Source: Mesorhizobium sp. WSM3862 (GTDB lineage: Bacteria; Pseudomonadota; Alphaproteobacteria; Rhizobiales; Rhizobiaceae). Taken from it: 64,000 nt of DNA. Location: positions 310,001 through 374,000 of the forward strand of contig NZ_NSGE01000004.1 in NCBI RefSeq assembly GCF_002294985.1, read 5' to 3'. The position numbers and the translations under genes were made by a program. Positions 1 through 64,000 of the stretch are shown here, piece after piece (within the stretch, counting starts at the first letter, position 1; each line of letters begins with the position of its first letter). The notes under the pieces were generated by a model, which ran no database searches, was not told where the DNA came from, and worked only from the letters and a program-made list of their open reading frames with translations.

Positions 1-90
1 CCGACGCCAACTGATCAGCGCCCCTGTGTCCCCGGATTCACAAACGTCGTCGCCCCTTACCTCGCCAGGAATCCGTGTGACCGCTCCAAG

Positions 91-1017
91 GTGGCTCCCT
101 CTATAGAAACCGAAACGATGTCAAGCAACAAGCTATATATCGACAAAGCCGGTGGAGTGCTTAACGTTGGCGCCGTGGACATGATCGACGATATCCTGAT
201 TTCGCTGCCTGCCGCGCAACGTGTTGCCGGGCGAGGCAGGCTTTTCTGCGGCAATAGCCGCGGCAGGAGCCGCCTTCAACGTCTCTATCAGGACGGATCG
301 GCGAAGATTCGCATGCCGGCGGTGCAGGGCGACCCGCTCGAGGCCGTGCTGATCAACACGGCCGGTGGGCTGACGGGCGGCGACCGGCTGGGCTGGGAGA
401 TCGAGGTCGGCGAGGGCGCCTCGGCATCGATCACCACCCAGGCCTGCGAGAAGATCTATCGCGCCGCATCCGACCGGGCCGAGACGAAGGTCAGCCTCAC
501 GGTTGGCGCCGGCGGCCGCATTGCCTGGCTGCCGCAGGAAACCATCGTTTTCAACCGCGCGGCCTTTGCCCGCGCGCTGCATGTCGAGCTGGCGGTCGGG
601 GCCGAGGCGCTGCTCCTGGAGGCGACGCTGTTCGGCCGGCTTGCGATGGGCGAACGGACGGTCCTGGGCAATTTTCATGACCGCTGGCGGGTTCGCCAGG
701 GTGGCAGGCTCATCCACGCCGAGGACTTTCGCATCGGCCCGGATATCGCGGCCGGGCTCCAGCGCCAGGCCGTGGCCGGTGGCGCGCTTGCAATTGCAAC
801 GATGCTTCTCGTCTCCCCGCATGCGGAAACCATGCTGGAGCCTGCCCGCGCGATTATCGGTGATCAGGGTGGCGCCAGTTTCTGGAGCGTCGGGCAATCT
901 GGCAAGCTTCTTGCGAGGCTCACCGCCGGCGACGGCTACCAGCTCCGCAAGCGGCTGGTTCCGCTCGTCGAGCTGCTCAACGGACGGGCTGGCCTGCCCA
1001 AATTATGGTCACTTTGA
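91..1017 (+). CDS. ureD: urease accessory protein UreD
   Basis: UreD (UreH) is the cytosolic scaffold that binds apo-urease and, with UreF and UreG, delivers nickel to the active site. The 308-residue product carries the family motif NTAGGLTGGDRL at residues 89-100 and TTQACEKIYR at 115-124. It opens the urease operon and lies 37 bases before ureA. The start is uncertain: the frame opens with GTG at 91, but ATG at 118 or 181 would give a length nearer the usual 270-290 residues, and none has a strong ribosome binding site. Identity is certain from sequence and context; the exact N-terminus is not. Confidence 0.95.
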   Translation: MAPSIETETMSSNKLYIDKAGGVLNVGAVDMIDDILISLPAAQRVAGRGRLFCGNSRGRSRLQRLYQDGSAKIRMPAVQGDPLEAVLINTAGGLTGGDRLGWEIEVGEGASASITTQACEKIYRAASDRAETKVSLTVGAGGRIAWLPQETIVFNRAAFARALHVELAVGAEALLLEATLFGRLAMGERTVLGNFHDRWRVRQGGRLIHAEDFRIGPDIAAGLQRQAVAGGALAIATMLLVSPHAETMLEPARAIIGDQGGASFWSVGQSGKLLARLTAGDGYQLRKRLVPLVELLNGRAGLPKLWSL

Positions 1018-1054
1018 CCTTCGACTACTTTGATCTTGAGTACCGAGAAGACGC

Positions 1055-1357
1055 ATGAACCTGACGCCGCGTGAAAAGGACAAGCTGCTGATCGCCATGG
1101 CGGCGATCGTGGCGCGCAAGCGAATGGAACGCGGCGTCAAGCTCAACCACCCCGAGGCGATCGCGCTGATCACCGATTTCGTCGTCGAGGGCGCCCGCGA
1201 CGGCCGCTCGGTGGCCGAGCTGATGGAGGCCGGCGCCCACGTCGTCACACGGGCCCAGGTCATGGACGGCATTGCCGAGATGATCCACGACGTCCAGGTC
1301 GAGGCGACATTTCCCGACGGCACCAAGCTGGTGACCGTGCACGAACCGATCCGGTGA
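1055..1357 (+). CDS. ureA: urease gamma subunit
   Basis: Smallest structural subunit of the nickel urease that hydrolyses urea to ammonia and carbamate in the cytosol. The 100-residue protein has the standard length and the typical N-terminus [13 protein letters not shown] and C-terminus with the [15 protein letters not shown] block. ureA and ureB are separate genes here, as in most bacteria, not fused as in Helicobacter. A small DUF1272 gene and a hupE/ureJ gene separate it from ureB, an arrangement common in rhizobia. Confidence 0.98.
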
Positions 1358-1367
1358 GGAGGATCCG

Positions 1368-1622
1368 ATGCTGGAACTCAGACCCAATTGCGAATGCTGC
1401 GACAAGGATCTGCCACCCGAGGCGGCGGATGCGCTGATCTGCACCTTCGAATGCACCTTCTGCGCCGATTGTGCGCAAGATGTTCTCGGCGGTGTCTGCC
1501 CGAACTGCGGCGGCAACTTCGCGCCGCGGCCGATCCGGCCGGCGGCAAAACTGAAGAAATACCCGGCCTCGACCAAACGCGTGCTCAAGGCCGGGGGCTG
1601 CGGCCCCCGCAAGGCCGCATGA
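1368..1622 (+). CDS. DUF1272 cysteine-rich small protein
   Basis: An 84-residue protein with eight paired cysteines in its first half (C-x-C-C, then C-x4-C-x2-C-x2-C, then C-x2-C), which look like ligands for one or two zinc ions. This pattern and the start MLELRPNCECCDKDLP match the DUF1272 family, whose function is not established. It starts 10 bases after ureA with a strong AGGAGG-type ribosome binding site, so it is co-transcribed with the urease genes. The tail is basic. A metal-handling or nucleic-acid-binding role is possible but only inferred. Confidence 0.85.
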   Translation: MLELRPNCECCDKDLPPEAADALICTFECTFCADCAQDVLGGVCPNCGGNFAPRPIRPAAKLKKYPASTKRVLKAGGCGPRKAA

Positions 1623-1648
1623 GTCGGCAATTTGAAGAGGGCCCGTCC

Positions 1649-2242
1649 ATGATTTCCGCTTCGACGAAACGCACCGCGCTTGCCGCGATCCTCTTCCTGG
1701 CGGCGGCGATGCCGGCTGACGCCCATGTCGGCGTTGGCACGACCTCGTCCTTCACGGCGGGCTTCATGCACCCGCTGTCGGGCCTCGACCATATGACCGT
1801 CATGATCGCGGTCGGCCTGTGGGCGGCGATGAAAGGCAGCAAGGCGGTGTGGGCATGGCCGCTCGCCTTTGTCGGCGTGATGGTGGCGGGCGCAGCACTC
1901 GGCATGCTGCAGGTGCCGGTGCCTTTCGTCGAGCCGGGTATCCTCGCTTCGGTCGTTGTCCTCGGGTTGCTGGTAGCGCTGGCGGTCGACCTGCCGGTCT
2001 CGGCGGGTGTGGCCATCATCGGCCTGTTCGCCCTGTTCCACGGCCATGCGCATGGCACTGAAGTGCCGGAGAATGCCGGCGGCCTCGAATATATGGCGGG
2101 TTTCGCCGTGGCGACGGCGCTTCTTCATGGCATCGGCACCGCGGCCGCGCTCGGTCTTGGGCTCCGCTTCCGCGCCCTGGCGCGTCTTGCCGGCGCCGCC
2201 TGCGCGACGGTCGGCGCTGGCCTGGCCTTCGGCGTTCTGTGA
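1649..2242 (+). CDS. HupE/UreJ family membrane protein
   Basis: A 197-residue inner-membrane protein with a cleavable-looking signal peptide (residues 1-25, ending PADA before HVGVG) and about six hydrophobic segments. The motif HPLSGLDHM near residue 45 is the histidine/aspartate signature of the HupE/UreJ family, thought to carry nickel or cobalt. Its place inside the urease operon, directly before ureB, suggests nickel supply to urease. The frame extends upstream without a good start; ATG 1649 is chosen because it begins the signal peptide and lies after DUF1272. Family assignment is firm; the transported metal is inferred. Confidence 0.9.
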
Positions 2243-2249
2243 GGCCGCG

Positions 2250-2555
2250 ATGATCCCGGGCGAAATCATCACGTCAAAGGGCGACATCGAGTTGAACAAG
2301 GGCCTGCCGACGGTGACGCTCAAGGTCGCCAACAGCGGCGACCGTCCGATCCAGGTCGGCAGCCACTATCATTTCTTCGAGACCAATGAGGGCCTGAAAT
2401 TCGACCGCGAACGCGCCCGCGGCATGCGGCTCGACATCGCCGCCGGCACGGCCATGCGCTTCGAGCCGGGCCAGGAACGTGACGTCACGCTGGTGCCGCT
2501 CGGCGGCAAGCGCGAGGTCTATGGATTTCAACAGAAGGTGATGGGCAAGCTGTGA
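2250..2555 (+). CDS. ureB: urease beta subunit
   Basis: Structural subunit of urease. The 101-residue protein starts [16 protein letters not shown] and contains the diagnostic [12 protein letters not shown] block and the C-terminal GKREVYGF segment. The length is standard. It starts 7 bases after the hupE/ureJ stop. Unusually, ureB is not followed directly by ureC: two genes on the opposite strand lie in the 1.2 kb between them, so ureC probably has its own promoter. Confidence 0.98.
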
Positions 2556-2575
2556 GGCGTGGCGGCGCGCTCAAA

Positions 2576-3094
2576 TCACTTCGGCGGCTTGGCGGCCGCG
2601 TAGATGACGACCTTCCCGGGATTGTCGAACTCGACGGCAAGCACGTCCTCGGCCTGCACGCGCCGCGAATCGATGGCGTTGAAGAGCAGGGCGTTCGCTT
2701 CGATCTCCTGCCGCAGCTCCGCGACGTCTTCCTGATGCTGCTTCACCTTGTTCTCGATCGCAGGCGGCGGCCCGCCTTCGCTGCGCGCGGCATCCGTCAG
2801 GAAAACGATATCGACGGTATCCAGCTTGGTCGTCTTGCGCACGGTGCCAATATTGTCGCGCGTGCGGTCGATGGCGGTGATGACCTTGCCGGCCTCTGTC
2901 TTCGACAGCGCCTCCTCCTGCCGCACGTCGGAATCGACGATCGTCGCACCCGGCTTGGTGCTGTCCAGTGGCGGCTTGCCGTCCGCAGGCTGCGCGGGAA
3001 ACGCTGGGGCGGCGACCACGAGAAGCATGGCCACCACAAGGGCTGGAAAGACAAGGGCTGGAAATCCTGTTCCGGGGCACGCGGCGCTCGCCAT
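2576..3094 (-). CDS. secreted hypothetical protein (larger of a paralogous pair)
   Basis: A 172-residue protein with an N-terminal signal sequence (hydrophobic core about residues 12-30, ending FPAQPAD), so probably periplasmic. ATG at 3094 is preceded by AGGAG eight bases upstream, which fixes the start. The C-terminal 75 residues (about 95-170) align by eye with the end of the next minus-strand protein: both have a V-x-IV start, a central D-x3-LR-x-I-x-A stretch and a final VIA/VEF-x-N-x-G-x-L/V-x-I block. I do not recognise the family. It sits in antisense orientation between ureB and ureC. Confidence 0.7.
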   Translation of the reverse strand: MASAACPGTGFPALVFPALVVAMLLVVAAPAFPAQPADGKPPLDSTKPGATIVDSDVRQEEALSKTEAGKVITAIDRTRDNIGTVRKTTKLDTVDIVFLTDAARSEGGPPPAIENKVKQHQEDVAELRQEIEANALLFNAIDSRRVQAEDVLAVEFDNPGKVVIYAAAKPPK

Positions 3095-3211
3095 CGCTCG
3101 CTCCTGGTTGAACTTGTGGCGGGGCGAAAAAGGCGAAACGAGTCTTGTTGGCGGGAGGTTCCGTTCGCGATGATGCTGACGGGCCTGCAACCGGCCCGCC
3201 AGCATTGGTCG

Positions 3212-3583
3212 TCAGCTCGCCTTCTTGGTGATCAGCGTCAGCGCGCCATTGGGTTGCAGGCTGGCGGCGATCACCTGCGCCGAGCTCATCCCCTTGGCTT
3301 CGAGCGCGGACTTCACCTTGGGTGTCGCGTCGATCGATTTGCGCAAGGTCTGCAGGCCGGCGTCGCCGCGTTGCGCCACGATCTGATTGACCTGCGTCTG
3401 CGTGTCCTTTGGCAGTTCCGTAATATCGACGATGCTGACGCTCTCGATCGTCGGCGCCTTGGGCGCGGCGGCAGCAGGTGCCGCAGGCCCCGGGCTCGGC
3501 TGTGGCGCGGGCTGCTGCTGCGCGCCGGCCGCACCCGCCATCATCAAGCTGGCGGCGGCCGCGAAAAGTATCGTCTTTCGCAT
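3212..3583 (-). CDS. secreted hypothetical protein (smaller of a paralogous pair)
   Basis: A 123-residue protein with a clear signal peptide (residues 1-21, cleavage after AGA before QQQPAP), then a proline/alanine-rich linker to about residue 43, then a compact 78-residue domain. That domain resembles the C-terminus of the neighbouring 172-residue protein, so the two probably arose by duplication. Both read on the minus strand, 117 bases apart, towards ureB. No function can be assigned. The extracytoplasmic location inside a urease locus is odd, because urease and its accessory proteins are cytosolic. Confidence 0.75.
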   Translation of the reverse strand: MRKTILFAAAASLMMAGAAGAQQQPAPQPSPGPAAPAAAAPKAPTIESVSIVDITELPKDTQTQVNQIVAQRGDAGLQTLRKSIDATPKVKSALEAKGMSSAQVIAASLQPNGALTLITKKAS

Positions 3584-3750
3584 GGATATTCCTTCCCTCG
3601 GTTTGGAAAACGGTCGTTTTGGGCTGACTCGGTCACCTCAACCGCCAAATGGGATCGGAAGGTGTCGTCGAGCGGGTCATTGCATGACCATTGGATGGCG
3701 ACAATGTGCGCTCCGCGCCCACACAAACTCGCTTTTGGGAGCAATCGCTG

Positions 3751-5463
3751 ATGGCAAGAATTTCCCGTGCCGCCTATGCGCAGATGTACGGCCCCACGGT
3801 CGGCGACAAGGTGCGGCTTGCCGACACTCAGCTCTTCATCGAGGTCGAGAAGGATTTCACCGTCCATGGCGAGGAAGTGAAATTCGGCGGCGGCAAGGTC
3901 ATCCGCGACGGCATGGGTCAGAGCCAGGTTTCCAGGGCGGGCGGTGCCGTCGACACCGTCATCACCAACGCCCTGGTCGTCGACGCGCTCGCCGGGATCG
4001 TCAAGGCCGATATCGGCCTGAAGGACGGTCGCATCGCCGCGATCGGCAAGGCAGGCAATCCGGACACCCAGGATGGCGTCACCATCATCATCGGTCCGGG
4101 CACCGAGATCATCGCCGGCGAGGGCAAAATCCTGACGGCCGGCGGCTTCGACGCGCATATCCACTTCATCTGCCCGCAGCAGATCGAGGAAGCGCTGATG
4201 AGCGGCATCACCACGATGCTCGGCGGCGGCACCGGTCCGGCGCATGGCACCTTGGCCACCACCTGCACGCCCGGCCCCTGGCACATGGCGCGCATGATAC
4301 AGTCTTTCGACGCTTTCCCGATGAATATCGGACTGTCCGGCAAGGGCAATGCGTCACGGCCGGCGGCGCTGGAGGAAATGGTGCTCGCCGGCGCCTGCTC
4401 GCTGAAGCTGCATGAGGATTGGGGCACGACGCCGGCCGCCATCGACTGCTGCCTTTCGGTCGCCGACGACTACGACGTGCAGGTGATGATCCACACCGAC
4501 ACGCTGAATGAGTCCGGGTTTGTCGAGAACACGGTTGCCGCGATCAAGGGCCGCACCATTCACGCCTTCCATACCGAGGGCGCCGGCGGCGGCCATGCGC
4601 CCGATATCATCAAGGTCTGCGGCCTGCCCAACGTCATCCCGTCATCGACCAACCCGACGCGGCCTTACACGGTCAACACCCTGGCCGAGCATCTCGACAT
4701 GCTGATGGTTTGCCACCATTTGTCGCCGTCGATCCCGGAGGACATCGCCTTTGCCGAAAGCCGCATCCGCAAGGAGACGATCGCGGCCGAGGACATCCTG
4801 CACGACATCGGCGCCTTCTCGATCATCTCGTCCGACAGCCAGGCCATGGGCCGCGTCGGCGAGGTGGCCATCCGCTGCTGGCAGACCGCCGACAAGATGA
4901 AGCGCCAGCGCGGTGCGCTGGCTGAGGAGACGGGCGACAACGACAATTTCCGGGTCCGCCGCTACATCGCCAAATACACCATCAATCCGGCCATTGCGCA
5001 TGGCCTGTCGAAGGAGATCGGCTCCGTGACGGCCGGGAAACGCGCTGATCTCGTGCTGTGGAACCCGGCCTTCTTCGGCGTCAAGCCGGAGATGGTGCTG
5101 GTAGGCGGCACAATCGCCGCCGCCCCGATGGGCGATCCCAACGCATCGATCCCGACGCCGCAGCCGATGCACTACCGGCCGATGTTCGGCGCCTACGGCA
5201 AGGCGCTGACCAACTCCGCGGTCACCTTCGTCTCCAAGGCGGCTTTTGATGCCGGCTTGCAGGGCAGGCTTGGCGTAGAGAAGGCGATGGTCGCGGTCGA
5301 GAACACGCGCGGCGGCATCGGCAAGCATTCGATGGTGCTCAACGACGCCACGCCGCACGTCGAGGTCGACCCGGAAACCTATGAGGTGCGCGCCGACGGC
5401 GAGCTCTTGACCTGCGAGCCGGCGACCGTGCTGCCGATGGCCCAACGGTATTTTCTGTTTTAG
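3751..5463 (+). CDS. ureC: urease alpha (catalytic) subunit
   Basis: Catalytic subunit holding the dinuclear nickel centre. The 570-residue protein has standard length. All known active-site residues are visible: H136 and H138 in DAHIHF, the lysine to be carbamylated K219 in SLKLHEDW, H248, H274, the flap pair C321-H322 in MVCHHL, and D362 in [12 protein letters not shown] 3751 is preceded by GGGAG and starts the conserved [15 protein letters not shown]; the frame runs upstream but without a ribosome binding site. It is followed after 107 bases by a GST gene and then ureE, ureF and ureG. Confidence 0.99.
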
Positions 5464-5570
5464 CGCTACCGCATTTCATTCGTCCTGCGGCTCTTCGACC
5501 TCATCGCCTGATCGCCATTGGGCTGATGGCTTGGATGGTCTAGGCTCCGGGAAGAGGCAGGATTTGAACC

Positions 5571-6176
5571 ATGTACAAGGCCGTCGGATCACGAGGTTCC
5601 CGGGTCAGCCGCGTGCTCTGGATGCTCGAGGAGCTCGGGCAATCCTATGAGTTCGTAGAGGTGAAGCTGCGCTCGCCCGAGGCCTATGCACTGAACCCTT
5701 CCGGCAAGGTGCCGATCCTGATCGACGGCGAGCTGACGATCACTGATTCGGCGGCGATCTGCGTCTATTTAGCGGACAAGCATACCGATAAGGGGATGGG
5801 CGGTAATCCCGGGCTCGCCGGCCGCGCCGAGATGGATTCCTGGATGCATTTTGCTCAGAGCGAGTTCGAAGCGCCGCTGTGGAACAAACTGCGCCACCGC
5901 TTCATCCTGCCCAAGGAGCTGCGCGTCGATGTCGGCCCTGCCGCCGCCCATGATTTCGCTTCGGAAGTCAAGGCGCTGGACCGCCGGCTTGGCGACAAGC
6001 CTTTTGCGCTCGGCGACCGCTTTTCCGCCGTCGACGTTCTGCTCGGCGATATGGGTGGTTGGGCGCGCGCCGGCCGGTTCCCGGTCGACTCAGATCGCGT
6101 CAACGCCTATTTCGATCGCGTGCTGTCGCGACCCGCCCGGGCGCGGGCGCAAGCCAATGGCGGAGCCATGAAATGA
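5571..6176 (+). CDS. glutathione S-transferase family protein
   Basis: A 201-residue cytosolic GST-type protein. The N-terminal thioredoxin-like domain contains [17 protein letters not shown] and the cis-proline motif GKVPILIDG, followed by the D-S-A-A-I segment that binds the glutathione gamma-glutamyl group. The C-terminal helical domain follows from about residue 85. The stop overlaps the ureE start (ATGA at 6173-6176), so it is translated with the urease maturation genes. A direct role in urease assembly is not known; it may protect thiols or just travel with the operon. Confidence 0.88.
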
Positions 6177-6751
6177 AGCTCAACATCAACACCGATTTCA
6201 CCAAATTTCCGCGCGCCGTCTCGGTGCTCCCGGCCGGCGAGGGCGGAGCGGCGACACCTTTCGACAAGGCTATCTTGACGCATGACGAGCGGCATCTGCG
6301 CCGCCGCGCCATCGAAACCGCCGGCGGCGACAGGGTGTTGGTCGATCTGCCCGAGCCGGTGGCGCTCGGCAATGGCGACCGGCTGGTGCTGGAGGACGGC
6401 CGCCAGCTCGAGATCGTCGCCGCGCCCGAAGAGGTCTACGACATCCGCGCCCGCGACACCGTGCATCTCACCGAGCTTGCCTGGCATATCGGCAACCGCC
6501 ACCTCGCGGCGGCAATCGAGGCGGACCGTATCCTCATCTTGCGCGACCATGTCATCAAGGCGATGCTGGAAGGGCTCGGCGCCACGGTCGGCGAGGTGGT
6601 GGAACCGTTCAGTCCCGTGCGCGGCGCCTATTCCGGACAAGGCCACGAACATAGCCATGCGCATGATGATCACGGCCACGACCATCACGATCATGATCAC
6701 GCGCATGGCCATCATGACCACGACCACGATCACCACCATCACCATGACTGA
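6173..6751 (+). CDS. ureE: urease nickel metallochaperone UreE with long His-rich tail
   Basis: UreE binds nickel and passes it to UreG during urease activation. The 192-residue protein has the two normal UreE domains (about residues 1-75 and 76-150) and then a strongly histidine-rich tail: the last 36 residues contain 20 histidines alternating with aspartates. Such tails bind several nickel ions and serve as storage in some species. ATG 6173 overlaps the GST stop. The tail's coding DNA also holds the ureF start, an eight-base overlap in another frame, which constrains the sequence there. Confidence 0.96.
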
Positions 6752-7415
6752 CCAACCGTCCGGTACCGCACTGCTGCGGCTGATGGCCTGGCTGTCGCCG
6801 TCCTTTCCGGTCGGCGGCTTCTCCTACAGTCACGGTCTCGAGCGCGCCGTGCATGACGGACTAGTCGCCGATCGCCGGGATCTCGCCGAGTGGCTGGGGA
6901 CGCTGGTCGAGATGGGCTCGGGCTGGAACGATGCGGTGCTGTTTGCCGAAAGCTGGCGGCGTGCGCGTGACGGCGGCGATATCGCGGAAGTCGCCGCGCT
7001 TGCCGAGGCGCTTGCCGGATCGCAGCAGCGTCACATGGAAACCATGCTCCAGGGCGCCGCCTTCCAAAAAGCCGCCTCTGCCTGGCCCTGTCCCGCACTC
7101 GAGCGCCTGCCTGCGGATTGCCCCTATTGCGTCGCCGTCGGCGCGATCGCTGGCAGCCATGGCATCGGCTTGGCGGACGCGCTGTCGGCCTTCCTGCAGG
7201 CCTTCTTCTCCAACCTCGTGCAGGCCGCTATCCGGCTCGGCGTTGTAGGACAGGTCGACGCCACAGCGTTGTTAGCCGGCTTCGAACCGTTGGCGCTCGC
7301 GACAGCTGCTCGCGCCGCGAACTCCACGCTCGATGATCTCGGCGGCTCGGCCTTGATATCCGACATTGCCGCGATGAAGCACGAAACCCAATATTCGCGT
7401 CTGTTCCGCTCATGA
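6744..7415 (+). CDS. ureF: urease accessory protein UreF
   Basis: UreF bridges UreD and UreG in the nickel-insertion complex and acts as a GTPase-fidelity factor. The 223-residue protein shows the family hallmarks [21 protein letters not shown] near residues 13-33 (split motif) and a C-terminal [20 protein letters not shown] 6744 lies inside the end of ureE, and its stop overlaps the next gene (ATGA 7412-7415), so it is translationally coupled on both sides. Confidence 0.97.
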
Positions 7416-7852
7416 TCATTCTTGCCTTTGTCCTCTCCCTCATCCTGCTGCTGATCACCACGCTGCACGTCTATTGGGGCATAGGCGGCATCTGGCCGGG
7501 AAAGGACGCGAAATCCTGCGCCCGCGCCGTCGTCGGCTTTCGCGGCGTGGATGACATGCCCTCGCCCGTCGCGAGCTTTGCCGTCGCCGCGTGCCTGGCG
7601 CTCGCGACGCTATGGCCGCTGGCCCTTGAAGGCGTCTTCGCCTCGCCCTTTCCCAGGCAGGGCCTTGCCGCTACCGCGCTGCTCTTCGGCATCGTCTTCT
7701 TGGGGCGAGGCATCGCCGGCTTCACGCCCTGGTGGCGCGGGCTGACGCCGGAGCAGCCTTTCGCACGGCTCGACCAGCGCCTCTACTCGCCGCTCTGCCT
7801 GTTGATCGGGCTGGGCTTCGCAATCCTCGCCATCACGGAGTTTCCGGCATGA
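7412..7852 (+). CDS. DUF3995-type small membrane protein
   Basis: A 146-residue integral membrane protein with four hydrophobic segments (about residues 1-22, 55-75, 85-105 and 125-143) and the motif [13 protein letters not shown] near residue 18, which is typical of DUF3995 proteins. Its function is unknown. It overlaps ureF and ureG by four bases each (ATGA), so it is an integral member of the urease maturation operon. Membrane location and context make a nickel or urea transport role conceivable, but no residue pattern proves it. Confidence 0.8.
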
Positions 7853-8481
7853 GCCAAGCCAATGGTCCCCTGCGCATCGGCATCGGCGGTCCCGTCGGTT
7901 CCGGCAAGACGACGCTCACCGAAAAGCTCTGCAAGGCGCTGCGCGACCGGTTCTCGATCGCCGTCGTCACAAACGACATCTACACCAAGGAAGACGCCAT
8001 GATGCTGGCGCGCCTGCAGGCACTGCCGGAGGAGCGCATCGTCGGCGTGGAGACCGGCGGCTGTCCGCACACAGCCATCCGCGAGGACGCCTCGATCAAC
8101 CTGCGGGCGATCGCCGAGTTGAACCGCAAATTCCCCGACCTCGACATCGTCTTCATCGAATCCGGCGGCGACAATCTCGCCGCCACCTTCTCGCCGGACC
8201 TTGCCGATCTGACCCTCTATGTCATTTCGGTCTGCCAGGGCGAGGAGATACCGCGCAAGGGCGGCCCGGCCATCACCCGCTCAGACTTCCTCGTCATCAA
8301 CAAGAGCGATCTGGCGCCCTATGTGAACGTCAACCTCGACGTCATGGAGGCGGACGCCGCCCGCATGCGCGGCAAGCGGCCTTTCGGCTTCACCGATCTG
8401 TCGCGCGGCAAAGGCCTGCAGGAAGTGATCGAGTTCATCGTCGAGCTGGGCGGGTTGCAATCGGCACGGCCTGCCGCCTGA
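7849..8481 (+). CDS. ureG: urease accessory GTPase UreG
   Basis: SIMIBI-class GTPase that couples GTP hydrolysis to nickel insertion into urease. The 210-residue protein has the P-loop GGPVGSGKT at residues 13-21, the nickel-binding CPH motif at 72-74, the [13 protein letters not shown] switch region and the NKSD guanine-specificity motif near residue 150. Start ATG 7849 overlaps the preceding DUF3995 stop. It is the last gene of the urease operon. Confidence 0.98.
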
Positions 8482-8547
8482 CCCATCAGTTTGCGGTTGC
8501 TGGCAGCCGCCATGCACGGCATGCTCGGCCAAACCGGAGGATTTTCG

Positions 8548-9315
8548 ATGAGCCTTGCCCGTCTGCAGAAGGAAACGCTGACCAACCTGCCTTATTACCA
8601 GGAGCGGGTCGATCTCGCCGCCGCCTTCCGCTGGACGGCGCGGCTCAACATGCATGAGGCGGTCGCCAATCATTTCTCGCTGTCGGTCAACGAGGACGGC
8701 ACGAAGTTCCTGATGAACCCGAACCAGGTGCATTTCTCGCGTATCAAGGCGAGCGATCTGCTTTTGATCGACGCCAACGATCCCGAAACGCTCTCCGGCC
8801 CCAACGCGCCCGACCCGACGGCTTGGGGCCTGCACGGCGCCATCCACCGCAACGTGCCGCATGCGCGCTGCGCCATGCATGTGCATTCGATCCACGCCAC
8901 GGTGCTTGCCTCGCTGGCCGACTCCACCTTGCCGCCGATCGACCAGAACTCGGCCATGTTCTTCAACCGCCATGTCGTGGACCCTCATTATGGCGGGCTG
9001 GCCTTCGAAGAGGAGGGCGAGCGCTGCTCGAGACTGCTCGTCGATCCCAAGGTCAAGGTGATGGTCATGGGCAATCACGGCGTGATGGTCATCGGGGATT
9101 CTGTCGCCGACACCTTCAATCGCATGTTCTATTTCGAGCGTGCCGCCGAGACCTACATCAAGGCGCTGTGGACCGGTCGGCCGCTGCGCACGCTCTCCGA
9201 CGAGATCGCGGAAAAGACGGCGAGCGAGATGGACGACTATCCCGGCCAAGCCGAGCGCCACCTTGCCGAGCTGAAGGCAATCCTCGACGAGGAAGAGCCG
9301 GTCTACAGGAACTGA
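8548..9315 (+). CDS. class II aldolase/adducin family protein
   Basis: A 255-residue cytosolic protein of the class II aldolase/adducin fold. Zinc ligands are visible in MHVHSIHATV (about residues 110-119) and GNHGVMVIGD (about 174-183), so the metal site is intact. A good GGAGG lies upstream of ATG 8548; an earlier in-frame start at 8491 has none. Members include fuculose- and ribulose-phosphate aldolases or epimerases and decarboxylase-like enzymes. The substrate cannot be told from the sequence. It sits 66 bases after ureG on the same strand but has no known link to urease. Confidence 0.88.
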   Translation: MSLARLQKETLTNLPYYQERVDLAAAFRWTARLNMHEAVANHFSLSVNEDGTKFLMNPNQVHFSRIKASDLLLIDANDPETLSGPNAPDPTAWGLHGAIHRNVPHARCAMHVHSIHATVLASLADSTLPPIDQNSAMFFNRHVVDPHYGGLAFEEEGERCSRLLVDPKVKVMVMGNHGVMVIGDSVADTFNRMFYFERAAETYIKALWTGRPLRTLSDEIAEKTASEMDDYPGQAERHLAELKAILDEEEPVYRN

Positions 9316-9374
9316 GCCCCGCGGTTGTGGGTTGACGCTGGAGGCTTGGCTTTCGCCTATTTTCGAAGCCGGGC

Positions 9375-9500
9375 GCTGCCGCTCACCCTTACCTCTCCCC
9401 GTGAAGGACGATGAAAGGGGAATCGCCAGCGTCGGAGCGTGTCCCTTCTCCCAGTAGTCACGGGGAGAAGGTGCCGGCAGGCGGACGAGGGGCAGCGTCG
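9375..9500. repeat. rhizobial palindromic intergenic repeat, degenerate
   Basis: The spacer between the convergent aldolase and HAD genes holds the blocks CTCTCCCCGTGAAGG and CTTCTCCCAGTAGTCACGGG..GAGAAGGTG with a final GGACGAGGGG. These are the core words of the paired palindromic element seen better preserved at 51400 and 55948. It can fold into hairpins and may help end transcription from both sides. Confidence 0.5.
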
Positions 9501-9516
9501 ACGCCTGAAAGTCTAT

Positions 9517-10149
9517 TCAGAGACCCAACTGCGCCCGCAGTTCCTCGGCGCTGTTAATGACGATTGCGCCGGGCGGTCCTTCCATCGGCGCTTCCGGCCA
9601 GAAAATCGTCTTCATGCCGGCAGCCAGGCCGGCCATCGCCCCGGTGCGGCTGTCGTCGACCGCGACCGCGTCGGCCGGATCCACACCGGCGAGATAGGCC
9701 GCGCGCAGGAAGGGTTCCGCATGCGGCTTGCCTTGGCGTACGTCGTTTCGGCTCACCGTGTGCATGCCGGGATAGACGAGACCGACCGCGCCGAGATTGG
9801 CGTCGACGATCAGCCGGTCCGAATTGGACACCACCGCCTGCTCGACGCCTAGCGCGCGCAATTGGTTGAACACCTCGATCGCGCCGGGCCGCGGCTTGAG
9901 CGTCCCGGCCATCGGCAGATAGTGGTCGTATTTGCGCACGATCCAGTCATCGAAGTGCAGGTCGAGGCCGAACTGGTCGCGCAGCATTTCGTAGACCGGC
10001 CATGCCGCGACGCCCAGCACCCGTTCGTGCAGGTCGGTCGGCGGCGTGATGCCGACGCTGCGCAAGGCGGCCACAAGTGCTGCCTCGTGCAGCGGCTCGC
10101 TGTCGACCAGCGTGCCGTCCATGTCCCAGAAAACCGCTTTCGGCGTCAT
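9517..10149 (-). CDS. HAD-superfamily hydrolase, subfamily IA
   Basis: A 210-residue sugar-phosphate phosphatase-like protein. All four HAD motifs are present: DMDGTLVDSEP (catalytic aspartates at about residues 10 and 12), the S in VVSNSD, K in GKPHAEPF and VDDSRTG. ATG 10149 has AGGAG seven bases upstream, which decides the start over an upstream extension. The gene is divergent from the SorC-type regulator at 10352 and probably belongs to the polyol-use regulon, where HAD phosphatases of this type are common. The substrate is unknown. Confidence 0.88.
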   Translation of the reverse strand: MTPKAVFWDMDGTLVDSEPLHEAALVAALRSVGITPPTDLHERVLGVAAWPVYEMLRDQFGLDLHFDDWIVRKYDHYLPMAGTLKPRPGAIEVFNQLRALGVEQAVVSNSDRLIVDANLGAVGLVYPGMHTVSRNDVRQGKPHAEPFLRAAYLAGVDPADAVAVDDSRTGAMAGLAAGMKTIFWPEAPMEGPPGAIVINSAEELRAQLGL

Positions 10150-10263
10150 GCAAGGCTCCTTTTGCCGATCCCTTAATGGGTTTCCGGTCAGAGATAAACC
10201 GCTCTCCCGGCAAATGGTTGAAGCGAGTGCGAACAGGGCCAACCTTGGTCGGCAGCGGCGCAA

Positions 10264-10290
10264 GCAATTGCTCCTTCAATTGACAATTGC
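10264..10290. promoter_or_regulatory. three CAATTG boxes between divergent HAD and SorC genes (candidate operator)
   Basis: CAATTG occurs at 10265-10270, 10277-10282 and 10284-10289. The outer two, with flanking bases, form the inverted repeat GCAATTG-N13-CAATTGC. The cluster lies 62-88 bases before the regulator start and about 115 bases before the divergent HAD start. SorC-family proteins often bind next to their own gene, so this is a plausible operator. Confidence 0.4.
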
Positions 10291-10351
10291 GCAGAGCCGC
10301 TTTCGCTGTAATCTAGAGGGCCCGCTATTGTCGGGCTTGGGGAGGCAGAAT

Positions 10352-11311
10352 GTGAACGCGCGACAGGAAACCGGCAGCACCAGGTTGGACGACGCCGCGC
10401 GGGCCGGCTGGCTCTACTATGTTGCCGGCAATACCCAGGATCAGATCGCCGCCAAGCTCGGTATTTCCAGGCAGACGGCGCAGCGGCTCGTCTCGCTGGC
10501 GATGTCGGAAGGGCTGATCAAGGTCCGCGTCGATCATCCGATCGCCAATTGCCTCGACCTTGCCGCGCGGCTGAAGTCGCGTTTCGCGCTCGATCTCGTC
10601 GAGGTGGTGCCGAGCGATCCGACCTCGTCCTCGACGACGATCGGCGTCGCCGAGGCGGCGGCTGCCGAGATCGAGCGGCGGCTGCGCTCCGCCGCCCCCA
10701 TCGTCATGGCGATCGGCACCGGGCGCACCCTGAAGGCAGCGATCGAGCTGTTGCCGCCGATGGAGTGCCCGCAGCACAAGGTGGTGTCCTTGACCGGCAA
10801 CATCTCGCCCGACGGCTCGGCCGCCTTCTACAACGTCATCTTCACCATGGCCGACCGGGTCAAGGCGCGCTCCTTCCCGATGCCGCTGCCGGTCATCGCC
10901 TCCTCGCCGGAAGAGCGCGACATGCTGCTCAGCCAGCCGATGATCCAGCCGACGCTGGCGCTGGCCGCGGAAGCCGACGTCACCTTCGTCGGCATCGGCG
11001 ATCTCGGCCCGAAGGCGCCGCTCTATGAGGACGGCTTCATCTCGGAGGGGGAACTGAAGGCGCTGCAGAAAGCCGGCGGCGTCGCCGAGATCGTCGGCTG
11101 GGTTTTCGACCGCGAAGGCCGCATGATCGAAGGCATCACCAACGACCGCGTTTCGTCCGCCGCCTTGCCGTCACGCGAGAAGTCCTTGGTCATCGCGCTT
11201 GCCATGGGCGAGCGCAAGCTGCCGGGCATTCTCGCCGCCGTGAACCGGCGTTTGGTCAATGGCCTCATCACCGATGAACGGACAGCCACCGCCCTGCTCG
11301 GCGGCGCGTGA
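10352..11311 (+). CDS. SorC/DeoR-type sugar-binding transcriptional regulator
   Basis: A 319-residue regulator. An N-terminal helix-turn-helix spans about residues 20-52 (YVAGNTQDQIAAKLGISR), followed by the SorC sugar-phosphate-binding domain (about 60-315) with VMAIGTGRTL and the FVGIGDLGP segment. The GTG start at 10352 has GGGAGG eight bases upstream; no good ATG exists. Regulators of this type sit beside smoEFGK-mtlK operons in rhizobia and respond to polyols or their phosphates, so control of the operon starting at 12742 is likely, though a LysR gene lies between. Confidence 0.88.
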   Translation: MNARQETGSTRLDDAARAGWLYYVAGNTQDQIAAKLGISRQTAQRLVSLAMSEGLIKVRVDHPIANCLDLAARLKSRFALDLVEVVPSDPTSSSTTIGVAEAAAAEIERRLRSAAPIVMAIGTGRTLKAAIELLPPMECPQHKVVSLTGNISPDGSAAFYNVIFTMADRVKARSFPMPLPVIASSPEERDMLLSQPMIQPTLALAAEADVTFVGIGDLGPKAPLYEDGFISEGELKALQKAGGVAEIVGWVFDREGRMIEGITNDRVSSAALPSREKSLVIALAMGERKLPGILAAVNRRLVNGLITDERTATALLGGA

Positions 11312-11374
11312 TCCTGATGCTGGGTTCGGGCCGAATCTGACGCGACGAGCCGTTGGCGATAAAAAGAAACCCGG

Positions 11375-11560
11375 CTATTTGTAGCGTCCATGCGGATCGT
11401 TGCCGTCGAGGAAGCCCATGTCCCGCTGCAGGTGCTCCGACAGTTCTCGGACATCGACATAGCCGCGCCTGCGGCTGGCGAACCACGAGAATTCCCGCGC
11501 CAGCAGCGAAATCCATCCATGTATTGGGGTCGAATCGAGTTTTTCCTGCATCGGGGTCAT
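11375..11560 (-). CDS. DUF1127-like small protein
   Basis: A 61-residue basic protein. The second half (RRRGYVDVRELSEHLQRDMG) matches the DUF1127 pattern of an arginine-rich start, a REL/S core and a final RD-[IM]-G. Small DUF1127 proteins of alphaproteobacteria bind RNA or affect phosphate and sRNA metabolism in a few studied cases; the role here is unknown. It is divergent from the LysR gene at 11671 with only 110 bases between, so the two are probably a regulator-target pair. Confidence 0.65.
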   Translation of the reverse strand: MTPMQEKLDSTPIHGWISLLAREFSWFASRRRGYVDVRELSEHLQRDMGFLDGNDPHGRYK

Positions 11561-11670
11561 GATCGTCAGCCTTCGCTATGCTTGAACTGGAGTGATCGTC
11601 GACCCCAAATATCGGGCTGATCGGCACGTGCTTCCAATCAAACGTCGATCATGACCCATAAAGAGGCCTT

Positions 11671-12579
11671 ATGCCCGATCTGAGCTCCCGGCAGAATGTC
11701 CAGCTCCCGCCCCTGCAGGCGATTCGGGTGTTCGAGGCCGTGGCCAGACACCTCTCCTTCACCAAGGCCGCCGAGGAGCTCGGCATGACCCAGGCCGCCG
11801 CGAGCTATCAGATCAAGCTTCTGGAAGAGCGCATCGGCGCGCCGCTGTTCCTGCGCCGTCCACGGCAGATCGAGCTGACCGAACCCGGCCAGCGTCTTGC
11901 GCCGGCTGTCAGCGAGGCATTCGCGCTGCTGAGCGGCGCCTATGCGGCCGCCCGAGCCGGCGCCGACGGCGTGCTTTGCGTTTCCACCCTGCTCACCTTC
12001 GCCTCGAACTGGCTGGCGCAGCATCTGGGATCCTTTCAGGTCGCGCACCCCTCGCTTGCCGTGCGCGTCGACACCTCGAACCGAGTCGTCGATTTCGCGC
12101 GCGAGGACGTCGACATCGCCATCCGCTCCGGCGGCGGCAAGTGGCCGGGCGTGGAAACGCATATGCTGTTCAGGGCCGACTTCACTCCGGTGCTCAGCCC
12201 CAGGCTTGCGGCGAGCATCGGCGGCGTCAAGGAGCCGGCCGACCTGCTCAAGCTCCCCATCCTCGATCCCGGCGACATCTGGTGGCAGGAATGGTTCGCG
12301 CTCGCCGGCCTGCCCGCGGAGGAACTCGCCAGCCGCCCCGGCACCAGCATGGGCGCGCAGGCCTATGAGGCCAATGCCGCGATGGCCGGGCAAGGTGTTG
12401 CGATCGTCACCAGCGCCCTGTTCAAGAACGAGCTTGCCGACGGCCGGCTGATCCAGCCCTTCGACCTCGTCGGCGACGACGGCCACGCCTACTGGCTGGT
12501 CTATCCCACTGCCCGGCGCAACGTGCCGAAGATCCGCGCCTTCCGCGATTGGATTCTCGCCGAGATCGCCTGTCATTAG
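11671..12579 (+). CDS. LysR-family regulator, GcvA-like
   Basis: A 302-residue LysR-type regulator. The winged helix-turn-helix covers about residues 12-70 (FTKAAEELGMTQAAASYQIKL, given here as its core TQAAASYQIK), with the GcvA-type FLRRPRQIELTEPGQ end. The effector domain follows from about residue 95. It has a short AGAGG ribosome binding site. It is divergent from the DUF1127 gene and lies just before smoE. Whether it controls the polyol operon or only its small neighbour is not clear. Confidence 0.9.
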   Translation: MPDLSSRQNVQLPPLQAIRVFEAVARHLSFTKAAEELGMTQAAASYQIKLLEERIGAPLFLRRPRQIELTEPGQRLAPAVSEAFALLSGAYAAARAGADGVLCVSTLLTFASNWLAQHLGSFQVAHPSLAVRVDTSNRVVDFAREDVDIAIRSGGGKWPGVETHMLFRADFTPVLSPRLAASIGGVKEPADLLKLPILDPGDIWWQEWFALAGLPAEELASRPGTSMGAQAYEANAAMAGQGVAIVTSALFKNELADGRLIQPFDLVGDDGHAYWLVYPTARRNVPKIRAFRDWILAEIACH

Positions 12580-12666
12580 GCCGGCATCACAGCCTGCCGT
12601 CTCCGCTGCGCATCGCCCAGACGGGCGCGGCATCGATTTGTGCTGCGCTGCAGCATCGATTCCGCC

Positions 12667-12696
12667 TTGACATAATTCACACTTAGTGAGTAATTG
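12667..12696 (+). promoter_or_regulatory. candidate promoter and dyad upstream of smoE
   Basis: A perfect -35 hexamer TTGACA (12667-12672) is followed 17-18 bases later by GTAATT/TAATTG, a weak -10. Between them lies the small dyad TCAC-ACTTA-GTGA, which could be a regulator site. The smoE start is 46 bases beyond the -10. Confidence 0.45.
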
Positions 12697-12741
12697 CCCA
12701 CAGCCAAGGCAAATGCTCATCTTGGTTTTAGGGAGGAATTG

Positions 12742-14052
12742 ATGAAACTTCGCACGCTCACCCTGGGCCTGTTGTCGGCCAGCGCCCTTGCATTCGCCGC
12801 GCATGCCGAATCCATCACCATCGCCACCGTCAACAATGGCGACATGGTCCGCATGCAGAAGCTGACGGACGACTTCACGAAGGCCAATCCCGACATCCAG
12901 CTCAACTGGGTCACGCTCGAAGAGAACGTGCTGCGCGAGCGCGTCACCACCGACATCGCCACCAAGGGTGGCCAGTACGACGTCTTGACCATCGGCACTT
13001 ACGAGGTTCCGATCTGGGCCAAGCAGAGCTGGCTCTTGCCGCTCGAGAAGCTCGGCGATGACTACGACGTCAAGGACATCATCCCGGCCATTGCCGGCGG
13101 CCTTTCGGTCGACGGCAAGCTCTATGCCGCGCCCTTCTACGGCGAGAGCTCCTTCGTCATGTACCGCAAGGACCTGATGGAGAAGGCGGGGCTCAAAATG
13201 CCCGACGCGCCGACCTGGGACTTCATCAAGGAGGCCGCCGACAAGATGACCGATCGGGCCAATGGCGTGAACGGCATCTGCCTGCGCGGCAAGGCCGGCT
13301 GGGGCGAGAACATGGCCTTCCTGACCGCCATGTCGAACTCCTTCGGCGCCCGCTGGTTCGATGAGAACTGGAAGCCGCAATTCGAGCAGCCGGAATGGAA
13401 GAACACGCTGCAGTTCTATGTCGACCTGATGAAGGCAGATGGTCCTGAGGGCGCGTCCTCCAACGGCTTCAACGAGAATCTTGCGCTCTTCCAGCAGGGC
13501 AAGTGCGGCATGTGGATCGATGCCACCGTCGCCGCGTCCTTCGTCTCCGACCCGAAGGCCTCGCAGGTCGCCGACAAGGTCGGCTATGCGCTGGCGCCCG
13601 ACAAGGGTCTCGGCAAGCGCGGCAACTGGCTGTGGGCATGGTCTCTCGCCATCCCCGCCGGCACCAAGAAGGCGGACGCCGCCGAGAAGTTCGTCTCTTG
13701 GGCGACCTCGAAGCACTACCTCGACCTGGTGGCTTCGAAGGAAGGCTGGGCCAACGTTCCGCCCGGAACGCGGACCTCGCTCTACAACAATCCGGAGTAC
13801 CAGAAGGCAGCGCCCTTCGCGAAGATGACCCTGGACTCCATCAATGCCGCCGACCCGACGCATCCGACCGTCAAGCCGGTGCCCTATGTCGGCGTGCAGT
13901 TCGTGGCCATCCCGGAATTCCAGGGCCTCGGCACCACCGTCGGCCAGCTCTTCTCCGCCGCCCTTGCCGGCCAGTCGAGCGTCGATGATGCGCTGAAGCA
14001 GGCCCAGGACGCGGCGACTGCCGCGATGACCGAAGGCGGCTACCTCAAGTAA
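12742..14052 (+). CDS. smoE: polyol ABC transporter substrate-binding protein
   Basis: Periplasmic binding protein of a CUT1-type ABC importer for sorbitol/mannitol. The 436-residue protein begins with a 22-residue signal peptide (MKLRTLTLGLLSASALAFAA, then HA before ESITIATV). The mature part is a family 1 extracellular solute-binding protein. ATG 12742 follows GGGAGGAATTG; a longer frame from 12694 lacks this. The operon order E-F-G-K-S-mtlK matches the smo/mtl polyol operon described in Rhodobacter and rhizobia, which is the main ground for the substrate. Confidence 0.93.
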   Translation: MKLRTLTLGLLSASALAFAAHAESITIATVNNGDMVRMQKLTDDFTKANPDIQLNWVTLEENVLRERVTTDIATKGGQYDVLTIGTYEVPIWAKQSWLLPLEKLGDDYDVKDIIPAIAGGLSVDGKLYAAPFYGESSFVMYRKDLMEKAGLKMPDAPTWDFIKEAADKMTDRANGVNGICLRGKAGWGENMAFLTAMSNSFGARWFDENWKPQFEQPEWKNTLQFYVDLMKADGPEGASSNGFNENLALFQQGKCGMWIDATVAASFVSDPKASQVADKVGYALAPDKGLGKRGNWLWAWSLAIPAGTKKADAAEKFVSWATSKHYLDLVASKEGWANVPPGTRTSLYNNPEYQKAAPFAKMTLDSINAADPTHPTVKPVPYVGVQFVAIPEFQGLGTTVGQLFSAALAGQSSVDDALKQAQDAATAAMTEGGYLK

Positions 14053-14098
14053 GGCTCCTCCCGGTGCCGAACGCCGGTAGCGGATCATGACCGGCATA

Positions 14099-14126
14099 GG
14101 CCGGCCGAAACCCAGTTCGGGCGGCC
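14099..14126 (+). other. stem-loop between smoE and smoF
   Basis: GGCCGGCCGAA (14099-14109) pairs with TTCGGGCGGCC (14116-14126), one mismatch, six-base loop. It lies 47 bases after the binding-protein stop. No T-run follows, so it is more likely a 3' mRNA stabiliser or partial attenuator that raises smoE expression over the permease genes than a full terminator. Confidence 0.6.
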
Positions 14127-14189
14127 ACCTTTGCAATCAGGAATTCTGGCACAAGTCTAAATCCGGCTGACCTTGGGAGGGTGACCGTC

Positions 14190-15062
14190 ATGGCTACTCA
14201 GCAAACCCGTTCGCTTGCCCGTTTCATGATGGCGCCGTCGGTGATCCTGCTGTTCATCTGGATGATCGTGCCACTGGTCTTTACGCTGTGGTTCTCGTTC
14301 CTCCAGTACAACCCGCTCAATCCGATCCGCGATGGGTTCGTCTGGTTCGCCAATTACAAGCTCTTCTACTCCAACCCCGCCTTCCTGCAGTCGATCCTCA
14401 ACACATTGACCATCGTCGTCAGTGTCCTGGCCATCACCGTGATCGGCGGCATCCTTTTGGCGCTGCTGCTCGACCAGCCGATCTGGGGTCAGGGCTTCGT
14501 GCGCATCCTGGTCATCTCGCCGTTCTTCGTCATGCCGCCGGTGGCGGCACTTGTCTGGAAGAACATGATCATGCACCCGCAATACGGCGTCTTTGCCGAT
14601 ATTGCCCGCTTCTTCGGCGCCAACCCGATCGACTGGTTCGGTCAGCATCCTCTGACCGCCGTCATCCTGATCGTCGCCTGGCAATGGCTGCCCTTCGCGA
14701 CGCTGATCCTGCTCACCTCGCTCCAATCGCTTGACGGTGAGCAGAAGGAGGCGGCCGAGATGGATGGCGCCGGCTTCCTCAGCCGCTTCTGGTACTTGAC
14801 GCTGCCGCACATGTCGCGCGCCATCACCGTCGTCATCCTGATCCAGACGATCTTCCTGCTCTCGGTCTATGCCGAGATCCTGGTCACCACCAATGGCGGT
14901 CCCGGCTACGCCTCCACCAACCTGCCGTTTCTCGTCTACCAGAAGGCGCTCTTGGAATTCAAAATCGGCCAGGCGTCAGCAGGCGGCGTCATTGCGGTCA
15001 TTCTCGCCAACATAGTCGCCTTCTTCGTCATGCGCGCGGTCGGCAGGAACCTGGACAAGTAG
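14190..15062 (+). CDS. smoF: polyol ABC transporter permease (SmoF)
   Basis: A 290-residue inner-membrane permease with six transmembrane segments and the cytoplasmic EAA loop (KEAAEMDGAG, near residue 188) that contacts the ATPase SmoK. ATG 14190 is preceded by TTGGGAGG with nine bases of spacing; a GTG nine bases upstream sits directly on the ribosome binding site and is unlikely. It forms the membrane channel with SmoG. Confidence 0.93.
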   Translation: MATQQTRSLARFMMAPSVILLFIWMIVPLVFTLWFSFLQYNPLNPIRDGFVWFANYKLFYSNPAFLQSILNTLTIVVSVLAITVIGGILLALLLDQPIWGQGFVRILVISPFFVMPPVAALVWKNMIMHPQYGVFADIARFFGANPIDWFGQHPLTAVILIVAWQWLPFATLILLTSLQSLDGEQKEAAEMDGAGFLSRFWYLTLPHMSRAITVVILIQTIFLLSVYAEILVTTNGGPGYASTNLPFLVYQKALLEFKIGQASAGGVIAVILANIVAFFVMRAVGRNLDK

Positions 15063-15072
15063 GGAGGATAGA

Positions 15073-15897
15073 ATGGCACGCGCAGTCACCACCCAGCACA
15101 AGACGATCGCAACAGTCGCGGCCTGGGTCGTCGCCCTGCTGATCTTCTTCCCGATCCTTTATACGATCATCACATCCTTCAAGTCGGAGCAGGAGGCGAT
15201 CCAGGGCTTCGCCCTGATCCCGTCGGGCACCACCGAAAGCTATTCGGAAGTGCAGGCGCAGAGCGGCTATTTCAAGTTCTTCCTCAATTCGGTGATCCTG
15301 TCGGTCGGCTCGACCGTCCTTGCGCTCATCGTCGCCGTGCCGGCGGCCTGGTCGATGGCCTTTTCGCCGACCAAGCGGACCAAGGACATCCTGATGTGGA
15401 TGCTCTCCACCAAGATGATGCCGGCCGTCGCCGTGCTGTTCCCGATCTATCTGATCTTCCGCGACACCGGCCTGCTCGACAGCCGCATCGGCCTCACCGT
15501 CATGCTGATGCTGATCAACCTGCCGATCGTGGTCTGGATGCTCTACACCTATTTCCGCGAGATCCCGGGTGAGATCCTCGAAGCGGCGCGCATGGACGGC
15601 GCCTCGCTGTGGAACGAGATCATCTATGTGCTGACGCCCATGGCTGTTCCCGGCATTGCCTCGACCATGCTCTTGAACATCATCCTGGCTTGGAACGAGG
15701 CGTTCTGGACGATCCGCCTGACCACCACCGAGGCCGCACCGCTCACCGCCTTCATCAGCTCCTTCTCCAGTCCGCAGGGCCTGTTCTGGGCCAAGCTCTC
15801 GGCCGCCTCGACATTGGCGATCGCGCCGATCCTGATCATGGGCTGGTTCAGCCAGAAGCAGCTGGTGCGCGGCCTGACCTTTGGCGCCGTGAAGTAA
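15073..15897 (+). CDS. smoG: polyol ABC transporter permease (SmoG)
   Basis: A 274-residue CUT1 permease, the MalG-type partner of SmoF. It has about six transmembrane helices and the EAA motif LEAARMDGAS near residue 176. The C-terminus KQLVRGLTFGAVK is the standard MalG-like end. It starts 10 bases after smoF with a strong AGGGAGGA ribosome binding site. Confidence 0.94.
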   Translation: MARAVTTQHKTIATVAAWVVALLIFFPILYTIITSFKSEQEAIQGFALIPSGTTESYSEVQAQSGYFKFFLNSVILSVGSTVLALIVAVPAAWSMAFSPTKRTKDILMWMLSTKMMPAVAVLFPIYLIFRDTGLLDSRIGLTVMLMLINLPIVVWMLYTYFREIPGEILEAARMDGASLWNEIIYVLTPMAVPGIASTMLLNIILAWNEAFWTIRLTTTEAAPLTAFISSFSSPQGLFWAKLSAASTLAIAPILIMGWFSQKQLVRGLTFGAVK

Positions 15898-15931
15898 GCC
15901 GTAAGCGGCGGACGAAATCCGGGAGGAAACC

Positions 15932-16932
<1,001 letters not shown>

Positions 16933-16936
<4 letters not shown>

Positions 16937-17703
16937 GGCTCAAAGGCAAATCGGCGCTGATCACCGGATCGGCGCGCGGCATCGGCAGGGCCTTCGCCGA
17001 AGCCTATGTTCGCGAAGGCGCCACGGTAGCGATTGCCGACATCAATCTCGAAGCGGCGGAAGCGACGGCAAAGGATATCGGCTCTGCCGCTTACGCGATC
17101 CGGCTCGACGTCACCGACCAGTCCTCGATCGAGGCCAGCGTGAAAGCCGTCGAAGCGAACGCCGGCGGCCTCGACATCCTGATCAACAATGCCGCCTTGT
17201 TCGACCTTGCGCCCATCGTCGAGATCAGCCGCGCGAGCTACGACAAGCTCTGCTCCGTCAATGTCGCCGGCACGCTGTTCATGCTGCAGGCCGCGGCCCG
17301 CTCGATGATCGCTGCCGGCCGGGGCGGCAGGATCATCAACATGGCGAGCCAAGCCGGACGCCGCGGCGAGCCGCTGGTCGCGGTCTATTGCGCCACCAAG
17401 GCCGCCGTCATCTCGCTTACCCAGTCGGCCGGACTCGACCTGATCAAGCACCGCATCAACGTCAACGCCATCGCACCGGGCGTCGTCGACGGCGAGCATT
17501 GGGATCACGTCGATTCGCTGTTCGCCAAATATGAGAACCGGCCGAAGGGCGAGAAGAAGAGGCTCGTCGGCGAAAGCGTGCCCTATGGCCGCATGGGTCG
17601 AGCCGAAGATCTGACTGGCATGGCGGTTTTCCTCGCCAGTGAAGAAGCCGAATACATTGTCGCCCAGACCTACAACGTCGATGGCGGTCAATGGATGAGT
17701 TGA
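16933..17703 (+). CDS. smoS: sorbitol dehydrogenase, SDR family
   Basis: NAD-dependent polyol dehydrogenase oxidising D-sorbitol to fructose (and galactitol in characterised homologues). The 256-residue short-chain dehydrogenase has the cofactor motif TGSARGIG at residues 11-18, NNA at 85-87, catalytic S139, Y152 and K156 (YCATK), and the SDR C-terminal [10 protein letters not shown]. The GTG start at 16933 overlaps the smoK stop (GTGA), which implies translational coupling and decides the start within a much longer open frame. Confidence 0.93.
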
Positions 17704-17858
17704 GGGGGAAGCGCGCCTCCCTTCCTCCGGGGAGGACGCGTCGCGGGGCAGGTGAGGGGCGCATACCGGCAAACGGATGCTGCCCCTCACCGCTCGCCCC
17801 AAGCGGGTGAATTGGGGGTTGGATTGTCGGGCTGCATATCGGCCAAAGGGTAAGTAAG
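17704..17858. repeat. palindromic intergenic repeat before mtlK
   Basis: The spacer holds CTCCCTTCCTCCGGGGAGG, GGCAGGTGAGGGGC and its inverse GCCCCTCACC, ending with GGGTGAATTGGGGG. The pattern is the same class as the paired repeats at 51400 and 55948 but more diverged. It separates smoS from mtlK in an otherwise tight operon. Confidence 0.5.
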
Positions 17859-19337
<1,479 letters not shown>

Positions 19338-19358
19338 AGCTCTTTGGACGCAGCCGCA

Positions 19359-20042
19359 ATGACGCCCGAGCTCGTCATCTTCGACTGTGACGGCGTGCTG
19401 GTCGACAGCGAGGCGCTTTCGGTCTCGGCGTTGCTGGGCATGATCGAGCTCGCCGGCGGCACGGTCTCGGAGGACGTCGCCTACGAGCATTTCCTCGGCA
19501 AGAGCATGAAGAGCGTGCGCGAGCTCCTCGGCAGCGATTTCGGGCTTGAGATCAGCGACCAGCATCTTACCGCCATGCGCGTCGAGCTGATGCGCAAGTT
19601 CCGCGAGGAGCTGAAGCCGATCCCCGGCATCAAGGAGATCCTGCCGAAGCTTGGCCTGCCCCATTGCGTCGCCTCTTCCGGCACGCTGGAGCGCATCCGC
19701 TACGCCCTCGAGTGCACCGGCCTGCTGGGCCTGCTGGAGCCGCACCTCTTCAGCGCCGCCATGGTCAAGCGCGGCAAGCCGGCGCCGGACCTGTTCCTCC
19801 ATGCCGCCGCCGCGATGCGCGCTGATCCGGGCAAATGCCTTGTCATCGAGGACAGCCCGGCGGGCATCGCCGCGGCGCGTGCGGCGGGCATGCGTGTCTT
19901 TGCCTTCACCGGCGGATCGCATGCAAACAACCCTGCGCTCAAGGCGCGGCTTGCGTCGACCGAACCGGACTTTATATTCGCTGACATGCTGCAATTGCCC
20001 GACCTGATTGCAGACCTGGGAGCGAGAGTAAAAGCATCTTGA
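19359..20042 (+). CDS. HAD-superfamily sugar phosphatase
   Basis: A 227-residue HAD IA phosphatase. Motifs: FDCDGVLVDSE (nucleophile about residue 9), ASSGT, KRGKPAPDLF and VIEDSPAGI. This beta-phosphoglucomutase/GS1-like type is a frequent passenger of polyol operons and probably removes sugar-phosphate by-products such as those from mannitol or xylitol use. A TTG 15 bases upstream is a possible alternative start. Its stop overlaps the kinase start (TTGA). Confidence 0.87.
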   Translation: MTPELVIFDCDGVLVDSEALSVSALLGMIELAGGTVSEDVAYEHFLGKSMKSVRELLGSDFGLEISDQHLTAMRVELMRKFREELKPIPGIKEILPKLGLPHCVASSGTLERIRYALECTGLLGLLEPHLFSAAMVKRGKPAPDLFLHAAAAMRADPGKCLVIEDSPAGIAAARAAGMRVFAFTGGSHANNPALKARLASTEPDFIFADMLQLPDLIADLGARVKAS

Positions 20043-21622
20043 CGAGTTTTGTTTGCGCGGTCGATGTCGGCACCGGGAGCGCTCGCGCGGGCATTCTCGA
20101 CTCGCATGGCAACCTGCTCGGCCGCGCCGAGCGGCCGATCGCCATGCACCAGCCTAAGCCCGATCACGCGGAGCACGATTCGGAAAATATCTGGTCGGCA
20201 GTCTGCGCTGCCGTGCGGGCCGCGCGCGAGAAGACGAACGTCGCCGCATCGGATATTGTCGGCATCTCCTTTGACGCCACCTGCTCGCTGGTGGTGCGCG
20301 GCAGGCAGGGCGATCAGCTGAGCGTCTCGGTCACGGGAGAGAAGCGCTGGGACACCATTGTCTGGCTCGACCATCGCGCCATCGCCGAAGCCGACGAATG
20401 CACCAGAAGCGGCCATGCGGTGCTCGACTATATCGGCGGGGTGATGTCGCCGGAAATGGAAACGCCGAAGCTGATGTGGCTGAAGCGCAACCTGCCCGCC
20501 ACCTGGAATGAAGCCGGCTATCTGTTCGATCTCGCCGATTTCCTGACCTGGAAAGCGACCGGATCGCTCGCCCGCTCGCAATGCACGCTGACGGCCAAAT
20601 GGACGTATCTCGCGCATGAGGAGACGGGCTGGCGGCGCGATTTCTTCAAGCTCGTCGGCATCGGCGATCTCTTCGAGCATGGCAATCTTCCGGACAAGGC
20701 GAGCCCCGTCGGCACCGATATCGGGCAACTCACGGCCGATGCGGCGGCAGATCTCGGCCTGACGGAGAAATGCCGGGTCGGCGCCGGGGTGATCGACGCC
20801 TATGCCGGCGCGCTCGGCGTGCTCGGCGGCTTTGCCGGCGACGAGAAGGACATCAGCCGGCACCTGGCGCTGATTGCCGGCACCTCGTCCTGCGTCATGG
20901 CGATGTCGCAGGATCCGCAGCCCTTCGCCGGCGTCTGGGGACCATATTATGGCGCGGCGTTGCCAAAGCTTTGGCTGTCGGAGGGCGGTCAGTCGGCGAC
21001 CGGCGCTCTGCTCGACCACATCATCCGCTGGCACGGCGCCGGCGGCGAGCCGGATGCGGCAATGCATGCCAGGATCGCCAAGCGCGTCGCCGAACTGCGC
21101 GCCGCCGAGGGCGATGCGCTGGCGGCGCGGCTGCATGTGCTGCCGGATTTCCACGGCAATCGCTCGCCGCTCGCCGACCCGCACGCGGTTGGCGTCGTCA
21201 GCGGGCTGACACTCGATTCCTCCTTCGACAGTCTGTGCAAGCTCTACTGGCGCACCGCCGTCGGCATCGCGCTCGGCGTACGCCATGTGCTCGAGGCGCT
21301 GAACGAGAACGGCTATTTGATCGACACGCTGCACGTCACCGGCGGCCACACCAAGAACCCGCTCTTGATGGAACTCTATGCCGATGCCACCGGCTGCACC
21401 GTCATCGAGCCGCTGGCCGACGAGGCGGTGCTGCTCGGCACCGCCATGGTCGCGGCGACCGCCGCTGGGCTTTACGCCGACCTGAACGCCGCTTGCGTGG
21501 CCATGCAGCAGGGCGGCAGGACGCGGCCCCCAAATCCGGCCGCCGGCGCTCGCTTCGACCGCGACTATCGCATCTTCCTCGAAATGCACCGCCAGCGGCA
21601 GGCGCTCGACGCCATCCAATAG
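20039..21622 (+). CDS. FGGY-family pentulose kinase
   Basis: A 527-residue carbohydrate kinase of the FGGY family. The N-terminal ASKHA domain begins AVDVGTGSARAGILD, and the C-terminal domain contains HVTGGHTKNPLLMELYAD (shown by its core GGHTKNPLLMELYAD). The sequence resembles the D-ribulokinase-type branch rather than typical xylulokinase, so ribulose or a ketose from polyol oxidation is the likely substrate. The TTG start at 20039 overlaps the preceding stop; no better start lies near. It ends the polyol operon. Confidence 0.88.
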   Translation: MTSFVCAVDVGTGSARAGILDSHGNLLGRAERPIAMHQPKPDHAEHDSENIWSAVCAAVRAAREKTNVAASDIVGISFDATCSLVVRGRQGDQLSVSVTGEKRWDTIVWLDHRAIAEADECTRSGHAVLDYIGGVMSPEMETPKLMWLKRNLPATWNEAGYLFDLADFLTWKATGSLARSQCTLTAKWTYLAHEETGWRRDFFKLVGIGDLFEHGNLPDKASPVGTDIGQLTADAAADLGLTEKCRVGAGVIDAYAGALGVLGGFAGDEKDISRHLALIAGTSSCVMAMSQDPQPFAGVWGPYYGAALPKLWLSEGGQSATGALLDHIIRWHGAGGEPDAAMHARIAKRVAELRAAEGDALAARLHVLPDFHGNRSPLADPHAVGVVSGLTLDSSFDSLCKLYWRTAVGIALGVRHVLEALNENGYLIDTLHVTGGHTKNPLLMELYADATGCTVIEPLADEAVLLGTAMVAATAAGLYADLNAACVAMQQGGRTRPPNPAAGARFDRDYRIFLEMHRQRQALDAIQ

Positions 21623-21708
21623 AAGGCCCGGCTCCTGCGCTTCCCGCTGGCTCAATAGGTCGCCGCTCCTCCTCCTTGCCAATATGTCGCATTTCGTTCA
21701 CAAGACGG

Positions 21709-21738
21709 CGCAAACGGCGCCATTTTGCGCCGTTTGCG
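21709..21738 (+). other. perfect 12-bp stem-loop in the MATE gene leader
   Basis: CGCAAACGGCGC (21709-21720), loop CATTTT, GCGCCGTTTGCG (21727-21738). The stem is perfect. It ends 49 bases before the MATE start and has no T-run after it, so it is either a regulator-binding palindrome or a structured mRNA leader rather than a terminator of the kinase operon. Confidence 0.6.
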
Positions 21739-21787
21739 TGCGGCTTCCGGGCGTTGTCCCGACGCGCCGTGGTCTGAAGAGCGAAAA

Positions 21788-23191
21788 ATGTCTGCGATCG
21801 AAGCCGGCGCTCGCGCGCCGGAAAATTTTTGGCGTCAGGAAATCAGGGCGACATTGTTGCTTGCCTGGCCGATGGTGCTCACCAACCTCGGCCAGACCGC
21901 CATGACCGCGACCGACGTCATGATGATGGGCCGTTTGGGACCCGATACGCTGGCCGCCGGCGCGCTCGGCTCCAATCTCTATTTCATGCCGCTGATCTTC
22001 GGGCTTGGCCTGATGCTCGCCACCTCGCCGATGATGGCGACCGAGCTCGGCCGCCGCCGCCATTCGGTGCGCGACCTGCGCCGCACCGTGCGCCAAGGAC
22101 TCTGGCTGGCGGTCCTCGTCTCGATCCCGATCTGGTTGTTCCTCTGGCATGGCGAAGAAGTGCTTTTGGCCATGGGGCAGAAGCCGGACCTCGCGCACCA
22201 GGCAGGCATCTACCTGCACTGGCTGCAATGGGCGGTGCTGCCTTTTTACGGTTATATCGTGCTGCGCTCCTTCATCTCGGCGCTGGAGCGGCCCGGCTGG
22301 GCGCTGATCATCGTTTTCGTCGCCGTCGCCTGCAATGCCTTCTTCAATTGGGTCTTCATGTTCGGCAACCTCGGCGTCCGCCCGATGGGCATCGCCGGCT
22401 CGGGCCTCGCCACCTCGCTTTCCAGCATGCTGATGTTTGTTGGACTGGCGGCCGTGGTGGTGCTGGAGAAAAAATTCCGCCGCTATCACCTCTTCGGCCG
22501 CTTCTGGCGCTCCGACTGGCCGCGCTTCCGTGGCCTGCTGAGGCTCGGCCTGCCGATCGCCGGCATCCTCGCCTTCGAGGTGACGATCTTCAATGCGGCA
22601 GCCCTGCTGATGGGTCTGATCGACGCGGATTCGCTGGCAGCCCACGCGATTGCCATCCAGATCGCCTCGATCTCCTTCATGGTGCCGCTCGGCCTCAACC
22701 AGGCGGTCACCGTGCGCGTCGGCCTGGCACATGGCGCCGGCAATCCCGAGGGCGTCTCGCGCGCCGGCTGGACCAGCTTTGTCATCGGCGTCTCCTTCAT
22801 GGCGCTGATGGGGCTGGTGATGATCCTGTGGCCGCATCTTTTGATCAGCGCCTTCATCGATCTCGCCGATCCGGCCAATGCCAGGGTGATCACGCTTGCC
22901 GTGTCCTTCCTGGTGTTCGCGGCGCTGTTCCAGATCTTCGACGGCGCCCAGGCGGTGGCCGCCGGCATGCTGCGCGGCCTGCACGATACCAAGGTGCCGA
23001 TGATCTATGCCGCGATCGGCTATTGGGGGGTCGGCCTTCCGCTCGGCGTGCTGCTCGCCTTCCATTTCGGCTTTCACGGCGTCGGCATCTGGATCGGCCT
23101 GTCGTCAGGCCTGGCGGTGGTGGCGGTGCTCCTGCTCGTCCGTTGGCTGCGGCGCGATCGCATCGCGCCGGCCTTGTCGTTCAGCCATTGA
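21788..23191 (+). CDS. MATE-family multidrug efflux transporter
   Basis: A 467-residue inner-membrane protein with about twelve transmembrane helices in two homologous halves. It is of the NorM/DinF type: the N-terminal ATLLLAWPMVLTNLGQTA and the central TVRVGLAHGAGNP are characteristic of proton- or sodium-coupled MATE exporters. ATG 21788 begins the conserved part; an upstream in-frame start at 21725 lies inside the leader hairpin and is unlikely. Monocistronic, convergent with the amino-acid permease genes. Confidence 0.92.
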   Translation: MSAIEAGARAPENFWRQEIRATLLLAWPMVLTNLGQTAMTATDVMMMGRLGPDTLAAGALGSNLYFMPLIFGLGLMLATSPMMATELGRRRHSVRDLRRTVRQGLWLAVLVSIPIWLFLWHGEEVLLAMGQKPDLAHQAGIYLHWLQWAVLPFYGYIVLRSFISALERPGWALIIVFVAVACNAFFNWVFMFGNLGVRPMGIAGSGLATSLSSMLMFVGLAAVVVLEKKFRRYHLFGRFWRSDWPRFRGLLRLGLPIAGILAFEVTIFNAAALLMGLIDADSLAAHAIAIQIASISFMVPLGLNQAVTVRVGLAHGAGNPEGVSRAGWTSFVIGVSFMALMGLVMILWPHLLISAFIDLADPANARVITLAVSFLVFAALFQIFDGAQAVAAGMLRGLHDTKVPMIYAAIGYWGVGLPLGVLLAFHFGFHGVGIWIGLSSGLAVVAVLLLVRWLRRDRIAPALSFSH

Positions 23192-23231
23192 GGAGAGCGG
23201 CCGCCGGTCAGCCAGCGGCCCTCGTCAACAT

Positions 23232-23876
23232 TCAGTGTGCGGAGACACGCTCGAGCCGTCGCGCATATTGCGTCAGCGGGAAGCACATGACGAAGAAGAT
23301 CAGCGCCACCAGCCCATAGACGGTGAAGGGCTCGAAGGTCGCGTTGTTGATGGCGTTGGAGGTCCTGACCAACTCCTCGAAACCGATGATCGAGGTCAGC
23401 GCCGTCGATTTAATCAGCTGCACCAGGAAGCCGACGGTCGGGGCGCGCGTGATGGCGAAGGCCTGCGGCAGGATGATCAGCCTGAGTTCCTGCAGATAAT
23501 GCAGTCCGAGACTGGCGCCGGCGTCCCACTGGCCGCGCGGCAGCGCATCGACACCGCTGCGCCAGATCTCGGCGAGATAGGCGCTGGCAAAGAAGGTGAG
23601 GCCGAGCGCCGCGGCGGTCCATGGCTCGATGCGCAGCCCCAACATCGGCAGGCCGAAGAACATCAGGAAAAGCTGCATGAGGAGCGGCGTGCCCTGGAAC
23701 AGCGCGATATAGCCGGAAGCGATCCGCTTGATCCATTTGTTCTTGGCTATGCGGAAGAACAGCACGACCAGCCCGACCAGCGCGCCGCCGACGAAGGCCG
23801 AAAGCGACAACAGCACCGTCCAGCGCGCGGCGAGCAGAAGGTTGCGCAATATGTCCCAGAGGGTGAATTCGATCAT
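23232..23876 (-). CDS. polar amino-acid ABC transporter permease
   Basis: A 214-residue HisM/GlnP-type permease with about five transmembrane helices and the EAA-like loop DAGASLGLHYLQELRLIILPQA (core LGLHYLQELRLIILPQA). Its start overlaps the stop of the upstream permease gene (ATGA at 23873-23876). It is the last gene of a minus-strand operon: ureohydrolase, binding protein, permease, permease. No ATPase gene follows; the next gene is the convergent MATE gene. Confidence 0.92.
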   Translation of the reverse strand: MIEFTLWDILRNLLLAARWTVLLSLSAFVGGALVGLVVLFFRIAKNKWIKRIASGYIALFQGTPLLMQLFLMFFGLPMLGLRIEPWTAAALGLTFFASAYLAEIWRSGVDALPRGQWDAGASLGLHYLQELRLIILPQAFAITRAPTVGFLVQLIKSTALTSIIGFEELVRTSNAINNATFEPFTVYGLVALIFFVMCFPLTQYARRLERVSAH

Positions 23877-24541
23877 GACACGCCGGCTCCGAGCGCGCGG
23901 CGTCCGCCGCTGACCAGCAGCCGGCGCAGCCCCATCGACAGGCCGAGATAGACCATGGTCACCACCAGATAGGTTTCGAAGGCGCGGAAGGTGCGCGCCT
24001 GCAGCATGTCGGCCTCGTAGGTCAGTTCACGCACCGCGATCTGCGACACCACGGCCGATTCCAGCATCATGATGACGATCTGGCTGGTCAGCGCCGGATA
24101 GATCACTTTCAGCGCCTGCGGCAGCACGATCTTTATGAACACCTGTCTGGGCCTGAGCCCGAGCGCAAGCGCTGCCTCCGTCTGCCCGCGCGGCACTGCG
24201 TCCAGACCCGCGCCGACGATCTCGATCGTGTAGGCCGCCATGTTGAGCGTCATCGCCAGCATGGCGGCCAGGATCGGATCGAGTCGGATGCCGAGGCTGG
24301 GCAGGCCGAAGAAGATGAAGAACAGCTGCACCAGGAACGGCGTGTTGCGCATCACCTCGACATACCAGCCGATCGCCAGCTTGAGCGGCCTCGGGCCGTT
24401 CCGGCGGCCGGCGGCGCCCAGGATGCTGAGGAAAGTGCCGGCGAGCGTGGTGACGACGATCAGAAGCAGCGTCATCGCCGCGCCGCGCGCGATCGCGCCC
24501 GCTGCACCCGCAAGCCAGCCGAAGTCGAGGCTGTAGCCCAT
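23873..24541 (-). CDS. polar amino-acid ABC transporter permease
   Basis: A 222-residue permease of the same family as its neighbour, with five transmembrane helices and the loop EAALALGLRPRQVFIKIVLPQA (core ALGLRPRQVFIKIVLPQA). With the 214-residue partner it forms the heterodimeric channel of a polar amino-acid importer. A strong stem-loop separates it from the binding-protein gene upstream. Confidence 0.92.
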   Translation of the reverse strand: MGYSLDFGWLAGAAGAIARGAAMTLLLIVVTTLAGTFLSILGAAGRRNGPRPLKLAIGWYVEVMRNTPFLVQLFFIFFGLPSLGIRLDPILAAMLAMTLNMAAYTIEIVGAGLDAVPRGQTEAALALGLRPRQVFIKIVLPQALKVIYPALTSQIVIMMLESAVVSQIAVRELTYEADMLQARTFRAFETYLVVTMVYLGLSMGLRRLLVSGGRRALGAGVS

Positions 24542-24587
24542 CGCGATTGGCCCTGTTGGAAAGCGTGTAGCGCAAGAAGCAAGTACG

Positions 24588-24624
24588 GGAGCGGTTCAGC
24601 GCTTCAGGCGCGCTGAACCGCTCC
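24588..24624 (-). other. perfect 15-bp stem-loop after the amino-acid binding-protein gene
   Basis: GGAGCGGTTCAGCGC (24588-24602), loop of seven, GCGCTGAACCGCTCC (24610-24624). It begins five bases after the binding-protein stop on the minus strand. No T-run follows in that direction. It is probably a 3'-end stabiliser that lets the binding protein be made in excess over the permeases. Confidence 0.7.
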
Positions 24625-24629
24625 GGGGA

Positions 24630-25430
24630 TCAATCCTTGAGGTTGTCGGGATTGAGCGGCGTCTTCAGCCAGGCCTTCGAGCTCTCGTCCAGCTTGCCGT
24701 CCGCCAGCATCTTGGCGACCGCATCGTTCACCGCCTTCTTCAGCCTGTCCTCGTTCTTGTTGAGGCCGATATGCGAGGGCGAGGTCAGCAGCTGGAACTT
24801 CTGCTCGGGCTTCAATGCAACCTGCTTGGCCAGCACCTGCGCGCCGACATCGTTGCCGACCACCATCAGCTGCGTCTGTCCGGAGATGAAGGCCTGGATG
24901 ACGGAATTGTAGTTGTCGAAACGGCGGATGTCGGCCGAGGCGGGCGCCGCCTGGGTGAGCGAGGTATCCTCCAGCGTGCCGCGATTGACGGCGATCGACT
25001 TGTCGGCAAGGTCGTCCTTGCCTTTGACGGCAAGCTCGGCCGGGCCGATTACGGCGATGTAATAGGGCGCGTAGGCGGCGGCGAAATCGATCACCTGCTC
25101 GCGCTCCTTCGAATAGCCGACGCTCATCAGGATATCGACGCGCTTGTCGGTGAGATACGGGATGCGATTTTGGCCGGTGACGCTGACGAGGTTCAGCTTC
25201 ACCTTCAAGGAATCGGCGATCGCCTGCGCGACGTCGATGTCATAGCCCTTGATGCTCATGTCGGCGCTGGCCGAGGAAAAAGGCGGGAAGTCGGAGAAGA
25301 TGCCGACATTGATGGCGCCGGCCTTGGTGATGTCGTCGATGGCGTCGGCCTTGGCCTGCGAGGCAAGACCGGCGGCGCCGAGCATGATGAGTGCCGCAAG
25401 TGCGGATTTCAGTGTGCTGTGAAGAGTCAT
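24630..25430 (-). CDS. polar amino-acid ABC transporter substrate-binding protein
   Basis: A 266-residue periplasmic family 3 solute-binding protein. Signal peptide about residues 1-28 (ending SQAKA). The mature part begins DDITKAGAINVGIFSDFPPFS and contains the GYDIDVAQAIADSLKVK motif, both typical of lysine/arginine/glutamine/cystine binders. Its operon partner is an agmatinase-type ureohydrolase, so a guanidino compound or basic amino acid is a likely ligand, but the sequence alone does not fix it. Confidence 0.9.
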   Translation of the reverse strand: MTLHSTLKSALAALIMLGAAGLASQAKADAIDDITKAGAINVGIFSDFPPFSSASADMSIKGYDIDVAQAIADSLKVKLNLVSVTGQNRIPYLTDKRVDILMSVGYSKEREQVIDFAAAYAPYYIAVIGPAELAVKGKDDLADKSIAVNRGTLEDTSLTQAAPASADIRRFDNYNSVIQAFISGQTQLMVVGNDVGAQVLAKQVALKPEQKFQLLTSPSHIGLNKNEDRLKKAVNDAVAKMLADGKLDESSKAWLKTPLNPDNLKD

Positions 25431-25482
25431 TTTAGTTCCCCTGCTGGAAGCTTGTTGTTGAAACCGGCCGCCGGCTCCAGCG

Positions 25483-25619
25483 CGACGGCCGTACTGGTTA
25501 GCAATTCCAGGAAAAGCGGGAAGCGGTCTACGCTTGGCGACTTCGCCATAGCTTCCGTCCGGAATTGCGTAAAAACAAAGCGGTTCCCCGTTTCCATGAA
25601 GCGGTGAAACGCTCTCGCG
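25483..25619. repeat. Mesorhizobium-type intergenic repeat
   Basis: The spacer contains TTAGCAATTCCAGGAAAAG, then CTTCCGTCCGGAATTGCG, then GCGGTTCCCCGTTTC. Related words recur at 27854-27980 and 28057-28110. The ends are partly inverted (GCAATTCC and GGAATTGC), so the element can fold back. It sits between the ureohydrolase and binding-protein genes. Confidence 0.55.
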
Positions 25620-26675
25620 TCAGCCCTTCTTGATTGCCGGGCTGAACACCATCAGGCTCAGGATCTCGAACAGGACTTGCGCGCCGACATGGGCGGTGTT
25701 GGTGGTCGCGTCATATTGCGGCGCCACCTCGACGACGTCGCCGCCGACGATGTTGAGGCCCTTCAGGCCGCGCAGCAGCTCGAGCACCTCGCGCGTCGTC
25801 AGCCCGCCGACCTCAGGCGTGCCGGTGCCCGGCGCGAAGGCCGGATCGATGCTGTCGACGTCGAAGGAGATGTAGGTCGGGCCGTCGCCGACGATCTTCC
25901 GCGCCTTCTCGATGATGGCGGGGATGCCGAGGCCGGTCACCTCCTCGGCATGGACCACCGTCATGCCGGATTCGTAGGTGAACTCCCACAGATACTCGGC
26001 CGAGCCGCGAATGCCGATCTGGATCGTGCGGGTGGGATCGAGCACGCCGTCCAGGACCGCGTTGCGGAACGGTCCGCCGTGGTGGAACTTGGTCATGTCG
26101 AACAGCCCACTGGTGTCGCAATGGGCGTCGATGTGGATCATGCCGACGGGAGCCTGCTTACCGACCGCTTTCAGGATCGGATGGCTGATCGAGTGGTCGC
26201 CGCCGACCGAAAGCGGCAGCACGCCGGCGTCGACGATCTGGTTGGTGCGCTTTTCGATGTCCTCATGGCTGATCTCCAGCCGGTAACGGCTGCGGAACGG
26301 CGTGTCGCCGATGTCGGCGACGCGCAGCTCATGCGTCGGCGCGCATTCCAGCACGTGATTGTAGGGGCCGATGCGCTCGATGGCGCGCAGCGCCCGCGGC
26401 CCGAAGCGTGAGCCCGGCCGGTTGGTGACGCCAAGGTCCATCGGCACGCCAATCATCGCCACTTGCAAGTCGCCGAAATCCGGATTGTCGGCCGCCACCT
26501 GCCGGTACGGCGCGGCAAGGAAGGTCGGGATGCCGGAATAGGGCGCTAGCCGGGTGCCGCTTTTGCTGAAGATCTTGTCGGCGACCTTGCGGAATTTCGG
26601 GTCGAACATCTCGCCGCCATGGCTCTCGCCATATTTGCGGCGCAACGCTTCGAGCTTGCCGCGATCGTAACCCAT
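25620..26675 (-). CDS. speB: ureohydrolase, agmatinase-like
   Basis: A 351-residue manganese hydrolase of the arginase/agmatinase family, releasing urea from a guanidino compound. Metal ligands are visible: H161 in GGDHSISHP, D183/H185/D187 in HIDAHCD, and D272/D274 in SFDVDSIDP; the family end APGTGTPEVGG follows. About 45 N-terminal residues precede the core. A strong GGAGGAG precedes the ATG. Being first in an importer operon, it may act on the imported compound; agmatine is the default guess, but guanidinobutyrate or another guanidino substrate is equally possible. Urea formed here could feed the urease encoded in the same window. Confidence 0.85.
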   Translation of the reverse strand: MGYDRGKLEALRRKYGESHGGEMFDPKFRKVADKIFSKSGTRLAPYSGIPTFLAAPYRQVAADNPDFGDLQVAMIGVPMDLGVTNRPGSRFGPRALRAIERIGPYNHVLECAPTHELRVADIGDTPFRSRYRLEISHEDIEKRTNQIVDAGVLPLSVGGDHSISHPILKAVGKQAPVGMIHIDAHCDTSGLFDMTKFHHGGPFRNAVLDGVLDPTRTIQIGIRGSAEYLWEFTYESGMTVVHAEEVTGLGIPAIIEKARKIVGDGPTYISFDVDSIDPAFAPGTGTPEVGGLTTREVLELLRGLKGLNIVGGDVVEVAPQYDATTNTAHVGAQVLFEILSLMVFSPAIKKG

Positions 26676-26829
26676 GTCCGGTACTCCTCCGTGACTGCTT
26701 GCAGCGCGGCGGCTGCACCGACGGCTGCCAAGCCAGCAGTCATCCGGCTGATCGTTGCCCGCCGGCGCCTGCGAAATCTACGTCTGTTGAGCTGTTCCGG
26801 GCAAAAGTGTCGGGCAACTGTATTGAAAA

Positions 26830-26872
26830 ATCAATTGATATTGTTAGGGTCTTTGCTGTGAGAAAATCTCAC
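26830..26872. promoter_or_regulatory. two palindromes in the divergent ureohydrolase/LysR spacer
   Basis: ATCAATTGAT (26830-26839) is a perfect 10-bp palindrome, and GTGAGA-AAA-TCTCAC (26858-26872) is a perfect inverted repeat with a three-base centre, 18 bases before the LysR start. The second fits a LysR autoregulatory site, and both could also control the divergent operon. Confidence 0.5.
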
Positions 26873-26889
26873 AAAGTCGGGAGCTGTCC

Positions 26890-27873
26890 TTGGCCAAGCG
26901 CTTGCCGCCGTTGAACCCGCTGCGCGCTTTCGAGGCGACGGCGCGACATGCCTCGCTGACCAAGGCGGCGGGCGAGCTCAACGTCACGCATGGCGCGGTC
27001 AGCCATCAGATCAAGGCGCTCGAGCAATCGCTCGGCGTAAAGCTTTTCCAGCGCGCGGGTCAGCGCGTGAAGCTGACGCCGCACGGCGCTGAGTTCCTGC
27101 CGGCGGTTTCGGCGGCCTTCGACGGCATCGCCGCCGCCACGCAGCGCATGACACGCCCCGCAAGCACCGGTGTGCTGTCGGTGTCCTGCGTGCCGGCGCT
27201 GCTCTTGTTGTGGATGACGCCGCGGCTCGGCTCCTTCACCGCGCAATATCCCGACATCCAGCTGACGCTGATCCCCTCCAACGACGCCAGGGACATCCGC
27301 GCGCCGCACATCGACGTCTGCGTGCATTATGGCGATGGCAGCTGGAGCGACTGCTGGATACGCAAATGGTCGGGTCTCGAGCTGTTTCCGGTGGTCAGCC
27401 CGACGCTAATCAACAACCGCCCGATCCGCAGCGTGCGCGACCTTGCCGACCACGTTTTCCTGCATGGCGACGACGGCCGCGAGTGGCACACCTGGCTGGC
27501 CGCCGCCGACGCGCTCGATCTGGAGCGCGGCCGCCGCCATCACCTCGGCGACGCGCGCATAGCGGTGGAGGCCGCCGTCCACGGCCACGGCGTGGCGCTC
27601 GGCGATTCCGTGACCGCGCGCGCCCTGCTCGCCAGGGGCATGCTCGTCGCGCCCTTCGCTTTGTCGGTGCCGGCGGTCGATGACTTCTATGTCGTCTGCC
27701 GCAACGAGATGCGCTCGGCGCCGATCGTCCAGCTTTTCATCGACTGGCTCTTTGCCGAAAAGGAGCAGGACGAGGGCCGCGCCGATGCGCCGGTCGCCGG
27801 CCGTGTGCCGAGCCGCCGGAAGCGCCCGGCGCTCAAGGTGATCGGGGCTAGAGCGATTCCAGGAAAAGTGTGA
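26890..27873 (+). CDS. LysR-family regulator, GcvA-like
   Basis: A 327-residue regulator. The helix-turn-helix domain is at about residues 6-65 (LNPLRAFEATARHASLTKAA), followed by an effector domain to about residue 300 and a basic tail. The start is TTG at 26890 with GGGAG eight bases upstream; there is no better ATG. Divergent from the ureohydrolase-importer operon and therefore its likely regulator. Confidence 0.88.
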   Translation: MAKRLPPLNPLRAFEATARHASLTKAAGELNVTHGAVSHQIKALEQSLGVKLFQRAGQRVKLTPHGAEFLPAVSAAFDGIAAATQRMTRPASTGVLSVSCVPALLLLWMTPRLGSFTAQYPDIQLTLIPSNDARDIRAPHIDVCVHYGDGSWSDCWIRKWSGLELFPVVSPTLINNRPIRSVRDLADHVFLHGDDGREWHTWLAAADALDLERGRRHHLGDARIAVEAAVHGHGVALGDSVTARALLARGMLVAPFALSVPAVDDFYVVCRNEMRSAPIVQLFIDWLFAEKEQDEGRADAPVAGRVPSRRKRPALKVIGARAIPGKV

Positions 27874-28110
27874 GCGGTCTTCCGTCCGGAGATGCGCGTC
27901 AACAACAAGAAAGCCAAGAGCATTTCGCGGTTTCCGTGCAACGCTGGAATGCTCTGGCGCAGTGTCATGATCGCTGGACTTGCATAGCTGGTTTTTGTCG
28001 GGCCAGCTTGCAAAGCAGGAAGCGCTTTCAAAAATACAATGCTAAGACCGCAGCTGGTTAACAATTCCGGGAGCTGCGCGGCGGTTTTCCGTCCGGAGTG
28101 CTTCATAACA
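27874..28110. repeat. two Mesorhizobium-type intergenic repeat copies
   Basis: The spacer before pncB has GCGGTCTTCCGTCCGGAGATG and AAGAGCATTTCGCGG near 27880-27930 (with GCGATTCCAGGAAAAGTG just before, inside the LysR end), and AACAATTCCGGGAGC then GCGGTTTTCCGTCCGGAG near 28060-28100. These match the copy at 25483-25619. The words are common in Mesorhizobium spacers. Nothing else is seen in this 298-base gap. Confidence 0.5.
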
Positions 28111-28171
28111 GGGACTTGAGGCGCCGCGCTTGGAATCACGCAAGCGCGACGCGTTTTTTGGGTGAGCAGAT

Positions 28172-29476
28172 ATGGCACGAACCGATATAGCGCGGCGCGT
28201 CTACAACCACACCTGGAAGCTGGACCCCATCGTCCGCAGCCTGCTGGACACCGATTTCTACAAGCTTCTGATGCTGCAGATGATCTGGGGCATGTACCCC
28301 AAGGTCGACGCCACTTTCACGCTGATCAACCGCACGACCTCGGTGCGGCTCGCCGACGAGATCGACGAAGGCGAACTGCGCGAGCAGCTCGACCACGCTC
28401 GCACCTTGCGCTTCTCCAAGAAGGAGATGATCTGGCTCGGCGGCAACACCTTCTATGGCCGCAAGCAGATCTTCGAGCCGGAATTCCTCGCCTGGCTGGA
28501 GGATTTCCGCCTTCCCGACTATGAACTCACCAAGCGCGACGGCCAGTACGAACTGTCCTTCCCCGGTCCCTGGATGTACACCACGCTGTGGGAGATACCG
28601 GCGCTCGCCATCATCAACGAGCTGCGCTCGCGCGCCGCCATGCGCTCCTTCGGCCAGTTTGCGCTCGACGTGCTCTACGCCCGCGCCAAGGCCAAGATGT
28701 GGGCCAAGACCGAGCGGCTGAAGGCACTGCCCGGCATCCGCATCTCCGATTTCGGCACCCGCCGCCGCCACTCCTTCCTGTGGCAGCGCTGGTGCGTCGA
28801 GGCGCTGAAGGAAGGCATCGGCGAGGCTTTCACCGGCACGTCGAACGTGCTTCTGGCCATGGACAACGACCTCGAGGCGCTGGGCACGAATGCGCACGAG
28901 CTGCCTATGGTGTTTGCGGCACTTGCCAATTCCGTTGAGGAGCTGAGGCAGGCGCCCTACAAGGTGCTGCAGGACTGGCAGCGCTATTATGGCGGCAATC
29001 TGCTGATCGTGCTGCCCGACACGTTCGGCACGGCCGCTTTCCTGCGCGACGCGCCGGACTGGATCGCCGACTGGACCGGCTTCCGCCCCGACAGCGCGCC
29101 GCCGATCGAAGGCGGCGAGAAGATCCTCTCCTGGTGGCGCGAGAAGGGCAAGGATCCGAAACAGAAGCTGCTCATCTTCTCCGACGGGCTCGAGGTCGAG
29201 ACTATCGAGGAGACCTACAAGCATTTCCGCGGCAAGGTGCGCATGTCCTTCGGCTGGGGCACCAACCTCACCAATGATTTCGAAGGCTGCGCGCCGACCG
29301 AGACCAGCAGCCTCGACGCCATCTCGCTGGTCTGCAAGGTCAGCGAAGCCAATGGCCGGCCGGCGGTCAAGCTCTCCGACAACCCCGCCAAGTCGACCGG
29401 CGATGAGAAGGAGATCAAGCGGTATTTGCGCATCTTCGGCGAGAAGGGGCGGGTGGAGCAGCTGGTCAAGGTGTGA
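28172..29476 (+). CDS. pncB: nicotinate phosphoribosyltransferase
   Basis: Preiss-Handler enzyme making nicotinate mononucleotide from nicotinate and phosphoribosyl pyrophosphate, with ATP. The 434-residue protein has family length and the markers [16 protein letters not shown] near residue 24, [12 protein letters not shown] near residue 191 and [11 protein letters not shown] near residue 362. It acts in cytosolic NAD salvage. A nicotinamidase gene lies 9 kb downstream, so both salvage steps are in the window, close to the possible nicotinate-degrading cluster that would compete for the same substrate. Confidence 0.97.
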
Positions 29477-29489
29477 GGGGTCGCCATCA

Positions 29490-30968
29490 GTGACCAGTGC
29501 TGATCCGGCTTTGTCACTCGAGACAGCGAGCCTCGATCGGCCGGGTTCCTTCGCCGTAGGGTGTAGGCCTTCGGGGTTGGCTTGCTTAACCACCGCCTTT
29601 GCCCTCCTCCCCACCCCCGCCTTCGCCCACGCCTCTGACCGCGGCCACGTCCTGCTTCTTCCCACGGGCTACTACATCGCTGGTGGCGCGCTTGCGGTGG
29701 CTTTCAGCTTTCTGACGCTGGCGCTGCTGCCGCCCGCCGCTCTTGACCGCTTCTGGCGCCGACGCCTCTCTTTGTTAACTGTCAGCGACCACCCGCGCAC
29801 CGTCCTCAGCCTGTTTTCCCTTGCCGGCTTCGTGCTTCTCATCGCCACCGGCCTGTTCGGCAGCCGTGATCCACTCTCCAACCCCTTGCCTCTGGTGATC
29901 TGGACGCTGCTCTGGGCCGGTTTCACGCTGCTGCAGGGGGTACTTGGCGATCTCTGGTCCTGGCTCAACCCGTGGTACGGCCCCTGGCGCGTTGCATCTC
30001 GCGTCTTCAGCCTTCGCACTGACGAAGCCGAGCCATCGCTCCTTCCCAAATGGCTCGGCTACTGGCCGGCGTTCGTCCTGTTCTTCGGCTTCGCCTGGTT
30101 CGAGCTCATCGATCCCGCGCCCGACGATCCGTCGCGCCTGGCCTTCGCCGCCGGCATCTACTGGCTGCTCAGCTTCGCCGCCATATGCGTCTTCGGCTAC
30201 GAAGACTGGAGTCGGCGCGGCGAATTCCTGACCGTCTTCTTCTCCATGGTCGCCCGCTTCGCGCCTTTGCAGCGCGAGAAAGGCCGGCTCCACCTCGGCT
30301 GGCCCGGTGCGAAGCTGCTTTCCGCCTCGTCGCTGCCGGCAAGCGGCACGGCGTTCCTGCTGCTGGCGCTCTCGTCCGTATCCTTCGACGGTCTTTCCAA
30401 AACCTTCTTCTGGCTCGGCCTGTTCGGCGTCAATCCGCTGGAATTTCCCGGCCGCACCGCGTTGATCGGCATCGGCAGCTTTGGCTTGGTGCTGACATTC
30501 ATCTTGTTGGCGGCCGTGTTCGCGCTTGCCGTTTCACTCGGCCAGCGCCTTGCCGGCGACGGGCAACCGTTCGAGAAAGCCGCCGGCCTCCTGGTTTGGT
30601 CGATCGTGCCGATCGCGCTCGCCTACCACATCGCCCACTACCTCACGGCGCTGCTCGTCGACGGCCAATACGCGCTGGTCGCTTTGTCCGACCCGTTCGC
30701 GCTCGGCTGGAACCTGTTCGGCACCGCCGACAGGATGGTCGAGGCGGGCGTTGTCGCCGGCGCCGAGTCGGCCTGGTGGCTGTGGAATCTGCAGGCCGGC
30801 GTCATCATCGCCGGCCATGTGCTGGCGGTCCTGATCGCACACGGCCTAGCCTGGCGACTCCACCCGCAGCCGTCGCGCGCGGCGCTCAGCCAGCTGCCGC
30901 TGACGCTTCTGATGATCGCCTACACCATATTCGGCCTATGGCTGCTTGCTACGCCGACGGCGGGATGA
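29490..30968 (+). CDS. multi-spanning membrane protein, FedB-like (function unclear)
   Basis: An integral membrane protein of up to 492 residues with about ten to twelve hydrophobic helices. The N-terminus has a signal-like stretch (LTTAFALLPTPAFAHASDRGH). It resembles proteins that databases label fenitrothion hydrolase FedB, a name of doubtful meaning. I rely on memory for that. The start is unsure: GTG 29490 has a nearby GAGGGG, while TTG 29577 would give a neat signal peptide. It follows pncB by 13 bases and could be co-transcribed. No catalytic motif is obvious. Confidence 0.65.
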   Translation: MTSADPALSLETASLDRPGSFAVGCRPSGLACLTTAFALLPTPAFAHASDRGHVLLLPTGYYIAGGALAVAFSFLTLALLPPAALDRFWRRRLSLLTVSDHPRTVLSLFSLAGFVLLIATGLFGSRDPLSNPLPLVIWTLLWAGFTLLQGVLGDLWSWLNPWYGPWRVASRVFSLRTDEAEPSLLPKWLGYWPAFVLFFGFAWFELIDPAPDDPSRLAFAAGIYWLLSFAAICVFGYEDWSRRGEFLTVFFSMVARFAPLQREKGRLHLGWPGAKLLSASSLPASGTAFLLLALSSVSFDGLSKTFFWLGLFGVNPLEFPGRTALIGIGSFGLVLTFILLAAVFALAVSLGQRLAGDGQPFEKAAGLLVWSIVPIALAYHIAHYLTALLVDGQYALVALSDPFALGWNLFGTADRMVEAGVVAGAESAWWLWNLQAGVIIAGHVLAVLIAHGLAWRLHPQPSRAALSQLPLTLLMIAYTIFGLWLLATPTAG

Positions 30969-30999
30969 GACAAGGGCCCGTCATGACGCGCGCATGACC

Positions 31000-31096
31000 C
31001 CGAAAATCGGGTTCGATTTTCGGAAAGGATCATGCGGAACATGAAAGTGCGCCAGCGTCCTTTGCGCGTCCCCTAGAGGACGCGCGGCGGCGCTGG
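31000..31096. repeat. rhizobial two-hairpin intergenic repeat
   Basis: First hairpin: CCGAAAATCG-GGTT-CGATTTTCGG (31000-31023), followed by GGAAAGGATCATGCGG. Second hairpin: GCGCGTCC-CCTAGA-GGACGCGC (31064-31085), enclosed by CCAGCG and CGCTGG. The first palindrome plus the GATCATGC word is a very common spacer repeat in Rhizobium and Mesorhizobium genomes, similar in kind to the RIME elements. Confidence 0.7.
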
Positions 31097-31226
31097 AGTG
31101 GAAGCTCGCTTGCCACGTCACGGCTTTGGTGATTTAGTTTGTACACATGCAATTTTCGCGTCCTCCGAGCGCGGAGGATCGAGCCGCCTTATCGCTGGTC
31201 AAAAAACTGAAAACAGGGGAACGGAC

Positions 31227-32531
31227 ATGGCTGACAAGAACGGATTTTTCGACCTCTCCAAAAGCACGCTTTCCCGCCGCACAGCGCTGAAAGGCATCGT
31301 CGCCGGCGCCGGCCTGGCGCTCGCGCCCGGCTTCGTTCGCTACAGCCAGGCGCAGAGTTCGGCGCCGATCAAGATCGGCTTCCAGTCGCACCGCACCGGC
31401 ATCGGCGCCGCCTACGGCCGCTGGTACGAGAAGACGAGCGCTGCCGCCGTCAAGGCGATCAACGATGCCGGCGGTATCAGCGGCCGCAAGGTCGAGCTGG
31501 TGATCGAAGATGATGGCACCGATCCTGCCCGCGGCGCCGAGGTGGTCGGCAAGTTCGCCACGCAGCATAAGACCGACATCGTCTTCGGCACGCTGTTCTC
31601 GCATGTGGTGATCGGCTCGGCGCCCGCCGCCGGCGAAAACAAGATCCCCTATTTCGTGGTCAGCGAAGGCCACCACGTCGCCTCGACGAAGCTCAACCGC
31701 TACGTCTTCCAGCCCGGCATCACCGACGTGAAGAGCCAGATCCAGTCGATGGCGCCGTGGATCGCGGCGAATGCCGGCAAGAAGGTGACGCAGATCTTCC
31801 CCGACTTCGCCTTCGGCTACGACCATCGCGACTACCTGCCGCCGGCGTTGAAGGCGCAAGGCGCCGACGTGATCGCGCAGATCGCCATCCCGCCGACGGA
31901 GTCGTCCTTCACCAAATATTTCCCGCAGATCCCGGCCGAGACCGAGGTGATCTACCACGTCATGGTCGGTCCGGCCGTGCTCACCTTCGTCAAGGAACTC
32001 GGCGAGTTCTACGGCTCGCAAAGGCCGCAGCTCTTCGGCTTCATCGACTCCCTCGAAGCCGTCGACATCAACAGCCCCGGCCTCGAATTCCTCGACGGCA
32101 GCCATTTCTGGGAAGGCTCGCCGCGCTACGCGCAGCCCGATGACTCCGCCGCGCAGAAGGCCTATCGCGCCGCCGTCGGCATCGACGACAATGGCGCCGC
32201 CGTCGGCGACCCCAAGGACGTCTCCACCGCCGCCCACATGTTCGGCTGCTGGGAGACGCTCTATGTCGTCAAGAAGGCGATGGAGGATGCCGGCTACAAG
32301 GGGCCGGAAGACCGCGCCAAGCTGGTCGAGGCAACCGAAGCGCTGAAGGAATTCGCCGAAGGGCCGGAGCATCCGCAGGGTCCGAAAACCTTTAACGGCA
32401 AGATCCACCAATGCTTCGGCATCCAGAACATCTCCAAGGTCGAAGGCGGCAAGCTGAAGGTCGTCCACAAGACCAAGATCGAGGACGGCCTCTACGAGCC
32501 GGAAGGGGATTACACGACGCAAGCGCTGTGA
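31227..32531 (+). CDS. Liv-type ABC transporter substrate-binding protein
   Basis: A 434-residue periplasmic protein of the branched-chain amino-acid/amide binding family (type I fold). The N-terminus has a twin-arginine-like signal (SRRTALKGIVAGAGLALAPG), so export through Tat is possible. The mature part starts SAPIKIGFQSHRTG. It begins a five-gene importer operon. The ligand is not apparent. The short permeases argue against a UrtABCDE urea importer. Because the operon lies near the N-heteroaromatic cluster, an aromatic acid or amide ligand is possible. Confidence 0.9.
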   Translation: MADKNGFFDLSKSTLSRRTALKGIVAGAGLALAPGFVRYSQAQSSAPIKIGFQSHRTGIGAAYGRWYEKTSAAAVKAINDAGGISGRKVELVIEDDGTDPARGAEVVGKFATQHKTDIVFGTLFSHVVIGSAPAAGENKIPYFVVSEGHHVASTKLNRYVFQPGITDVKSQIQSMAPWIAANAGKKVTQIFPDFAFGYDHRDYLPPALKAQGADVIAQIAIPPTESSFTKYFPQIPAETEVIYHVMVGPAVLTFVKELGEFYGSQRPQLFGFIDSLEAVDINSPGLEFLDGSHFWEGSPRYAQPDDSAAQKAYRAAVGIDDNGAAVGDPKDVSTAAHMFGCWETLYVVKKAMEDAGYKGPEDRAKLVEATEALKEFAEGPEHPQGPKTFNGKIHQCFGIQNISKVEGGKLKVVHKTKIEDGLYEPEGDYTTQAL

Positions 32532-32564
32532 GCGTCGACGTTTCACCGAGCGTGAGCGCCAAGC

Positions 32565-32611
32565 CACCCCCCTCTGTCCTGCCGGACAGCCCGGCAGGGC
32601 AGTGGGGGGTG
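32565..32611 (+). other. long stem-loop between Liv binding-protein and permease genes
   Basis: Outer stem CACCCCCC (32565-32572) with GGGGGGTG (32604-32611); inner stem CCTGCCGG (32578-32585) with CCGGCAGG (32591-32598), loop ACAGC. It starts 33 bases after the binding-protein stop. No T-run follows. Likely processing or stabilising structure. Confidence 0.7.
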
Positions 32612-32638
32612 CCTCGCGCATCCGCCGGTATCTAGCCC

Positions 32639-33520
32639 ATGCACTTCGGACCCCACCTCCTGCTCGCCGCCCTGGAAGGCCTCGTCACGTCCGCCGTGCT
32701 GGCGCTGACGGCGCTTGGCCTGTCGCTGGTGTTCGGCGTCATGCGCATCGTCAATGTCGCGCATGGCGAGTTCTTCATGTTGGGCGCCGTGCTTGCCTGG
32801 GCGATCTCGACGGCGATTTCCGGCCATCCCGCGGTCGGCTTCGTCGCCGCGCTGGTGATTGCGCCCTTGCTGGTCGGGCTGGTCGCGTTTCTTGCCGAAT
32901 GGCTGGTGCTGCGCCGGCTGAACTACAATCCCGAAGGCACCATCGTCGCCACCATCGGCATGCTCTATATCATCCAGCAGCTGGCGCTGACCTTCTACGG
33001 GCCGGAAGCGCGCCCGGTCGAGCCGCCCTTGAACTACCGCATCCTGCTGCCGTGGTTCGGCTATTCAGGCTACAAGCTCTCGGTCATTGCCGCCTCCGCG
33101 GTTCTGCTGGTGATCACCTGGCTGGTGCTGACACGGACGAAAATCGGCCTGATCATGCGCGCCACCCAGTATGACCGCGAGACGGCGCAGGCCTTCGGCA
33201 TCCCGGTCGAGCGTGTCTATGCCGGCGTGTTCGCCATCGGCGCCATGCTGGCGGCAATCGCGGCGGTGCTGATCGTGCCGATCAGCCAGGCGCATTACCT
33301 GATGGGGCAGGACCCCCTGCTGCTGTCCTTCATCGTCGTCATCATCGGCGGGCTCGGCTCGCTGCGCGGCACGGTGGTCGCTGCCATCCTGATCGGCCTC
33401 TCCGACGGCATTGTCTCGGTGTTCTTCTCGCCGACCTTGGCCAAGATCATCGCCACGCTGGTGGTCGCCATGGTGCTGGTGTTCCGGCCGCAAGGCCTGT
33501 TCGGGACGGCGGCGCGATGA
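32639..33520 (+). CDS. Liv-type ABC transporter permease (LivH)
   Basis: A 293-residue permease with about eight transmembrane segments. It has the family motif ALGLSLVFGVMRIVNVAHGE (first 40 residues) and the C-terminal VVIIGGLGSLRGTVVAAILI. No strong ribosome binding site is visible before the ATG. Its stop overlaps the next permease start (ATGA). Confidence 0.94.
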   Translation: MHFGPHLLLAALEGLVTSAVLALTALGLSLVFGVMRIVNVAHGEFFMLGAVLAWAISTAISGHPAVGFVAALVIAPLLVGLVAFLAEWLVLRRLNYNPEGTIVATIGMLYIIQQLALTFYGPEARPVEPPLNYRILLPWFGYSGYKLSVIAASAVLLVITWLVLTRTKIGLIMRATQYDRETAQAFGIPVERVYAGVFAIGAMLAAIAAVLIVPISQAHYLMGQDPLLLSFIVVIIGGLGSLRGTVVAAILIGLSDGIVSVFFSPTLAKIIATLVVAMVLVFRPQGLFGTAAR

Positions 33521-34479
33521 AGGATGCTTCGCCGGCGAAGATCTACGCGCTGCATATCGGCGTCATCGCGCTCCTGTTCGCGCTGAATTTCGTCCTGCCC
33601 GATTATCATCAGGGCCTGTTCGCGCGCATCATGGCGCTTGCGGTCTTCGCCATGGGTTACAATCTGCTCTTCGGCTATGTCGGCCTGCTCAGCCTCGGTC
33701 ACGCCATGTTCTTCTCGGCCGGCCTCTATGGTGCCGGGCTGGCTGTCTATCAATTGGGCTGGGGCGTGCCGGAAGCCTTCGTTGCCGGGGTTGCCTGCGG
33801 CGCCCTGCTTGCCTTGGTCATCGGCCTGCTCGCGCTGCGCACATCGGGTGTGGCCTTCATGATCGTCACCATGATGTTCGCGCAGGTCTTCTATCTGCTC
33901 ATCCTTTATTTCGCCGCCTGGACCGGCGGCGATCAGGGCCTGGTCATCCAGCAGCCGTCGAGAATAATCGCGATCGGCGGCGCATCGCTCGACCTGACCA
34001 ATCCGACTGTGCGCTACATGAGCGCTCTGGCGCTGTTCTCGGTCGTGCTGCTCATCACGCTTGTCCTCGTTCGCTCCCGCTTCGGCCGCGTGCTGGTCGC
34101 CATTCGCGAGAATGAGGAGCGCACGAAGATGCTGGGCTACGACACCGTCGCCAACAAGCTCGTCGCCGTCGTTGCCTCGGGCGCCATCTGCGCCGCGTCC
34201 GGTGCGGCTTACGCGCTGCTGTTCGGCTATATTGGATCGAGCTTCGCGTCGGTGCAGTATTCGATCCTGCCACTGCTCTGGGTGCTGCTCGGCGGCGCCG
34301 CGACCATTCTCGGGCCGCTCATCGGCACGCTGTTCATGTATTATGTCACCGACATCACCAGCGGCTTCACCTCCGCCTATCTTTTGATCGTCGGCGTGGC
34401 GCTGATCCTGCTGGTGCTCTTCTTTCCGAAGGGCGTTCTGGGCAGCGTCCGCCAGCGCTGGCTCGGATGGTTGCCGTGA
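33517..34479 (+). CDS. Liv-type ABC transporter permease (LivM)
   Basis: A 320-residue permease, partner of the preceding one. It has the LivM marker GYNLLFGYVGLLSLGHAMFF near residues 46-65 and the cytoplasmic loop SRFGRVLVAIRENEERTKMLGY (core RVLVAIRENEERTKMLGY). About eight to ten helices. The stop overlaps the ATPase start. Confidence 0.94.
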   Translation: MKDASPAKIYALHIGVIALLFALNFVLPDYHQGLFARIMALAVFAMGYNLLFGYVGLLSLGHAMFFSAGLYGAGLAVYQLGWGVPEAFVAGVACGALLALVIGLLALRTSGVAFMIVTMMFAQVFYLLILYFAAWTGGDQGLVIQQPSRIIAIGGASLDLTNPTVRYMSALALFSVVLLITLVLVRSRFGRVLVAIRENEERTKMLGYDTVANKLVAVVASGAICAASGAAYALLFGYIGSSFASVQYSILPLLWVLLGGAATILGPLIGTLFMYYVTDITSGFTSAYLLIVGVALILLVLFFPKGVLGSVRQRWLGWLP

Positions 34480-35204
34480 TGCCGCTGCTCACCACCAAGG
34501 GTCTTTCGCGCCGTTTCGGGGGCTTGCGCGCCGTCGACGGCGTCGATTTCGCGCTGATGCCGGGCGAAATCCGCGCCATCATCGGCCCCAACGGCGCCGG
34601 CAAGACAACTTTCGTCAGCCTGCTCAGCGGCCGCATCCGGCCGTCCTCCGGCATGATCGTCTTCGACGGCGCCGACATCACGACCATGCCGGCTTACAAA
34701 AGGGTTCGCCTCGGCGTTGCCTACACTTTCCAGATCACCAGCGTCTTCGCCAACCTCACGGCCTACGACAATGTCGCGCTGCCGGTGCAGCGCACGCTGA
34801 CCGACGGCCGCTCGAAGGGGCAGGTGAGGAGCGGCGTCATGGCGGCGCTGGAACGCACCGGCCTCGCCGACCGCGCCGGCACGCCGGCCGGCCAGCTTTC
34901 CTACGGCCACCAGCGCCTGCTGGAGGTGGCAATGGGCCTGGCGCTGAGGCCGCGCCTGCTGATCCTCGACGAGCCGACGCAAGGGCTGGCCGACAGCGAG
35001 ATCGACAATTTCGTCCTACTGGTGCGCGAGATCGCCAAGCATGCCACCGTGCTCCTCATCGAGCACAACATGCCGGTGGTCATGCAGCTTGCCGACCGCA
35101 TCACCGTCTTCAATTCGGGAAAGATTCTCGCTGAGGGCACGCCCGAGCAGATCCGCGCCAATGCCGAGGTGCAGGATGCTTATCTCGGAGCGACCCATGG
35201 CTGA
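34479..35204 (+). CDS. Liv-type ABC transporter ATP-binding protein (LivG)
   Basis: A 241-residue ATPase. Walker A GPNGAGKTT is near residue 35, the ABC signature region is LSYGHQRLLEVA (unusual but normal for this family), and Walker B is LLILDEPTQGL. The most likely start is ATG 34479, on the last base of the livM stop and after GGATGG; ATG 34467 would add four residues. It energises the permeases together with the second ATPase. Confidence 0.93.
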   Translation: MPLLTTKGLSRRFGGLRAVDGVDFALMPGEIRAIIGPNGAGKTTFVSLLSGRIRPSSGMIVFDGADITTMPAYKRVRLGVAYTFQITSVFANLTAYDNVALPVQRTLTDGRSKGQVRSGVMAALERTGLADRAGTPAGQLSYGHQRLLEVAMGLALRPRLLILDEPTQGLADSEIDNFVLLVREIAKHATVLLIEHNMPVVMQLADRITVFNSGKILAEGTPEQIRANAEVQDAYLGATHG

Positions 35205-35925
35205 TCTCCCCGGCACCGAGAGCGGGCTGCTCGCTATTTCCGGCCTCGACTGTTTTTACGGCGAGGTGCAGGTGCTCTACGGGCTCGACCTTGTCCTCAA
35301 CAAGGGCGAAGTGCTTTGCCTGTTCGGCCGCAACGGCGCCGGCAAGACGACGACGCTGAAGGCGATCATGGGGCTGGTTCCGGCCGCTGCCGGTTCGATC
35401 AGACTGGCCGGCAAGGAGCTGACCGGGCTTGCCGCGCATGACGTGCCGAAGACGGGCGTCGCTTATGTGCCGCAGGGCCGGCGATTATTCGCCGACATGA
35501 CGGTGGCGGAAAACGTCGAGATCGGCCTGATGGCCCGCGGCAAGGGCAAGGCGACGCGGGAACGCGTCCTCGACCTTTTCCCGCTGCTGCGAGAGCGCTT
35601 GAAGCAACGCTCCGGCACGCTTTCCGGAGGCGAGCAGCAAATGCTTGCCATGGCGCGTGCGCTCTGCCTCGAGCCGCAGGTGCTTCTTCTCGACGAGCCC
35701 ACCGAAGGGCTGATGCCGTCGATGATCGCCAAGATCCGCGAGACGGTGGCGAAGCTGCGCGATCTGGGCGTCTCGACGATCCTGGTCGAGCAGCGCGTCG
35801 ACGCCGTGCTGTCGGTCGCCGACCGCATCTCATTCATCGAGAACGGCCGCAACCGCGAGACGGTCGATGTCGAGGAACTGCGCGCCGACCCCTCCGCGGT
35901 TCGGCGCTATGTAGGCGTGGGCTGA
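35197..35925 (+). CDS. Liv-type ABC transporter ATP-binding protein (LivF)
   Basis: A 242-residue ATPase. Walker A GRNGAGKTTTLKAI, signature LSGGEQQMLAMARAL and Walker B VLLLDEPTEGL are all intact. It starts inside the end of the other ATPase gene (eight-base overlap) and closes the operon. Confidence 0.94.
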   Translation: MADLPGTESGLLAISGLDCFYGEVQVLYGLDLVLNKGEVLCLFGRNGAGKTTTLKAIMGLVPAAAGSIRLAGKELTGLAAHDVPKTGVAYVPQGRRLFADMTVAENVEIGLMARGKGKATRERVLDLFPLLRERLKQRSGTLSGGEQQMLAMARALCLEPQVLLLDEPTEGLMPSMIAKIRETVAKLRDLGVSTILVEQRVDAVLSVADRISFIENGRNRETVDVEELRADPSAVRRYVGVG

Positions 35926-35980
35926 AGGTCACTGCGAAGCAGCGGGAGCTGGCGCCGACCCCCACCCGGACCTGGCCCGA

Positions 35981-35998
35981 CCTCCCCACAAGGGGAGG
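35981..35998. terminator. hairpin between convergent livF and antiporter genes
   Basis: CCTCCCC-ACAA-GGGGAGG, within a 90-base spacer containing CCCCCACCCGGACC. The hairpin is the core of the same repeat class found at 51400. Lying between two convergent genes, it may stop transcription from both sides, but it has no T-run. Confidence 0.4.
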
Positions 35999-36015
35999 TA
36001 AAGCTCTGCACCGCT

Positions 36016-37467
36016 TCACCTAAAAAACAAAAACCCCGCGATCAAAAACGTCGGGATCAGCACCAGGCCGGACCACGCCATGTAGCCGAAGAAGCCCGGC
36101 ACCTTGAAGCCGCGATGTCTGGCGATAGCAAAGACCATGAAGTTCGGCGCATTGCCGATATAAGTGTTGGCACCCATGAACACGGCGCCGGCCGAGATCG
36201 CGGCGAGCGTGGAGGCCGCCTCCGTCATCAGGTGCCTAGCGTCGCCGCCGGCAAGCTCGAAGAACACCAGATAGGTCGGCGCGTTGTCGAGGAAGGACGA
36301 CAGCGCTCCGGTCAGCCAGAAATAGGCGAGATCGTCGGGCTGGCCGTCCGCCGAGGTGACCAGCGAAACCAGCGGCGCCAGCGCGCCATCGTGCCCGGCT
36401 CTCAGGATGGCGATAACCGGCACGATGCAGATGAAGATGCCGGCAAACAGTTTCGCCACCTCGGCGATGGGCCCCCAACTGAAGCCGTTCGCTTCCCTGT
36501 GGTTTTTGTACGAGACTTTGAGCGACAGAAAGGCCAGCGCCAGGATGATCGCGTCGCGGACCAGGTTCTGCAGTTCCAGGCCGATGCCGAGGATCGGGAT
36601 GCTGATGCCCGGCTTCCAGCTGGCGGAAAGCAGGATCGCACCGATCACGCCGGCCAGCAGCGGCAGGTTGGCGAGGCCGCGCAGGCGCACCTTCGTGTCC
36701 GGTGTCGGGTCCTTGATCTTCGGCAAGCCGCCCTCGCGGCGATGCAGCACGATGTCGAGCGCCAGGAAGATGATCAGCACCAGCCCGCCGGTGAACAGCG
36801 TCTCGCGCCAGAGGTTCGCGGTCGTCCAGAAGAAGTCGACCCCGCGCAGGAAGCCGACGAAGAGCGGCGGGTCGCCGAGCGGGGTCAGCGAGCCGCCGAT
36901 GTTCGAAACCAGGAAGATGAAGAAGATCACCACATGCGCGTTGAACGGGCGGTTGTCGTTGGCGCGCAGCATCGGCCGGATCAGGATCATCGAGGCGCCC
37001 GTCGTGCCGATGACCGAGGCGAGGATCGCGCCGATCAGCAGCAGGCCGGAATTGACCAGCGGCGTGCCGTGGATGTTGCCGGCGACCAGGATGCCGCCGG
37101 AAATGGTGAACAGCGCGAACAAAAGGATGATGAAGGACAGATATTCGGTGAGCAGCGTGTGCAGCACCGCCTCGCTTGCCGACGGCATGCCGAAAGCGAT
37201 CGCCAGCGGAACCACGGCAAGTGCCGCCCACGCGGCGGCGATCTTGCCGTAATGATGCTCCCAGACATGATGGAACAGGAGCGGCCCGGTCGCGATCGAC
37301 AGCAACAGGCCGGCAAAGGGCAGCGCCCACCAGAGCGACATCGCCGCCCCGGGCAGCTCATGCGCCTCGGCTGCGAAAACCGGTTGTGGGAAGGCGAGAA
37401 GGAGTGCGGCCGTCATGGTTGCCGCCAACACCTTCGCCAATGTCGCAAAGCCCCCTCGATGCCTCAC
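36016..37467 (-). CDS. NhaD/ArsB-superfamily sodium:proton antiporter-like permease
   Basis: A 483-residue inner-membrane protein with about twelve hydrophobic helices of the ion transporter superfamily. Conserved patches include NIGGSLTPLGDPPLFVGFL and SSFLDNAPTYLVFFELAGG, typical of NhaD-type Na+/H+ antiporters. A signal-like first helix ends VFAAEAHE. The start is GTG 37467, with ATG 37416 as an alternative that keeps that helix. It lies seven bases after the pncA stop on the same strand and is probably co-transcribed with it. The transported ion is inferred from family only. Confidence 0.85.
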   Translation of the reverse strand: MRHRGGFATLAKVLAATMTAALLLAFPQPVFAAEAHELPGAAMSLWWALPFAGLLLSIATGPLLFHHVWEHHYGKIAAAWAALAVVPLAIAFGMPSASEAVLHTLLTEYLSFIILLFALFTISGGILVAGNIHGTPLVNSGLLLIGAILASVIGTTGASMILIRPMLRANDNRPFNAHVVIFFIFLVSNIGGSLTPLGDPPLFVGFLRGVDFFWTTANLWRETLFTGGLVLIIFLALDIVLHRREGGLPKIKDPTPDTKVRLRGLANLPLLAGVIGAILLSASWKPGISIPILGIGLELQNLVRDAIILALAFLSLKVSYKNHREANGFSWGPIAEVAKLFAGIFICIVPVIAILRAGHDGALAPLVSLVTSADGQPDDLAYFWLTGALSSFLDNAPTYLVFFELAGGDARHLMTEAASTLAAISAGAVFMGANTYIGNAPNFMVFAIARHRGFKVPGFFGYMAWSGLVLIPTFLIAGFLFFR

Positions 37468-37474
37468 GGCGCGG

Positions 37475-38089
37475 TCAGTCCGAAAGGTGATCTTCGAGCA
37501 CCACCCCGGCCTCGCGCATCCGTTTCAGCATCGTGCCGACCGAGCCGTTGAGATCGATGCCGCGGCAGGCATCCAGCCGCACCGTCGTCTTGAAACCTTG
37601 CTTGGCGGCATCGAGTGCCGAGAAGGCGACGCAGAAATCGGTGGCCAGGCCGACCAAGGTGATGGTGTCGATGCCGCGCTCCTTGAGATAGCCGGCAAGG
37701 CCGGTTGGGGTCGTGTGGTCGTTCTCGAAGAAAGCCGAATACGAGTCGATCGCGGTGCGGAAACCCTTGCGGATGACCAGTTCCGCTTTGGTCCAGGCGA
37801 GCCCGGAATGGAAATCGGACCCAAGGCTGCCCTGGATGCAGTGATCCGGCCAAAGCGTCTGCGGCCCGTAGGGCATCTCGATCGCTTCGAAGGGCTGCTT
37901 ACCTGGATGGCTGGAAGCGAAGCTCGAATGGCCGGCCGGATGCCAGTCCTGCGTCAGGATCACGTGATCGGTCCGCCGGATCAGGTCGTTGACCAGCGGC
38001 ACGATCTCGTCGCCGCCGGCCACGGCCAACGCGCCGCCGGGGCAAAAGTCGTTCTGCAGGTCGATGACGATGAGCGCTTCGTCGGCCAT
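37475..38089 (-). CDS. pncA: nicotinamidase
   Basis: Cysteine hydrolase converting nicotinamide to nicotinate and ammonia (also active on pyrazinamide). The 204-residue protein has the catalytic triad D10 (VIDLQNDF), K108 and C153 (ATDFCV), and the metal-site pattern D48-W-H50. GGGAGG precedes ATG 38089. It is divergent from the Mo-hydroxylase operon, with 224 bases between them. Nicotinate is the entry compound of NAD salvage through pncB and would also be the first substrate of the adjacent cluster if that degrades nicotinate. Confidence 0.96.
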   Translation of the reverse strand: MADEALIVIDLQNDFCPGGALAVAGGDEIVPLVNDLIRRTDHVILTQDWHPAGHSSFASSHPGKQPFEAIEMPYGPQTLWPDHCIQGSLGSDFHSGLAWTKAELVIRKGFRTAIDSYSAFFENDHTTPTGLAGYLKERGIDTITLVGLATDFCVAFSALDAAKQGFKTTVRLDACRGIDLNGSVGTMLKRMREAGVVLEDHLSD

Positions 38090-38210
38090 GCGGCCTCCCT
38101 TCTTTCTCGGCTTGGGCCCCAGTTGACGCGACCGGACACGGAACCTTGACCAGATGGCCGGCTGCGTCAACCTCCACCGGTATAACAAAGCCGTGGCCGA
38201 CCACTTCGCT

Positions 38211-38255
38211 TTGACAATCGCGGCGAAGTTGATATCATTTGCATACGAATGAATT
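38211..38255 (+). promoter_or_regulatory. promoter with overlapping GTATAC-type operator (left copy)
   Basis: TTGACA (38211-38216) and TATCAT (38233-38238) are spaced 16 bases, a good sigma-70-type promoter. A near-palindrome ATTTGCATACGAAT (38237-38250) overlaps the -10 box and the expected transcription start, as a repressor site should. The 22-base stretch 38234-38255 matches 49236-49257 at 19 positions. The operon's first start codon is at 38314. Confidence 0.75.
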
Positions 38256-38313
38256 TGCCCGGCTGGACGGCGGCAGATTCCCTCGGAAAGGCCCCTTTCT
38301 GGGAAGGCAAAGC

Positions 38314-39171
38314 GTGATCCGTTACGCGAAACCCACCACGGTCGACGAGGCGCTCGCTCTGCTTGGCGAGGACCGCTGGCGCATTCTGGCCGGCGGCACC
38401 GATTTCTATCCGGCGCAGGGCGCGAAACCTTTCCGCGACAACATTCTCGACATCAATGGTCTCGCCGGACTGCGCGACATCGCCGAGACGGACGACTATT
38501 GGCGGATCGGCGCCCGCACCACCTGGACCGACGTCGTGCGCCACAAGCTGCCCAGGGCGTTCGATGCGCTGAAGGCGGCCGCGTGCGAAGTCGGCTCGGT
38601 CCAGATCCAGAACGTCGCGTCGGTCGCCGGTAATCTCTGCAACGCTTCGCCCGCCGCCGACGGCGTGCCGGCGCTGCAGGTGGTCGATGCCGAAGTCGAA
38701 TTGCGGTCGGCGAAAGCCACGCGCTACCTGCCGCTTGGCGGGTTCATTCTCGGCAATCGCCGCACGGCGCTGCAGCCGGACGAGATGGTTACCGCCATTC
38801 GTGTGCCGAAACGTTCGGCTGTCGGCTCGTCCGCCTTCGTCAAGCTTGGCGCGCGGCGTTATCTCGTGATCTCGATCGCCATGGCGGCGGCGCGTCTCGT
38901 GATCGAAGATGGCGTGGTCGCCGATGCTGCTATCGCTGTCGGCGCCTGCTCCGCCGTCGCCCGTCGTCTTGCCGGCGTCGAGGCGGCCCTGCGCGGCCAG
39001 CCGGTTACCGCCGCGCTCGCCGATGCGGTGCTGTCCGCGCCGATCGACGAACTGTCGCCAATCGCCGATGTGCGCGGCAGCGCCGAATACCGGGAGCATG
39101 CGGCGCGCGAGATCGTTGTCCGCGCGGTGTGCGCTGCGACCAGCCTTGGCGAAGGCAAGGTGGCCGCATGA
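38314..39171 (+). CDS. Mo-hydroxylase FAD-binding subunit
   Basis: A 285-residue FAD-binding (CoxM/NdhF-type) subunit of a xanthine dehydrogenase-family hydroxylase. It has the FAD loops LAGGTDFYPAQ near residue 29 and QNVASVAGNLCNASPAADG near residue 105. The GTG start at 38314 follows GGGAAGG and begins VIRYAKPTTVDEAL; a TTG 75 bases upstream lies on the operator and is rejected. Electrons pass from the Mo site through the Fe-S clusters of the next protein to this FAD. By context the substrate may be nicotinate. Confidence 0.9.
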   Translation: MIRYAKPTTVDEALALLGEDRWRILAGGTDFYPAQGAKPFRDNILDINGLAGLRDIAETDDYWRIGARTTWTDVVRHKLPRAFDALKAAACEVGSVQIQNVASVAGNLCNASPAADGVPALQVVDAEVELRSAKATRYLPLGGFILGNRRTALQPDEMVTAIRVPKRSAVGSSAFVKLGARRYLVISIAMAAARLVIEDGVVADAAIAVGACSAVARRLAGVEAALRGQPVTAALADAVLSAPIDELSPIADVRGSAEYREHAAREIVVRAVCAATSLGEGKVAA

Positions 39172-41921
39172 CAATGGAGCGCACCGATATTGCCTTCGAG
39201 GTCAACGACGCGGCTGTCAGCGTGTCGGTGCCGCCGGTGCGGCGGCTCTCGCAGGTTCTCCGCGACGAGTTGCGGCTGACCGGCACCAAGGTCGGCTGCG
39301 ACGCCGGCGATTGCGGCGCCTGCACCGTGCTGGTCGACGGCAATCCCGTCTGCGCCTGCCTTGTGCCGGCGGCCTCGGTCTCGGGCGCGTCCGTCATCAC
39401 GGTCGAGGGCCTCGCCAACGGCAGGTTGTCGGCCTTGCAGGCCTCCTTCCTCGAACACGGCGCCGCGCAATGCGGCATCTGCACGCCGGGGCTGCTGGTG
39501 GCGGCTACCGCGCTGCTGGAGCGCAACCCAACGCCGAGTGAGGCCGAGACGCAGGATGCGCTGGGCGGCGTGCTCTGCCGCTGCACGGGGTACCGGAAAA
39601 TCGTCGCGGCGGTGATGCATGCCTCGCAGCATATGGACGGTTTCGACCGTCGCCTGCCGGAGGTCGGCCGCGCCGTCGGCGCCTCGCCGATCCGGCTCGA
39701 CGGCGTGCCGAAAGTTACCGGCGACGAAAAATTCGGCGGCGATTCTTTTCCGCACGATGCGCTGTCGGTGCTGGTCGTCCGCTCGCCCTATTATCACGCC
39801 GGTTTCAGCTTCGGGGATCTCGACGCCTGGGCCAAGGCACATCCCGGCATTGCCGGCGTCTTCACCGCCGCCGACATTCCGGGCAGGAACTGCTTCGGGG
39901 TCATCGGCCCCTTTGCTGATCAGCCGGCTCTCGCCGAAGGTTTCGCGCGCCTGCGCGGCGAGGCGGTGGCTCTGGTGGCGGGCGAGCGCGAAGCCATCCT
40001 CGACCTCGACCTGACGGATTTTCCGATCGCCTGGACGGAGCTGCCGCATGTGCTGCAGCCCCGCGAGGCGAAAGCCGACGGCGCGGCGCTGATCCACCGG
40101 CACCGCCCGGCGAACCTGCTCACCTCCGGCTATGTCGAGCGTGGCGATCCCGACGGCGCCCTTGCCGCCGCTGCTGTCATCGTCTCCGGCGCCTTCGGGA
40201 CTTCCTTCGTCGAGCATGCCTATATCGAGCCGGAAGCGGGCTTCGCTTACATGGATGGCGACACGCTCGTTGTCGTTGCCTGCACGCAGGCGCCCTACAT
40301 GGATCGCGACGACACGGCCAAGGTGCTCGGCCTCCCGGTCGAAAAGGTGCGCATCGTGCCGACCGCCACCGGCGGCGGCTTCGGCTCGAAGCTTGATGTC
40401 TCGCTTCAGCCTCTGATCGGCCTTGTGGCGATGAAGACCGGCAGGCCGGCGGCACTCGCCTACACACGCAACGAATCCATGATGTCGACCACCAAGCGCC
40501 ATCCGGCCGAAATGGACGCGACCATCGGTGCCGATTCCGAGGGCCGCGTCACCGGAATGATCTTTGAGGGCGATTTCAACACCGGCGCCTATGCAAGCTG
40601 GGGCCCGACGGTTGCCAACCGCGTGCCGGTGCATGCCTCCGGCCCCTATCAGACGCCGAACTATCGGGCGACGGGGAGGGCCATCCATACCAACGGCCCG
40701 ATCGCCGGCGCCTTCCGCGGCTTCGGCGTGCCGCAAGCGACCATCATGCAGGAAACCCTCTACGACGAGCTCGCCGGCAAGCTTGGCATGGATCGGCTCG
40801 ATTTCCGCCTGAAGAACTGCCTTCGGAACGGGTGCGAAACGGTCACAGGCCAGCGCCTGGAATCGGGCGTGGGCATCGGTGAATGCCTGGAGTTGCTTCA
40901 ACCGCATTGGGCGCGCTCGCTTGGCGAGGCGGAAGCCTTCAACGCCGTCAACACGGCAAGCAAGCGCGGCGTCGGCGTCGCCTCCTGCTGGTATGGCTGC
41001 GGCAACACGTCGCTGCCCAATCCTTCGACGATCAAGGCCGGCGTCTCGGCCTCCGGAGATGTCGTGCTGCACCAGGGCGCCGTCGACATCGGCCAAGGCT
41101 CGAACACGGTCATCACCCAGATCTGTGCCGATGCGCTCGGCTTGCCGTTGGCGAAATTCCGGCTGAAGAGCGCCGACACCGCCATCACGCCGGACGCCGG
41201 CAAAACATCCGCCTCGCGCCAGACTTTTGTGACCGGCAAGGCGGCCGAAAAGGCAGGCCGAGCGCTGCGCGAAAAGATCCTGCGTTTCGCCAATGTTTCC
41301 GAGAAGGCGACGATCGCGCTCGACGGCGCAAGCATCTCAATCCGCGAGGGGGACGCGACGCGGCGCATCGATCTGTCAACACTGAAGGTCGATGCCGATG
41401 GCTTGGTGTTCGTCGCCGAAGAGACCTACGATCCGCCCACGCTGCCGCTCGACGCCAAGGGCCAGGGCAAGCCCTACGCCGTCTATGGCTATGGCGCTCA
41501 GATCGCCGAGCTCGAGGTCGATCTCAAGCTGGGCACGGTGAAGCTGCTCAAGATCACCGCCGCGCATGATGTCGGCAAGGCCATCAACCCGGTACTGGTC
41601 GAGGGGCAGATCGAGGGCGGTATCGCGCAAGGCATCGGCATGGCACTGATGGAGGAATATATCCCCGGCCGCACCGAGAACCTGCACGACTACCTCATCC
41701 CGACCATCGGCGACGTGCCGCCAGTCGAGCACATATTGGTGGAAGTTCCGGACCCGGAAGGACCTTTCGGCGCCAAGGGTTTGGGGGAGCATGTGCTGAT
41801 CCCGACCGCGCCGGCGATCCTCAACGCCATCCGACATGCCACCGGCGTGCTGGTCACCAAAGTGCCGGCGACGCCGAGCCGCATCCTGGCGGCGATCCGC
41901 GAGAAGGAGGCGCGCCGATGA
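39168..41921 (+). CDS. Mo-hydroxylase with fused [2Fe-2S] and molybdopterin domains
   Basis: A 917-residue protein fusing two usually separate parts. Residues 1-155 form the small subunit with two [2Fe-2S] clusters: C44, C49, C52, C62 and C102, C105, C137, C139. Residues from about 175 form the molybdopterin-binding subunit, with the catalytic glutamate E874 in GAKGLGE. Xanthine dehydrogenases normally fuse Fe-S to FAD, not to Mo, so this is a different branch, as in some nicotinate or isoquinoline-type enzymes. It would add hydroxyl from water to an N-heteroaromatic ring. ATG 39168 overlaps the FAD gene stop; the end overlaps the next gene (ATGA). Confidence 0.9.
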   Translation: MTMERTDIAFEVNDAAVSVSVPPVRRLSQVLRDELRLTGTKVGCDAGDCGACTVLVDGNPVCACLVPAASVSGASVITVEGLANGRLSALQASFLEHGAAQCGICTPGLLVAATALLERNPTPSEAETQDALGGVLCRCTGYRKIVAAVMHASQHMDGFDRRLPEVGRAVGASPIRLDGVPKVTGDEKFGGDSFPHDALSVLVVRSPYYHAGFSFGDLDAWAKAHPGIAGVFTAADIPGRNCFGVIGPFADQPALAEGFARLRGEAVALVAGEREAILDLDLTDFPIAWTELPHVLQPREAKADGAALIHRHRPANLLTSGYVERGDPDGALAAAAVIVSGAFGTSFVEHAYIEPEAGFAYMDGDTLVVVACTQAPYMDRDDTAKVLGLPVEKVRIVPTATGGGFGSKLDVSLQPLIGLVAMKTGRPAALAYTRNESMMSTTKRHPAEMDATIGADSEGRVTGMIFEGDFNTGAYASWGPTVANRVPVHASGPYQTPNYRATGRAIHTNGPIAGAFRGFGVPQATIMQETLYDELAGKLGMDRLDFRLKNCLRNGCETVTGQRLESGVGIGECLELLQPHWARSLGEAEAFNAVNTASKRGVGVASCWYGCGNTSLPNPSTIKAGVSASGDVVLHQGAVDIGQGSNTVITQICADALGLPLAKFRLKSADTAITPDAGKTSASRQTFVTGKAAEKAGRALREKILRFANVSEKATIALDGASISIREGDATRRIDLSTLKVDADGLVFVAEETYDPPTLPLDAKGQGKPYAVYGYGAQIAELEVDLKLGTVKLLKITAAHDVGKAINPVLVEGQIEGGIAQGIGMALMEEYIPGRTENLHDYLIPTIGDVPPVEHILVEVPDPEGPFGAKGLGEHVLIPTAPAILNAIRHATGVLVTKVPATPSRILAAIREKEARR

Positions 41922-43459
41922 GCGAGCTTGCCGAACGTTTCGAAACCCACGATCCCGGTGAGAAGCAGGTGGCGGAGAAGATTCGATGCGATGCCTGTCC
42001 GGTGATGTGCTACATCGCCGACGGCCGCACCGGGGCCTGCGACCGCTACGGCAATGTCGGCGGGCGCATCGTGCGCATGGACCCTCTCACCGTCCTCGAC
42101 CACGCGGCCGAGACCGGCGGCGCGGTCGTGCCATTCGTCGCCGAGGGCGAGGAGTGGGGTGGCGAGCTGGTCAACACCGGCCGCCGCTTCGTCACCGCTA
42201 TCGGCGCCGGCACCACCTACCCGGATTACAAGCCCGCACCTTTCATCGTCAGCCAGGAGGTCGAGGGCGTCGATCTCGTCACCGTCGTCACCGAGGGCAT
42301 CTTCTCTTATTGCGGCGTCAAGGTGAAGATCGATACCGACCGCCACATCGGCGACGAGACGGCGACCGTGCGCTCGGAAGGCGAGGCGATCGGCCACGTC
42401 ACCACTGGCGAGTATGGCTCGCAGATGCTGTCGCTTGGCGGCGTGCATCACTTGACCGGCGGCTCCAAGGCTGAAGGCCGCGCGACTTGCGACGCGCTTC
42501 TCAACCTCTGCAACAGGAAGCCGGTCGAGCTCACCATCGACGGCGGTGCGACGGTCATTGTCGAGGCTGGCAAGGCGCCGGTCATCGACGGCAAGATCGA
42601 GCATCGCATGCGCGTCGGCTGCGGTTCGGCCACCATCGGCATGTTCGCCACGCAATGGCGCGGGCTCGTCGACGAGGTTGTGGTGGTTGACGACCATATC
42701 ACCGGCGTCGTGTCGGAACATCAGGCCGGCAAGGTATTGGGCTGGGAGGATACCGGGATAAAGATCATCGGCCGCCGCTCGACGCCCGGCCGCTACTTCA
42801 AGGTTTCGGAGCCCGGTCTCGGCTGGGGCGGCACGACGATCTCCGATCCGCTGTCGATCCTGGGCGATTGGAACGCCAAGAAGGGTGCTCGCCCCGGCTT
42901 GTCGCTGCTGATGGTCTCGACCACGGGCGAACAGTTCGCTTACTACGAACTGGACGATCAGTTGAAACCGGTCGAAAAACCGTTCCCGGAGCGGCTGCAG
43001 AAATCCGTCGGCCTGATCGAGGACAATTGCGAGCCGGCCCTGTGCACTGTGCTCTTCATCGGCGGCGCCGGCGGCTCGCTGCGCGCCGGCGTCACCGAAA
43101 ACCCGGTCAATCTCACCCGCTCGGTTCAGGGCCTGAAGACCTATGTCACGGTCGGCGGCGCGCCGGTCTATGTCTGGCCGGGCGGCGGCATCACCCTGAT
43201 GGTCGATGTCACCCGCGTGCCGGAAGGCGCATTCGGCTATGTGCCGACGCCGGCGCTGGTCGCGCCGATCGAATTCACCATGCGCCGCGACGACTACGTC
43301 CGGCTCGGCGGTTACGAGGACGAGATCCGCAGCGTCGAGGATATTCTTGCCAAGGGCGGCGAGTACCTTAATCCGCGCAGCAATGCCGGCGCGCCGGCCG
43401 GCAATCCCTGGCCGCCGTTGGCGCAATTGCGCCGCACCCCGGCCAATGGGGCCGACTGA
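41918..43459 (+). CDS. 6-hydroxynicotinate reductase-like Fe-S protein
   Basis: A 513-residue cytosolic protein. The N-terminus has the cysteine set C24-x2-C27-x3-C31-x9-C41, probably holding an iron-sulfur cluster. The rest has no common motif, but the whole resembles proteins annotated as 6-hydroxynicotinate reductase (ferredoxin-dependent, EC 1.3.7.1), known from Eubacterium barkeri, which reduces the ring to 1,4,5,6-tetrahydro-6-oxonicotinate. I recognise it from sequence memory, not a search. Coupled by ATGA to the Mo-hydroxylase and by TGATG to the next gene. The combination hydroxylase plus reductase is the strongest hint of the pathway. The true substrate may differ. Confidence 0.75.
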   Translation: MSELAERFETHDPGEKQVAEKIRCDACPVMCYIADGRTGACDRYGNVGGRIVRMDPLTVLDHAAETGGAVVPFVAEGEEWGGELVNTGRRFVTAIGAGTTYPDYKPAPFIVSQEVEGVDLVTVVTEGIFSYCGVKVKIDTDRHIGDETATVRSEGEAIGHVTTGEYGSQMLSLGGVHHLTGGSKAEGRATCDALLNLCNRKPVELTIDGGATVIVEAGKAPVIDGKIEHRMRVGCGSATIGMFATQWRGLVDEVVVVDDHITGVVSEHQAGKVLGWEDTGIKIIGRRSTPGRYFKVSEPGLGWGGTTISDPLSILGDWNAKKGARPGLSLLMVSTTGEQFAYYELDDQLKPVEKPFPERLQKSVGLIEDNCEPALCTVLFIGGAGGSLRAGVTENPVNLTRSVQGLKTYVTVGGAPVYVWPGGGITLMVDVTRVPEGAFGYVPTPALVAPIEFTMRRDDYVRLGGYEDEIRSVEDILAKGGEYLNPRSNAGAPAGNPWPPLAQLRRTPANGAD

Positions 43460-44340
43460 TGAACGGTCCGCAGGCGCATTGGCTCGCCGACGGCAGGCGG
43501 CTTCATCTCAACCACGGGCCGATCGACCTCATCGTCGAGGCCTTTGGCGATGCAGCTGAACGCCGCGCCGGCTGCGTGCAGGCCGTCGCGCGCTTCCAGA
43601 CGATCCTGACCGAACTGGTCGACGAGCTTCCCGAATTGCGCCGTCCGGCGTCTTTGACGCCGCGCGGCTTTGCAGGTCCGACCGCGCGGCGCATGGAGGC
43701 CGCGGTCGCACCGCTCGCGGACAGCTTCATCACGCCAATGGCCGCCGTTGCGGGTTCGGTAGCCGACGAAGTTCTGGCCGCGCTTCTCGCCGGACGCCGG
43801 CTCGAGCGCGCCTACGTCAACAATGGCGGCGACAGTGCCATTCATCTCGGTAAGGGCGAGACAATAACGCTGGCGATCGCCGGCACCGGGCACGGCATGG
43901 CCGACCGCATCACGATCCGCGCCGAAGACGGCGTGCGCGGCGTCGCCACCAGTGGCTGGCGCGGCCGCTCCTTTTCGCTGGGCATCGCCGACGCGGTCAC
44001 CGTGCTGGCGCGGACCGGCGCCGAGGCGGATGCCGCGGCGACGCTGATTGCCAACGCGGTCGACCTGCCTGGGCACCCGGCGGTTCATCGCGTGCCCGCG
44101 CGGGACCTTTCACCCGACAGCGATCTCGCCGAACGGCTGGTGACGCAGGGCGTCGGCGGGCTAGCGCCCGGCGAGGTGGCCCGGGCGCTGGACAACGGCC
44201 TTGCCGTCGCCGAAGATTTTCGCAGGCGCGGCCTGATCGCCGCGTCGGCGCTGTTCCTTGCCGGCCAAACCCGCATCAGTGGCTCCGTGGCGCTCGCCGC
44301 GCCCAACAAGCATAGAGCGAAGGAAACTGCCCATGCCTGA
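43459..44340 (+). CDS. UPF0280 family protein (ApbE superfamily)
   Basis: A 293-residue protein of the UPF0280/COG2122 family, which shares its fold with the flavin transferase ApbE. The glycine-rich motif NNGGDSAIHL is at residues 121-130, and ITPMAAVAGSVADEVL at 91-106 matches ApbE's corresponding helix. Function unknown. It starts on the last base of the reductase stop. A role in attaching or handling flavin for the neighbouring reductase is an attractive inference. The cytosolic form lacks a signal peptide, unlike classical ApbE. Confidence 0.85.
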   Translation: MNGPQAHWLADGRRLHLNHGPIDLIVEAFGDAAERRAGCVQAVARFQTILTELVDELPELRRPASLTPRGFAGPTARRMEAAVAPLADSFITPMAAVAGSVADEVLAALLAGRRLERAYVNNGGDSAIHLGKGETITLAIAGTGHGMADRITIRAEDGVRGVATSGWRGRSFSLGIADAVTVLARTGAEADAAATLIANAVDLPGHPAVHRVPARDLSPDSDLAERLVTQGVGGLAPGEVARALDNGLAVAEDFRRRGLIAASALFLAGQTRISGSVALAAPNKHRAKETAHA

Positions 44341-44917
44341 ATTCACGATCCGCAAGGTCGCGGTGCTGACCGAGGAGATCTTCCACGATGGCGGCGCCGT
44401 GGCGAAGGAGCCGCGCCTGCGCGCCGCGGCTCTCGCCGTGGTCAAGAACCCGTTTGCCGGTCGCTATGTCGAGGACCTGCAGGGCGCAATGGAAGACCTG
44501 AAGCCGCTCGGGCTCTTGCTTTCAGACAGGCTGATCGCAGCCCTTGGCGGCGATGTGAAAAAGATCGACGGTTACGGCAAGGGCGCCATCGTCGGCAGTG
44601 CCGGCGAACTGGAGCACGGCGCGCTCTGGCACGTGCCCGGCGGCTACGCCATGCGCGAGCGGCTCGGCGACGCCAAGGCGATCGTGCCATCGGCGAAGAA
44701 GGTCGGCGCCTTCGGCGCACGGCTCGATGTCCCGCTCGGCCACATCAACGCCGCCTATGTGCGCAGCCATTTCGACGCGATGGAAGTCGGCATCAGCGAC
44801 GGCCCGCGTCCCGATGAGATCCTGTTCTGCCTCGCCATGACCTGCGGCCCGCGAGTCCACAACCGCATGGGCGGTCTTGCGGCCGCGGACATCAAGGCTT
44901 GGGACGGCTTGAGATGA
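44333..44917 (+). CDS. DUF1185 (AA_synth) family protein
   Basis: A 194-residue protein of the family called amino acid synthesis or DUF1185, whose activity has not been shown. Typical blocks are NPFAGRYVEDLQ near residue 39, GYGKGAIVGSAGELEHGAL near 80 and GAFGARLDVPLGHINAAYVRSHFDAMEV (core GHINAAYVRSHFDAMEV). ATG 44333 follows AAGGAAA and overlaps UPF0280 by eight bases. In many bacteria it accompanies N-heterocycle or amidohydrolase genes. It may act on a ring-opening product, but that is only inferred. Confidence 0.85.
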   Translation: MPEFTIRKVAVLTEEIFHDGGAVAKEPRLRAAALAVVKNPFAGRYVEDLQGAMEDLKPLGLLLSDRLIAALGGDVKKIDGYGKGAIVGSAGELEHGALWHVPGGYAMRERLGDAKAIVPSAKKVGAFGARLDVPLGHINAAYVRSHFDAMEVGISDGPRPDEILFCLAMTCGPRVHNRMGGLAAADIKAWDGLR

Positions 44918-45375
44918 GCGGCGAGGACAATCTGCTGCGGCTGGTCGAAGCCGAAGAGCTGGACAAGAACAACTACCATCTGCAGGACCAGGTCGGCTTC
45001 ATCCTGCGCAAGGCGCATCAGCGCCATGTGGCGATCTTCGCCTCGCACATCGGCGATCTGACGCCGCCGCAATTCGCCGCTCTCGCCAAGCTCTACGACA
45101 TCGGCGAGACCTCGCAGAACCAGCTCGGCACGCTGATCGCCATGGATGCCGCGACCGTAAAGGGTGTCATCGACCGGCTGAAGGCGCGCGGGCTGGTCGA
45201 GCTTTTCAAGCACGAGGTCGACAAGAGGCGGCTGCTGGTCAATCTGACGGCTGAAGGCCGCGACGCGATCGAGCGGCTGATTCCGCTTGCGCGCACCATC
45301 ACCGAGGAAACGCTGGCGCCGCTCACGGCCAAGGAGGCCGCGACCTTCCTGCGGCTGCTGGCGAAGCTGGCCTGA
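44914..45375 (+). CDS. MarR-family regulator, NicR-like
   Basis: A 153-residue winged-helix regulator. The DNA-binding part is about residues 45-112, with SQNQLGTLIAMDAATVKGVI as the recognition segment and DKRRLL in the wing. The N-terminal HLQDQVGFILRKAHQRHVAIF resembles NicR/BpsR, the MarR repressors of nicotinate degradation in Pseudomonas and Bordetella (recognised from memory). It is the last gene of the plus-strand operon, coupled by ATGA. It is the likely binder of the paired GTATAC sites. Its stop directly abuts that of convergent hyuB. Confidence 0.88.
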   Translation: MSGEDNLLRLVEAEELDKNNYHLQDQVGFILRKAHQRHVAIFASHIGDLTPPQFAALAKLYDIGETSQNQLGTLIAMDAATVKGVIDRLKARGLVELFKHEVDKRRLLVNLTAEGRDAIERLIPLARTITEETLAPLTAKEAATFLRLLAKLA

Positions 45376-47082
45376 TCAAACCTCCGGATCGACCCCGAAC
45401 ATCTCTCGCGCCTGCTCAGGCGTATAATAGCCGAGCCGGACATCCTCGGCGATCTGCTTCGGATCACGCTCGCGCGGATCGCCATAGCCGCCGCCGCCGG
45501 GCGTGCCGACGCGCACGCGGTCGCCGGCCTTGAGCGCGATATCCTGCTCTTTCGACAGATGCGGCGGCACATGCGATTCGCCGCCCCGGAACACGGTCAC
45601 TGTGTTCGGCGCGCCGTCCCTGCCGCCAAGCGCGCCCTGCGGCCCGAAACGGCCATGGTCCATGACGAAGGACGCGCGGGCTTCACCGCGCAGGATCTCG
45701 ACCTCGTAGGCGAGCCCGAAGCCGCCGCGATGTTTGCCGGCGCCGCCGGAGCCTTCGCGCAGCGCGTAATGGCGGTAGAGTACCGGGAACGCCTGCTCCA
45801 TGATTTCGACCGGCGGCGATTTCGAAATGCCGATGGTCGAGCATCCATTGCTCAAGCCGTCATGGCCCGCGTTGCCGCCATAGCCGCCGCCTGAAATCTG
45901 GTACATGACATAGTCGCGGCCGCGCGCCGGGTCGTTGCCGCCGAGCGCGAAATTGCCGCTGGAACCGGCGGGCGCCGCCGTGACCTTCTCCGGCAAGGCC
46001 TGCACCATGGCCGCGAACACGGCCTCGGCGATGCGCTGCGAAACTTCCGCCGCGCAGCCCGAGACCGGGCGCGGATATTTGGCGTCGAGGAAGGTACCTT
46101 CGGGCCGCTTGACATTGAGCGGCTCGAACGCGCCGGCGCTGATCGGCACTTCGGGGAAGATATGGCGCATGGCGAGATAGACCGACGACAGCGTCGTCGC
46201 CAGCACGCTGTTCATCGGGCCTGCGCAGGGCTTTGACGAGCCGGCGAAATCGAAGGTCAGGCTGTCGCCCTGCTTCTCGACGGCCAGATTGATGGTCAGC
46301 GGCTCGTTCACCACGCCGTCAGAATCGACAAAAGCCTGTGAGCGGTAGACGCCGTCCGGGATGACGGCGATCGAGGCGCGCATCTGGTCGGCGGCGCGGC
46401 GGCGCAGTTCGGCGACCGCGTCGACCACGGTTTCGTCGCCGTAACGATCGAGGATTTCATTGAGCCTGTCCTGGCCGATCAGCAGCGCCGCAGCCTGCGC
46501 GCGGATATCGCCGATGCGCTGGTCGGCGACGCGGATGTTGGAGCAGATGATGGCGTAGATCTCGGGATCGAGCAGGCCCTTCTTGAACAGCTTCACCGGC
46601 GGTAGCCGCAGACCTTCCTGTTCGACGGCGGTGGCCGAGGCCGAGAAGCCGCCAGGCACCGAGCCGCCGATATCCGGCCAATGGCCGGTGTTGGACAGCC
46701 AGCAGAAGATTTTGCCGTCGCGGTAGACCGGCATGACGAAGCGCACGTCCATCAGATGCGTGCCGCCGAGATAGGGGTCGTTGACGATGTAGATGTCGCC
46801 GGGCTCGGGGGTCAGGCAGCGCCCGTCGGCGATCATCTCGATCACCGTCTTGGTCGAATACTGCATGACGCCGACGAATACCGGCAGGCCCTGGCTGCCT
46901 TGCGCGATGAGCGAGCCGTCGACGGCGGAATAGATGCCGTCGGAGCGGTCATTGGCCTCGGCGATGACCGGCGAGAAGGCGGCGCGGGAAAACGTCAAAT
47001 CCATCTCGTCGCAAACTTGCTGCAGGGCGGCCTGCAGCACCGAAAGCGTGATCGTGTCGAGCTTTGCCCCTTCGACTGCCAT
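45376..47082 (-). CDS. hyuB: hydantoinase B / oxoprolinase family protein
   Basis: A 568-residue HyuB-type subunit. Family marks: YIVNDPYLGGTHLMD near residue 95, GGGYGGNAGHDG near 390 and the end GTPGGGGYGDPRERDP. With HyuA it forms an ATP-dependent lactam or imide hydrolase (N-methylhydantoinase, oxoprolinase) or a carboxylase-like enzyme. It begins two bases after the hyuA stop. In this cluster the plausible substrate is the cyclic lactam made by the Hnr-like enzyme. The family includes many substrates, so the reaction remains inferred. Confidence 0.92.
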   Translation of the reverse strand: MAVEGAKLDTITLSVLQAALQQVCDEMDLTFSRAAFSPVIAEANDRSDGIYSAVDGSLIAQGSQGLPVFVGVMQYSTKTVIEMIADGRCLTPEPGDIYIVNDPYLGGTHLMDVRFVMPVYRDGKIFCWLSNTGHWPDIGGSVPGGFSASATAVEQEGLRLPPVKLFKKGLLDPEIYAIICSNIRVADQRIGDIRAQAAALLIGQDRLNEILDRYGDETVVDAVAELRRRAADQMRASIAVIPDGVYRSQAFVDSDGVVNEPLTINLAVEKQGDSLTFDFAGSSKPCAGPMNSVLATTLSSVYLAMRHIFPEVPISAGAFEPLNVKRPEGTFLDAKYPRPVSGCAAEVSQRIAEAVFAAMVQALPEKVTAAPAGSSGNFALGGNDPARGRDYVMYQISGGGYGGNAGHDGLSNGCSTIGISKSPPVEIMEQAFPVLYRHYALREGSGGAGKHRGGFGLAYEVEILRGEARASFVMDHGRFGPQGALGGRDGAPNTVTVFRGGESHVPPHLSKEQDIALKAGDRVRVGTPGGGGYGDPRERDPKQIAEDVRLGYYTPEQAREMFGVDPEV

Positions 47083-47084
47083 TG

Positions 47085-49157
47085 TCAGGCCTCGCCGATG
47101 TCGATGATGATGTTGCCGTCGGCGTCCGAACGCGCATGATCGCCGGGCTCAAGCACGGTGGTGGCGTCCATCTGCTCGAGGATCGCCGGTCCCTCGATTG
47201 TTGCGTCGAGCGGCAGCCTCTCGCGCGCATAGACCGGCGTGTCGTGCCAGCGCCCGCTGTACCAGACCGGCCGGATCTCGCGCCGCGCCTCCTCGAGCGC
47301 CGCCGCGCGTCCTGCCGGGTCGATCAGCTGAGACAGGTCGATCTGCGGCCGCACACCCGTCACCGAGGTGTTGAGGTTGACGAGATTGGCGCGGATCTCC
47401 GGCAGTTCGACCTTGAAACGCGCGAAATAGGCTTTTTCGAACAGCTGCTGCAGCGTCGTCCGTGAAACCGAGGATGACGGCAGCGGCACGTTGATGATGT
47501 GCGTCTGGCCGACGAATTGCATGTCGGCGGAGTGGGTGACGCGGATTGCATCGGGCTTCACCGCTTCCTTGCCGATCAGCGCCTCGCCTTCGTTTCGGTG
47601 CCGTTCCAACAACTCGCGAAGCTTTGCTTCGTCGAGGCTCGCTACCGGCTGGTTGACCGTATTGACGAAGTCGTGCCTGAGGTCGGCGACGACGCAGCCG
47701 AGCGCGTTGGTGATACCCGGGCGTGCCGGCACCACCACTTTCGGCAGGCCGAGTTCGCGGGCCAGCGCCGTCGCGTGCAGCGGCCCGGCGCCGCCAAAGG
47801 CGAACAGCGCGAAATCGCGCGGGTCGTGGCCGCGCGACACCGAAACCATGCGGATGGCGCCCGCCATCTTCATGTTGCCGAGCCTCAAGATGGCACCGGC
47901 CGCCTCGACGCCGGAAAGGCCCGTGTGCCTGCCGATTCTGTCCTCGAAGATTGCGGTGACGCGCTCGACAGTGACCGGATTGTCGACCGCAAGCAGCTTC
48001 TTCGGCGCCAGCCGCCCGAGCACCAGATTGGCATCCGTGATGGTGGGTTCCGTGCCGCCGCGCCCGTAGCAGATCGGGCCGGGATTGGCACCGGCGCTTT
48101 CCGGGCCGATCTGGATCAGGCCGGCGGCGTCGACTCGCGCGATCGAGCCGCCGCCGGCGCCGACGGTGTGCACCGCCACCATCGGCACATGGATCGGCAT
48201 CGCATATTCGATCTCGATCTCGTTCGAGACCGCGGGCTCGGCATTGCGGATCAGCGCCACGTCGGTCGAGGTGCCGCCCATATCGTAGGTCACCAGGTTG
48301 GCGAAGCCGGCGCGTTTTCCCGTATAGGCGGCGGCGATGACGCCGGAAGCCGGACCGGACATGACGGTCTTTGCCGATTCCTGCGTGACGAAGCGGGCCG
48401 AGATCATGCCGCCATTGCCGTTCATGATCAGGAAGTCGCGCGCATAACCTTTCGCCGCGAGCTCCTTGCGCAGCCGCTCGACATAGCGCTCCAGGATCGG
48501 CTGCACCGAGGCGTTGACCGCCGCCGTCACGCCGCGTTCGAATTCGCGCGCCTCCGAAAGCAGCGCATGGCCGGTCGTGATGTGGCCGTTCGGCCAGAGC
48601 TCCGCCGCGATCTCGGCCGCGCGCCGCTCGTGCGAGGGGTTGGCGTAGGAATGCAGGAAATGGATGACGAGCGACTCGCAGCCGGCGTCGAGCAGCTTTT
48701 TCACGGCATCGCGTATTTCGGCCGCGTCGAGCGGCAGGCGAACCGCGCCGGAGGCCTCGACGCGCTCCGAAACTTCAAGCCGCAGATCGCGCGGAATGAC
48801 CGGCACGAAGGTGCCCGTCATGCCATAGGCTTGCGGCCGCGTGCGCCGTCCAAGCTCGATCACGTCGCGGAAGCCGCGCGTCGTGATCATGCCGGTCCTG
48901 GCCAGCCGGCGCTCCAGCACGGCGTTTGTGGTGGTCGTCGTGCCGTGCACGATGAGGTCGATGCCCTCGACCGGAAAGCCGGTCGCGCCAAGTGCGGCGA
49001 CCACGCCAAAGGCCTGATTTTCTACAGTCGTCGGGGTCTTGGCGATGTGCACCTTGCCGCCGGCCTTGCCGTCGATCAGGAGCAGATCGGTGAAGGTTCC
49101 CCCGACATCGATGCCGGCAACCACGCTTCCCGCCGACGCCGAAAATTTCTCATTCAT
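47085..49157 (-). CDS. hyuA: hydantoinase A / oxoprolinase family protein
   Basis: A 690-residue ATP-binding subunit with the ASKHA-type fold: GIDVGGTFTD at residues 15-24, TYDMGGTSTDVALI near 291 and FGGAGPLHA near 464. It probably phosphorylates the lactam carbonyl so that HyuB can open the ring. It is the first gene of the minus-strand operon; the paired operator copy lies 79-100 bases before its start and 121 bases before the divergent fpr gene. A second ATG four bases inward is less likely. Confidence 0.92.
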   Translation of the reverse strand: MNEKFSASAGSVVAGIDVGGTFTDLLLIDGKAGGKVHIAKTPTTVENQAFGVVAALGATGFPVEGIDLIVHGTTTTTNAVLERRLARTGMITTRGFRDVIELGRRTRPQAYGMTGTFVPVIPRDLRLEVSERVEASGAVRLPLDAAEIRDAVKKLLDAGCESLVIHFLHSYANPSHERRAAEIAAELWPNGHITTGHALLSEAREFERGVTAAVNASVQPILERYVERLRKELAAKGYARDFLIMNGNGGMISARFVTQESAKTVMSGPASGVIAAAYTGKRAGFANLVTYDMGGTSTDVALIRNAEPAVSNEIEIEYAMPIHVPMVAVHTVGAGGGSIARVDAAGLIQIGPESAGANPGPICYGRGGTEPTITDANLVLGRLAPKKLLAVDNPVTVERVTAIFEDRIGRHTGLSGVEAAGAILRLGNMKMAGAIRMVSVSRGHDPRDFALFAFGGAGPLHATALARELGLPKVVVPARPGITNALGCVVADLRHDFVNTVNQPVASLDEAKLRELLERHRNEGEALIGKEAVKPDAIRVTHSADMQFVGQTHIINVPLPSSSVSRTTLQQLFEKAYFARFKVELPEIRANLVNLNTSVTGVRPQIDLSQLIDPAGRAAALEEARREIRPVWYSGRWHDTPVYARERLPLDATIEGPAILEQMDATTVLEPGDHARSDADGNIIIDIGEA

Positions 49158-49235
49158 TGCCGAAACCCGAAATGCCAGGACTACGGATATGCCTCGGTTT
49201 GGAAAGCCGTTTTACGCTGCCATCTTGACCTGAAG

Positions 49236-49257
49236 ATCATTTGTATACTAATAAATT
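49236..49257. promoter_or_regulatory. GTATAC-type operator (right copy)
   Basis: Core ATTTGTATACTAAT (49239-49252), symmetric except at the fourth position. It matches the left copy at 38234-38255 in 19 of 22 positions, with changes C/T, G/T and G/A. It lies in the divergent spacer between hyuA and fpr. TATACT inside it could be a -10 element, but no well-spaced -35 is seen on either strand. Confidence 0.7.
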
Positions 49258-49377
49258 CCGGACACAAGAGCTTACCGCTTGGCAGTGTGCAGAGAGCACG
49301 TCGGAACCTGACCGTTCGGGCGCGCATGAGAAAGTTTGGCGCCAGCGCCTCGCGTCCGCGCCGGAAAGTTGGGTTTG

Positions 49378-50205
49378 ATGAACACGACATCCGCGTTGAA
49401 CCTCGCCGGCGCAAAGCCGCTGCAGTTCCCGATCCCGGCCAATGTCTATGCCGAGACCGTGGTGTCGGTGAAGCACTACACCGACCGCCTGTTCTCGTTT
49501 CGCATCACCCGCCCGCAGTCGCTGCGCTTCCGCTCCGGCGAGTTCGTCATGATCGGGCTGCCCAATGCCGAGAAGCCGATCTTCCGCGCCTATTCCGTTG
49601 CCAGCCCCGCCTGGGACGACGAGCTCGAATTCTTCTCGATCAAGGTCCCGGACGGTCCTCTGACCTCCGAGTTGCAGAAGATTGAGGTCGGCGACACCGT
49701 CATCATGCGCCAGAAGTCGACCGGCACGCTGGTGCTCGACGCGCTGACGCCTGCAAAGCGCGTGTTCATGATCTCGACCGGCACCGGCATCGCGCCTTTC
49801 GCCAGCCTGCTGCGCGACCCCGACACCTATGAGAAGTTCGATCAGGTGATCCTCACCCACACCTGCCGCGACAACGCCGAGCTCACCTACGGCCAGGAAC
49901 TGGTGGCTGCGCTCGAGACCGATCCGCTGATCGGCGAGCTGACCGGCGGGCGTGTCACGCTCTACAATTCGACGACCCGCGAGGAGTCGGCGCGCATGGG
50001 CCGGATCACGGCCCTGATCGGCTCGGGCAAGTTTTACTCCGACCTCGGCATCGACAAGCTCAATCCCGAGACCGACCGCATCATGATCTGCGGCTCGATG
50101 CACATGCTGAAGGACGTCAAGGAGCTCGCCGAAAGCCTCGGCTTCGAGGAGGGCTCGCTCAGCCATCCCGCCAGCTTCGTCGTCGAGCGCGCCTTCGTCG
50201 GCTGA
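49378..50205 (+). CDS. fpr: ferredoxin-NADP reductase
   Basis: A 275-residue FAD enzyme exchanging electrons between NADPH and ferredoxin or flavodoxin. It has the FAD motif RAYSVASP near residue 80, the NADPH-binding ISTGTGIAPF near 140, MICGSMHMLKDV near 238 and the C-terminal VVERAFVG typical of bacterial Fpr. It is a housekeeping and oxidative-stress enzyme in general. Its position facing hyuA across the shared operator suggests a possible role in feeding reduced ferredoxin to the Hnr-like reductase. ATG 49378 begins the conserved part. Confidence 0.93.
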   Translation: MNTTSALNLAGAKPLQFPIPANVYAETVVSVKHYTDRLFSFRITRPQSLRFRSGEFVMIGLPNAEKPIFRAYSVASPAWDDELEFFSIKVPDGPLTSELQKIEVGDTVIMRQKSTGTLVLDALTPAKRVFMISTGTGIAPFASLLRDPDTYEKFDQVILTHTCRDNAELTYGQELVAALETDPLIGELTGGRVTLYNSTTREESARMGRITALIGSGKFYSDLGIDKLNPETDRIMICGSMHMLKDVKELAESLGFEEGSLSHPASFVVERAFVG

Positions 50206-50219
50206 GGCATCTCCCAGTG

Positions 50220-50239
50220 TTTTGACCATGCGGTCAAAA
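50220..50239. promoter_or_regulatory. RutR-like palindrome upstream of deoC
   Basis: TTTTGACC-ATGC-GGTCAAAA is a perfect 8-bp inverted repeat. Its core TTGACCATGCGGTCAA differs at one position from the E. coli RutR consensus TTGACCAnnTGGTCAA. It starts 15 bases after fpr and ends 107 bases before deoC. It could also act as a weak stem-loop after fpr. RutR is a TetR-family sensor of uracil and thymine, so control of deoC would make sense. Confidence 0.6.
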
Positions 50240-50345
50240 ATCTACTGCTTTTGCCGCCTTTTTCCGCTATGAGCCACTGAAGGACTCGTGAAGGACAACT
50301 TCGCGGGCTATCTTCGGTGCACGTCGCTGAATGAAAGGGCAGGAG

Positions 50346-51395
50346 ATGAGCAGCACCATCCGCGAGGCCGGCGCAGGCGCGTCCAAGATCATGCCGCTGC
50401 CGGCGCGTGCCGCCGCCAACACGCCGATGCCGCTGGAGCACGGCATTGCCCGCAATCCTGGCATGAAGCTGGACCTCGGCTTCCTCGAATCCGTGCGCAG
50501 CGTCAACCGCTCGGCGCTGGAGCGCCGCGTCGCCACCCTCACCAAGCGGCGCTCGATCAAGGCCGACAACCAGGCCGCTTGGCTGCTGCGCGCGATCGCC
50601 TGCATGGACCTGACCACGCTGAATTCCAACGACACCGACGAGCGTGTGCGCCGGCTCTGCGCCAAAGCGATCAATCCGCTGCGCCGGGATATCGTCGAGG
50701 GCCTCGGCATCGCCGACGAAACGATCCGCCCCGCGGCGGTTTGTGTTTACCATCCCTTCGTGGCCACGGCCGTGGATGCGGTGCGTGGCACAGGCATCCA
50801 TGTCGCGGCCGTCTCCACAGCGTTCCCGCACGGCCTTGCGCCGCTCTCGACCCGCCTGCAGGAGATCGAGGCCTCGGTGAAGGACGGGGCCGACGAGATC
50901 GACGTCGTCATCCCGCGCGGGCTGGTTTACGGCGCCAAATGGCGCGAACTGTTCAACGAGATCGTCGCCATGCGCGCCGCCTGCGGCGAAGCCCATCTCA
51001 AGGTCATCCTAGGCACGGGCGATCTCGCCACCCTGCGCAACGTCATGCTGGCCTCGATGGTGGCGATGATGGCGGGCGCCGATTTCATAAAAACCTCGAC
51101 CGGCAAGGAAAGCGTCAACGCCACGCTTCCCGTCGGGCTTGCGATGGTGCGCGCCATCCGCGCCTATTTCGAGGAGACCGGCTATCTGATCGGCTTCAAG
51201 CCGGCGGGCGGCATTTCCACCGCGAAGGTCTCGCTCGACTGGCTGGTGCTGATGAAGGAAGAGCTTGGCCGGCCCTGGCTCGAGCCGCAGCTGTTCCGCT
51301 TCGGCGCCTCCAGCCTGCTCACCGACATCGAGCGCCAGCTCGAACATCATTTGACCGGCCACTATTCGGCCAACCATCGCCACGCGATGGCGTGA
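50346..51395 (+). CDS. deoC: deoxyribose-phosphate aldolase
   Basis: Class I aldolase cleaving 2-deoxyribose 5-phosphate to acetaldehyde and glyceraldehyde 3-phosphate. The 349-residue protein is longer than the E. coli enzyme, as in the long DeoC type, with about 90 extra N-terminal residues. The Schiff-base lysine is in DFIKTSTGK; the AVSTAFPHG and VIPRG segments are conserved. ATG 50346 or ATG 50331 may be used; the former has GAAAGGG upstream. It is followed by an aldehyde dehydrogenase that could oxidise the product acetaldehyde. Confidence 0.94.
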   Translation: MSSTIREAGAGASKIMPLPARAAANTPMPLEHGIARNPGMKLDLGFLESVRSVNRSALERRVATLTKRRSIKADNQAAWLLRAIACMDLTTLNSNDTDERVRRLCAKAINPLRRDIVEGLGIADETIRPAAVCVYHPFVATAVDAVRGTGIHVAAVSTAFPHGLAPLSTRLQEIEASVKDGADEIDVVIPRGLVYGAKWRELFNEIVAMRAACGEAHLKVILGTGDLATLRNVMLASMVAMMAGADFIKTSTGKESVNATLPVGLAMVRAIRAYFEETGYLIGFKPAGGISTAKVSLDWLVLMKEELGRPWLEPQLFRFGASSLLTDIERQLEHHLTGHYSANHRHAMA

Positions 51396-51399
51396 GCCA

Positions 51400-51555
51400 C
51401 CCCCCTCCCCCTTGCGGGGAGGGTCGCCGCGAAGCGGCGGGGTGGGGGTCGAAAAACAAATCTGCCTGATCCATGCACCAGACCATCAGCCATTCACCCC
51501 CACCGCGATCGGCTTCGCCGATCGGCCCTCCCCACAAGGGGAAGGGTAAAGGAGC
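51400..51555. repeat. inverted pair of rhizobial palindromic repeats
   Basis: Left copy: CCCTCCCCCTTGCGGGGAGGG, shown by arms CCCTCCCC and GGGGAGGG, then CGCCGCGAAGCGGCG and GGTGGGGGT. Right copy is the same order on the other strand: ACCCCCACC, CGATCGGCTTCGCCGATCG, then CCCTCCCC-ACAA-GGGGAAGGG. About 60 bases lie between. The whole can form a long hairpin of hairpins between deoC and the aldehyde dehydrogenase gene. Confidence 0.7.
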
Positions 51556-51561
51556 GACCCC

Positions 51562-53937
51562 ATGAACATCCTCGAACGCTATCGCGCCATGGAGTACGGC
51601 CCGGCGCCGGAAGCCCGCAACGAGGCCGACGCCTGGCTCGCCGGCCGCGATTTCTCCAGGGCGCTGTTCATCGACGGCGCCTGGAAGGCGGCGGCAAGCG
51701 GCAAGACTTTCGATACCAGCGAGCCGTCCTCCGGCAACCTGCTGGCGAAGATCTCGGATGCCGGCGCCGGCGACATCGACGCCGCGGTTGCGGCGGCCAC
51801 AAAGGCGCTGCCGAAATGGTCGGCATCATCGGGCTACGCCAGAGCGAAAGCGCTCTATGCCATCGGCCGCGCCATGCAGCGCCATCAGCGCCTGTTCGCA
51901 GTGTTGGAATCGGTCGACAACGGTAAGCCGATCCGCGAGAGCCGCGACATCGACGTGCCGCTGGCCATCCGCCACTTCATCCATCATGCCGGCTGGGCGC
52001 AGACGCTCGAGAAGGATTTTCCCGGCCACAAGCCGGTCGGCGTCGTCGGCCAGGTCATTCCGTGGAACTTCCCGCTGCTGATGCTGGCCTGGAAGATCGC
52101 GCCCGCGCTCGCGGCCGGCTGTACGGTGGTGCTGAAGCCGGCCGAATTCACGCCGCTCACCGCCATACTGTTCGCCGAGATCTGCGAGCGCGCCGGCGTG
52201 CCGAAAGGCGTCGTCAACATCGTTCAGGGCGGACCGGAGGCGGGTGCCGCCATCGTCAACCATCCGGGCGTGCAGAAGATCGCCTTCACCGGTTCCTCCG
52301 AGGTCGGCAAGATCATCCGCAAGGCAACCGCCGGATCGGGCAAGAAGCTGTCGCTGGAGCTCGGCGGCAAATCGGCCTTCGTCGTTTTCGAGGATGCCGA
52401 CCTCGACAGCGCCGTCGAGGGACTGGTCGACGGCATTTGGTTCAACCAGGGCCAGGTCTGCTGCGCCGGCTCGCGGCTCCTGGTGCAGGAAGGCATCGCG
52501 GAGGCCTTCATCGCCAAGGTCAAGGTCAGGATGAGCCGCCTGCGGGTCGGCAGCCCGCTCGACAAGAACACCGACATCGGGCCGCTGGTCGACCGCACGC
52601 AGCTCGACCGCGTCAAGGGCCTGATCGCCGAGGGCGCCAGGCAGGGCGCCACTTGCTGGCAGCCGGACGCTGCCTTGCCGACGACGGGCTACTATCACTT
52701 GCCGACGCTCGCCACCTCTGTTTCGCCGGCTAATATCCTGGCGCAGGAGGAGGTGTTCGGGCCGGTGCTGGCGACAATGAGCTTCCGCAACACCGAGGAG
52801 GCGGTCGAGCTGGCCAACAACACGCGTTACGGTCTCGCCGCTTCGGTGTGGAGCGAGAACGTCAATCTCGCTTTGCATGTCGCGCCGCAATTGAAGGCGG
52901 GCGTCGTCTGGGTCAACGGCACCAACATGTTCGATGCGGCCTGCGGCTTCGGCGGCTATCGCGAAAGCGGCTTCGGTCGCGAAGGCGGACGCGAAGGCAT
53001 GTTCGAATATCTTGCCGCCAAGCTGCCGGTCGGCCCCGCCATCAAGCCGGCCGCAGTCGGCTCAGCGCAGGTCGTCGAGCAGGCTGACGGTATGGCCATC
53101 GACCGCACGGCAAAGCTGTTCATCGGCGGCAAGCAGGTGCGTCCGGACGGCAACTACGCGCTGGCCGTCGCCACCGCCAAGGGCAAGCTTGCCGGCGAAG
53201 TCGGTCTTGGCAACCGCAAGGATATCCGCGACGCGGTCGCCGCCGCGCGCGCCTGCAAGGCCTGGCCGGACGCGACGGCCTTCAACCGCAGCCAGGTGCT
53301 CTACTACTTCGCGGAAAACCTTTCGGGCCGTGCTGATGAGTTCGCTGCACGCCTTGTCCAACTCACCGGCGTGACGGCGAAGGCAGCGCGCGAGGAGGTA
53401 GAGCAGTCCATCGAGCGGCTGTTCCTCTATGCCGGCCTCACCGACAAGTTCGAGGGCCGCGTCCACCAGCCGCCGGCCCGCGCCGTGACGCTTGCGCTGC
53501 ACGAGCCTGTCGGCGTCGTCGGCATCGTTGCGCCGGACAATCAGCCGCTCCTCAACTTCGTCTCGCTGGTGGCGCCGGCGCTCGCCATGGGCAACGCCGT
53601 GGTGGCCGTGCCGTCCGAGCGTCACCCGCTTTTAGCCACGGATCTCTACCAGATCATCGAATATTCCGACATTCCGGCCGGCGCCATCAATATCGTCACC
53701 GGCCGCAGCGCCGAGCTCTGCGGCGTTCTGGCCAAGCACGACGACGTCGATGGGCTCTGGGTGTTTGCCGATGCCGACACCTGCGCCAAGGCGGAGGTCG
53801 ATTCCATCGGCAACCTCAAGCGCGTCTGGACCGGCAATGGCCGCAGCCTCGACTGGACATCGAGCGAGGCGGCTGGCGAGGCCGTCCTGCGCCGCGCCAT
53901 CGAGGTCAAGAACGTCTGGGTGCCTTACGGCGACTAA
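51562..53937 (+). CDS. two-domain aldehyde dehydrogenase, ALDH16 type
   Basis: A 791-residue protein with two ALDH-like domains. The first (about residues 30-490) is complete: IPWNFPLLMLAWKIAPALAA, the catalytic glutamate in LELGGKSAFV and the catalytic cysteine in NQGQVCCAGSRLL. The second (about 510-790) keeps the NAD-domain-like VGIVAPDNQPLLNFVSLVAPAL but shows no equivalent cysteine segment, as in the ALDH16 family, where that domain is non-catalytic. With deoC directly upstream it probably oxidises acetaldehyde to acetate. ATG 51562 follows AAAGGAG. Confidence 0.9.
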   Translation: MNILERYRAMEYGPAPEARNEADAWLAGRDFSRALFIDGAWKAAASGKTFDTSEPSSGNLLAKISDAGAGDIDAAVAAATKALPKWSASSGYARAKALYAIGRAMQRHQRLFAVLESVDNGKPIRESRDIDVPLAIRHFIHHAGWAQTLEKDFPGHKPVGVVGQVIPWNFPLLMLAWKIAPALAAGCTVVLKPAEFTPLTAILFAEICERAGVPKGVVNIVQGGPEAGAAIVNHPGVQKIAFTGSSEVGKIIRKATAGSGKKLSLELGGKSAFVVFEDADLDSAVEGLVDGIWFNQGQVCCAGSRLLVQEGIAEAFIAKVKVRMSRLRVGSPLDKNTDIGPLVDRTQLDRVKGLIAEGARQGATCWQPDAALPTTGYYHLPTLATSVSPANILAQEEVFGPVLATMSFRNTEEAVELANNTRYGLAASVWSENVNLALHVAPQLKAGVVWVNGTNMFDAACGFGGYRESGFGREGGREGMFEYLAAKLPVGPAIKPAAVGSAQVVEQADGMAIDRTAKLFIGGKQVRPDGNYALAVATAKGKLAGEVGLGNRKDIRDAVAAARACKAWPDATAFNRSQVLYYFAENLSGRADEFAARLVQLTGVTAKAAREEVEQSIERLFLYAGLTDKFEGRVHQPPARAVTLALHEPVGVVGIVAPDNQPLLNFVSLVAPALAMGNAVVAVPSERHPLLATDLYQIIEYSDIPAGAINIVTGRSAELCGVLAKHDDVDGLWVFADADTCAKAEVDSIGNLKRVWTGNGRSLDWTSSEAAGEAVLRRAIEVKNVWVPYGD

Positions 53938-53971
53938 GCGCGTTCCAGACCGGGTCTGGTTTGACGACACT

Positions 53972-53994
53972 CGCGCCGCAAATTCGGCGCGTTT
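53972..53994 (+). terminator. stem-loop after the aldehyde dehydrogenase gene
   Basis: CGCGCCG-CAAATT-CGGCGCG followed by TTTG, 35 bases after the stop. The stem is perfect but the T-run has only three bases, so termination may be partial. A smaller dyad, CCAGA-CCGGG-TCTGG, precedes it at 53945-53959. Confidence 0.5.
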
Positions 53995-54124
53995 GCCGCA
54001 GGCTTCGAGGCTTGACGCATCGGCATGTGTTCTTTAACCAGAAAAAACAATTGGCCTGCGGAATAGCGGTCAGGCTCGCCTGGCACATTGCATCCAAAGA
54101 AAGCTTGCGACACCGGAGGGAAGC

Positions 54125-54856
54125 ATGGCGGATCTGGCAGGCAAAGTGGTCGTCATCACCGCGGCGGCGCAAGGCATTGGGCGGGCGAGCGCGCTGGCTT
54201 TCGCCAAGGCCGGCGCCACCGTTCATGCCACCGACATCAACGAGCAGCTTTTGGCCGAACTCGGCAAGACTTCCGGCATAAAAACCCGCAAGCTCGACGT
54301 GCTCGATGACGCGGCCGTCACATCGGCCTTCGCCGAGATCGGCACGGTCGATGTTCTGTTCAATTGCGCCGGCTTCGTCCATTCGGGGTCGATCCTCGAA
54401 ATGACGGATGCCGATCTCGACTTCGCCCTGAATCTCAATGTCCGCTCTATGATCCGCACCATCCGCGCCGTGCTGCCCGGCATGCTGGAGCGCGGCGACG
54501 GCTCGATCATCAACATGGCATCGCTGGCAAGTTCGCAGAAGGGCGTGCCGAACCGTTTCGTCTACGGCCTGACCAAGGCGGCGGTCGTCGGCCTCACCAA
54601 GGCGGTGGCCGCCGACTATGTGGCTGAGGGCATCCGCTGCAACGCCATCTGTCCGGGCACGGTCGAAAGCCCGTCGCTGCAGGACCGCATGCATGCGCAG
54701 GGCGATTATGAGGCGGCGCGCGCCGCCTTCATCGCCCGCCAGCCGATGGGAAGGCTGGGCACGCCGGAAGAAATCGCCGATCTCGCCGTCTATCTGGCGG
54801 GCGCCACCTACACTTCGGGGCAGGCCTACAATATTGATGGCGGCTGGTCGATCTGA
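54125..54856 (+). CDS. SDR oxidoreductase (2-keto-3-deoxy-L-fuconate dehydrogenase / BDH2-like)
   Basis: A 243-residue short-chain dehydrogenase. Cofactor loop TAAAQGIGRA near residues 12-21, D37 for NAD preference, N-C-A-G near 83, catalytic S at about 131, Y-x3-K in YGLTKAAV and the end YNIDGGWSI. It resembles the DHRS6/BDH2 group, which includes 2-keto-3-deoxy-L-fuconate dehydrogenases. The FAH-family gene 239 bases downstream fits the next step of that L-fuconate pathway, in which the diketo acid is split. GGAGGGAAGC precedes the ATG. Hydroxybutyrate dehydrogenase is the main alternative. Confidence 0.85.
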   Translation: MADLAGKVVVITAAAQGIGRASALAFAKAGATVHATDINEQLLAELGKTSGIKTRKLDVLDDAAVTSAFAEIGTVDVLFNCAGFVHSGSILEMTDADLDFALNLNVRSMIRTIRAVLPGMLERGDGSIINMASLASSQKGVPNRFVYGLTKAAVVGLTKAVAADYVAEGIRCNAICPGTVESPSLQDRMHAQGDYEAARAAFIARQPMGRLGTPEEIADLAVYLAGATYTSGQAYNIDGGWSI

Positions 54857-54960
54857 CGCCCGTTTCGAAAATTGGGGGCGGTTCGCAGTGGTAGTGGGCG
54901 AACAGGAAGATCGGATCGGGTCTACGCGTTCATCGGAAGCATCGAAAAGTCTGAAAAATC

Positions 54961-55010
54961 CAGCCTGCCGACCGACTGCGCGGAGTCCGCGCTTGCGGGG
55001 TACCAGGCTG
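54961..55010 (+). other. structured spacer between SDR and FAH genes
   Basis: CAGCCTG (54961-54967) pairs with CAGGCTG (55004-55010) and encloses GCGCGGA-G-TCCGCGC (54978-54992). The nested dyads lie 86 bases before the FAH start and could be a structured leader or a repeat remnant. Confidence 0.4.
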
Positions 55011-55095
55011 ATGGCTAGGGTCCGCCCGATTTTCGCATGAGGTCGTGGCGGAAAGTTTTGCGAATCGGTCTTTGGCCGCAAGGTGGAGAGAAAAG

Positions 55096-55941
55096 ATGAA
55101 GTTGCTGCGCTATGGCGAGGTGGGAAGCGAGCGTCCCGGCCTGCTCGATCAGGATGGCACGATCCACGACCTTTCGGCCTATGTCGCCGACATCGCCGGC
55201 ACGGCGCTGCATCCGGCTTCGCTGGAGATGCTGTCGAAGCTCGATCCGAAATCGCTGCCGGCTGTTTCCGGTAGCCCACGCATCGGCGCCTGCGTCGCCG
55301 GCACGGGGAAATTCATCTGCATCGGCCTCAACTATTCCGACCACGCTGCCGAGACCGGCGCCACAGTGCCGCCGGAGCCGATCATCTTCATGAAGGCGAG
55401 TTCGGCTATCGTCGGGCCGGATGACGACGTGCTGATCCCGCGCGGCTCGGTCAACACCGACTGGGAAGTCGAACTCGGCGTCGTCATCGGCAAGACGGCG
55501 AAGTATGTCAGCGAGGACGACGCGCTGGATTATGTTGCCGGCTATTGCGTTGCGCACGACGTTTCCGAGCGAGCCTTCCAGGCCGAGCGCCAAGGCCAGT
55601 GGACCAAGGGCAAGTCCTGCGACACGTTTGGCCCGATCGGCCCCTGGCTGGTGACCGCCGACGAGATCGCCGACCCGCAGAACCTCAAAATGTGGCTGAC
55701 GGTCAACGGCAAGACCATGCAGAACGGCTCGACCAAGACGATGGTCTACGGCGTGAAATATCTGGTTTCCTATCTCAGCCAGTTCATGTCGCTGCATCCC
55801 GGCGACATCATCTCCACCGGAACGCCGCCCGGCGTCGGGCTGGGCATGAAGCCGCCGGTGTTCCTGAAGGCCGGCGACGTCGTCGAGCTCGGCATCGAGG
55901 GCATGGGCCAGCAGAAGCAGACCTTCAAGGCGGACGAGTAA
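55096..55941 (+). CDS. fumarylacetoacetate hydrolase family protein
   Basis: A 281-residue FAH-fold hydrolase. The metal site is seen in WEVELGVVIG with its E-x-E pair, preceded by GLNYSDHAAETG near residue 78. The C-terminal STGTPPGVGLGMKPP is typical. Databases often call this type ureidoglycolate lyase or 2,4-diketo-3-deoxy-L-fuconate hydrolase; with the SDR upstream the second is preferred. ATG 55096 follows GGAGAG; an upstream start at 55045 lacks a site. Confidence 0.87.
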   Translation: MKLLRYGEVGSERPGLLDQDGTIHDLSAYVADIAGTALHPASLEMLSKLDPKSLPAVSGSPRIGACVAGTGKFICIGLNYSDHAAETGATVPPEPIIFMKASSAIVGPDDDVLIPRGSVNTDWEVELGVVIGKTAKYVSEDDALDYVAGYCVAHDVSERAFQAERQGQWTKGKSCDTFGPIGPWLVTADEIADPQNLKMWLTVNGKTMQNGSTKTMVYGVKYLVSYLSQFMSLHPGDIISTGTPPGVGLGMKPPVFLKAGDVVELGIEGMGQQKQTFKADE

Positions 55942-55947
55942 GCGCAG

Positions 55948-56115
55948 ACCTCACCTTCTCCCCTTGTGGGAGAAGGTGGCGGCGAAGCGGCCGGATGAGG
56001 GGTGTTGGAACGATCTCTGCGTTGCAGAAGTAAGCGTCGCACTCCGGTGGAGCACCCCTCATCCGTCTCGGCGCTGCGCCCCGATCCACCTTCTCCCGCA
56101 AGGGGAGAAGGGGAG
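55948..56115. repeat. inverted pair of rhizobial palindromic repeats
   Basis: Left copy: ACCTTCTCCCC-TTGT-GGGAGAAGGT, then GGCGGCGAAGCGGCC and GGATGAGGGGTG. Right copy, inverted: CACCCCTCATCCG, CGGCGCTGCGCCCCG, then CACCTTCTCCC-GCAA-GGGGAGAAGG. About 50 bases lie between. It separates the convergent FAH and ABC-ATPase genes. This is the best preserved copy in the window. Confidence 0.75.
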
Positions 56116-56122
56116 GCCGGCG

Positions 56123-57121
56123 CTACTTCAACACCCTTCCATCTGCCCCGAACCGATACGTCTTCGCCGGATCCGGCGTTGCATAGAGCGTCGCGCCCGG
56201 TTCGGCATTGTAGACGCCGAAGATCCGCACGGTGAGCAGCCCGGCCTTCTCGCAGTCGAGATAGAGATTGGTGTCGGCGCCGAGATGCTCGGCATGCACC
56301 ACCGTGCCTTTCCAGGCGCCGGATTTTGCATCGACGGTCAGATGTTCCGGGCGCACGCCGACGGTCTTCGCCGTCTCGCCAAGCTTGGCGCCGTCGATGA
56401 AATTCATCTTCGGCGAGCCGATGAAGCCGGCGACGAATTCATTGGCCGGCGCATTGTAGAGCTCCATCGGGCTGCCAATCTGCTCGATGCGGCCGGCATT
56501 GAGCACGACGATCTTGTCGGCCAGCGTCATCGCTTCGACCTGGTCGTGCGTGACGTAGATCATCGTTGCCTTTAGCCGCCGGTGCAACTGCGCGATCTCC
56601 AGCCTGGTGTTGACGCGAAGCGCCGCGTCGAGATTGGACAGCGGCTCGTCGAACAGAAACAGTTTCGGTTCGCGCACCACGGCGCGGCCGATCGCGACGC
56701 GCTGGCGCTGCCCGCCCGACAGCTCCGCCGGCCGCCGCTCGAGATAGGGCTCGAGCGACAGCATCGCGGAAGCGATCTTGATGCGGCGCTCGATCTCGGC
56801 CGAAGGCGTGCCGGCCTGTTTCAGGCCGAGCCCCATATTGTTCTTCACCGTCAGATGCGGATAGAGCGCGTAGGTCTGGAACACCATGGCGATGCCGCGT
56901 TTTGCGGGCGGCGTGACGGAGACGTCGTCGCCGTCGATCACCACGCGCCCGGAGGTCGAATCCTCTAGCCCTGCGATCACGCGCAGCAGCGTCGACTTTC
57001 CGCAGCCGGAGGGGCCGACGAAGACGACGAATTCGCCGTCATTGACCTCGAGGTCGATGCCCTTCAGCACCTCGACCGGCCCGAATGCCTTCTTCACGTT
57101 CTCGATGTTCAGCGAGCCCAC
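56123..57121 (-). CDS. sugar ABC transporter ATP-binding protein (UgpC/MsmK type)
   Basis: A 332-residue MalK-type ATPase with Walker [10 protein letters not shown] at residues 36-44, [14 protein letters not shown] near 134, Walker B LFLFDEP and a regulatory C-terminal domain. Very similar in layout to SmoK at 15932. The start is GTG 57121. It is the last gene of the minus-strand amino-sugar operon and energises the two permeases upstream. Confidence 0.94.
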
Positions 57122-57136
57122 GGCTTCGTCCTTGTT

Positions 57137-58198
57137 CTAGAGTTTGATTGGCGCGCCGGTGCGCACGCTCTGGTCGGCGGCGAGGCAGACGGCGAGCGAC
57201 TTCACCGCGTCCTCCATGTGGCGGGTCAGGTCGATGTCCTCGCGGATGGCCTTGAGCAGGAAGGCTTGTTCAAGATCGCAGAGTTCCTGGTGCCCCGGCT
57301 CGCCTTCCATCGACAGCAGTTCGTCCTCTTTGATGAACTTTCCGTCCGGCCCGGTCGCGGCGCTGTGCAGGCGGATGGTCGACGTCTTGGTGTGTGTGTC
57401 GATGTCGTCGGACTTAACGCCCTCCTTCATGACGATCGACACGCAGCCTCTGGGCGACATCACGTCCTTCACGAAGAAGGCGGTCTCCGAAACCATCGGT
57501 CCCCAGCCGGCCTCGTACCAGCCGACCGAGCCGTCTTCGAACAGCACCTGCAGGTGGCCGTAATTATACATCGAGGGCGCCACTTCATCGCTGAGCCGCA
57601 CGCCCATGCCGCGCACCTCGACCGGTCTGGCGTCGGTGATCTGCAGCATCACGTCGAGATAATGCACGCCGCAATCGACGATCGGCGAGGTGGTCTGCAT
57701 CAACTGCTTGTGCGTTTCCCAGCTGTGGCCGGAGGACTGCTGGTTGAGGTTCATGCGGAATACGTATGGCCCGCCGAGCTTGCGCGCCTCGGCGATCAGC
57801 CGCATCCAGGACGGATGGTGGCGCAGGATATAGCCGATCACCAGCTTCCTGCCGTTGGCTTTGGCGGCATCGACGACGCGCCTGGCGTCCGCCACCGTGG
57901 TCGCCAGCGGCTTCTCGACGAAGACATGGCAGCCGGCCTCGAACGCCCGCACCGCATAGTCGGCGTGGCTGTCGGAATAAGTAGCGATGGCGGCGACGTC
58001 CGGTTTCTCGTCGCGCAGCACGTCCTCGAAGGAGCGCCTGATGCGATAGCCCGCGAGCCCATCCGGCAGCGGCACCTCGGAACGGTTCACGAGCGCGGCG
58101 ATCTCGAAGCCCGGATTGGTGTGATAGGCCAGCGCATGGCTGCGGCCCATATTGCCAAGGCCGGCGACGACGACGCGAAGAGGCTGTTCTGCACTCAC
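57137..58198 (-). CDS. Gfo/Idh/MocA family oxidoreductase
   Basis: A 353-residue NAD(P)-dependent sugar oxidoreductase. The Rossmann motif VVVAGLGNMGRSHA is near residue 9 and the catalytic E-K-P in FVEKPLATT near 92; the C-terminal domain has DCGVHYLDVMLQI. The GTG start at 58198 overlaps the permease stop by four bases (GTGA), which selects it within a long open frame. Position inside the importer operon suggests it oxidises or epimerises the imported sugar. Substrate unknown. Confidence 0.9.
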   Translation of the reverse strand: MSAEQPLRVVVAGLGNMGRSHALAYHTNPGFEIAALVNRSEVPLPDGLAGYRIRRSFEDVLRDEKPDVAAIATYSDSHADYAVRAFEAGCHVFVEKPLATTVADARRVVDAAKANGRKLVIGYILRHHPSWMRLIAEARKLGGPYVFRMNLNQQSSGHSWETHKQLMQTTSPIVDCGVHYLDVMLQITDARPVEVRGMGVRLSDEVAPSMYNYGHLQVLFEDGSVGWYEAGWGPMVSETAFFVKDVMSPRGCVSIVMKEGVKSDDIDTHTKTSTIRLHSAATGPDGKFIKEDELLSMEGEPGHQELCDLEQAFLLKAIREDIDLTRHMEDAVKSLAVCLAADQSVRTGAPIKL

Positions 58199-59034
58199 TT
58201 GACGGCTCCTGACGTGATGCCGCGGATCAGCTGCCGCGAGAAGATGACGTAGAGGATCAGCACCGGCAGGATCGCCAGCGAGAGCGCCGCCAGGATCGCG
58301 TTCCAGTTGGTGACGAACTGGCCGAGGAAGAGCTGCGCGCCGAGCGTCACCGTCTTGGTCTCTTCCGACGGGGCCAGGATCAGCGGGAACCACAGGTCGT
58401 TCCAGATCGGGATCATGGTGAAGACGGCGACCGTCGCCATCGACGGGCGCACCAGCGGCAGCACCAGCCGGAAGAAGATCGTGTACTCCGACAGCCCGTC
58501 GATCCTGCCGGCGTTCTTCAGGTCGTCGGACACCTGCTTCATGAACTCCGACAGAATGAAGATGGCGAGCGGCAGGCCTTGCGCCGTGTAGACCAGGATC
58601 AGCGCGGTCAGCGTGTTGACCAGCCCGCTCGCCACCATCAGCTGCAGGATGGCGACGGTGCCGAGGCGGATCGGGATCATGATGCCGAGCGCGAGATAGA
58701 GCCCCATCATCGTGTTGCCGCGGAAGCGGTATTCCGACAGTGCGAAAGCGGCCATGGCGCCGAACAGAAGCACGAAGAACAGCGAGGCGACCGTGACGAC
58801 GAGGCTGTTCTGGAAATAATGCAGAAAGTCGCCCTGGCCGAACACGGTGGTGTAGCCGATCAGGTCGAAAGTTTTCGGCGTCGGCGGCGTCAGCGGCGCG
58901 CCAAAAATACCGGCGCGCGACTTGAACGAGTTCATGATGACCAGGATCACGGGGAACAGCGCGATCACCGTGTAGGTCAAAAGGACCGCATGGGCGCCGA
59001 TGGCGCGGGGAAGCGAATGTGTTGCGGTGCTCAT
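58195..59034 (-). CDS. sugar ABC transporter permease (MalG type)
   Basis: A 279-residue permease with six transmembrane helices, the EAA-like loop DDLKNAGRIDGLSEYTIFFR (core NAGRIDGLSEYTIFFR) and the standard end RQLIRGITSGAVK. It forms a channel with the gene product encoded at 59043-59972. It is coupled to the oxidoreductase gene. Confidence 0.93.
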   Translation of the reverse strand: MSTATHSLPRAIGAHAVLLTYTVIALFPVILVIMNSFKSRAGIFGAPLTPPTPKTFDLIGYTTVFGQGDFLHYFQNSLVVTVASLFFVLLFGAMAAFALSEYRFRGNTMMGLYLALGIMIPIRLGTVAILQLMVASGLVNTLTALILVYTAQGLPLAIFILSEFMKQVSDDLKNAGRIDGLSEYTIFFRLVLPLVRPSMATVAVFTMIPIWNDLWFPLILAPSEETKTVTLGAQLFLGQFVTNWNAILAALSLAILPVLILYVIFSRQLIRGITSGAVK

Positions 59035-59042
59035 GGCGCGCC

Positions 59043-59972
59043 TCAGAACTGGTAGCGACGCAGGCGCGTCTGGACGAGAAACAGGTAGACGCAGACGCCG
59101 GCGAGGATGATCAGGAACATGATCGTGGCGATCGCGGCACCCATGTTGGGATCGCCGACCTGCAGCTGGAAACCGAAGAAGGCGCGGTAGAGGAAGGTGC
59201 CGAGGATGTCGGTCGAATAATTCGGACCGGCTAGCGCCCCTTGCGCGGTGTAGATCAGGTCGAAGGCGTTGAAATTGCCCACGAAGGTCAGGATCGAGAT
59301 GATGCCGATCGAAGGCAGGATCAGCGGCAGCTTGATCTTCCAGAACTGCGCCATCCCGGTGACGCCGTCGCATTCGGCGGCCTCGATCACCTCGTCGGGG
59401 ATCGACAGAAGTGCTGCATAGATCAGCATCATCGGGATGCCGACGAACTGCCAGACCGAGACGAGGCTGAGCGCGGTGAGCGCATATTGCTCTTTGCCGA
59501 GCCACGGCGTGAACAGGCTCTTCAGCCCGACAAAGTCGAGCAGATGCGGCGCCACGCCCCAGATCGGCGAAAGGATCAGCTTCCAGGCAAAGCCGACGAT
59601 GACGAAGGACAGGATCGTCGGCACGAAGATCGCGGTGCGATAGAAGGCGGCAAACCGCAGTCTCGGGCTGGACAGCAGCGCCGCCAAGAGGATGCCGATC
59701 GGATTCTGCACCAGCATGTGGATGATGAAGAACCAGACATTGTTCCGCAGCGCGTTCCAGAAATTCACCGACCAGTTGGGATCGCCGAACAGCGTGTGGA
59801 AATTGTCGAACCCGACGAACACTTGCGCCTGGTTGATGTTGCGGAACAGGGAAAGCTGCAGGGTCCCGAACAGCGGCAGGATCATGACTGCCGTGTAGAC
59901 GAGCACCGCCGGCGCCAGGAAGACGCCGATATGCCAGCGGATCGGTTTCTTGGGTCGTGTTTGTGCGGCCAT
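59043..59972 (-). CDS. sugar ABC transporter permease (MalF type)
   Basis: A 309-residue permease with about six helices and the EAA loop EAAECDGVTGMAQFWKIKLP near residue 205. ATG 59972 starts just before the first helix; an upstream in-frame start at 60035 has no support. A 228-base gap with a strong stem-loop separates it from the binding-protein gene. Confidence 0.93.
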   Translation of the reverse strand: MAAQTRPKKPIRWHIGVFLAPAVLVYTAVMILPLFGTLQLSLFRNINQAQVFVGFDNFHTLFGDPNWSVNFWNALRNNVWFFIIHMLVQNPIGILLAALLSSPRLRFAAFYRTAIFVPTILSFVIVGFAWKLILSPIWGVAPHLLDFVGLKSLFTPWLGKEQYALTALSLVSVWQFVGIPMMLIYAALLSIPDEVIEAAECDGVTGMAQFWKIKLPLILPSIGIISILTFVGNFNAFDLIYTAQGALAGPNYSTDILGTFLYRAFFGFQLQVGDPNMGAAIATIMFLIILAGVCVYLFLVQTRLRRYQF

Positions 59973-60160
59973 GAGTTCGGTCCCCGCCGTCTCTCGGTTC
60001 CAGGTCGATGGTGCTTGGCTGATGCCTCGATGCACGGCGGCCTGACTGTCCCCATGATGCGAGGGACAAGGCCAGCGACAGTGCGGCTTCGTCTTCCCGC
60101 AAGGGTGAGGGTAAGACCGAGAGGCGGCGCCGACAATCGCTATCTAGATCTGTCCGAAGG

Positions 60161-60183
60161 CCGGCCGGGCAGCGCCCGGCCGG
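60161..60183 (-). other. very strong stem-loop after the sugar binding-protein gene
   Basis: CCGGCCGGGC-AGC-GCCCGGCCGG, a perfect 10-bp all-GC stem 18 bases after the binding-protein stop on the minus strand. No T-run follows downstream. It probably acts as a 3' stabiliser or partial terminator, raising binding-protein level over the permeases. The rest of the 228-base gap holds no gene. Confidence 0.7.
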
Positions 60184-60200
60184 TTCGAATGGCTAAAGCC

Positions 60201-61460
60201 TTACTTCGCCGGCTTGTACCAGCTGTCGAGGCCGTCCTGCAGCTTCTTGGCCGCGGCTTCCGGCGTGTCGGTGCCGTTGATCACGTTGGCCGATTCGACC
60301 CAGGTCTCGTTCTCGAGGTTCGGCGTGCCGCGCGACAGGATCTGGTAGGTCGAGCGGATCGTCGACTTGCACTTGCCGCGCCAGGAGACGAATTCCTGCG
60401 CCAGCGGGTCCTCCATCTTCACCGGGGTGTTGTTCAGGCTGAAGAAGCCCGGCAAGGCATTGGCGTAGATGTTGGCGAAGTCCGGCGAAGCGACCCAGGA
60501 CAGGAACTTCTTGGCTTCTTCCGGGTGCTTCGAGGCGGCGTTCAGCCCCATGCCGATATCGGTATGGTCGGAGATGTAGCAGGTGTCGCCGGCCTTCTGC
60601 ACGGGCGGCGGGAAGGCGCCCATCTTGAACTGCGCCTGGGTGTTGAACAGGCCGATCTCCCAGGAGCCAGCCGGGTAGATGGCGGCGCGGCCGAGCGTGA
60701 ACAGGTTCTGGCTGTCCGGATAGGTCTGCGCCTCGAAGCCGTCGCCGAGATAGGGCTTCCACTTGGCCAGTTCCTTGTAGGGTTCAACCCACTGCGGGTC
60801 GGTCAGCTTCTGCTCGCCCTTGATCAGCGCCTGACGGCCTTCCTCGCCCTTCCAGTAGTTCGGGCCGATGTTCTGGTAGCCCATGGTCGCGGCTTCCCAG
60901 AGGTCCTTCGTGCCCATCGCCATCGGGATATAGGTGCCGTCCGCCTTGATCTTGTCGAGCACGGCGTAGAACTCTTCATTCGTCGTCGGCACCTTGAGGC
61001 CGAGCTTGTCGAAGGCGTCCTTGTTGTAGATGAAGCCGTGGATGACCGAAGCCATCGGCACGCAGAAGCTCGACTTTCCGTCGTCGGTCTGCCAGGCGGC
61101 CTTGGCGACCGGAGAGAAGTTGTCCATGCCGGGCAGCGACGAGAGGTCGGCGAGGTTGCCCTTCTTGAACAGCTCAAGCGACTTGTCGAAGGGGCGGCAG
61201 GTGATCAGGTCGCCCGCCGAGCCGGCAGAGAGCTTGGCGCCGAGTGCCGCGTCATACTCGGTCGGCGCCGAGGGCGCGAACACCACCTTGATGCCGGGGT
61301 TCTTGGCTTCGAAGGCCGGGATCAGCTTGTCCTTCCAGATGGTCAGGTCGTCGCCGCGCCAGCTCTCGATGTTGAGCGTGACGTCTTCGGCATAGGCCAC
61401 CCCGGCGGAGCCGAGGATGCTCGTGCCGATGAGAAGTGCCGTCAGTAGTTTGGTCGTCAT
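60201..61460 (-). CDS. sugar ABC transporter substrate-binding protein
   Basis: A 419-residue family 1 extracellular solute-binding protein. Signal peptide residues 1-24 (ending VAYA before EDVTLNIESW). The ATG follows GGGAGACTGGAC. It follows murQ by 52 bases on the same strand and is thus probably part of the murQ operon, which suggests an N-acetylated amino sugar (N-acetylglucosamine, chitobiose or muramic derivative) as ligand. The sequence itself does not tell the sugar. Confidence 0.92.
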   Translation of the reverse strand: MTTKLLTALLIGTSILGSAGVAYAEDVTLNIESWRGDDLTIWKDKLIPAFEAKNPGIKVVFAPSAPTEYDAALGAKLSAGSAGDLITCRPFDKSLELFKKGNLADLSSLPGMDNFSPVAKAAWQTDDGKSSFCVPMASVIHGFIYNKDAFDKLGLKVPTTNEEFYAVLDKIKADGTYIPMAMGTKDLWEAATMGYQNIGPNYWKGEEGRQALIKGEQKLTDPQWVEPYKELAKWKPYLGDGFEAQTYPDSQNLFTLGRAAIYPAGSWEIGLFNTQAQFKMGAFPPPVQKAGDTCYISDHTDIGMGLNAASKHPEEAKKFLSWVASPDFANIYANALPGFFSLNNTPVKMEDPLAQEFVSWRGKCKSTIRSTYQILSRGTPNLENETWVESANVINGTDTPEAAAKKLQDGLDSWYKPAK

Positions 61461-61512
61461 GTCCAGTCTCCCTGTTGACCTTTTTCAGGTTCGGTTTTGA
61501 TGAGAACAGCGG

Positions 61513-62421
61513 CTAGCGCGCCTTGCTCCCCTCGATCGCGGAAAGCGCCGGCCTGAGCTTCTGGCCGGTTTTTTCCAGTATCTTCTCGGCCGCATCGGCA
61601 TTGGCAGCACCCGCGGCGAGCAGAATGGCAGTCTTGACGCGGCCGCCGCTCTCTTCGAGCAGGCGCGCCGCATCTTCGCGGCTGCGTCCGCTGATGGCGG
61701 CCACCATGCGCACCGCGCGGTCGCGCAGCTTGATGTTGTCGGCGGCGAGGTTGACCATGTAGCCGTCATGCACATGGCCGAGATGGACGGCAGCGAGCGT
61801 CGACAGCATGTTGAGCGCGATCTTCTGGGCTGTACCCGCGCCCATGCGCGTCGAGCCGGCGATCAGCTCCGGCGGCGTCTCGAGCAGAATGGCGACGTCG
61901 GCCTCGCCGAACAGCGTCGCGCCCTTGTTGTTGGCGATCGCGATCGTCGCCGCGCCCCGGCGCCGCGCATCGCCGATCGCCTGGACGGCATAGGGCGTCG
62001 AGCCACTGGCCGAGATGGCGATCAGGCAGTCGCCCTTGCCGATATTGGCATTCGCCACGGCTGCCGCGGCTTGCTCGGTATCGTCTTCCGGTCCGCCGGC
62101 AAGCGTGTGGAACGCCTCGTCGCCGCCGGCGATCAGGATGGCGATGCGGTCACGCGCGATACCGAATGTGCCGGGAAGTTCCAGCGCATCGGCGACAGCC
62201 ATCAGGCCGGAACTGCCGGCTGCCGCGTAGGCGAGCCTGCCTCCACCCTTCAATTGTCTGGCGACAAGTTCGGCGGCCTCGGCAATAGCCGGAATGGCGC
62301 CGTGCACGGCCCGGGCGGCCTCGATCTGCGCATTGGCGAGGAACGAAAGGATGGCAGCCGGGGTCTGGACATCCAGCCCCGCGGCGTTCTGATGAAGCGC
62401 TTCCGTGCGCGTCTCGACCAT
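61513..62421 (-). CDS. murQ: N-acetylmuramic acid 6-phosphate etherase
   Basis: Cytosolic SIS-domain enzyme removing D-lactate from MurNAc 6-phosphate to give GlcNAc 6-phosphate. The 302-residue protein has family length, the sugar-phosphate-binding GSSGLMAVADALELPGTFG near residue 68 with the catalytic glutamate, IAISASGSTPYAV near 134 and STRMGAGTAQKIALNMLST near 190. The classic CPPTFG is altered to LPGTFG. ATG 62421 follows GGAGGAAAG. Divergent from the amino-sugar kinase gene; mirrored ATACCA repeats lie just upstream of each. Confidence 0.92.
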   Translation of the reverse strand: MVETRTEALHQNAAGLDVQTPAAILSFLANAQIEAARAVHGAIPAIAEAAELVARQLKGGGRLAYAAAGSSGLMAVADALELPGTFGIARDRIAILIAGGDEAFHTLAGGPEDDTEQAAAAVANANIGKGDCLIAISASGSTPYAVQAIGDARRRGAATIAIANNKGATLFGEADVAILLETPPELIAGSTRMGAGTAQKIALNMLSTLAAVHLGHVHDGYMVNLAADNIKLRDRAVRMVAAISGRSREDAARLLEESGGRVKTAILLAAGAANADAAEKILEKTGQKLRPALSAIEGSKAR

Positions 62422-62445
62422 CCGCTTTCCTCCAACTGATCGAAC

Positions 62446-62463
62446 AATACCAAAAAAATACCA
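62446..62463 (-). promoter_or_regulatory. ATACCA direct repeat upstream of murQ
   Basis: ATACCA at 62447-62452 and 62458-62463, one helical turn apart, A-rich between. It is 26-42 bases before the murQ start. The same motif, inverted, precedes the divergent kinase. It is a likely site for the GntR regulator encoded at 63594. Confidence 0.65.
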
Positions 62464-62580
62464 CTTGTCCACATCTCTCATCGCGTTTTCATGCTCCGGA
62501 GCGCACCGGGGTCAAATTTCCATGTCCTTTCAATCAAATACGCCTTAATCTTTTTTGAACCGAAATTAACGCTTGGCTAT

Positions 62581-62597
62581 TGGTATTTTATTGGTAT
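62581..62597 (+). promoter_or_regulatory. TGGTAT direct repeat upstream of the amino-sugar kinase
   Basis: TGGTAT at 62581-62586 and 62592-62597, 11 bases apart, the mirror image of the copy before murQ. It ends 25 bases before the GTG start. GntR/HutC-type regulators of N-acetylglucosamine use bind sites built from TGGT/ACCA half-sites, so the fit is good. Confidence 0.65.
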
Positions 62598-62621
62598 TAT
62601 CCGCGACGAGGAGAAAATCGT

Positions 62622-63503
62622 GTGAAATTCGTGCTTGGCATCGATGGCGGCGGCACAAGCTGCAGGGCGGCCCTTGCGACCGCCGACGGCGCTGTCGTTG
62701 GCCGCGCCAAGAGCGGCGCGGCCAATATCCGCACCGACCTTACCGGTGCGCGCGCCAACATCGTCGAGGCGGCAAGGCAGGCTTTCGTGGCCGCCGGTGA
62801 AGATCCGCAGATGATCCCTGAGACGCCTGCCATTCTCGGCCTCGCCGGAGCCAATGTCGGCACCTACAGGCAGCAGCTGGAAGCGATCCTGCCGTTCAGC
62901 AAAAGCCGCGTCGAGACCGATGCCGAGATCGCGCTCGAAGGCGCCGTCGGCTCCGGCGACGGCGCCATGGCGATCCTCGGCACCGGCACCGCCTATATGG
63001 CGCGCAAAGCGGGCAAGTCGCGCGCAATCGGCGGTTGGGGTTTCCAGGTCGGCGACCAGGGCAGCGGCGCCCGTATCGGCCGCGACCTGCTCGAGCAGAC
63101 GCTCCTTGCCTATGACGGCATCCGACCCGGCTCGCCGCTGACGGATGCCATGCTTGCCGTCTTCCGCAACAATCCCGAGGACGTGGTCGAGTTCACCACC
63201 AACGCCAAGCCCGGCGACTTCGGCGGTTTCGCGCCAAAGGTCTTCGAGCATGCCGACAAGGGCGATCTCGTCGCCAATTGGATCCTCGATAAGGCGGTTG
63301 CCGATGTCGAGGCTTCGCTGGGCGCCCTCGAACTCGCCGACGATGCGCCGCTATGCCTGCTCGGTGGCCTGGCGCCGCTCTACGCGCCGCGGCTGTCGGC
63401 GCGCTATCAGGCGCTGCTGAAGGCTCCGCTTGACGATGCGCTCGGCGGCGCGGTGCAGATGGCCGCGCGCATCTTCGCGGGCAAATCCGGAGGCGCCCGA
63501 TGA
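62622..63503 (+). CDS. BadF/BadG/NagK-type amino-sugar kinase
   Basis: A 293-residue ATP-dependent kinase of the BadF/BadG/BcrA/BcrD ATPase family, the usual N-acetylglucosamine kinase type. Phosphate loop GIDGGGTSCRAAL near residue 6, ILGTGTAYMAR near 117 and GGWGFQVGDQGSGARIGRDL near 132. The start is GTG 62622 with GAGGAG upstream. Together with MurQ it would phosphorylate GlcNAc, MurNAc or anhydro-MurNAc. Its stop overlaps the first repeat ATG at 63500. Confidence 0.9.
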   Translation: MKFVLGIDGGGTSCRAALATADGAVVGRAKSGAANIRTDLTGARANIVEAARQAFVAAGEDPQMIPETPAILGLAGANVGTYRQQLEAILPFSKSRVETDAEIALEGAVGSGDGAMAILGTGTAYMARKAGKSRAIGGWGFQVGDQGSGARIGRDLLEQTLLAYDGIRPGSPLTDAMLAVFRNNPEDVVEFTTNAKPGDFGGFAPKVFEHADKGDLVANWILDKAVADVEASLGALELADDAPLCLLGGLAPLYAPRLSARYQALLKAPLDDALGGAVQMAARIFAGKSGGAR

Positions 63504-63626
63504 GCGCCGCCGACCGGATTTTCGCTATGCTGCCGGAGGCGCCGCGATGAGCGCCGCCGACCAGATCTTCGCTATGCTGCCGGAGGCGCCGCGATGAGCG
63601 CCGCCGACCAGATCTTCGCTATGCTG
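63500..63626 (+). repeat. 47-bp tandem repeat forming two 16-codon minicistrons
   Basis: Units begin at 63500, 63547 and 63594; the third matches for only its first 33 bases. Units 1 and 2 differ at two positions. Each unit begins with ATGAGCGCCGCCGACC and ends CCGGAGGCGCCGCG, so each carries a start codon and a ribosome binding site for the next. Units 1 and 2 each encode 16 residues (MSAADRIFAMLPEAPR and MSAADQIFAMLPEAPR), then stop with TGA overlapping the next ATG. The third start belongs to the GntR gene. Confidence 0.85.
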
Positions 63627-64000
63627 AAAGAATCCTCGCAGAGCGGAGCGCCGCTTTACCTGCAGCTGAGAAAAAGCATCGAGGAAGCGGTCAATCGCGG
63701 CCTGATCGGGCCGGGTGACGCGCTGCCTTCAGAGCGCGATATAGCCAGCAAGGCCGACATTTCGCGCGTCACTGTGCGCAAGGCCGTGCAGGATCTCGTC
63801 AAGGGCGGCATCCTCGTCCAGCGCCATGGCTCCGGCACCTTTGTCGCCCCGCGCATGGAACGTGTCGAGCAGTCGCTGTCGCGGCTCACCTCCTTTACCG
63901 AGGATATGGCGCGCCGCGGCATGGTCGTGCGCTCGGCCTGGCTCGACCGCGGCCTCTATGCGCCCTCGCCGGACGAGATGATGGTGCTCGGCCTGTCGTC
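63594..64000 (+). CDS. GntR-family (HutC-type) regulator, cut by window end
   Basis: The first 135 residues of a GntR-type regulator; the rest lies beyond the window. The winged helix-turn-helix is at about residues 20-88: LYLQLRKSIEEAVNRGLIGP, LPSERDIASKADISRVTVRK and QRHGSGTFVAPR. The start of a HutC-type effector domain follows (SLSRLTSFTEDMARRGM). The gene follows the kinase and the 47-bp repeats. It is the likely repressor of the two divergent amino-sugar operons, like NagQ/NagR. Confidence 0.9.
   Translation, partial: MSAADQIFAMLKESSQSGAPLYLQLRKSIEEAVNRGLIGPGDALPSERDIASKADISRVTVRKAVQDLVKGGILVQRHGSGTFVAPRMERVEQSLSRLTSFTEDMARRGMVVRSAWLDRGLYAPSPDEMMVLGLS

Follow-up and report, generated by a model that had tools for sequence, protein, structure and literature searches.

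In Eubacterium barkeri, 6-hydroxynicotinate reductase (Hnr) reportedly carries a covalent flavin and three Fe-S clusters, according to a PNAS study of 2006, and the enamidase is a metal enzyme working without ATP. The Azorhizobium nicotinate pathway is the subject of a 1992 paper cited in PMC9304392. Rhizobial Hnr clusters are in print for A. caulinodans, B. japonicum, R. palustris and Bradyrhizobiaceae strain SG-6C, and that report (PMC3511419) attributes to the Azorhizobium caulinodans/Bradyrhizobium/SG-6C cluster the genes for the first three nicotinate steps. The reductive nicotinate route is therefore not new in itself.

The new part of the locus analysed here is a ring-opening variant, in which an ATP-dependent lactamase, HyuAB, would stand in for the enamidase of the published pathway. 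The locus lies in a stretch of 64,000 nucleotides (the window) from Mesorhizobium sp. WSM3862, a soil bacterium and relative of legume symbionts, and judging from its genes (Table 1) it probably breaks down nicotinate (vitamin B3) by ring reduction. From these genes we infer each reaction and substrate, the loading of flavin, and the parts played by DUF1185 and the ferredoxin-NADP reductase (FNR) discussed below. PncA would convert nicotinamide to nicotinate, the Mo-hydroxylase would produce 6-hydroxynicotinate, and Hnr would reduce the latter to 1,4,5,6-tetrahydro-6-oxonicotinate (THON), a six-membered lactam. HyuA would activate THON with ATP, the HyuB metal site would hydrolyse the lactam, and the enamine product would lose ammonia to give 2-formylglutarate. 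UPF0280 would load the covalent flavin onto Hnr. Taken as a whole, namely an aerobic Mesorhizobium that degrades nicotinate reductively, with HyuAB replacing the enamidase and UPF0280 serving as Hnr accessory, we regard this explanation as fairly probable.

Table 1. Features of the locus, in window positions, with the basis of each assignment.
Feature	Position	Strand	Basis
pncB-like nicotinate phosphoribosyltransferase (NAD salvage)	28172..29476	+	ORF; name read from sequence by eye
Branched-chain-type ABC transporter: binding protein, two permeases, two ATPases	31098..35925	+	binding protein by Pfam; other four by eye
CitMHS_2-type ion/citrate transporter	36016..37467	-	Pfam
Nicotinamidase PncA	37475..38188; likely ATG 38089	-	NF008623 213.6 bits, cut-off 174
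Mo-hydroxylase FAD subunit, proposed nicotinate 6-hydroxylase	38314..39171	+	Pfam
Mo-hydroxylase [2Fe-2S]/molybdopterin fusion subunit	39168..41921	+	Pfam
Hnr family Fe-S protein, 513 residues	41918..43459	+	relatives' annotation, cysteine motif
UPF0280, ApbE-fold protein, proposed Hnr flavin-loading factor	43459..44340	+	NF003322 389 bits, cut-off 290
DUF1185/AA_synth	44333..44917; likely ATG 44333	+	PF06684 234 bits
MarR-family regulator	44914..45375; likely ATG 44914	+	Pfam
HyuB, metal-hydrolase subunit of putative ATP-dependent lactamase	45376..47082	-	PF02538
HyuA, ATP-using subunit of putative ATP-dependent lactamase	47085..49157	-	NF050156 504 bits (cut-off 1000)
Ferredoxin-NADP reductase (FNR)	49336..50205; likely ATG 49378	+	family profiles

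Family profiles and ORFs place all the genes named in the first-pass annotation (nicotinamidase, Mo-hydroxylase, Hnr-like protein, UPF0280, DUF1185, MarR and HyuA/HyuB) where it had put them, and the six plus-strand genes that it described as overlapping do so by 4, 4, 1, 8 and 4 bases when the likely starts are used. Its view of the cluster as a reductive nicotinate pathway of the E. barkeri/Azorhizobium type is also the reading that best suits the sequence, and the whole genome is without a detected enamidase. MarR homologues are present in 97 of the 144 Hnr loci surveyed. The branched-chain-type ABC transporter, a putative nicotinate importer, has at least one homologue in 103, in many of them at 25–45% identity only. 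The pncB-like gene near the cluster, with a 72% relative in one other Hnr locus (L190), is probably housekeeping.

The 513-residue protein, which had been taken for an Hnr-like protein, is best assigned to the Hnr family on sequence. It is 98% identical to the Hnr of M. loti UFLA 01-765. Relatives at 60–71% identity occur in 26 plasmid records, 17 of which label them 6-hydroxynicotinate reductase, while the rest call them hypothetical or leave them unannotated. Its Fe-S cysteines, in the pattern CxxCx3Cx9C (C24/27/31/41), are invariant in sets of 17 and 48 sequences. No Pfam or NCBIfam model matches it at E≤0.001, and a search of the PDB returned no sequence relative (best E 0.39). The predicted model is of moderate confidence (pLDDT 74.7), and none of 992 aligned chains reached Z≥5. 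A likeness of residues ~130–219 to the C-terminal barrel of the glycine-cleavage T-protein was weak (Z 3.8; E 0.0069 in a relative) and is not claimed.

The best solved match of the Mo-hydroxylase FAD subunit is the FAD subunit of E. barkeri nicotinate dehydrogenase (3hrd_C, E 5.5e-30). Among single chains, aldehyde oxidoreductase 1dgj scores highest against the Fe-S/Mo fusion subunit (423 bits); 3hrd_A, 3hrd_B and 3hrd_D, the three split chains of E. barkeri, reach 274, 223 and 138 bits. The two hydroxylase types, XDH and NicAB/cytochrome, interleave on the Hnr tree, with 4 changes over 58 typed rows.

HyuA contains the ATP motifs DVGGTFTD, DMGGTSTD and GANPGP, and HyuB, aligned to caprolactamase CapB, keeps all four metal ligands (D45, H109, D112 and H134); the motifs and the Asp-His-Asp-His metal-site residues of CapB are defined in PMC8453981. 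Neither subunit reaches the NCBIfam equivalog cut-off for caprolactamase proper (504/1000 and 318/1000 bits). In a quick HyuA tree of 43 chosen loci with only 6 comparison rows, 40 Hnr-associated rows fall inside one supported set of 42. Two Hnr-lacking genomes (L224 and L225) also carry a HyuA of this group, adjoining a distant Mo-hydroxylase, so that it may serve other lactams. Members of the subfamily are annotated as hydantoinase or acetophenone carboxylase in sequence records. HyuAB would cost ATP although the enamidase needs none, a point against our proposal.

As a yardstick for the enamidase we used that of locus L056, whose match to the E. barkeri enamidase structure 2vun has E 2.4e-111; over the whole WSM3862 genome there were short weak matches alone, the best at E 1.2e-6 over 77 residues. 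Across genomes, HyuA was called at ≥55% identity to the window HyuA and enamidase at ≥60% to that of L056, genome-wide and regardless of gene adjacency. A class-wide draw of 289 Alphaproteobacteria gave 44 genomes with Hnr, 26 of them with HyuA, 17 with enamidase, none with both and one (70% complete) with neither, while 4 of the 245 without Hnr had HyuA or enamidase; the best 4 HyuA and best 6 enamidase candidates per genome were scored in this draw, and some absences may be false. All or nearly all candidates were scored in two further sets: 52 Hnr-carrying genomes, dominated by Mesorhizobium and one other genus of the same order, had HyuA in 36 (4 also with enamidase), enamidase alone in 15 and neither in 1, and 13 Hnr-lacking genomes of the same genus, family or order had neither gene. 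In the four Mesorhizobium genomes carrying both, the enamidase sits at a separate locus, where the 9–18 kb examined contain two DUF1185 genes and no Hnr. The counts shift somewhat with the thresholds. Relaxing the HyuA cut-off to E≤1e-200 raises the Hnr-lacking genomes with HyuA from 3 to 8 of 245; including enamidase paralogues at 36–42% identity, which were dropped, would raise those with enamidase from 1 to 3 of 245 and give both genes to G104 (in the class-wide set) and G316. In the 144-locus survey, where both were called at ≥50%, neither ring opener lies within the examined stretch at 74 loci.

On a 73-row Hnr tree, in which one row (G226), without a HyuA or enamidase label, stands outside every group, HyuA and enamidase change 9 times (bootstrap 8–9), at least 6 of these on supported branches. 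Random pairings of the 6 independent supported pairs gave 5.7 opposite and 0.3 undecided, with a median sign-test p of 0.031 (0.031–0.0625). It appears from these sequence comparisons that ATP-driven HyuAB repeatedly replaced the enamidase in related bacteria. The new pathway variant announced in the first-pass annotation thus survives in one respect, HyuA/HyuB in the enamidase's place with a near-complementary distribution, and falls in another: UPF0280 and DUF1185, which it had counted towards the novelty, are the usual companions of Hnr in the 144-locus survey and by themselves no marker of a variant.

Of the 289 genomes, 44 carry UPF0280, and they are precisely the 44 with Hnr. The neighbourhood seen at this one locus recurs widely, UPF0280 standing alongside Hnr in 140 of 144 loci and within ~180 bases in 136; in two of the four misses UPF0280 is a fragment at a contig end, in a third the contig end truncates Hnr, and L128 is a real exception. 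Because of this pairing, and because Hnr is present in 23 of the 24 Mesorhizobium genomes sampled (WSM3862 itself excluded), the cluster is more than a chance assembly. The predicted UPF0280 model (pLDDT 94) aligns with ApbE/Ftp/FmnB structures at Z 13.8–15.6 over 203–217 residues, the next unrelated fold reaching 7.7. A conserved Ser, His and Asp belong to the ApbE active site (PMC12052999). In UPF0280, S165 (of TSG) and D191 are kept in 44/44 and the ApbE Thr is also aligned; the position of the ApbE His is H in 25/44 and not kept in 19/44, being F172 in the window protein. These equivalences come from a profile alignment with E. coli Ftp that is itself weak (E 8e-4, probability 24%). The window protein scores 12.2 bits (E 0.13) against the Pfam ApbE model, below the cut-off of 25.6, and the model matches 24 of the 44 relatives at E≤10 (best 4.6e-5). 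A scan of the window Hnr and 11 further window proteins found no strict match to the flavinylation motif D-x-x-[ST]-G-A-[ST], although Hnr has GGAT and GSAT as looser ones. Since co-occurrence is 44/44 and the predicted fold is that of ApbE, flavin loading of Hnr is suggested, and UPF0280 is most likely a dedicated Hnr accessory in this sense. The openly licensed literature searched contains no paper mentioning UPF0280. We would go further tentatively, as a possibility still short of an even chance: that nicotinate is degraded aerobically by ring reduction in many Alphaproteobacteria, that enamidase and HyuAB swapped at least 6 times in this pathway, and that UPF0280 represents another class of flavin transferases, specific to Hnr, with a non-canonical site and catalytic residue.

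DUF1185, which has the solved relatives 3byq and 2qtp, is tentatively given a role in ring opening or in a later step; our guess would be 2-formylglutarate decarboxylation or enamine hydrolysis. The genome's other two DUF1185 copies have different surroundings, without Hnr, HyuAB or enamidase. FNR homologues occur in 29/144 Hnr loci, from several lineages and with many close relatives among them. The genome has no close FNR besides the one in the window (its other match has 28% identity, E 1.5e-6), and the window FNR adjoins HyuA in 8/8 further Mesorhizobium-family loci examined, also away from Hnr. We rejected it as a dedicated electron donor of Hnr, since it is the sole close FNR and stays with HyuA even away from Hnr; it is a possible electron source for Hnr and may be housekeeping. 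Clustering of the neighbours gave an extra binding-protein-like family (13 loci), one with a VanA-type Rieske oxygenase (9), one with an aldehyde dehydrogenase (5) and two, at 8 and 5 loci, that probably consist of overlapping frames, a Pfam scan having been run on one Rieske and one aldehyde dehydrogenase example only.

These distributions bear on three other explanations. HyuAB organisms might make a more reduced lactam, by Hnr or another enzyme, for example 6-oxopiperidine-3-carboxylate, which the enamidase could not open and for which an ATP-dependent lactamase would be needed, giving an amino acid instead of 2-formylglutarate and ammonia. This would account for the ATP cost, and the related, ATP-dependent OplAB pair opens a saturated six-membered lactam, valerolactam (PMC11033972); moreover, a second DUF1185 paralogue is present at 22/22 enamidase loci vs 3/48 HyuAB loci, so that downstream steps may differ. 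We nevertheless consider it unlikely, since the Hnr proteins of the two kinds are close and interleaved, with 9 swaps, which favours one product, and since the clustering yielded no reductase family common to at least 5 loci outside Mesorhizobium (examples named by eye or Pfam).

That the cluster degrades another N-heterocycle, such as a different pyridine carboxylate, through an analogous series of steps (hydroxylation, reduction, lactam opening), with the nicotinamidase a mere neighbour, seems to us quite unlikely. An Hnr relative with 42% identity to E. barkeri Hnr is present in SG-6C, a strain able to grow on nicotinate and 6-hydroxynicotinate (PMC3511419), nicotinate dehydrogenase gives the closest match to the FAD subunit, and nicotinamidase homologues are found in 48/144 Hnr loci, many of them in close relatives but also at 55% in L199 and L201 of the same phylum. 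Against these points stand the housekeeping nature of NAD-salvage genes and the Rieske oxygenase family in 9 Hnr loci, by which the feeding steps vary. In five Mesorhizobium genomes ~70–141 kb separate HyuAB from Hnr; the neighbours of HyuAB there are FNR and, in most cases, deoC and an aldehyde dehydrogenase, a setting that could be its older home. This arrangement would suit an unrelated lactamase or hydantoinase that became a chance neighbour in the clade, THON being opened by DUF1185 or another enzyme; yet the complementarity is genome-wide and does not require adjacency, the HyuA subfamily tracks Hnr across many families, and DUF1185 is found beside the enamidase too, so we regard a chance neighbour as very improbable. 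Opening of THON by HyuAB is the reading we retain. It would make HyuAB the candidate ring-opening gene for many Hnr bacteria without enamidase and give a testable function to a lactamase subfamily now labelled hydantoinase or acetophenone carboxylase, and UPF0280 would gain a client, Hnr, and a likely role based on its fold, a testable answer to how flavin is attached to Hnr.

Titles and abstract openings examined in the openly licensed literature gave no link between 6-hydroxynicotinate degradation and hydantoinase/oxoprolinase; PMC6346535 mentions both kinds of term, its 5-oxoprolinase belonging to fungal glutathione metabolism. Compared with ApbE/Ftp, UPF0280 shares the predicted fold and the aligned Ser (TSG), Asp and Thr, and differs in its sub-threshold Pfam ApbE score, in the loss of His in 19/44 and in an Hnr without the canonical target motif. 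HyuAB resembles caprolactamase CapAB and the oxoprolinase/hydantoinase family in its two subunits, ATP motifs and four metal ligands; unlike CapAB, it lies well under the caprolactamase equivalog cut-offs, and its proposed substrate would be THON. The three-step genes of the published rhizobial cluster are taken to include the enamidase, whereas here HyuAB is present and no enamidase was found. As in the E. barkeri fermentation, the proposed steps are hydroxylation, reduction to THON and hydrolytic ring opening, and the FAD subunit is closest to 3hrd_C; unlike E. barkeri, with its split Mo subunit and its enamidase, the present locus combines a fused Fe-S/Mo subunit with a putative ATP-dependent lactamase.

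All the genes that the first-pass annotation had named were located between 37475 and 49157, and each of the six plus-strand genes overlaps its neighbour, as it had stated. The window's 6-hydroxynicotinate reductase family protein (Hnr) shares 98% identity with the Hnr of M. loti UFLA 01-765, which marks the window as Mesorhizobium DNA. Among 24 genomes sampled from this genus, 23 carry Hnr.

Contents of the cluster at 37475-49157 and its neighbours
Feature	Position	Strand	Remark
Branched-chain-type ABC transporter	upstream of cluster		
Putative nicotinate phosphoribosyltransferase	upstream of cluster		named by reading of the sequence
Nicotinamidase	within 37475-49157		
Mo-hydroxylase	within 37475-49157	+	FAD subunit and fused Fe-S/Mo subunit
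Hnr	41918-43459	+	513-residue Fe-S protein
UPF0280	43459-44340	+	
DUF1185	44333-44917	+	
MarR	44914-45375	+	
HyuB	45376-47082	-	opposite to the six-gene plus run
HyuA	47085-49157	-	opposite to the six-gene plus run
Ferredoxin-NADP reductase (FNR)	49336-50205	+	downstream of cluster
Putative aldehyde dehydrogenase protein	51562-53937		791-residue open frame, after deoC, downstream of FNR

A conserved cluster has been described in A. caulinodans, B. japonicum, R. palustris and strain SG-6C; its Hnr shares 42% identity with the E. barkeri enzyme, and growth substrates of SG-6C include nicotinate and 6-hydroxynicotinate (PMC3511419). The E. barkeri/Azorhizobium route is described as reduction to 1,4,5,6-tetrahydro-6-oxonicotinate (THON), followed by hydrolytic opening and loss of ammonia, the opening enzyme in E. 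barkeri being enamidase (PMC9304392). Given these descriptions, aerobic rhizobia are already known to have the reductive route. The new pathway variant proposed earlier is therefore not new as a route; what stands is its differing proposed ring opener, HyuAB without enamidase. No enamidase was found in the window's whole genome, where the best match spans only 77 residues (E 1.2e-6).

A true enamidase adjoins Hnr at L056, a Comamonadaceae plasmid locus (match to the solved E. barkeri enamidase 2vun, 2.4e-111). Among 144 Hnr loci, with both openers counted at >=50% identity, 48 have HyuA or HyuB, 22 have enamidase, none has both, and 74 have neither within the stretch examined around each. Since ring-opener genes may lie away from the Hnr locus, the search was extended to complete genome sets. 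Five Mesorhizobium genomes have HyuAB ~70-141 kb from Hnr, adjoining FNR. HyuA was counted at >=55% identity to the window's and enamidase at >=60% to that of L056. In a class-wide set of 289 evenly drawn Alphaproteobacteria, 44 carry Hnr; with the best 4 or 6 candidates per genome scored, 26 of these have HyuA, 17 enamidase, none both and one, a genome 70% complete, neither, and 4 of the 245 Hnr-less genomes have either opener. In 52 further Hnr genomes, scoring covered every candidate or almost every one: HyuA is found in 36 (four also with enamidase), enamidase alone in 15, and neither in one, an assembly in 690 contigs. Thirteen Hnr-less genomes related at the level of genus, family or order gave neither gene.

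In the four genomes with both openers, the enamidase has a place of its own, where two DUF1185 genes and MarR accompany it; Hnr was not found in the 9-18 kb around it. These second places (L230-L233, in Mesorhizobium G297, G302, G432 and G486) carry enamidase at 60-61% and a distant isochorismatase-like gene, and probably serve a different pathway, for a lactam or an enamide.

Ring-opener labels placed on a maximum-likelihood tree of 73 Hnr sequences show 9 changes (at least 6 on supported branches; 8-9 over bootstrap trees), counts that do not separate gain from loss and hence give no direction per swap. Across six independent supported pairs differing in enamidase, HyuA was opposite in 5.7 on average and did not differ in 0.3 (sign test, median p 0.031, range 0.031-0.0625); a first, quicker tree of 65 rows gave five pairs of this kind, a number that cannot reach 0.05. 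Two sister genomes within one family are split, one having HyuA and the other enamidase. In a HyuA tree built quickly from 46 rows, with only six as comparison, 40 Hnr-associated rows fall inside one supported set of 42. The remaining two come from Hnr-less genomes with HyuAB beside a distant Mo-hydroxylase at 27-28% (L224 and L225, in G114 and G217). The HyuAB/enamidase pattern is thus one of non-orthologous replacement.

The genomes marked by the UPF0280 profile NF003322 are exactly the 44 Hnr carriers among the 289 (42 above cut-off, two fragments); four Hnr-less genomes give only faint matches (best E 4.6e-7). UPF0280 accompanies Hnr in 140 of 144 loci; of the four loci where it was missed, one is a genuine exception. 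Among the control genomes, Methanocaldococcus jannaschii and Methanosarcina acetivorans gave weak matches under the cut-off. The confidently predicted structure of UPF0280 (pLDDT 94) resembles the uncharacterised structure 2o34 (Z 20.7) and the ApbE/Ftp flavin transferases (Z 13.8-15.6; next fold 7.7). When UPF0280 is aligned by profile with E. coli Ftp, the GG, TSG and D...T positions coincide, though the alignment is weak (E 8e-4, probability 24%). E. barkeri Hnr carries a covalent flavin. Taken together, co-occurrence, fold and covalent flavin suggest UPF0280 as a flavin-attaching factor for Hnr. However, the window's UPF0280 has Phe in place of the ApbE His, which no more than 25 of 44 relatives keep, and the window's Hnr lacks the usual flavin-transferase target motif and has near-miss motifs only; flavin loading is therefore put forward as a hypothesis with about an even chance.

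For Hnr itself, the predicted structure is only moderately confident and a sequence search found no solved relative. At L145 (G028), Hnr is broken up between neighbouring open frames, one matching query residues 21-250 and the other 251-499, unlike UPF0280 and HyuA there, which have no inner stops. The window's FNR may feed electrons to Hnr, but it is the sole close FNR in its genome. The frame after deoC, judged a putative aldehyde dehydrogenase from an 826-aa homologue at L079 with two matched stretches, accompanies HyuAB and FNR in six of eight Mesorhizobium-family loci inspected.

Regarding the substrate, the closest solved protein to the FAD subunit is E. barkeri nicotinate dehydrogenase. 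The best single solved chain for the fused Fe-S/Mo subunit is an aldehyde oxidoreductase; the three E. barkeri chains, split where the window's subunit is fused, match it with 274, 223 and 138 bits. A nicotinamidase homologue is present at 48 of the 144 Hnr loci, though many of these belong to close relatives. The hydroxylase is XDH-type, like the window's, in 123 loci and NicAB-type in 11 (with cytochrome domains at L056), neither in the stretch examined in 10, and never both; the type changes 4 times on the 65-row Hnr tree (58 rows typed). A common substrate is the simplest reading. A VanA-type Rieske oxygenase family, typed from its L167 member, occurs in nine Hnr loci (eight being L101, L150, L166, L167, L170, L173, L175 and L182) and might supply nicotinate by converting a substituted pyridine, for example an N-methyl one.

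We consider a reductive nicotinate cluster, with HyuAB replacing enamidase and UPF0280 as an Hnr accessory, to be the best overall explanation and a fairly probable one. That HyuAB would open the ring is argued mainly by the replacement pattern. The pair is kin to caprolactamase, far under its equivalog cut-offs, and one could picture an unrelated lactamase or hydantoinase beside a nicotinate cluster, THON being opened by DUF1185 or another enzyme. DUF1185 stands next to both ring openers, with a second copy in 22/22 enamidase loci versus 3/48 HyuAB loci; set against the replacement pattern, we regard this alternative as very improbable. With HyuAB as the opener, HyuA, which has three ATP motifs, would activate THON with ATP, and HyuB would hydrolyse the activated THON to an enamine that would then lose ammonia. 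Aligned to CapB, HyuB keeps the four metal ligands named in PMC8453981 (D45, H109, D112, H134). A related oxoprolinase pair is described as opening valerolactam in an ATP-driven reaction (PMC11033972), and THON, like valerolactam, is a six-membered lactam.
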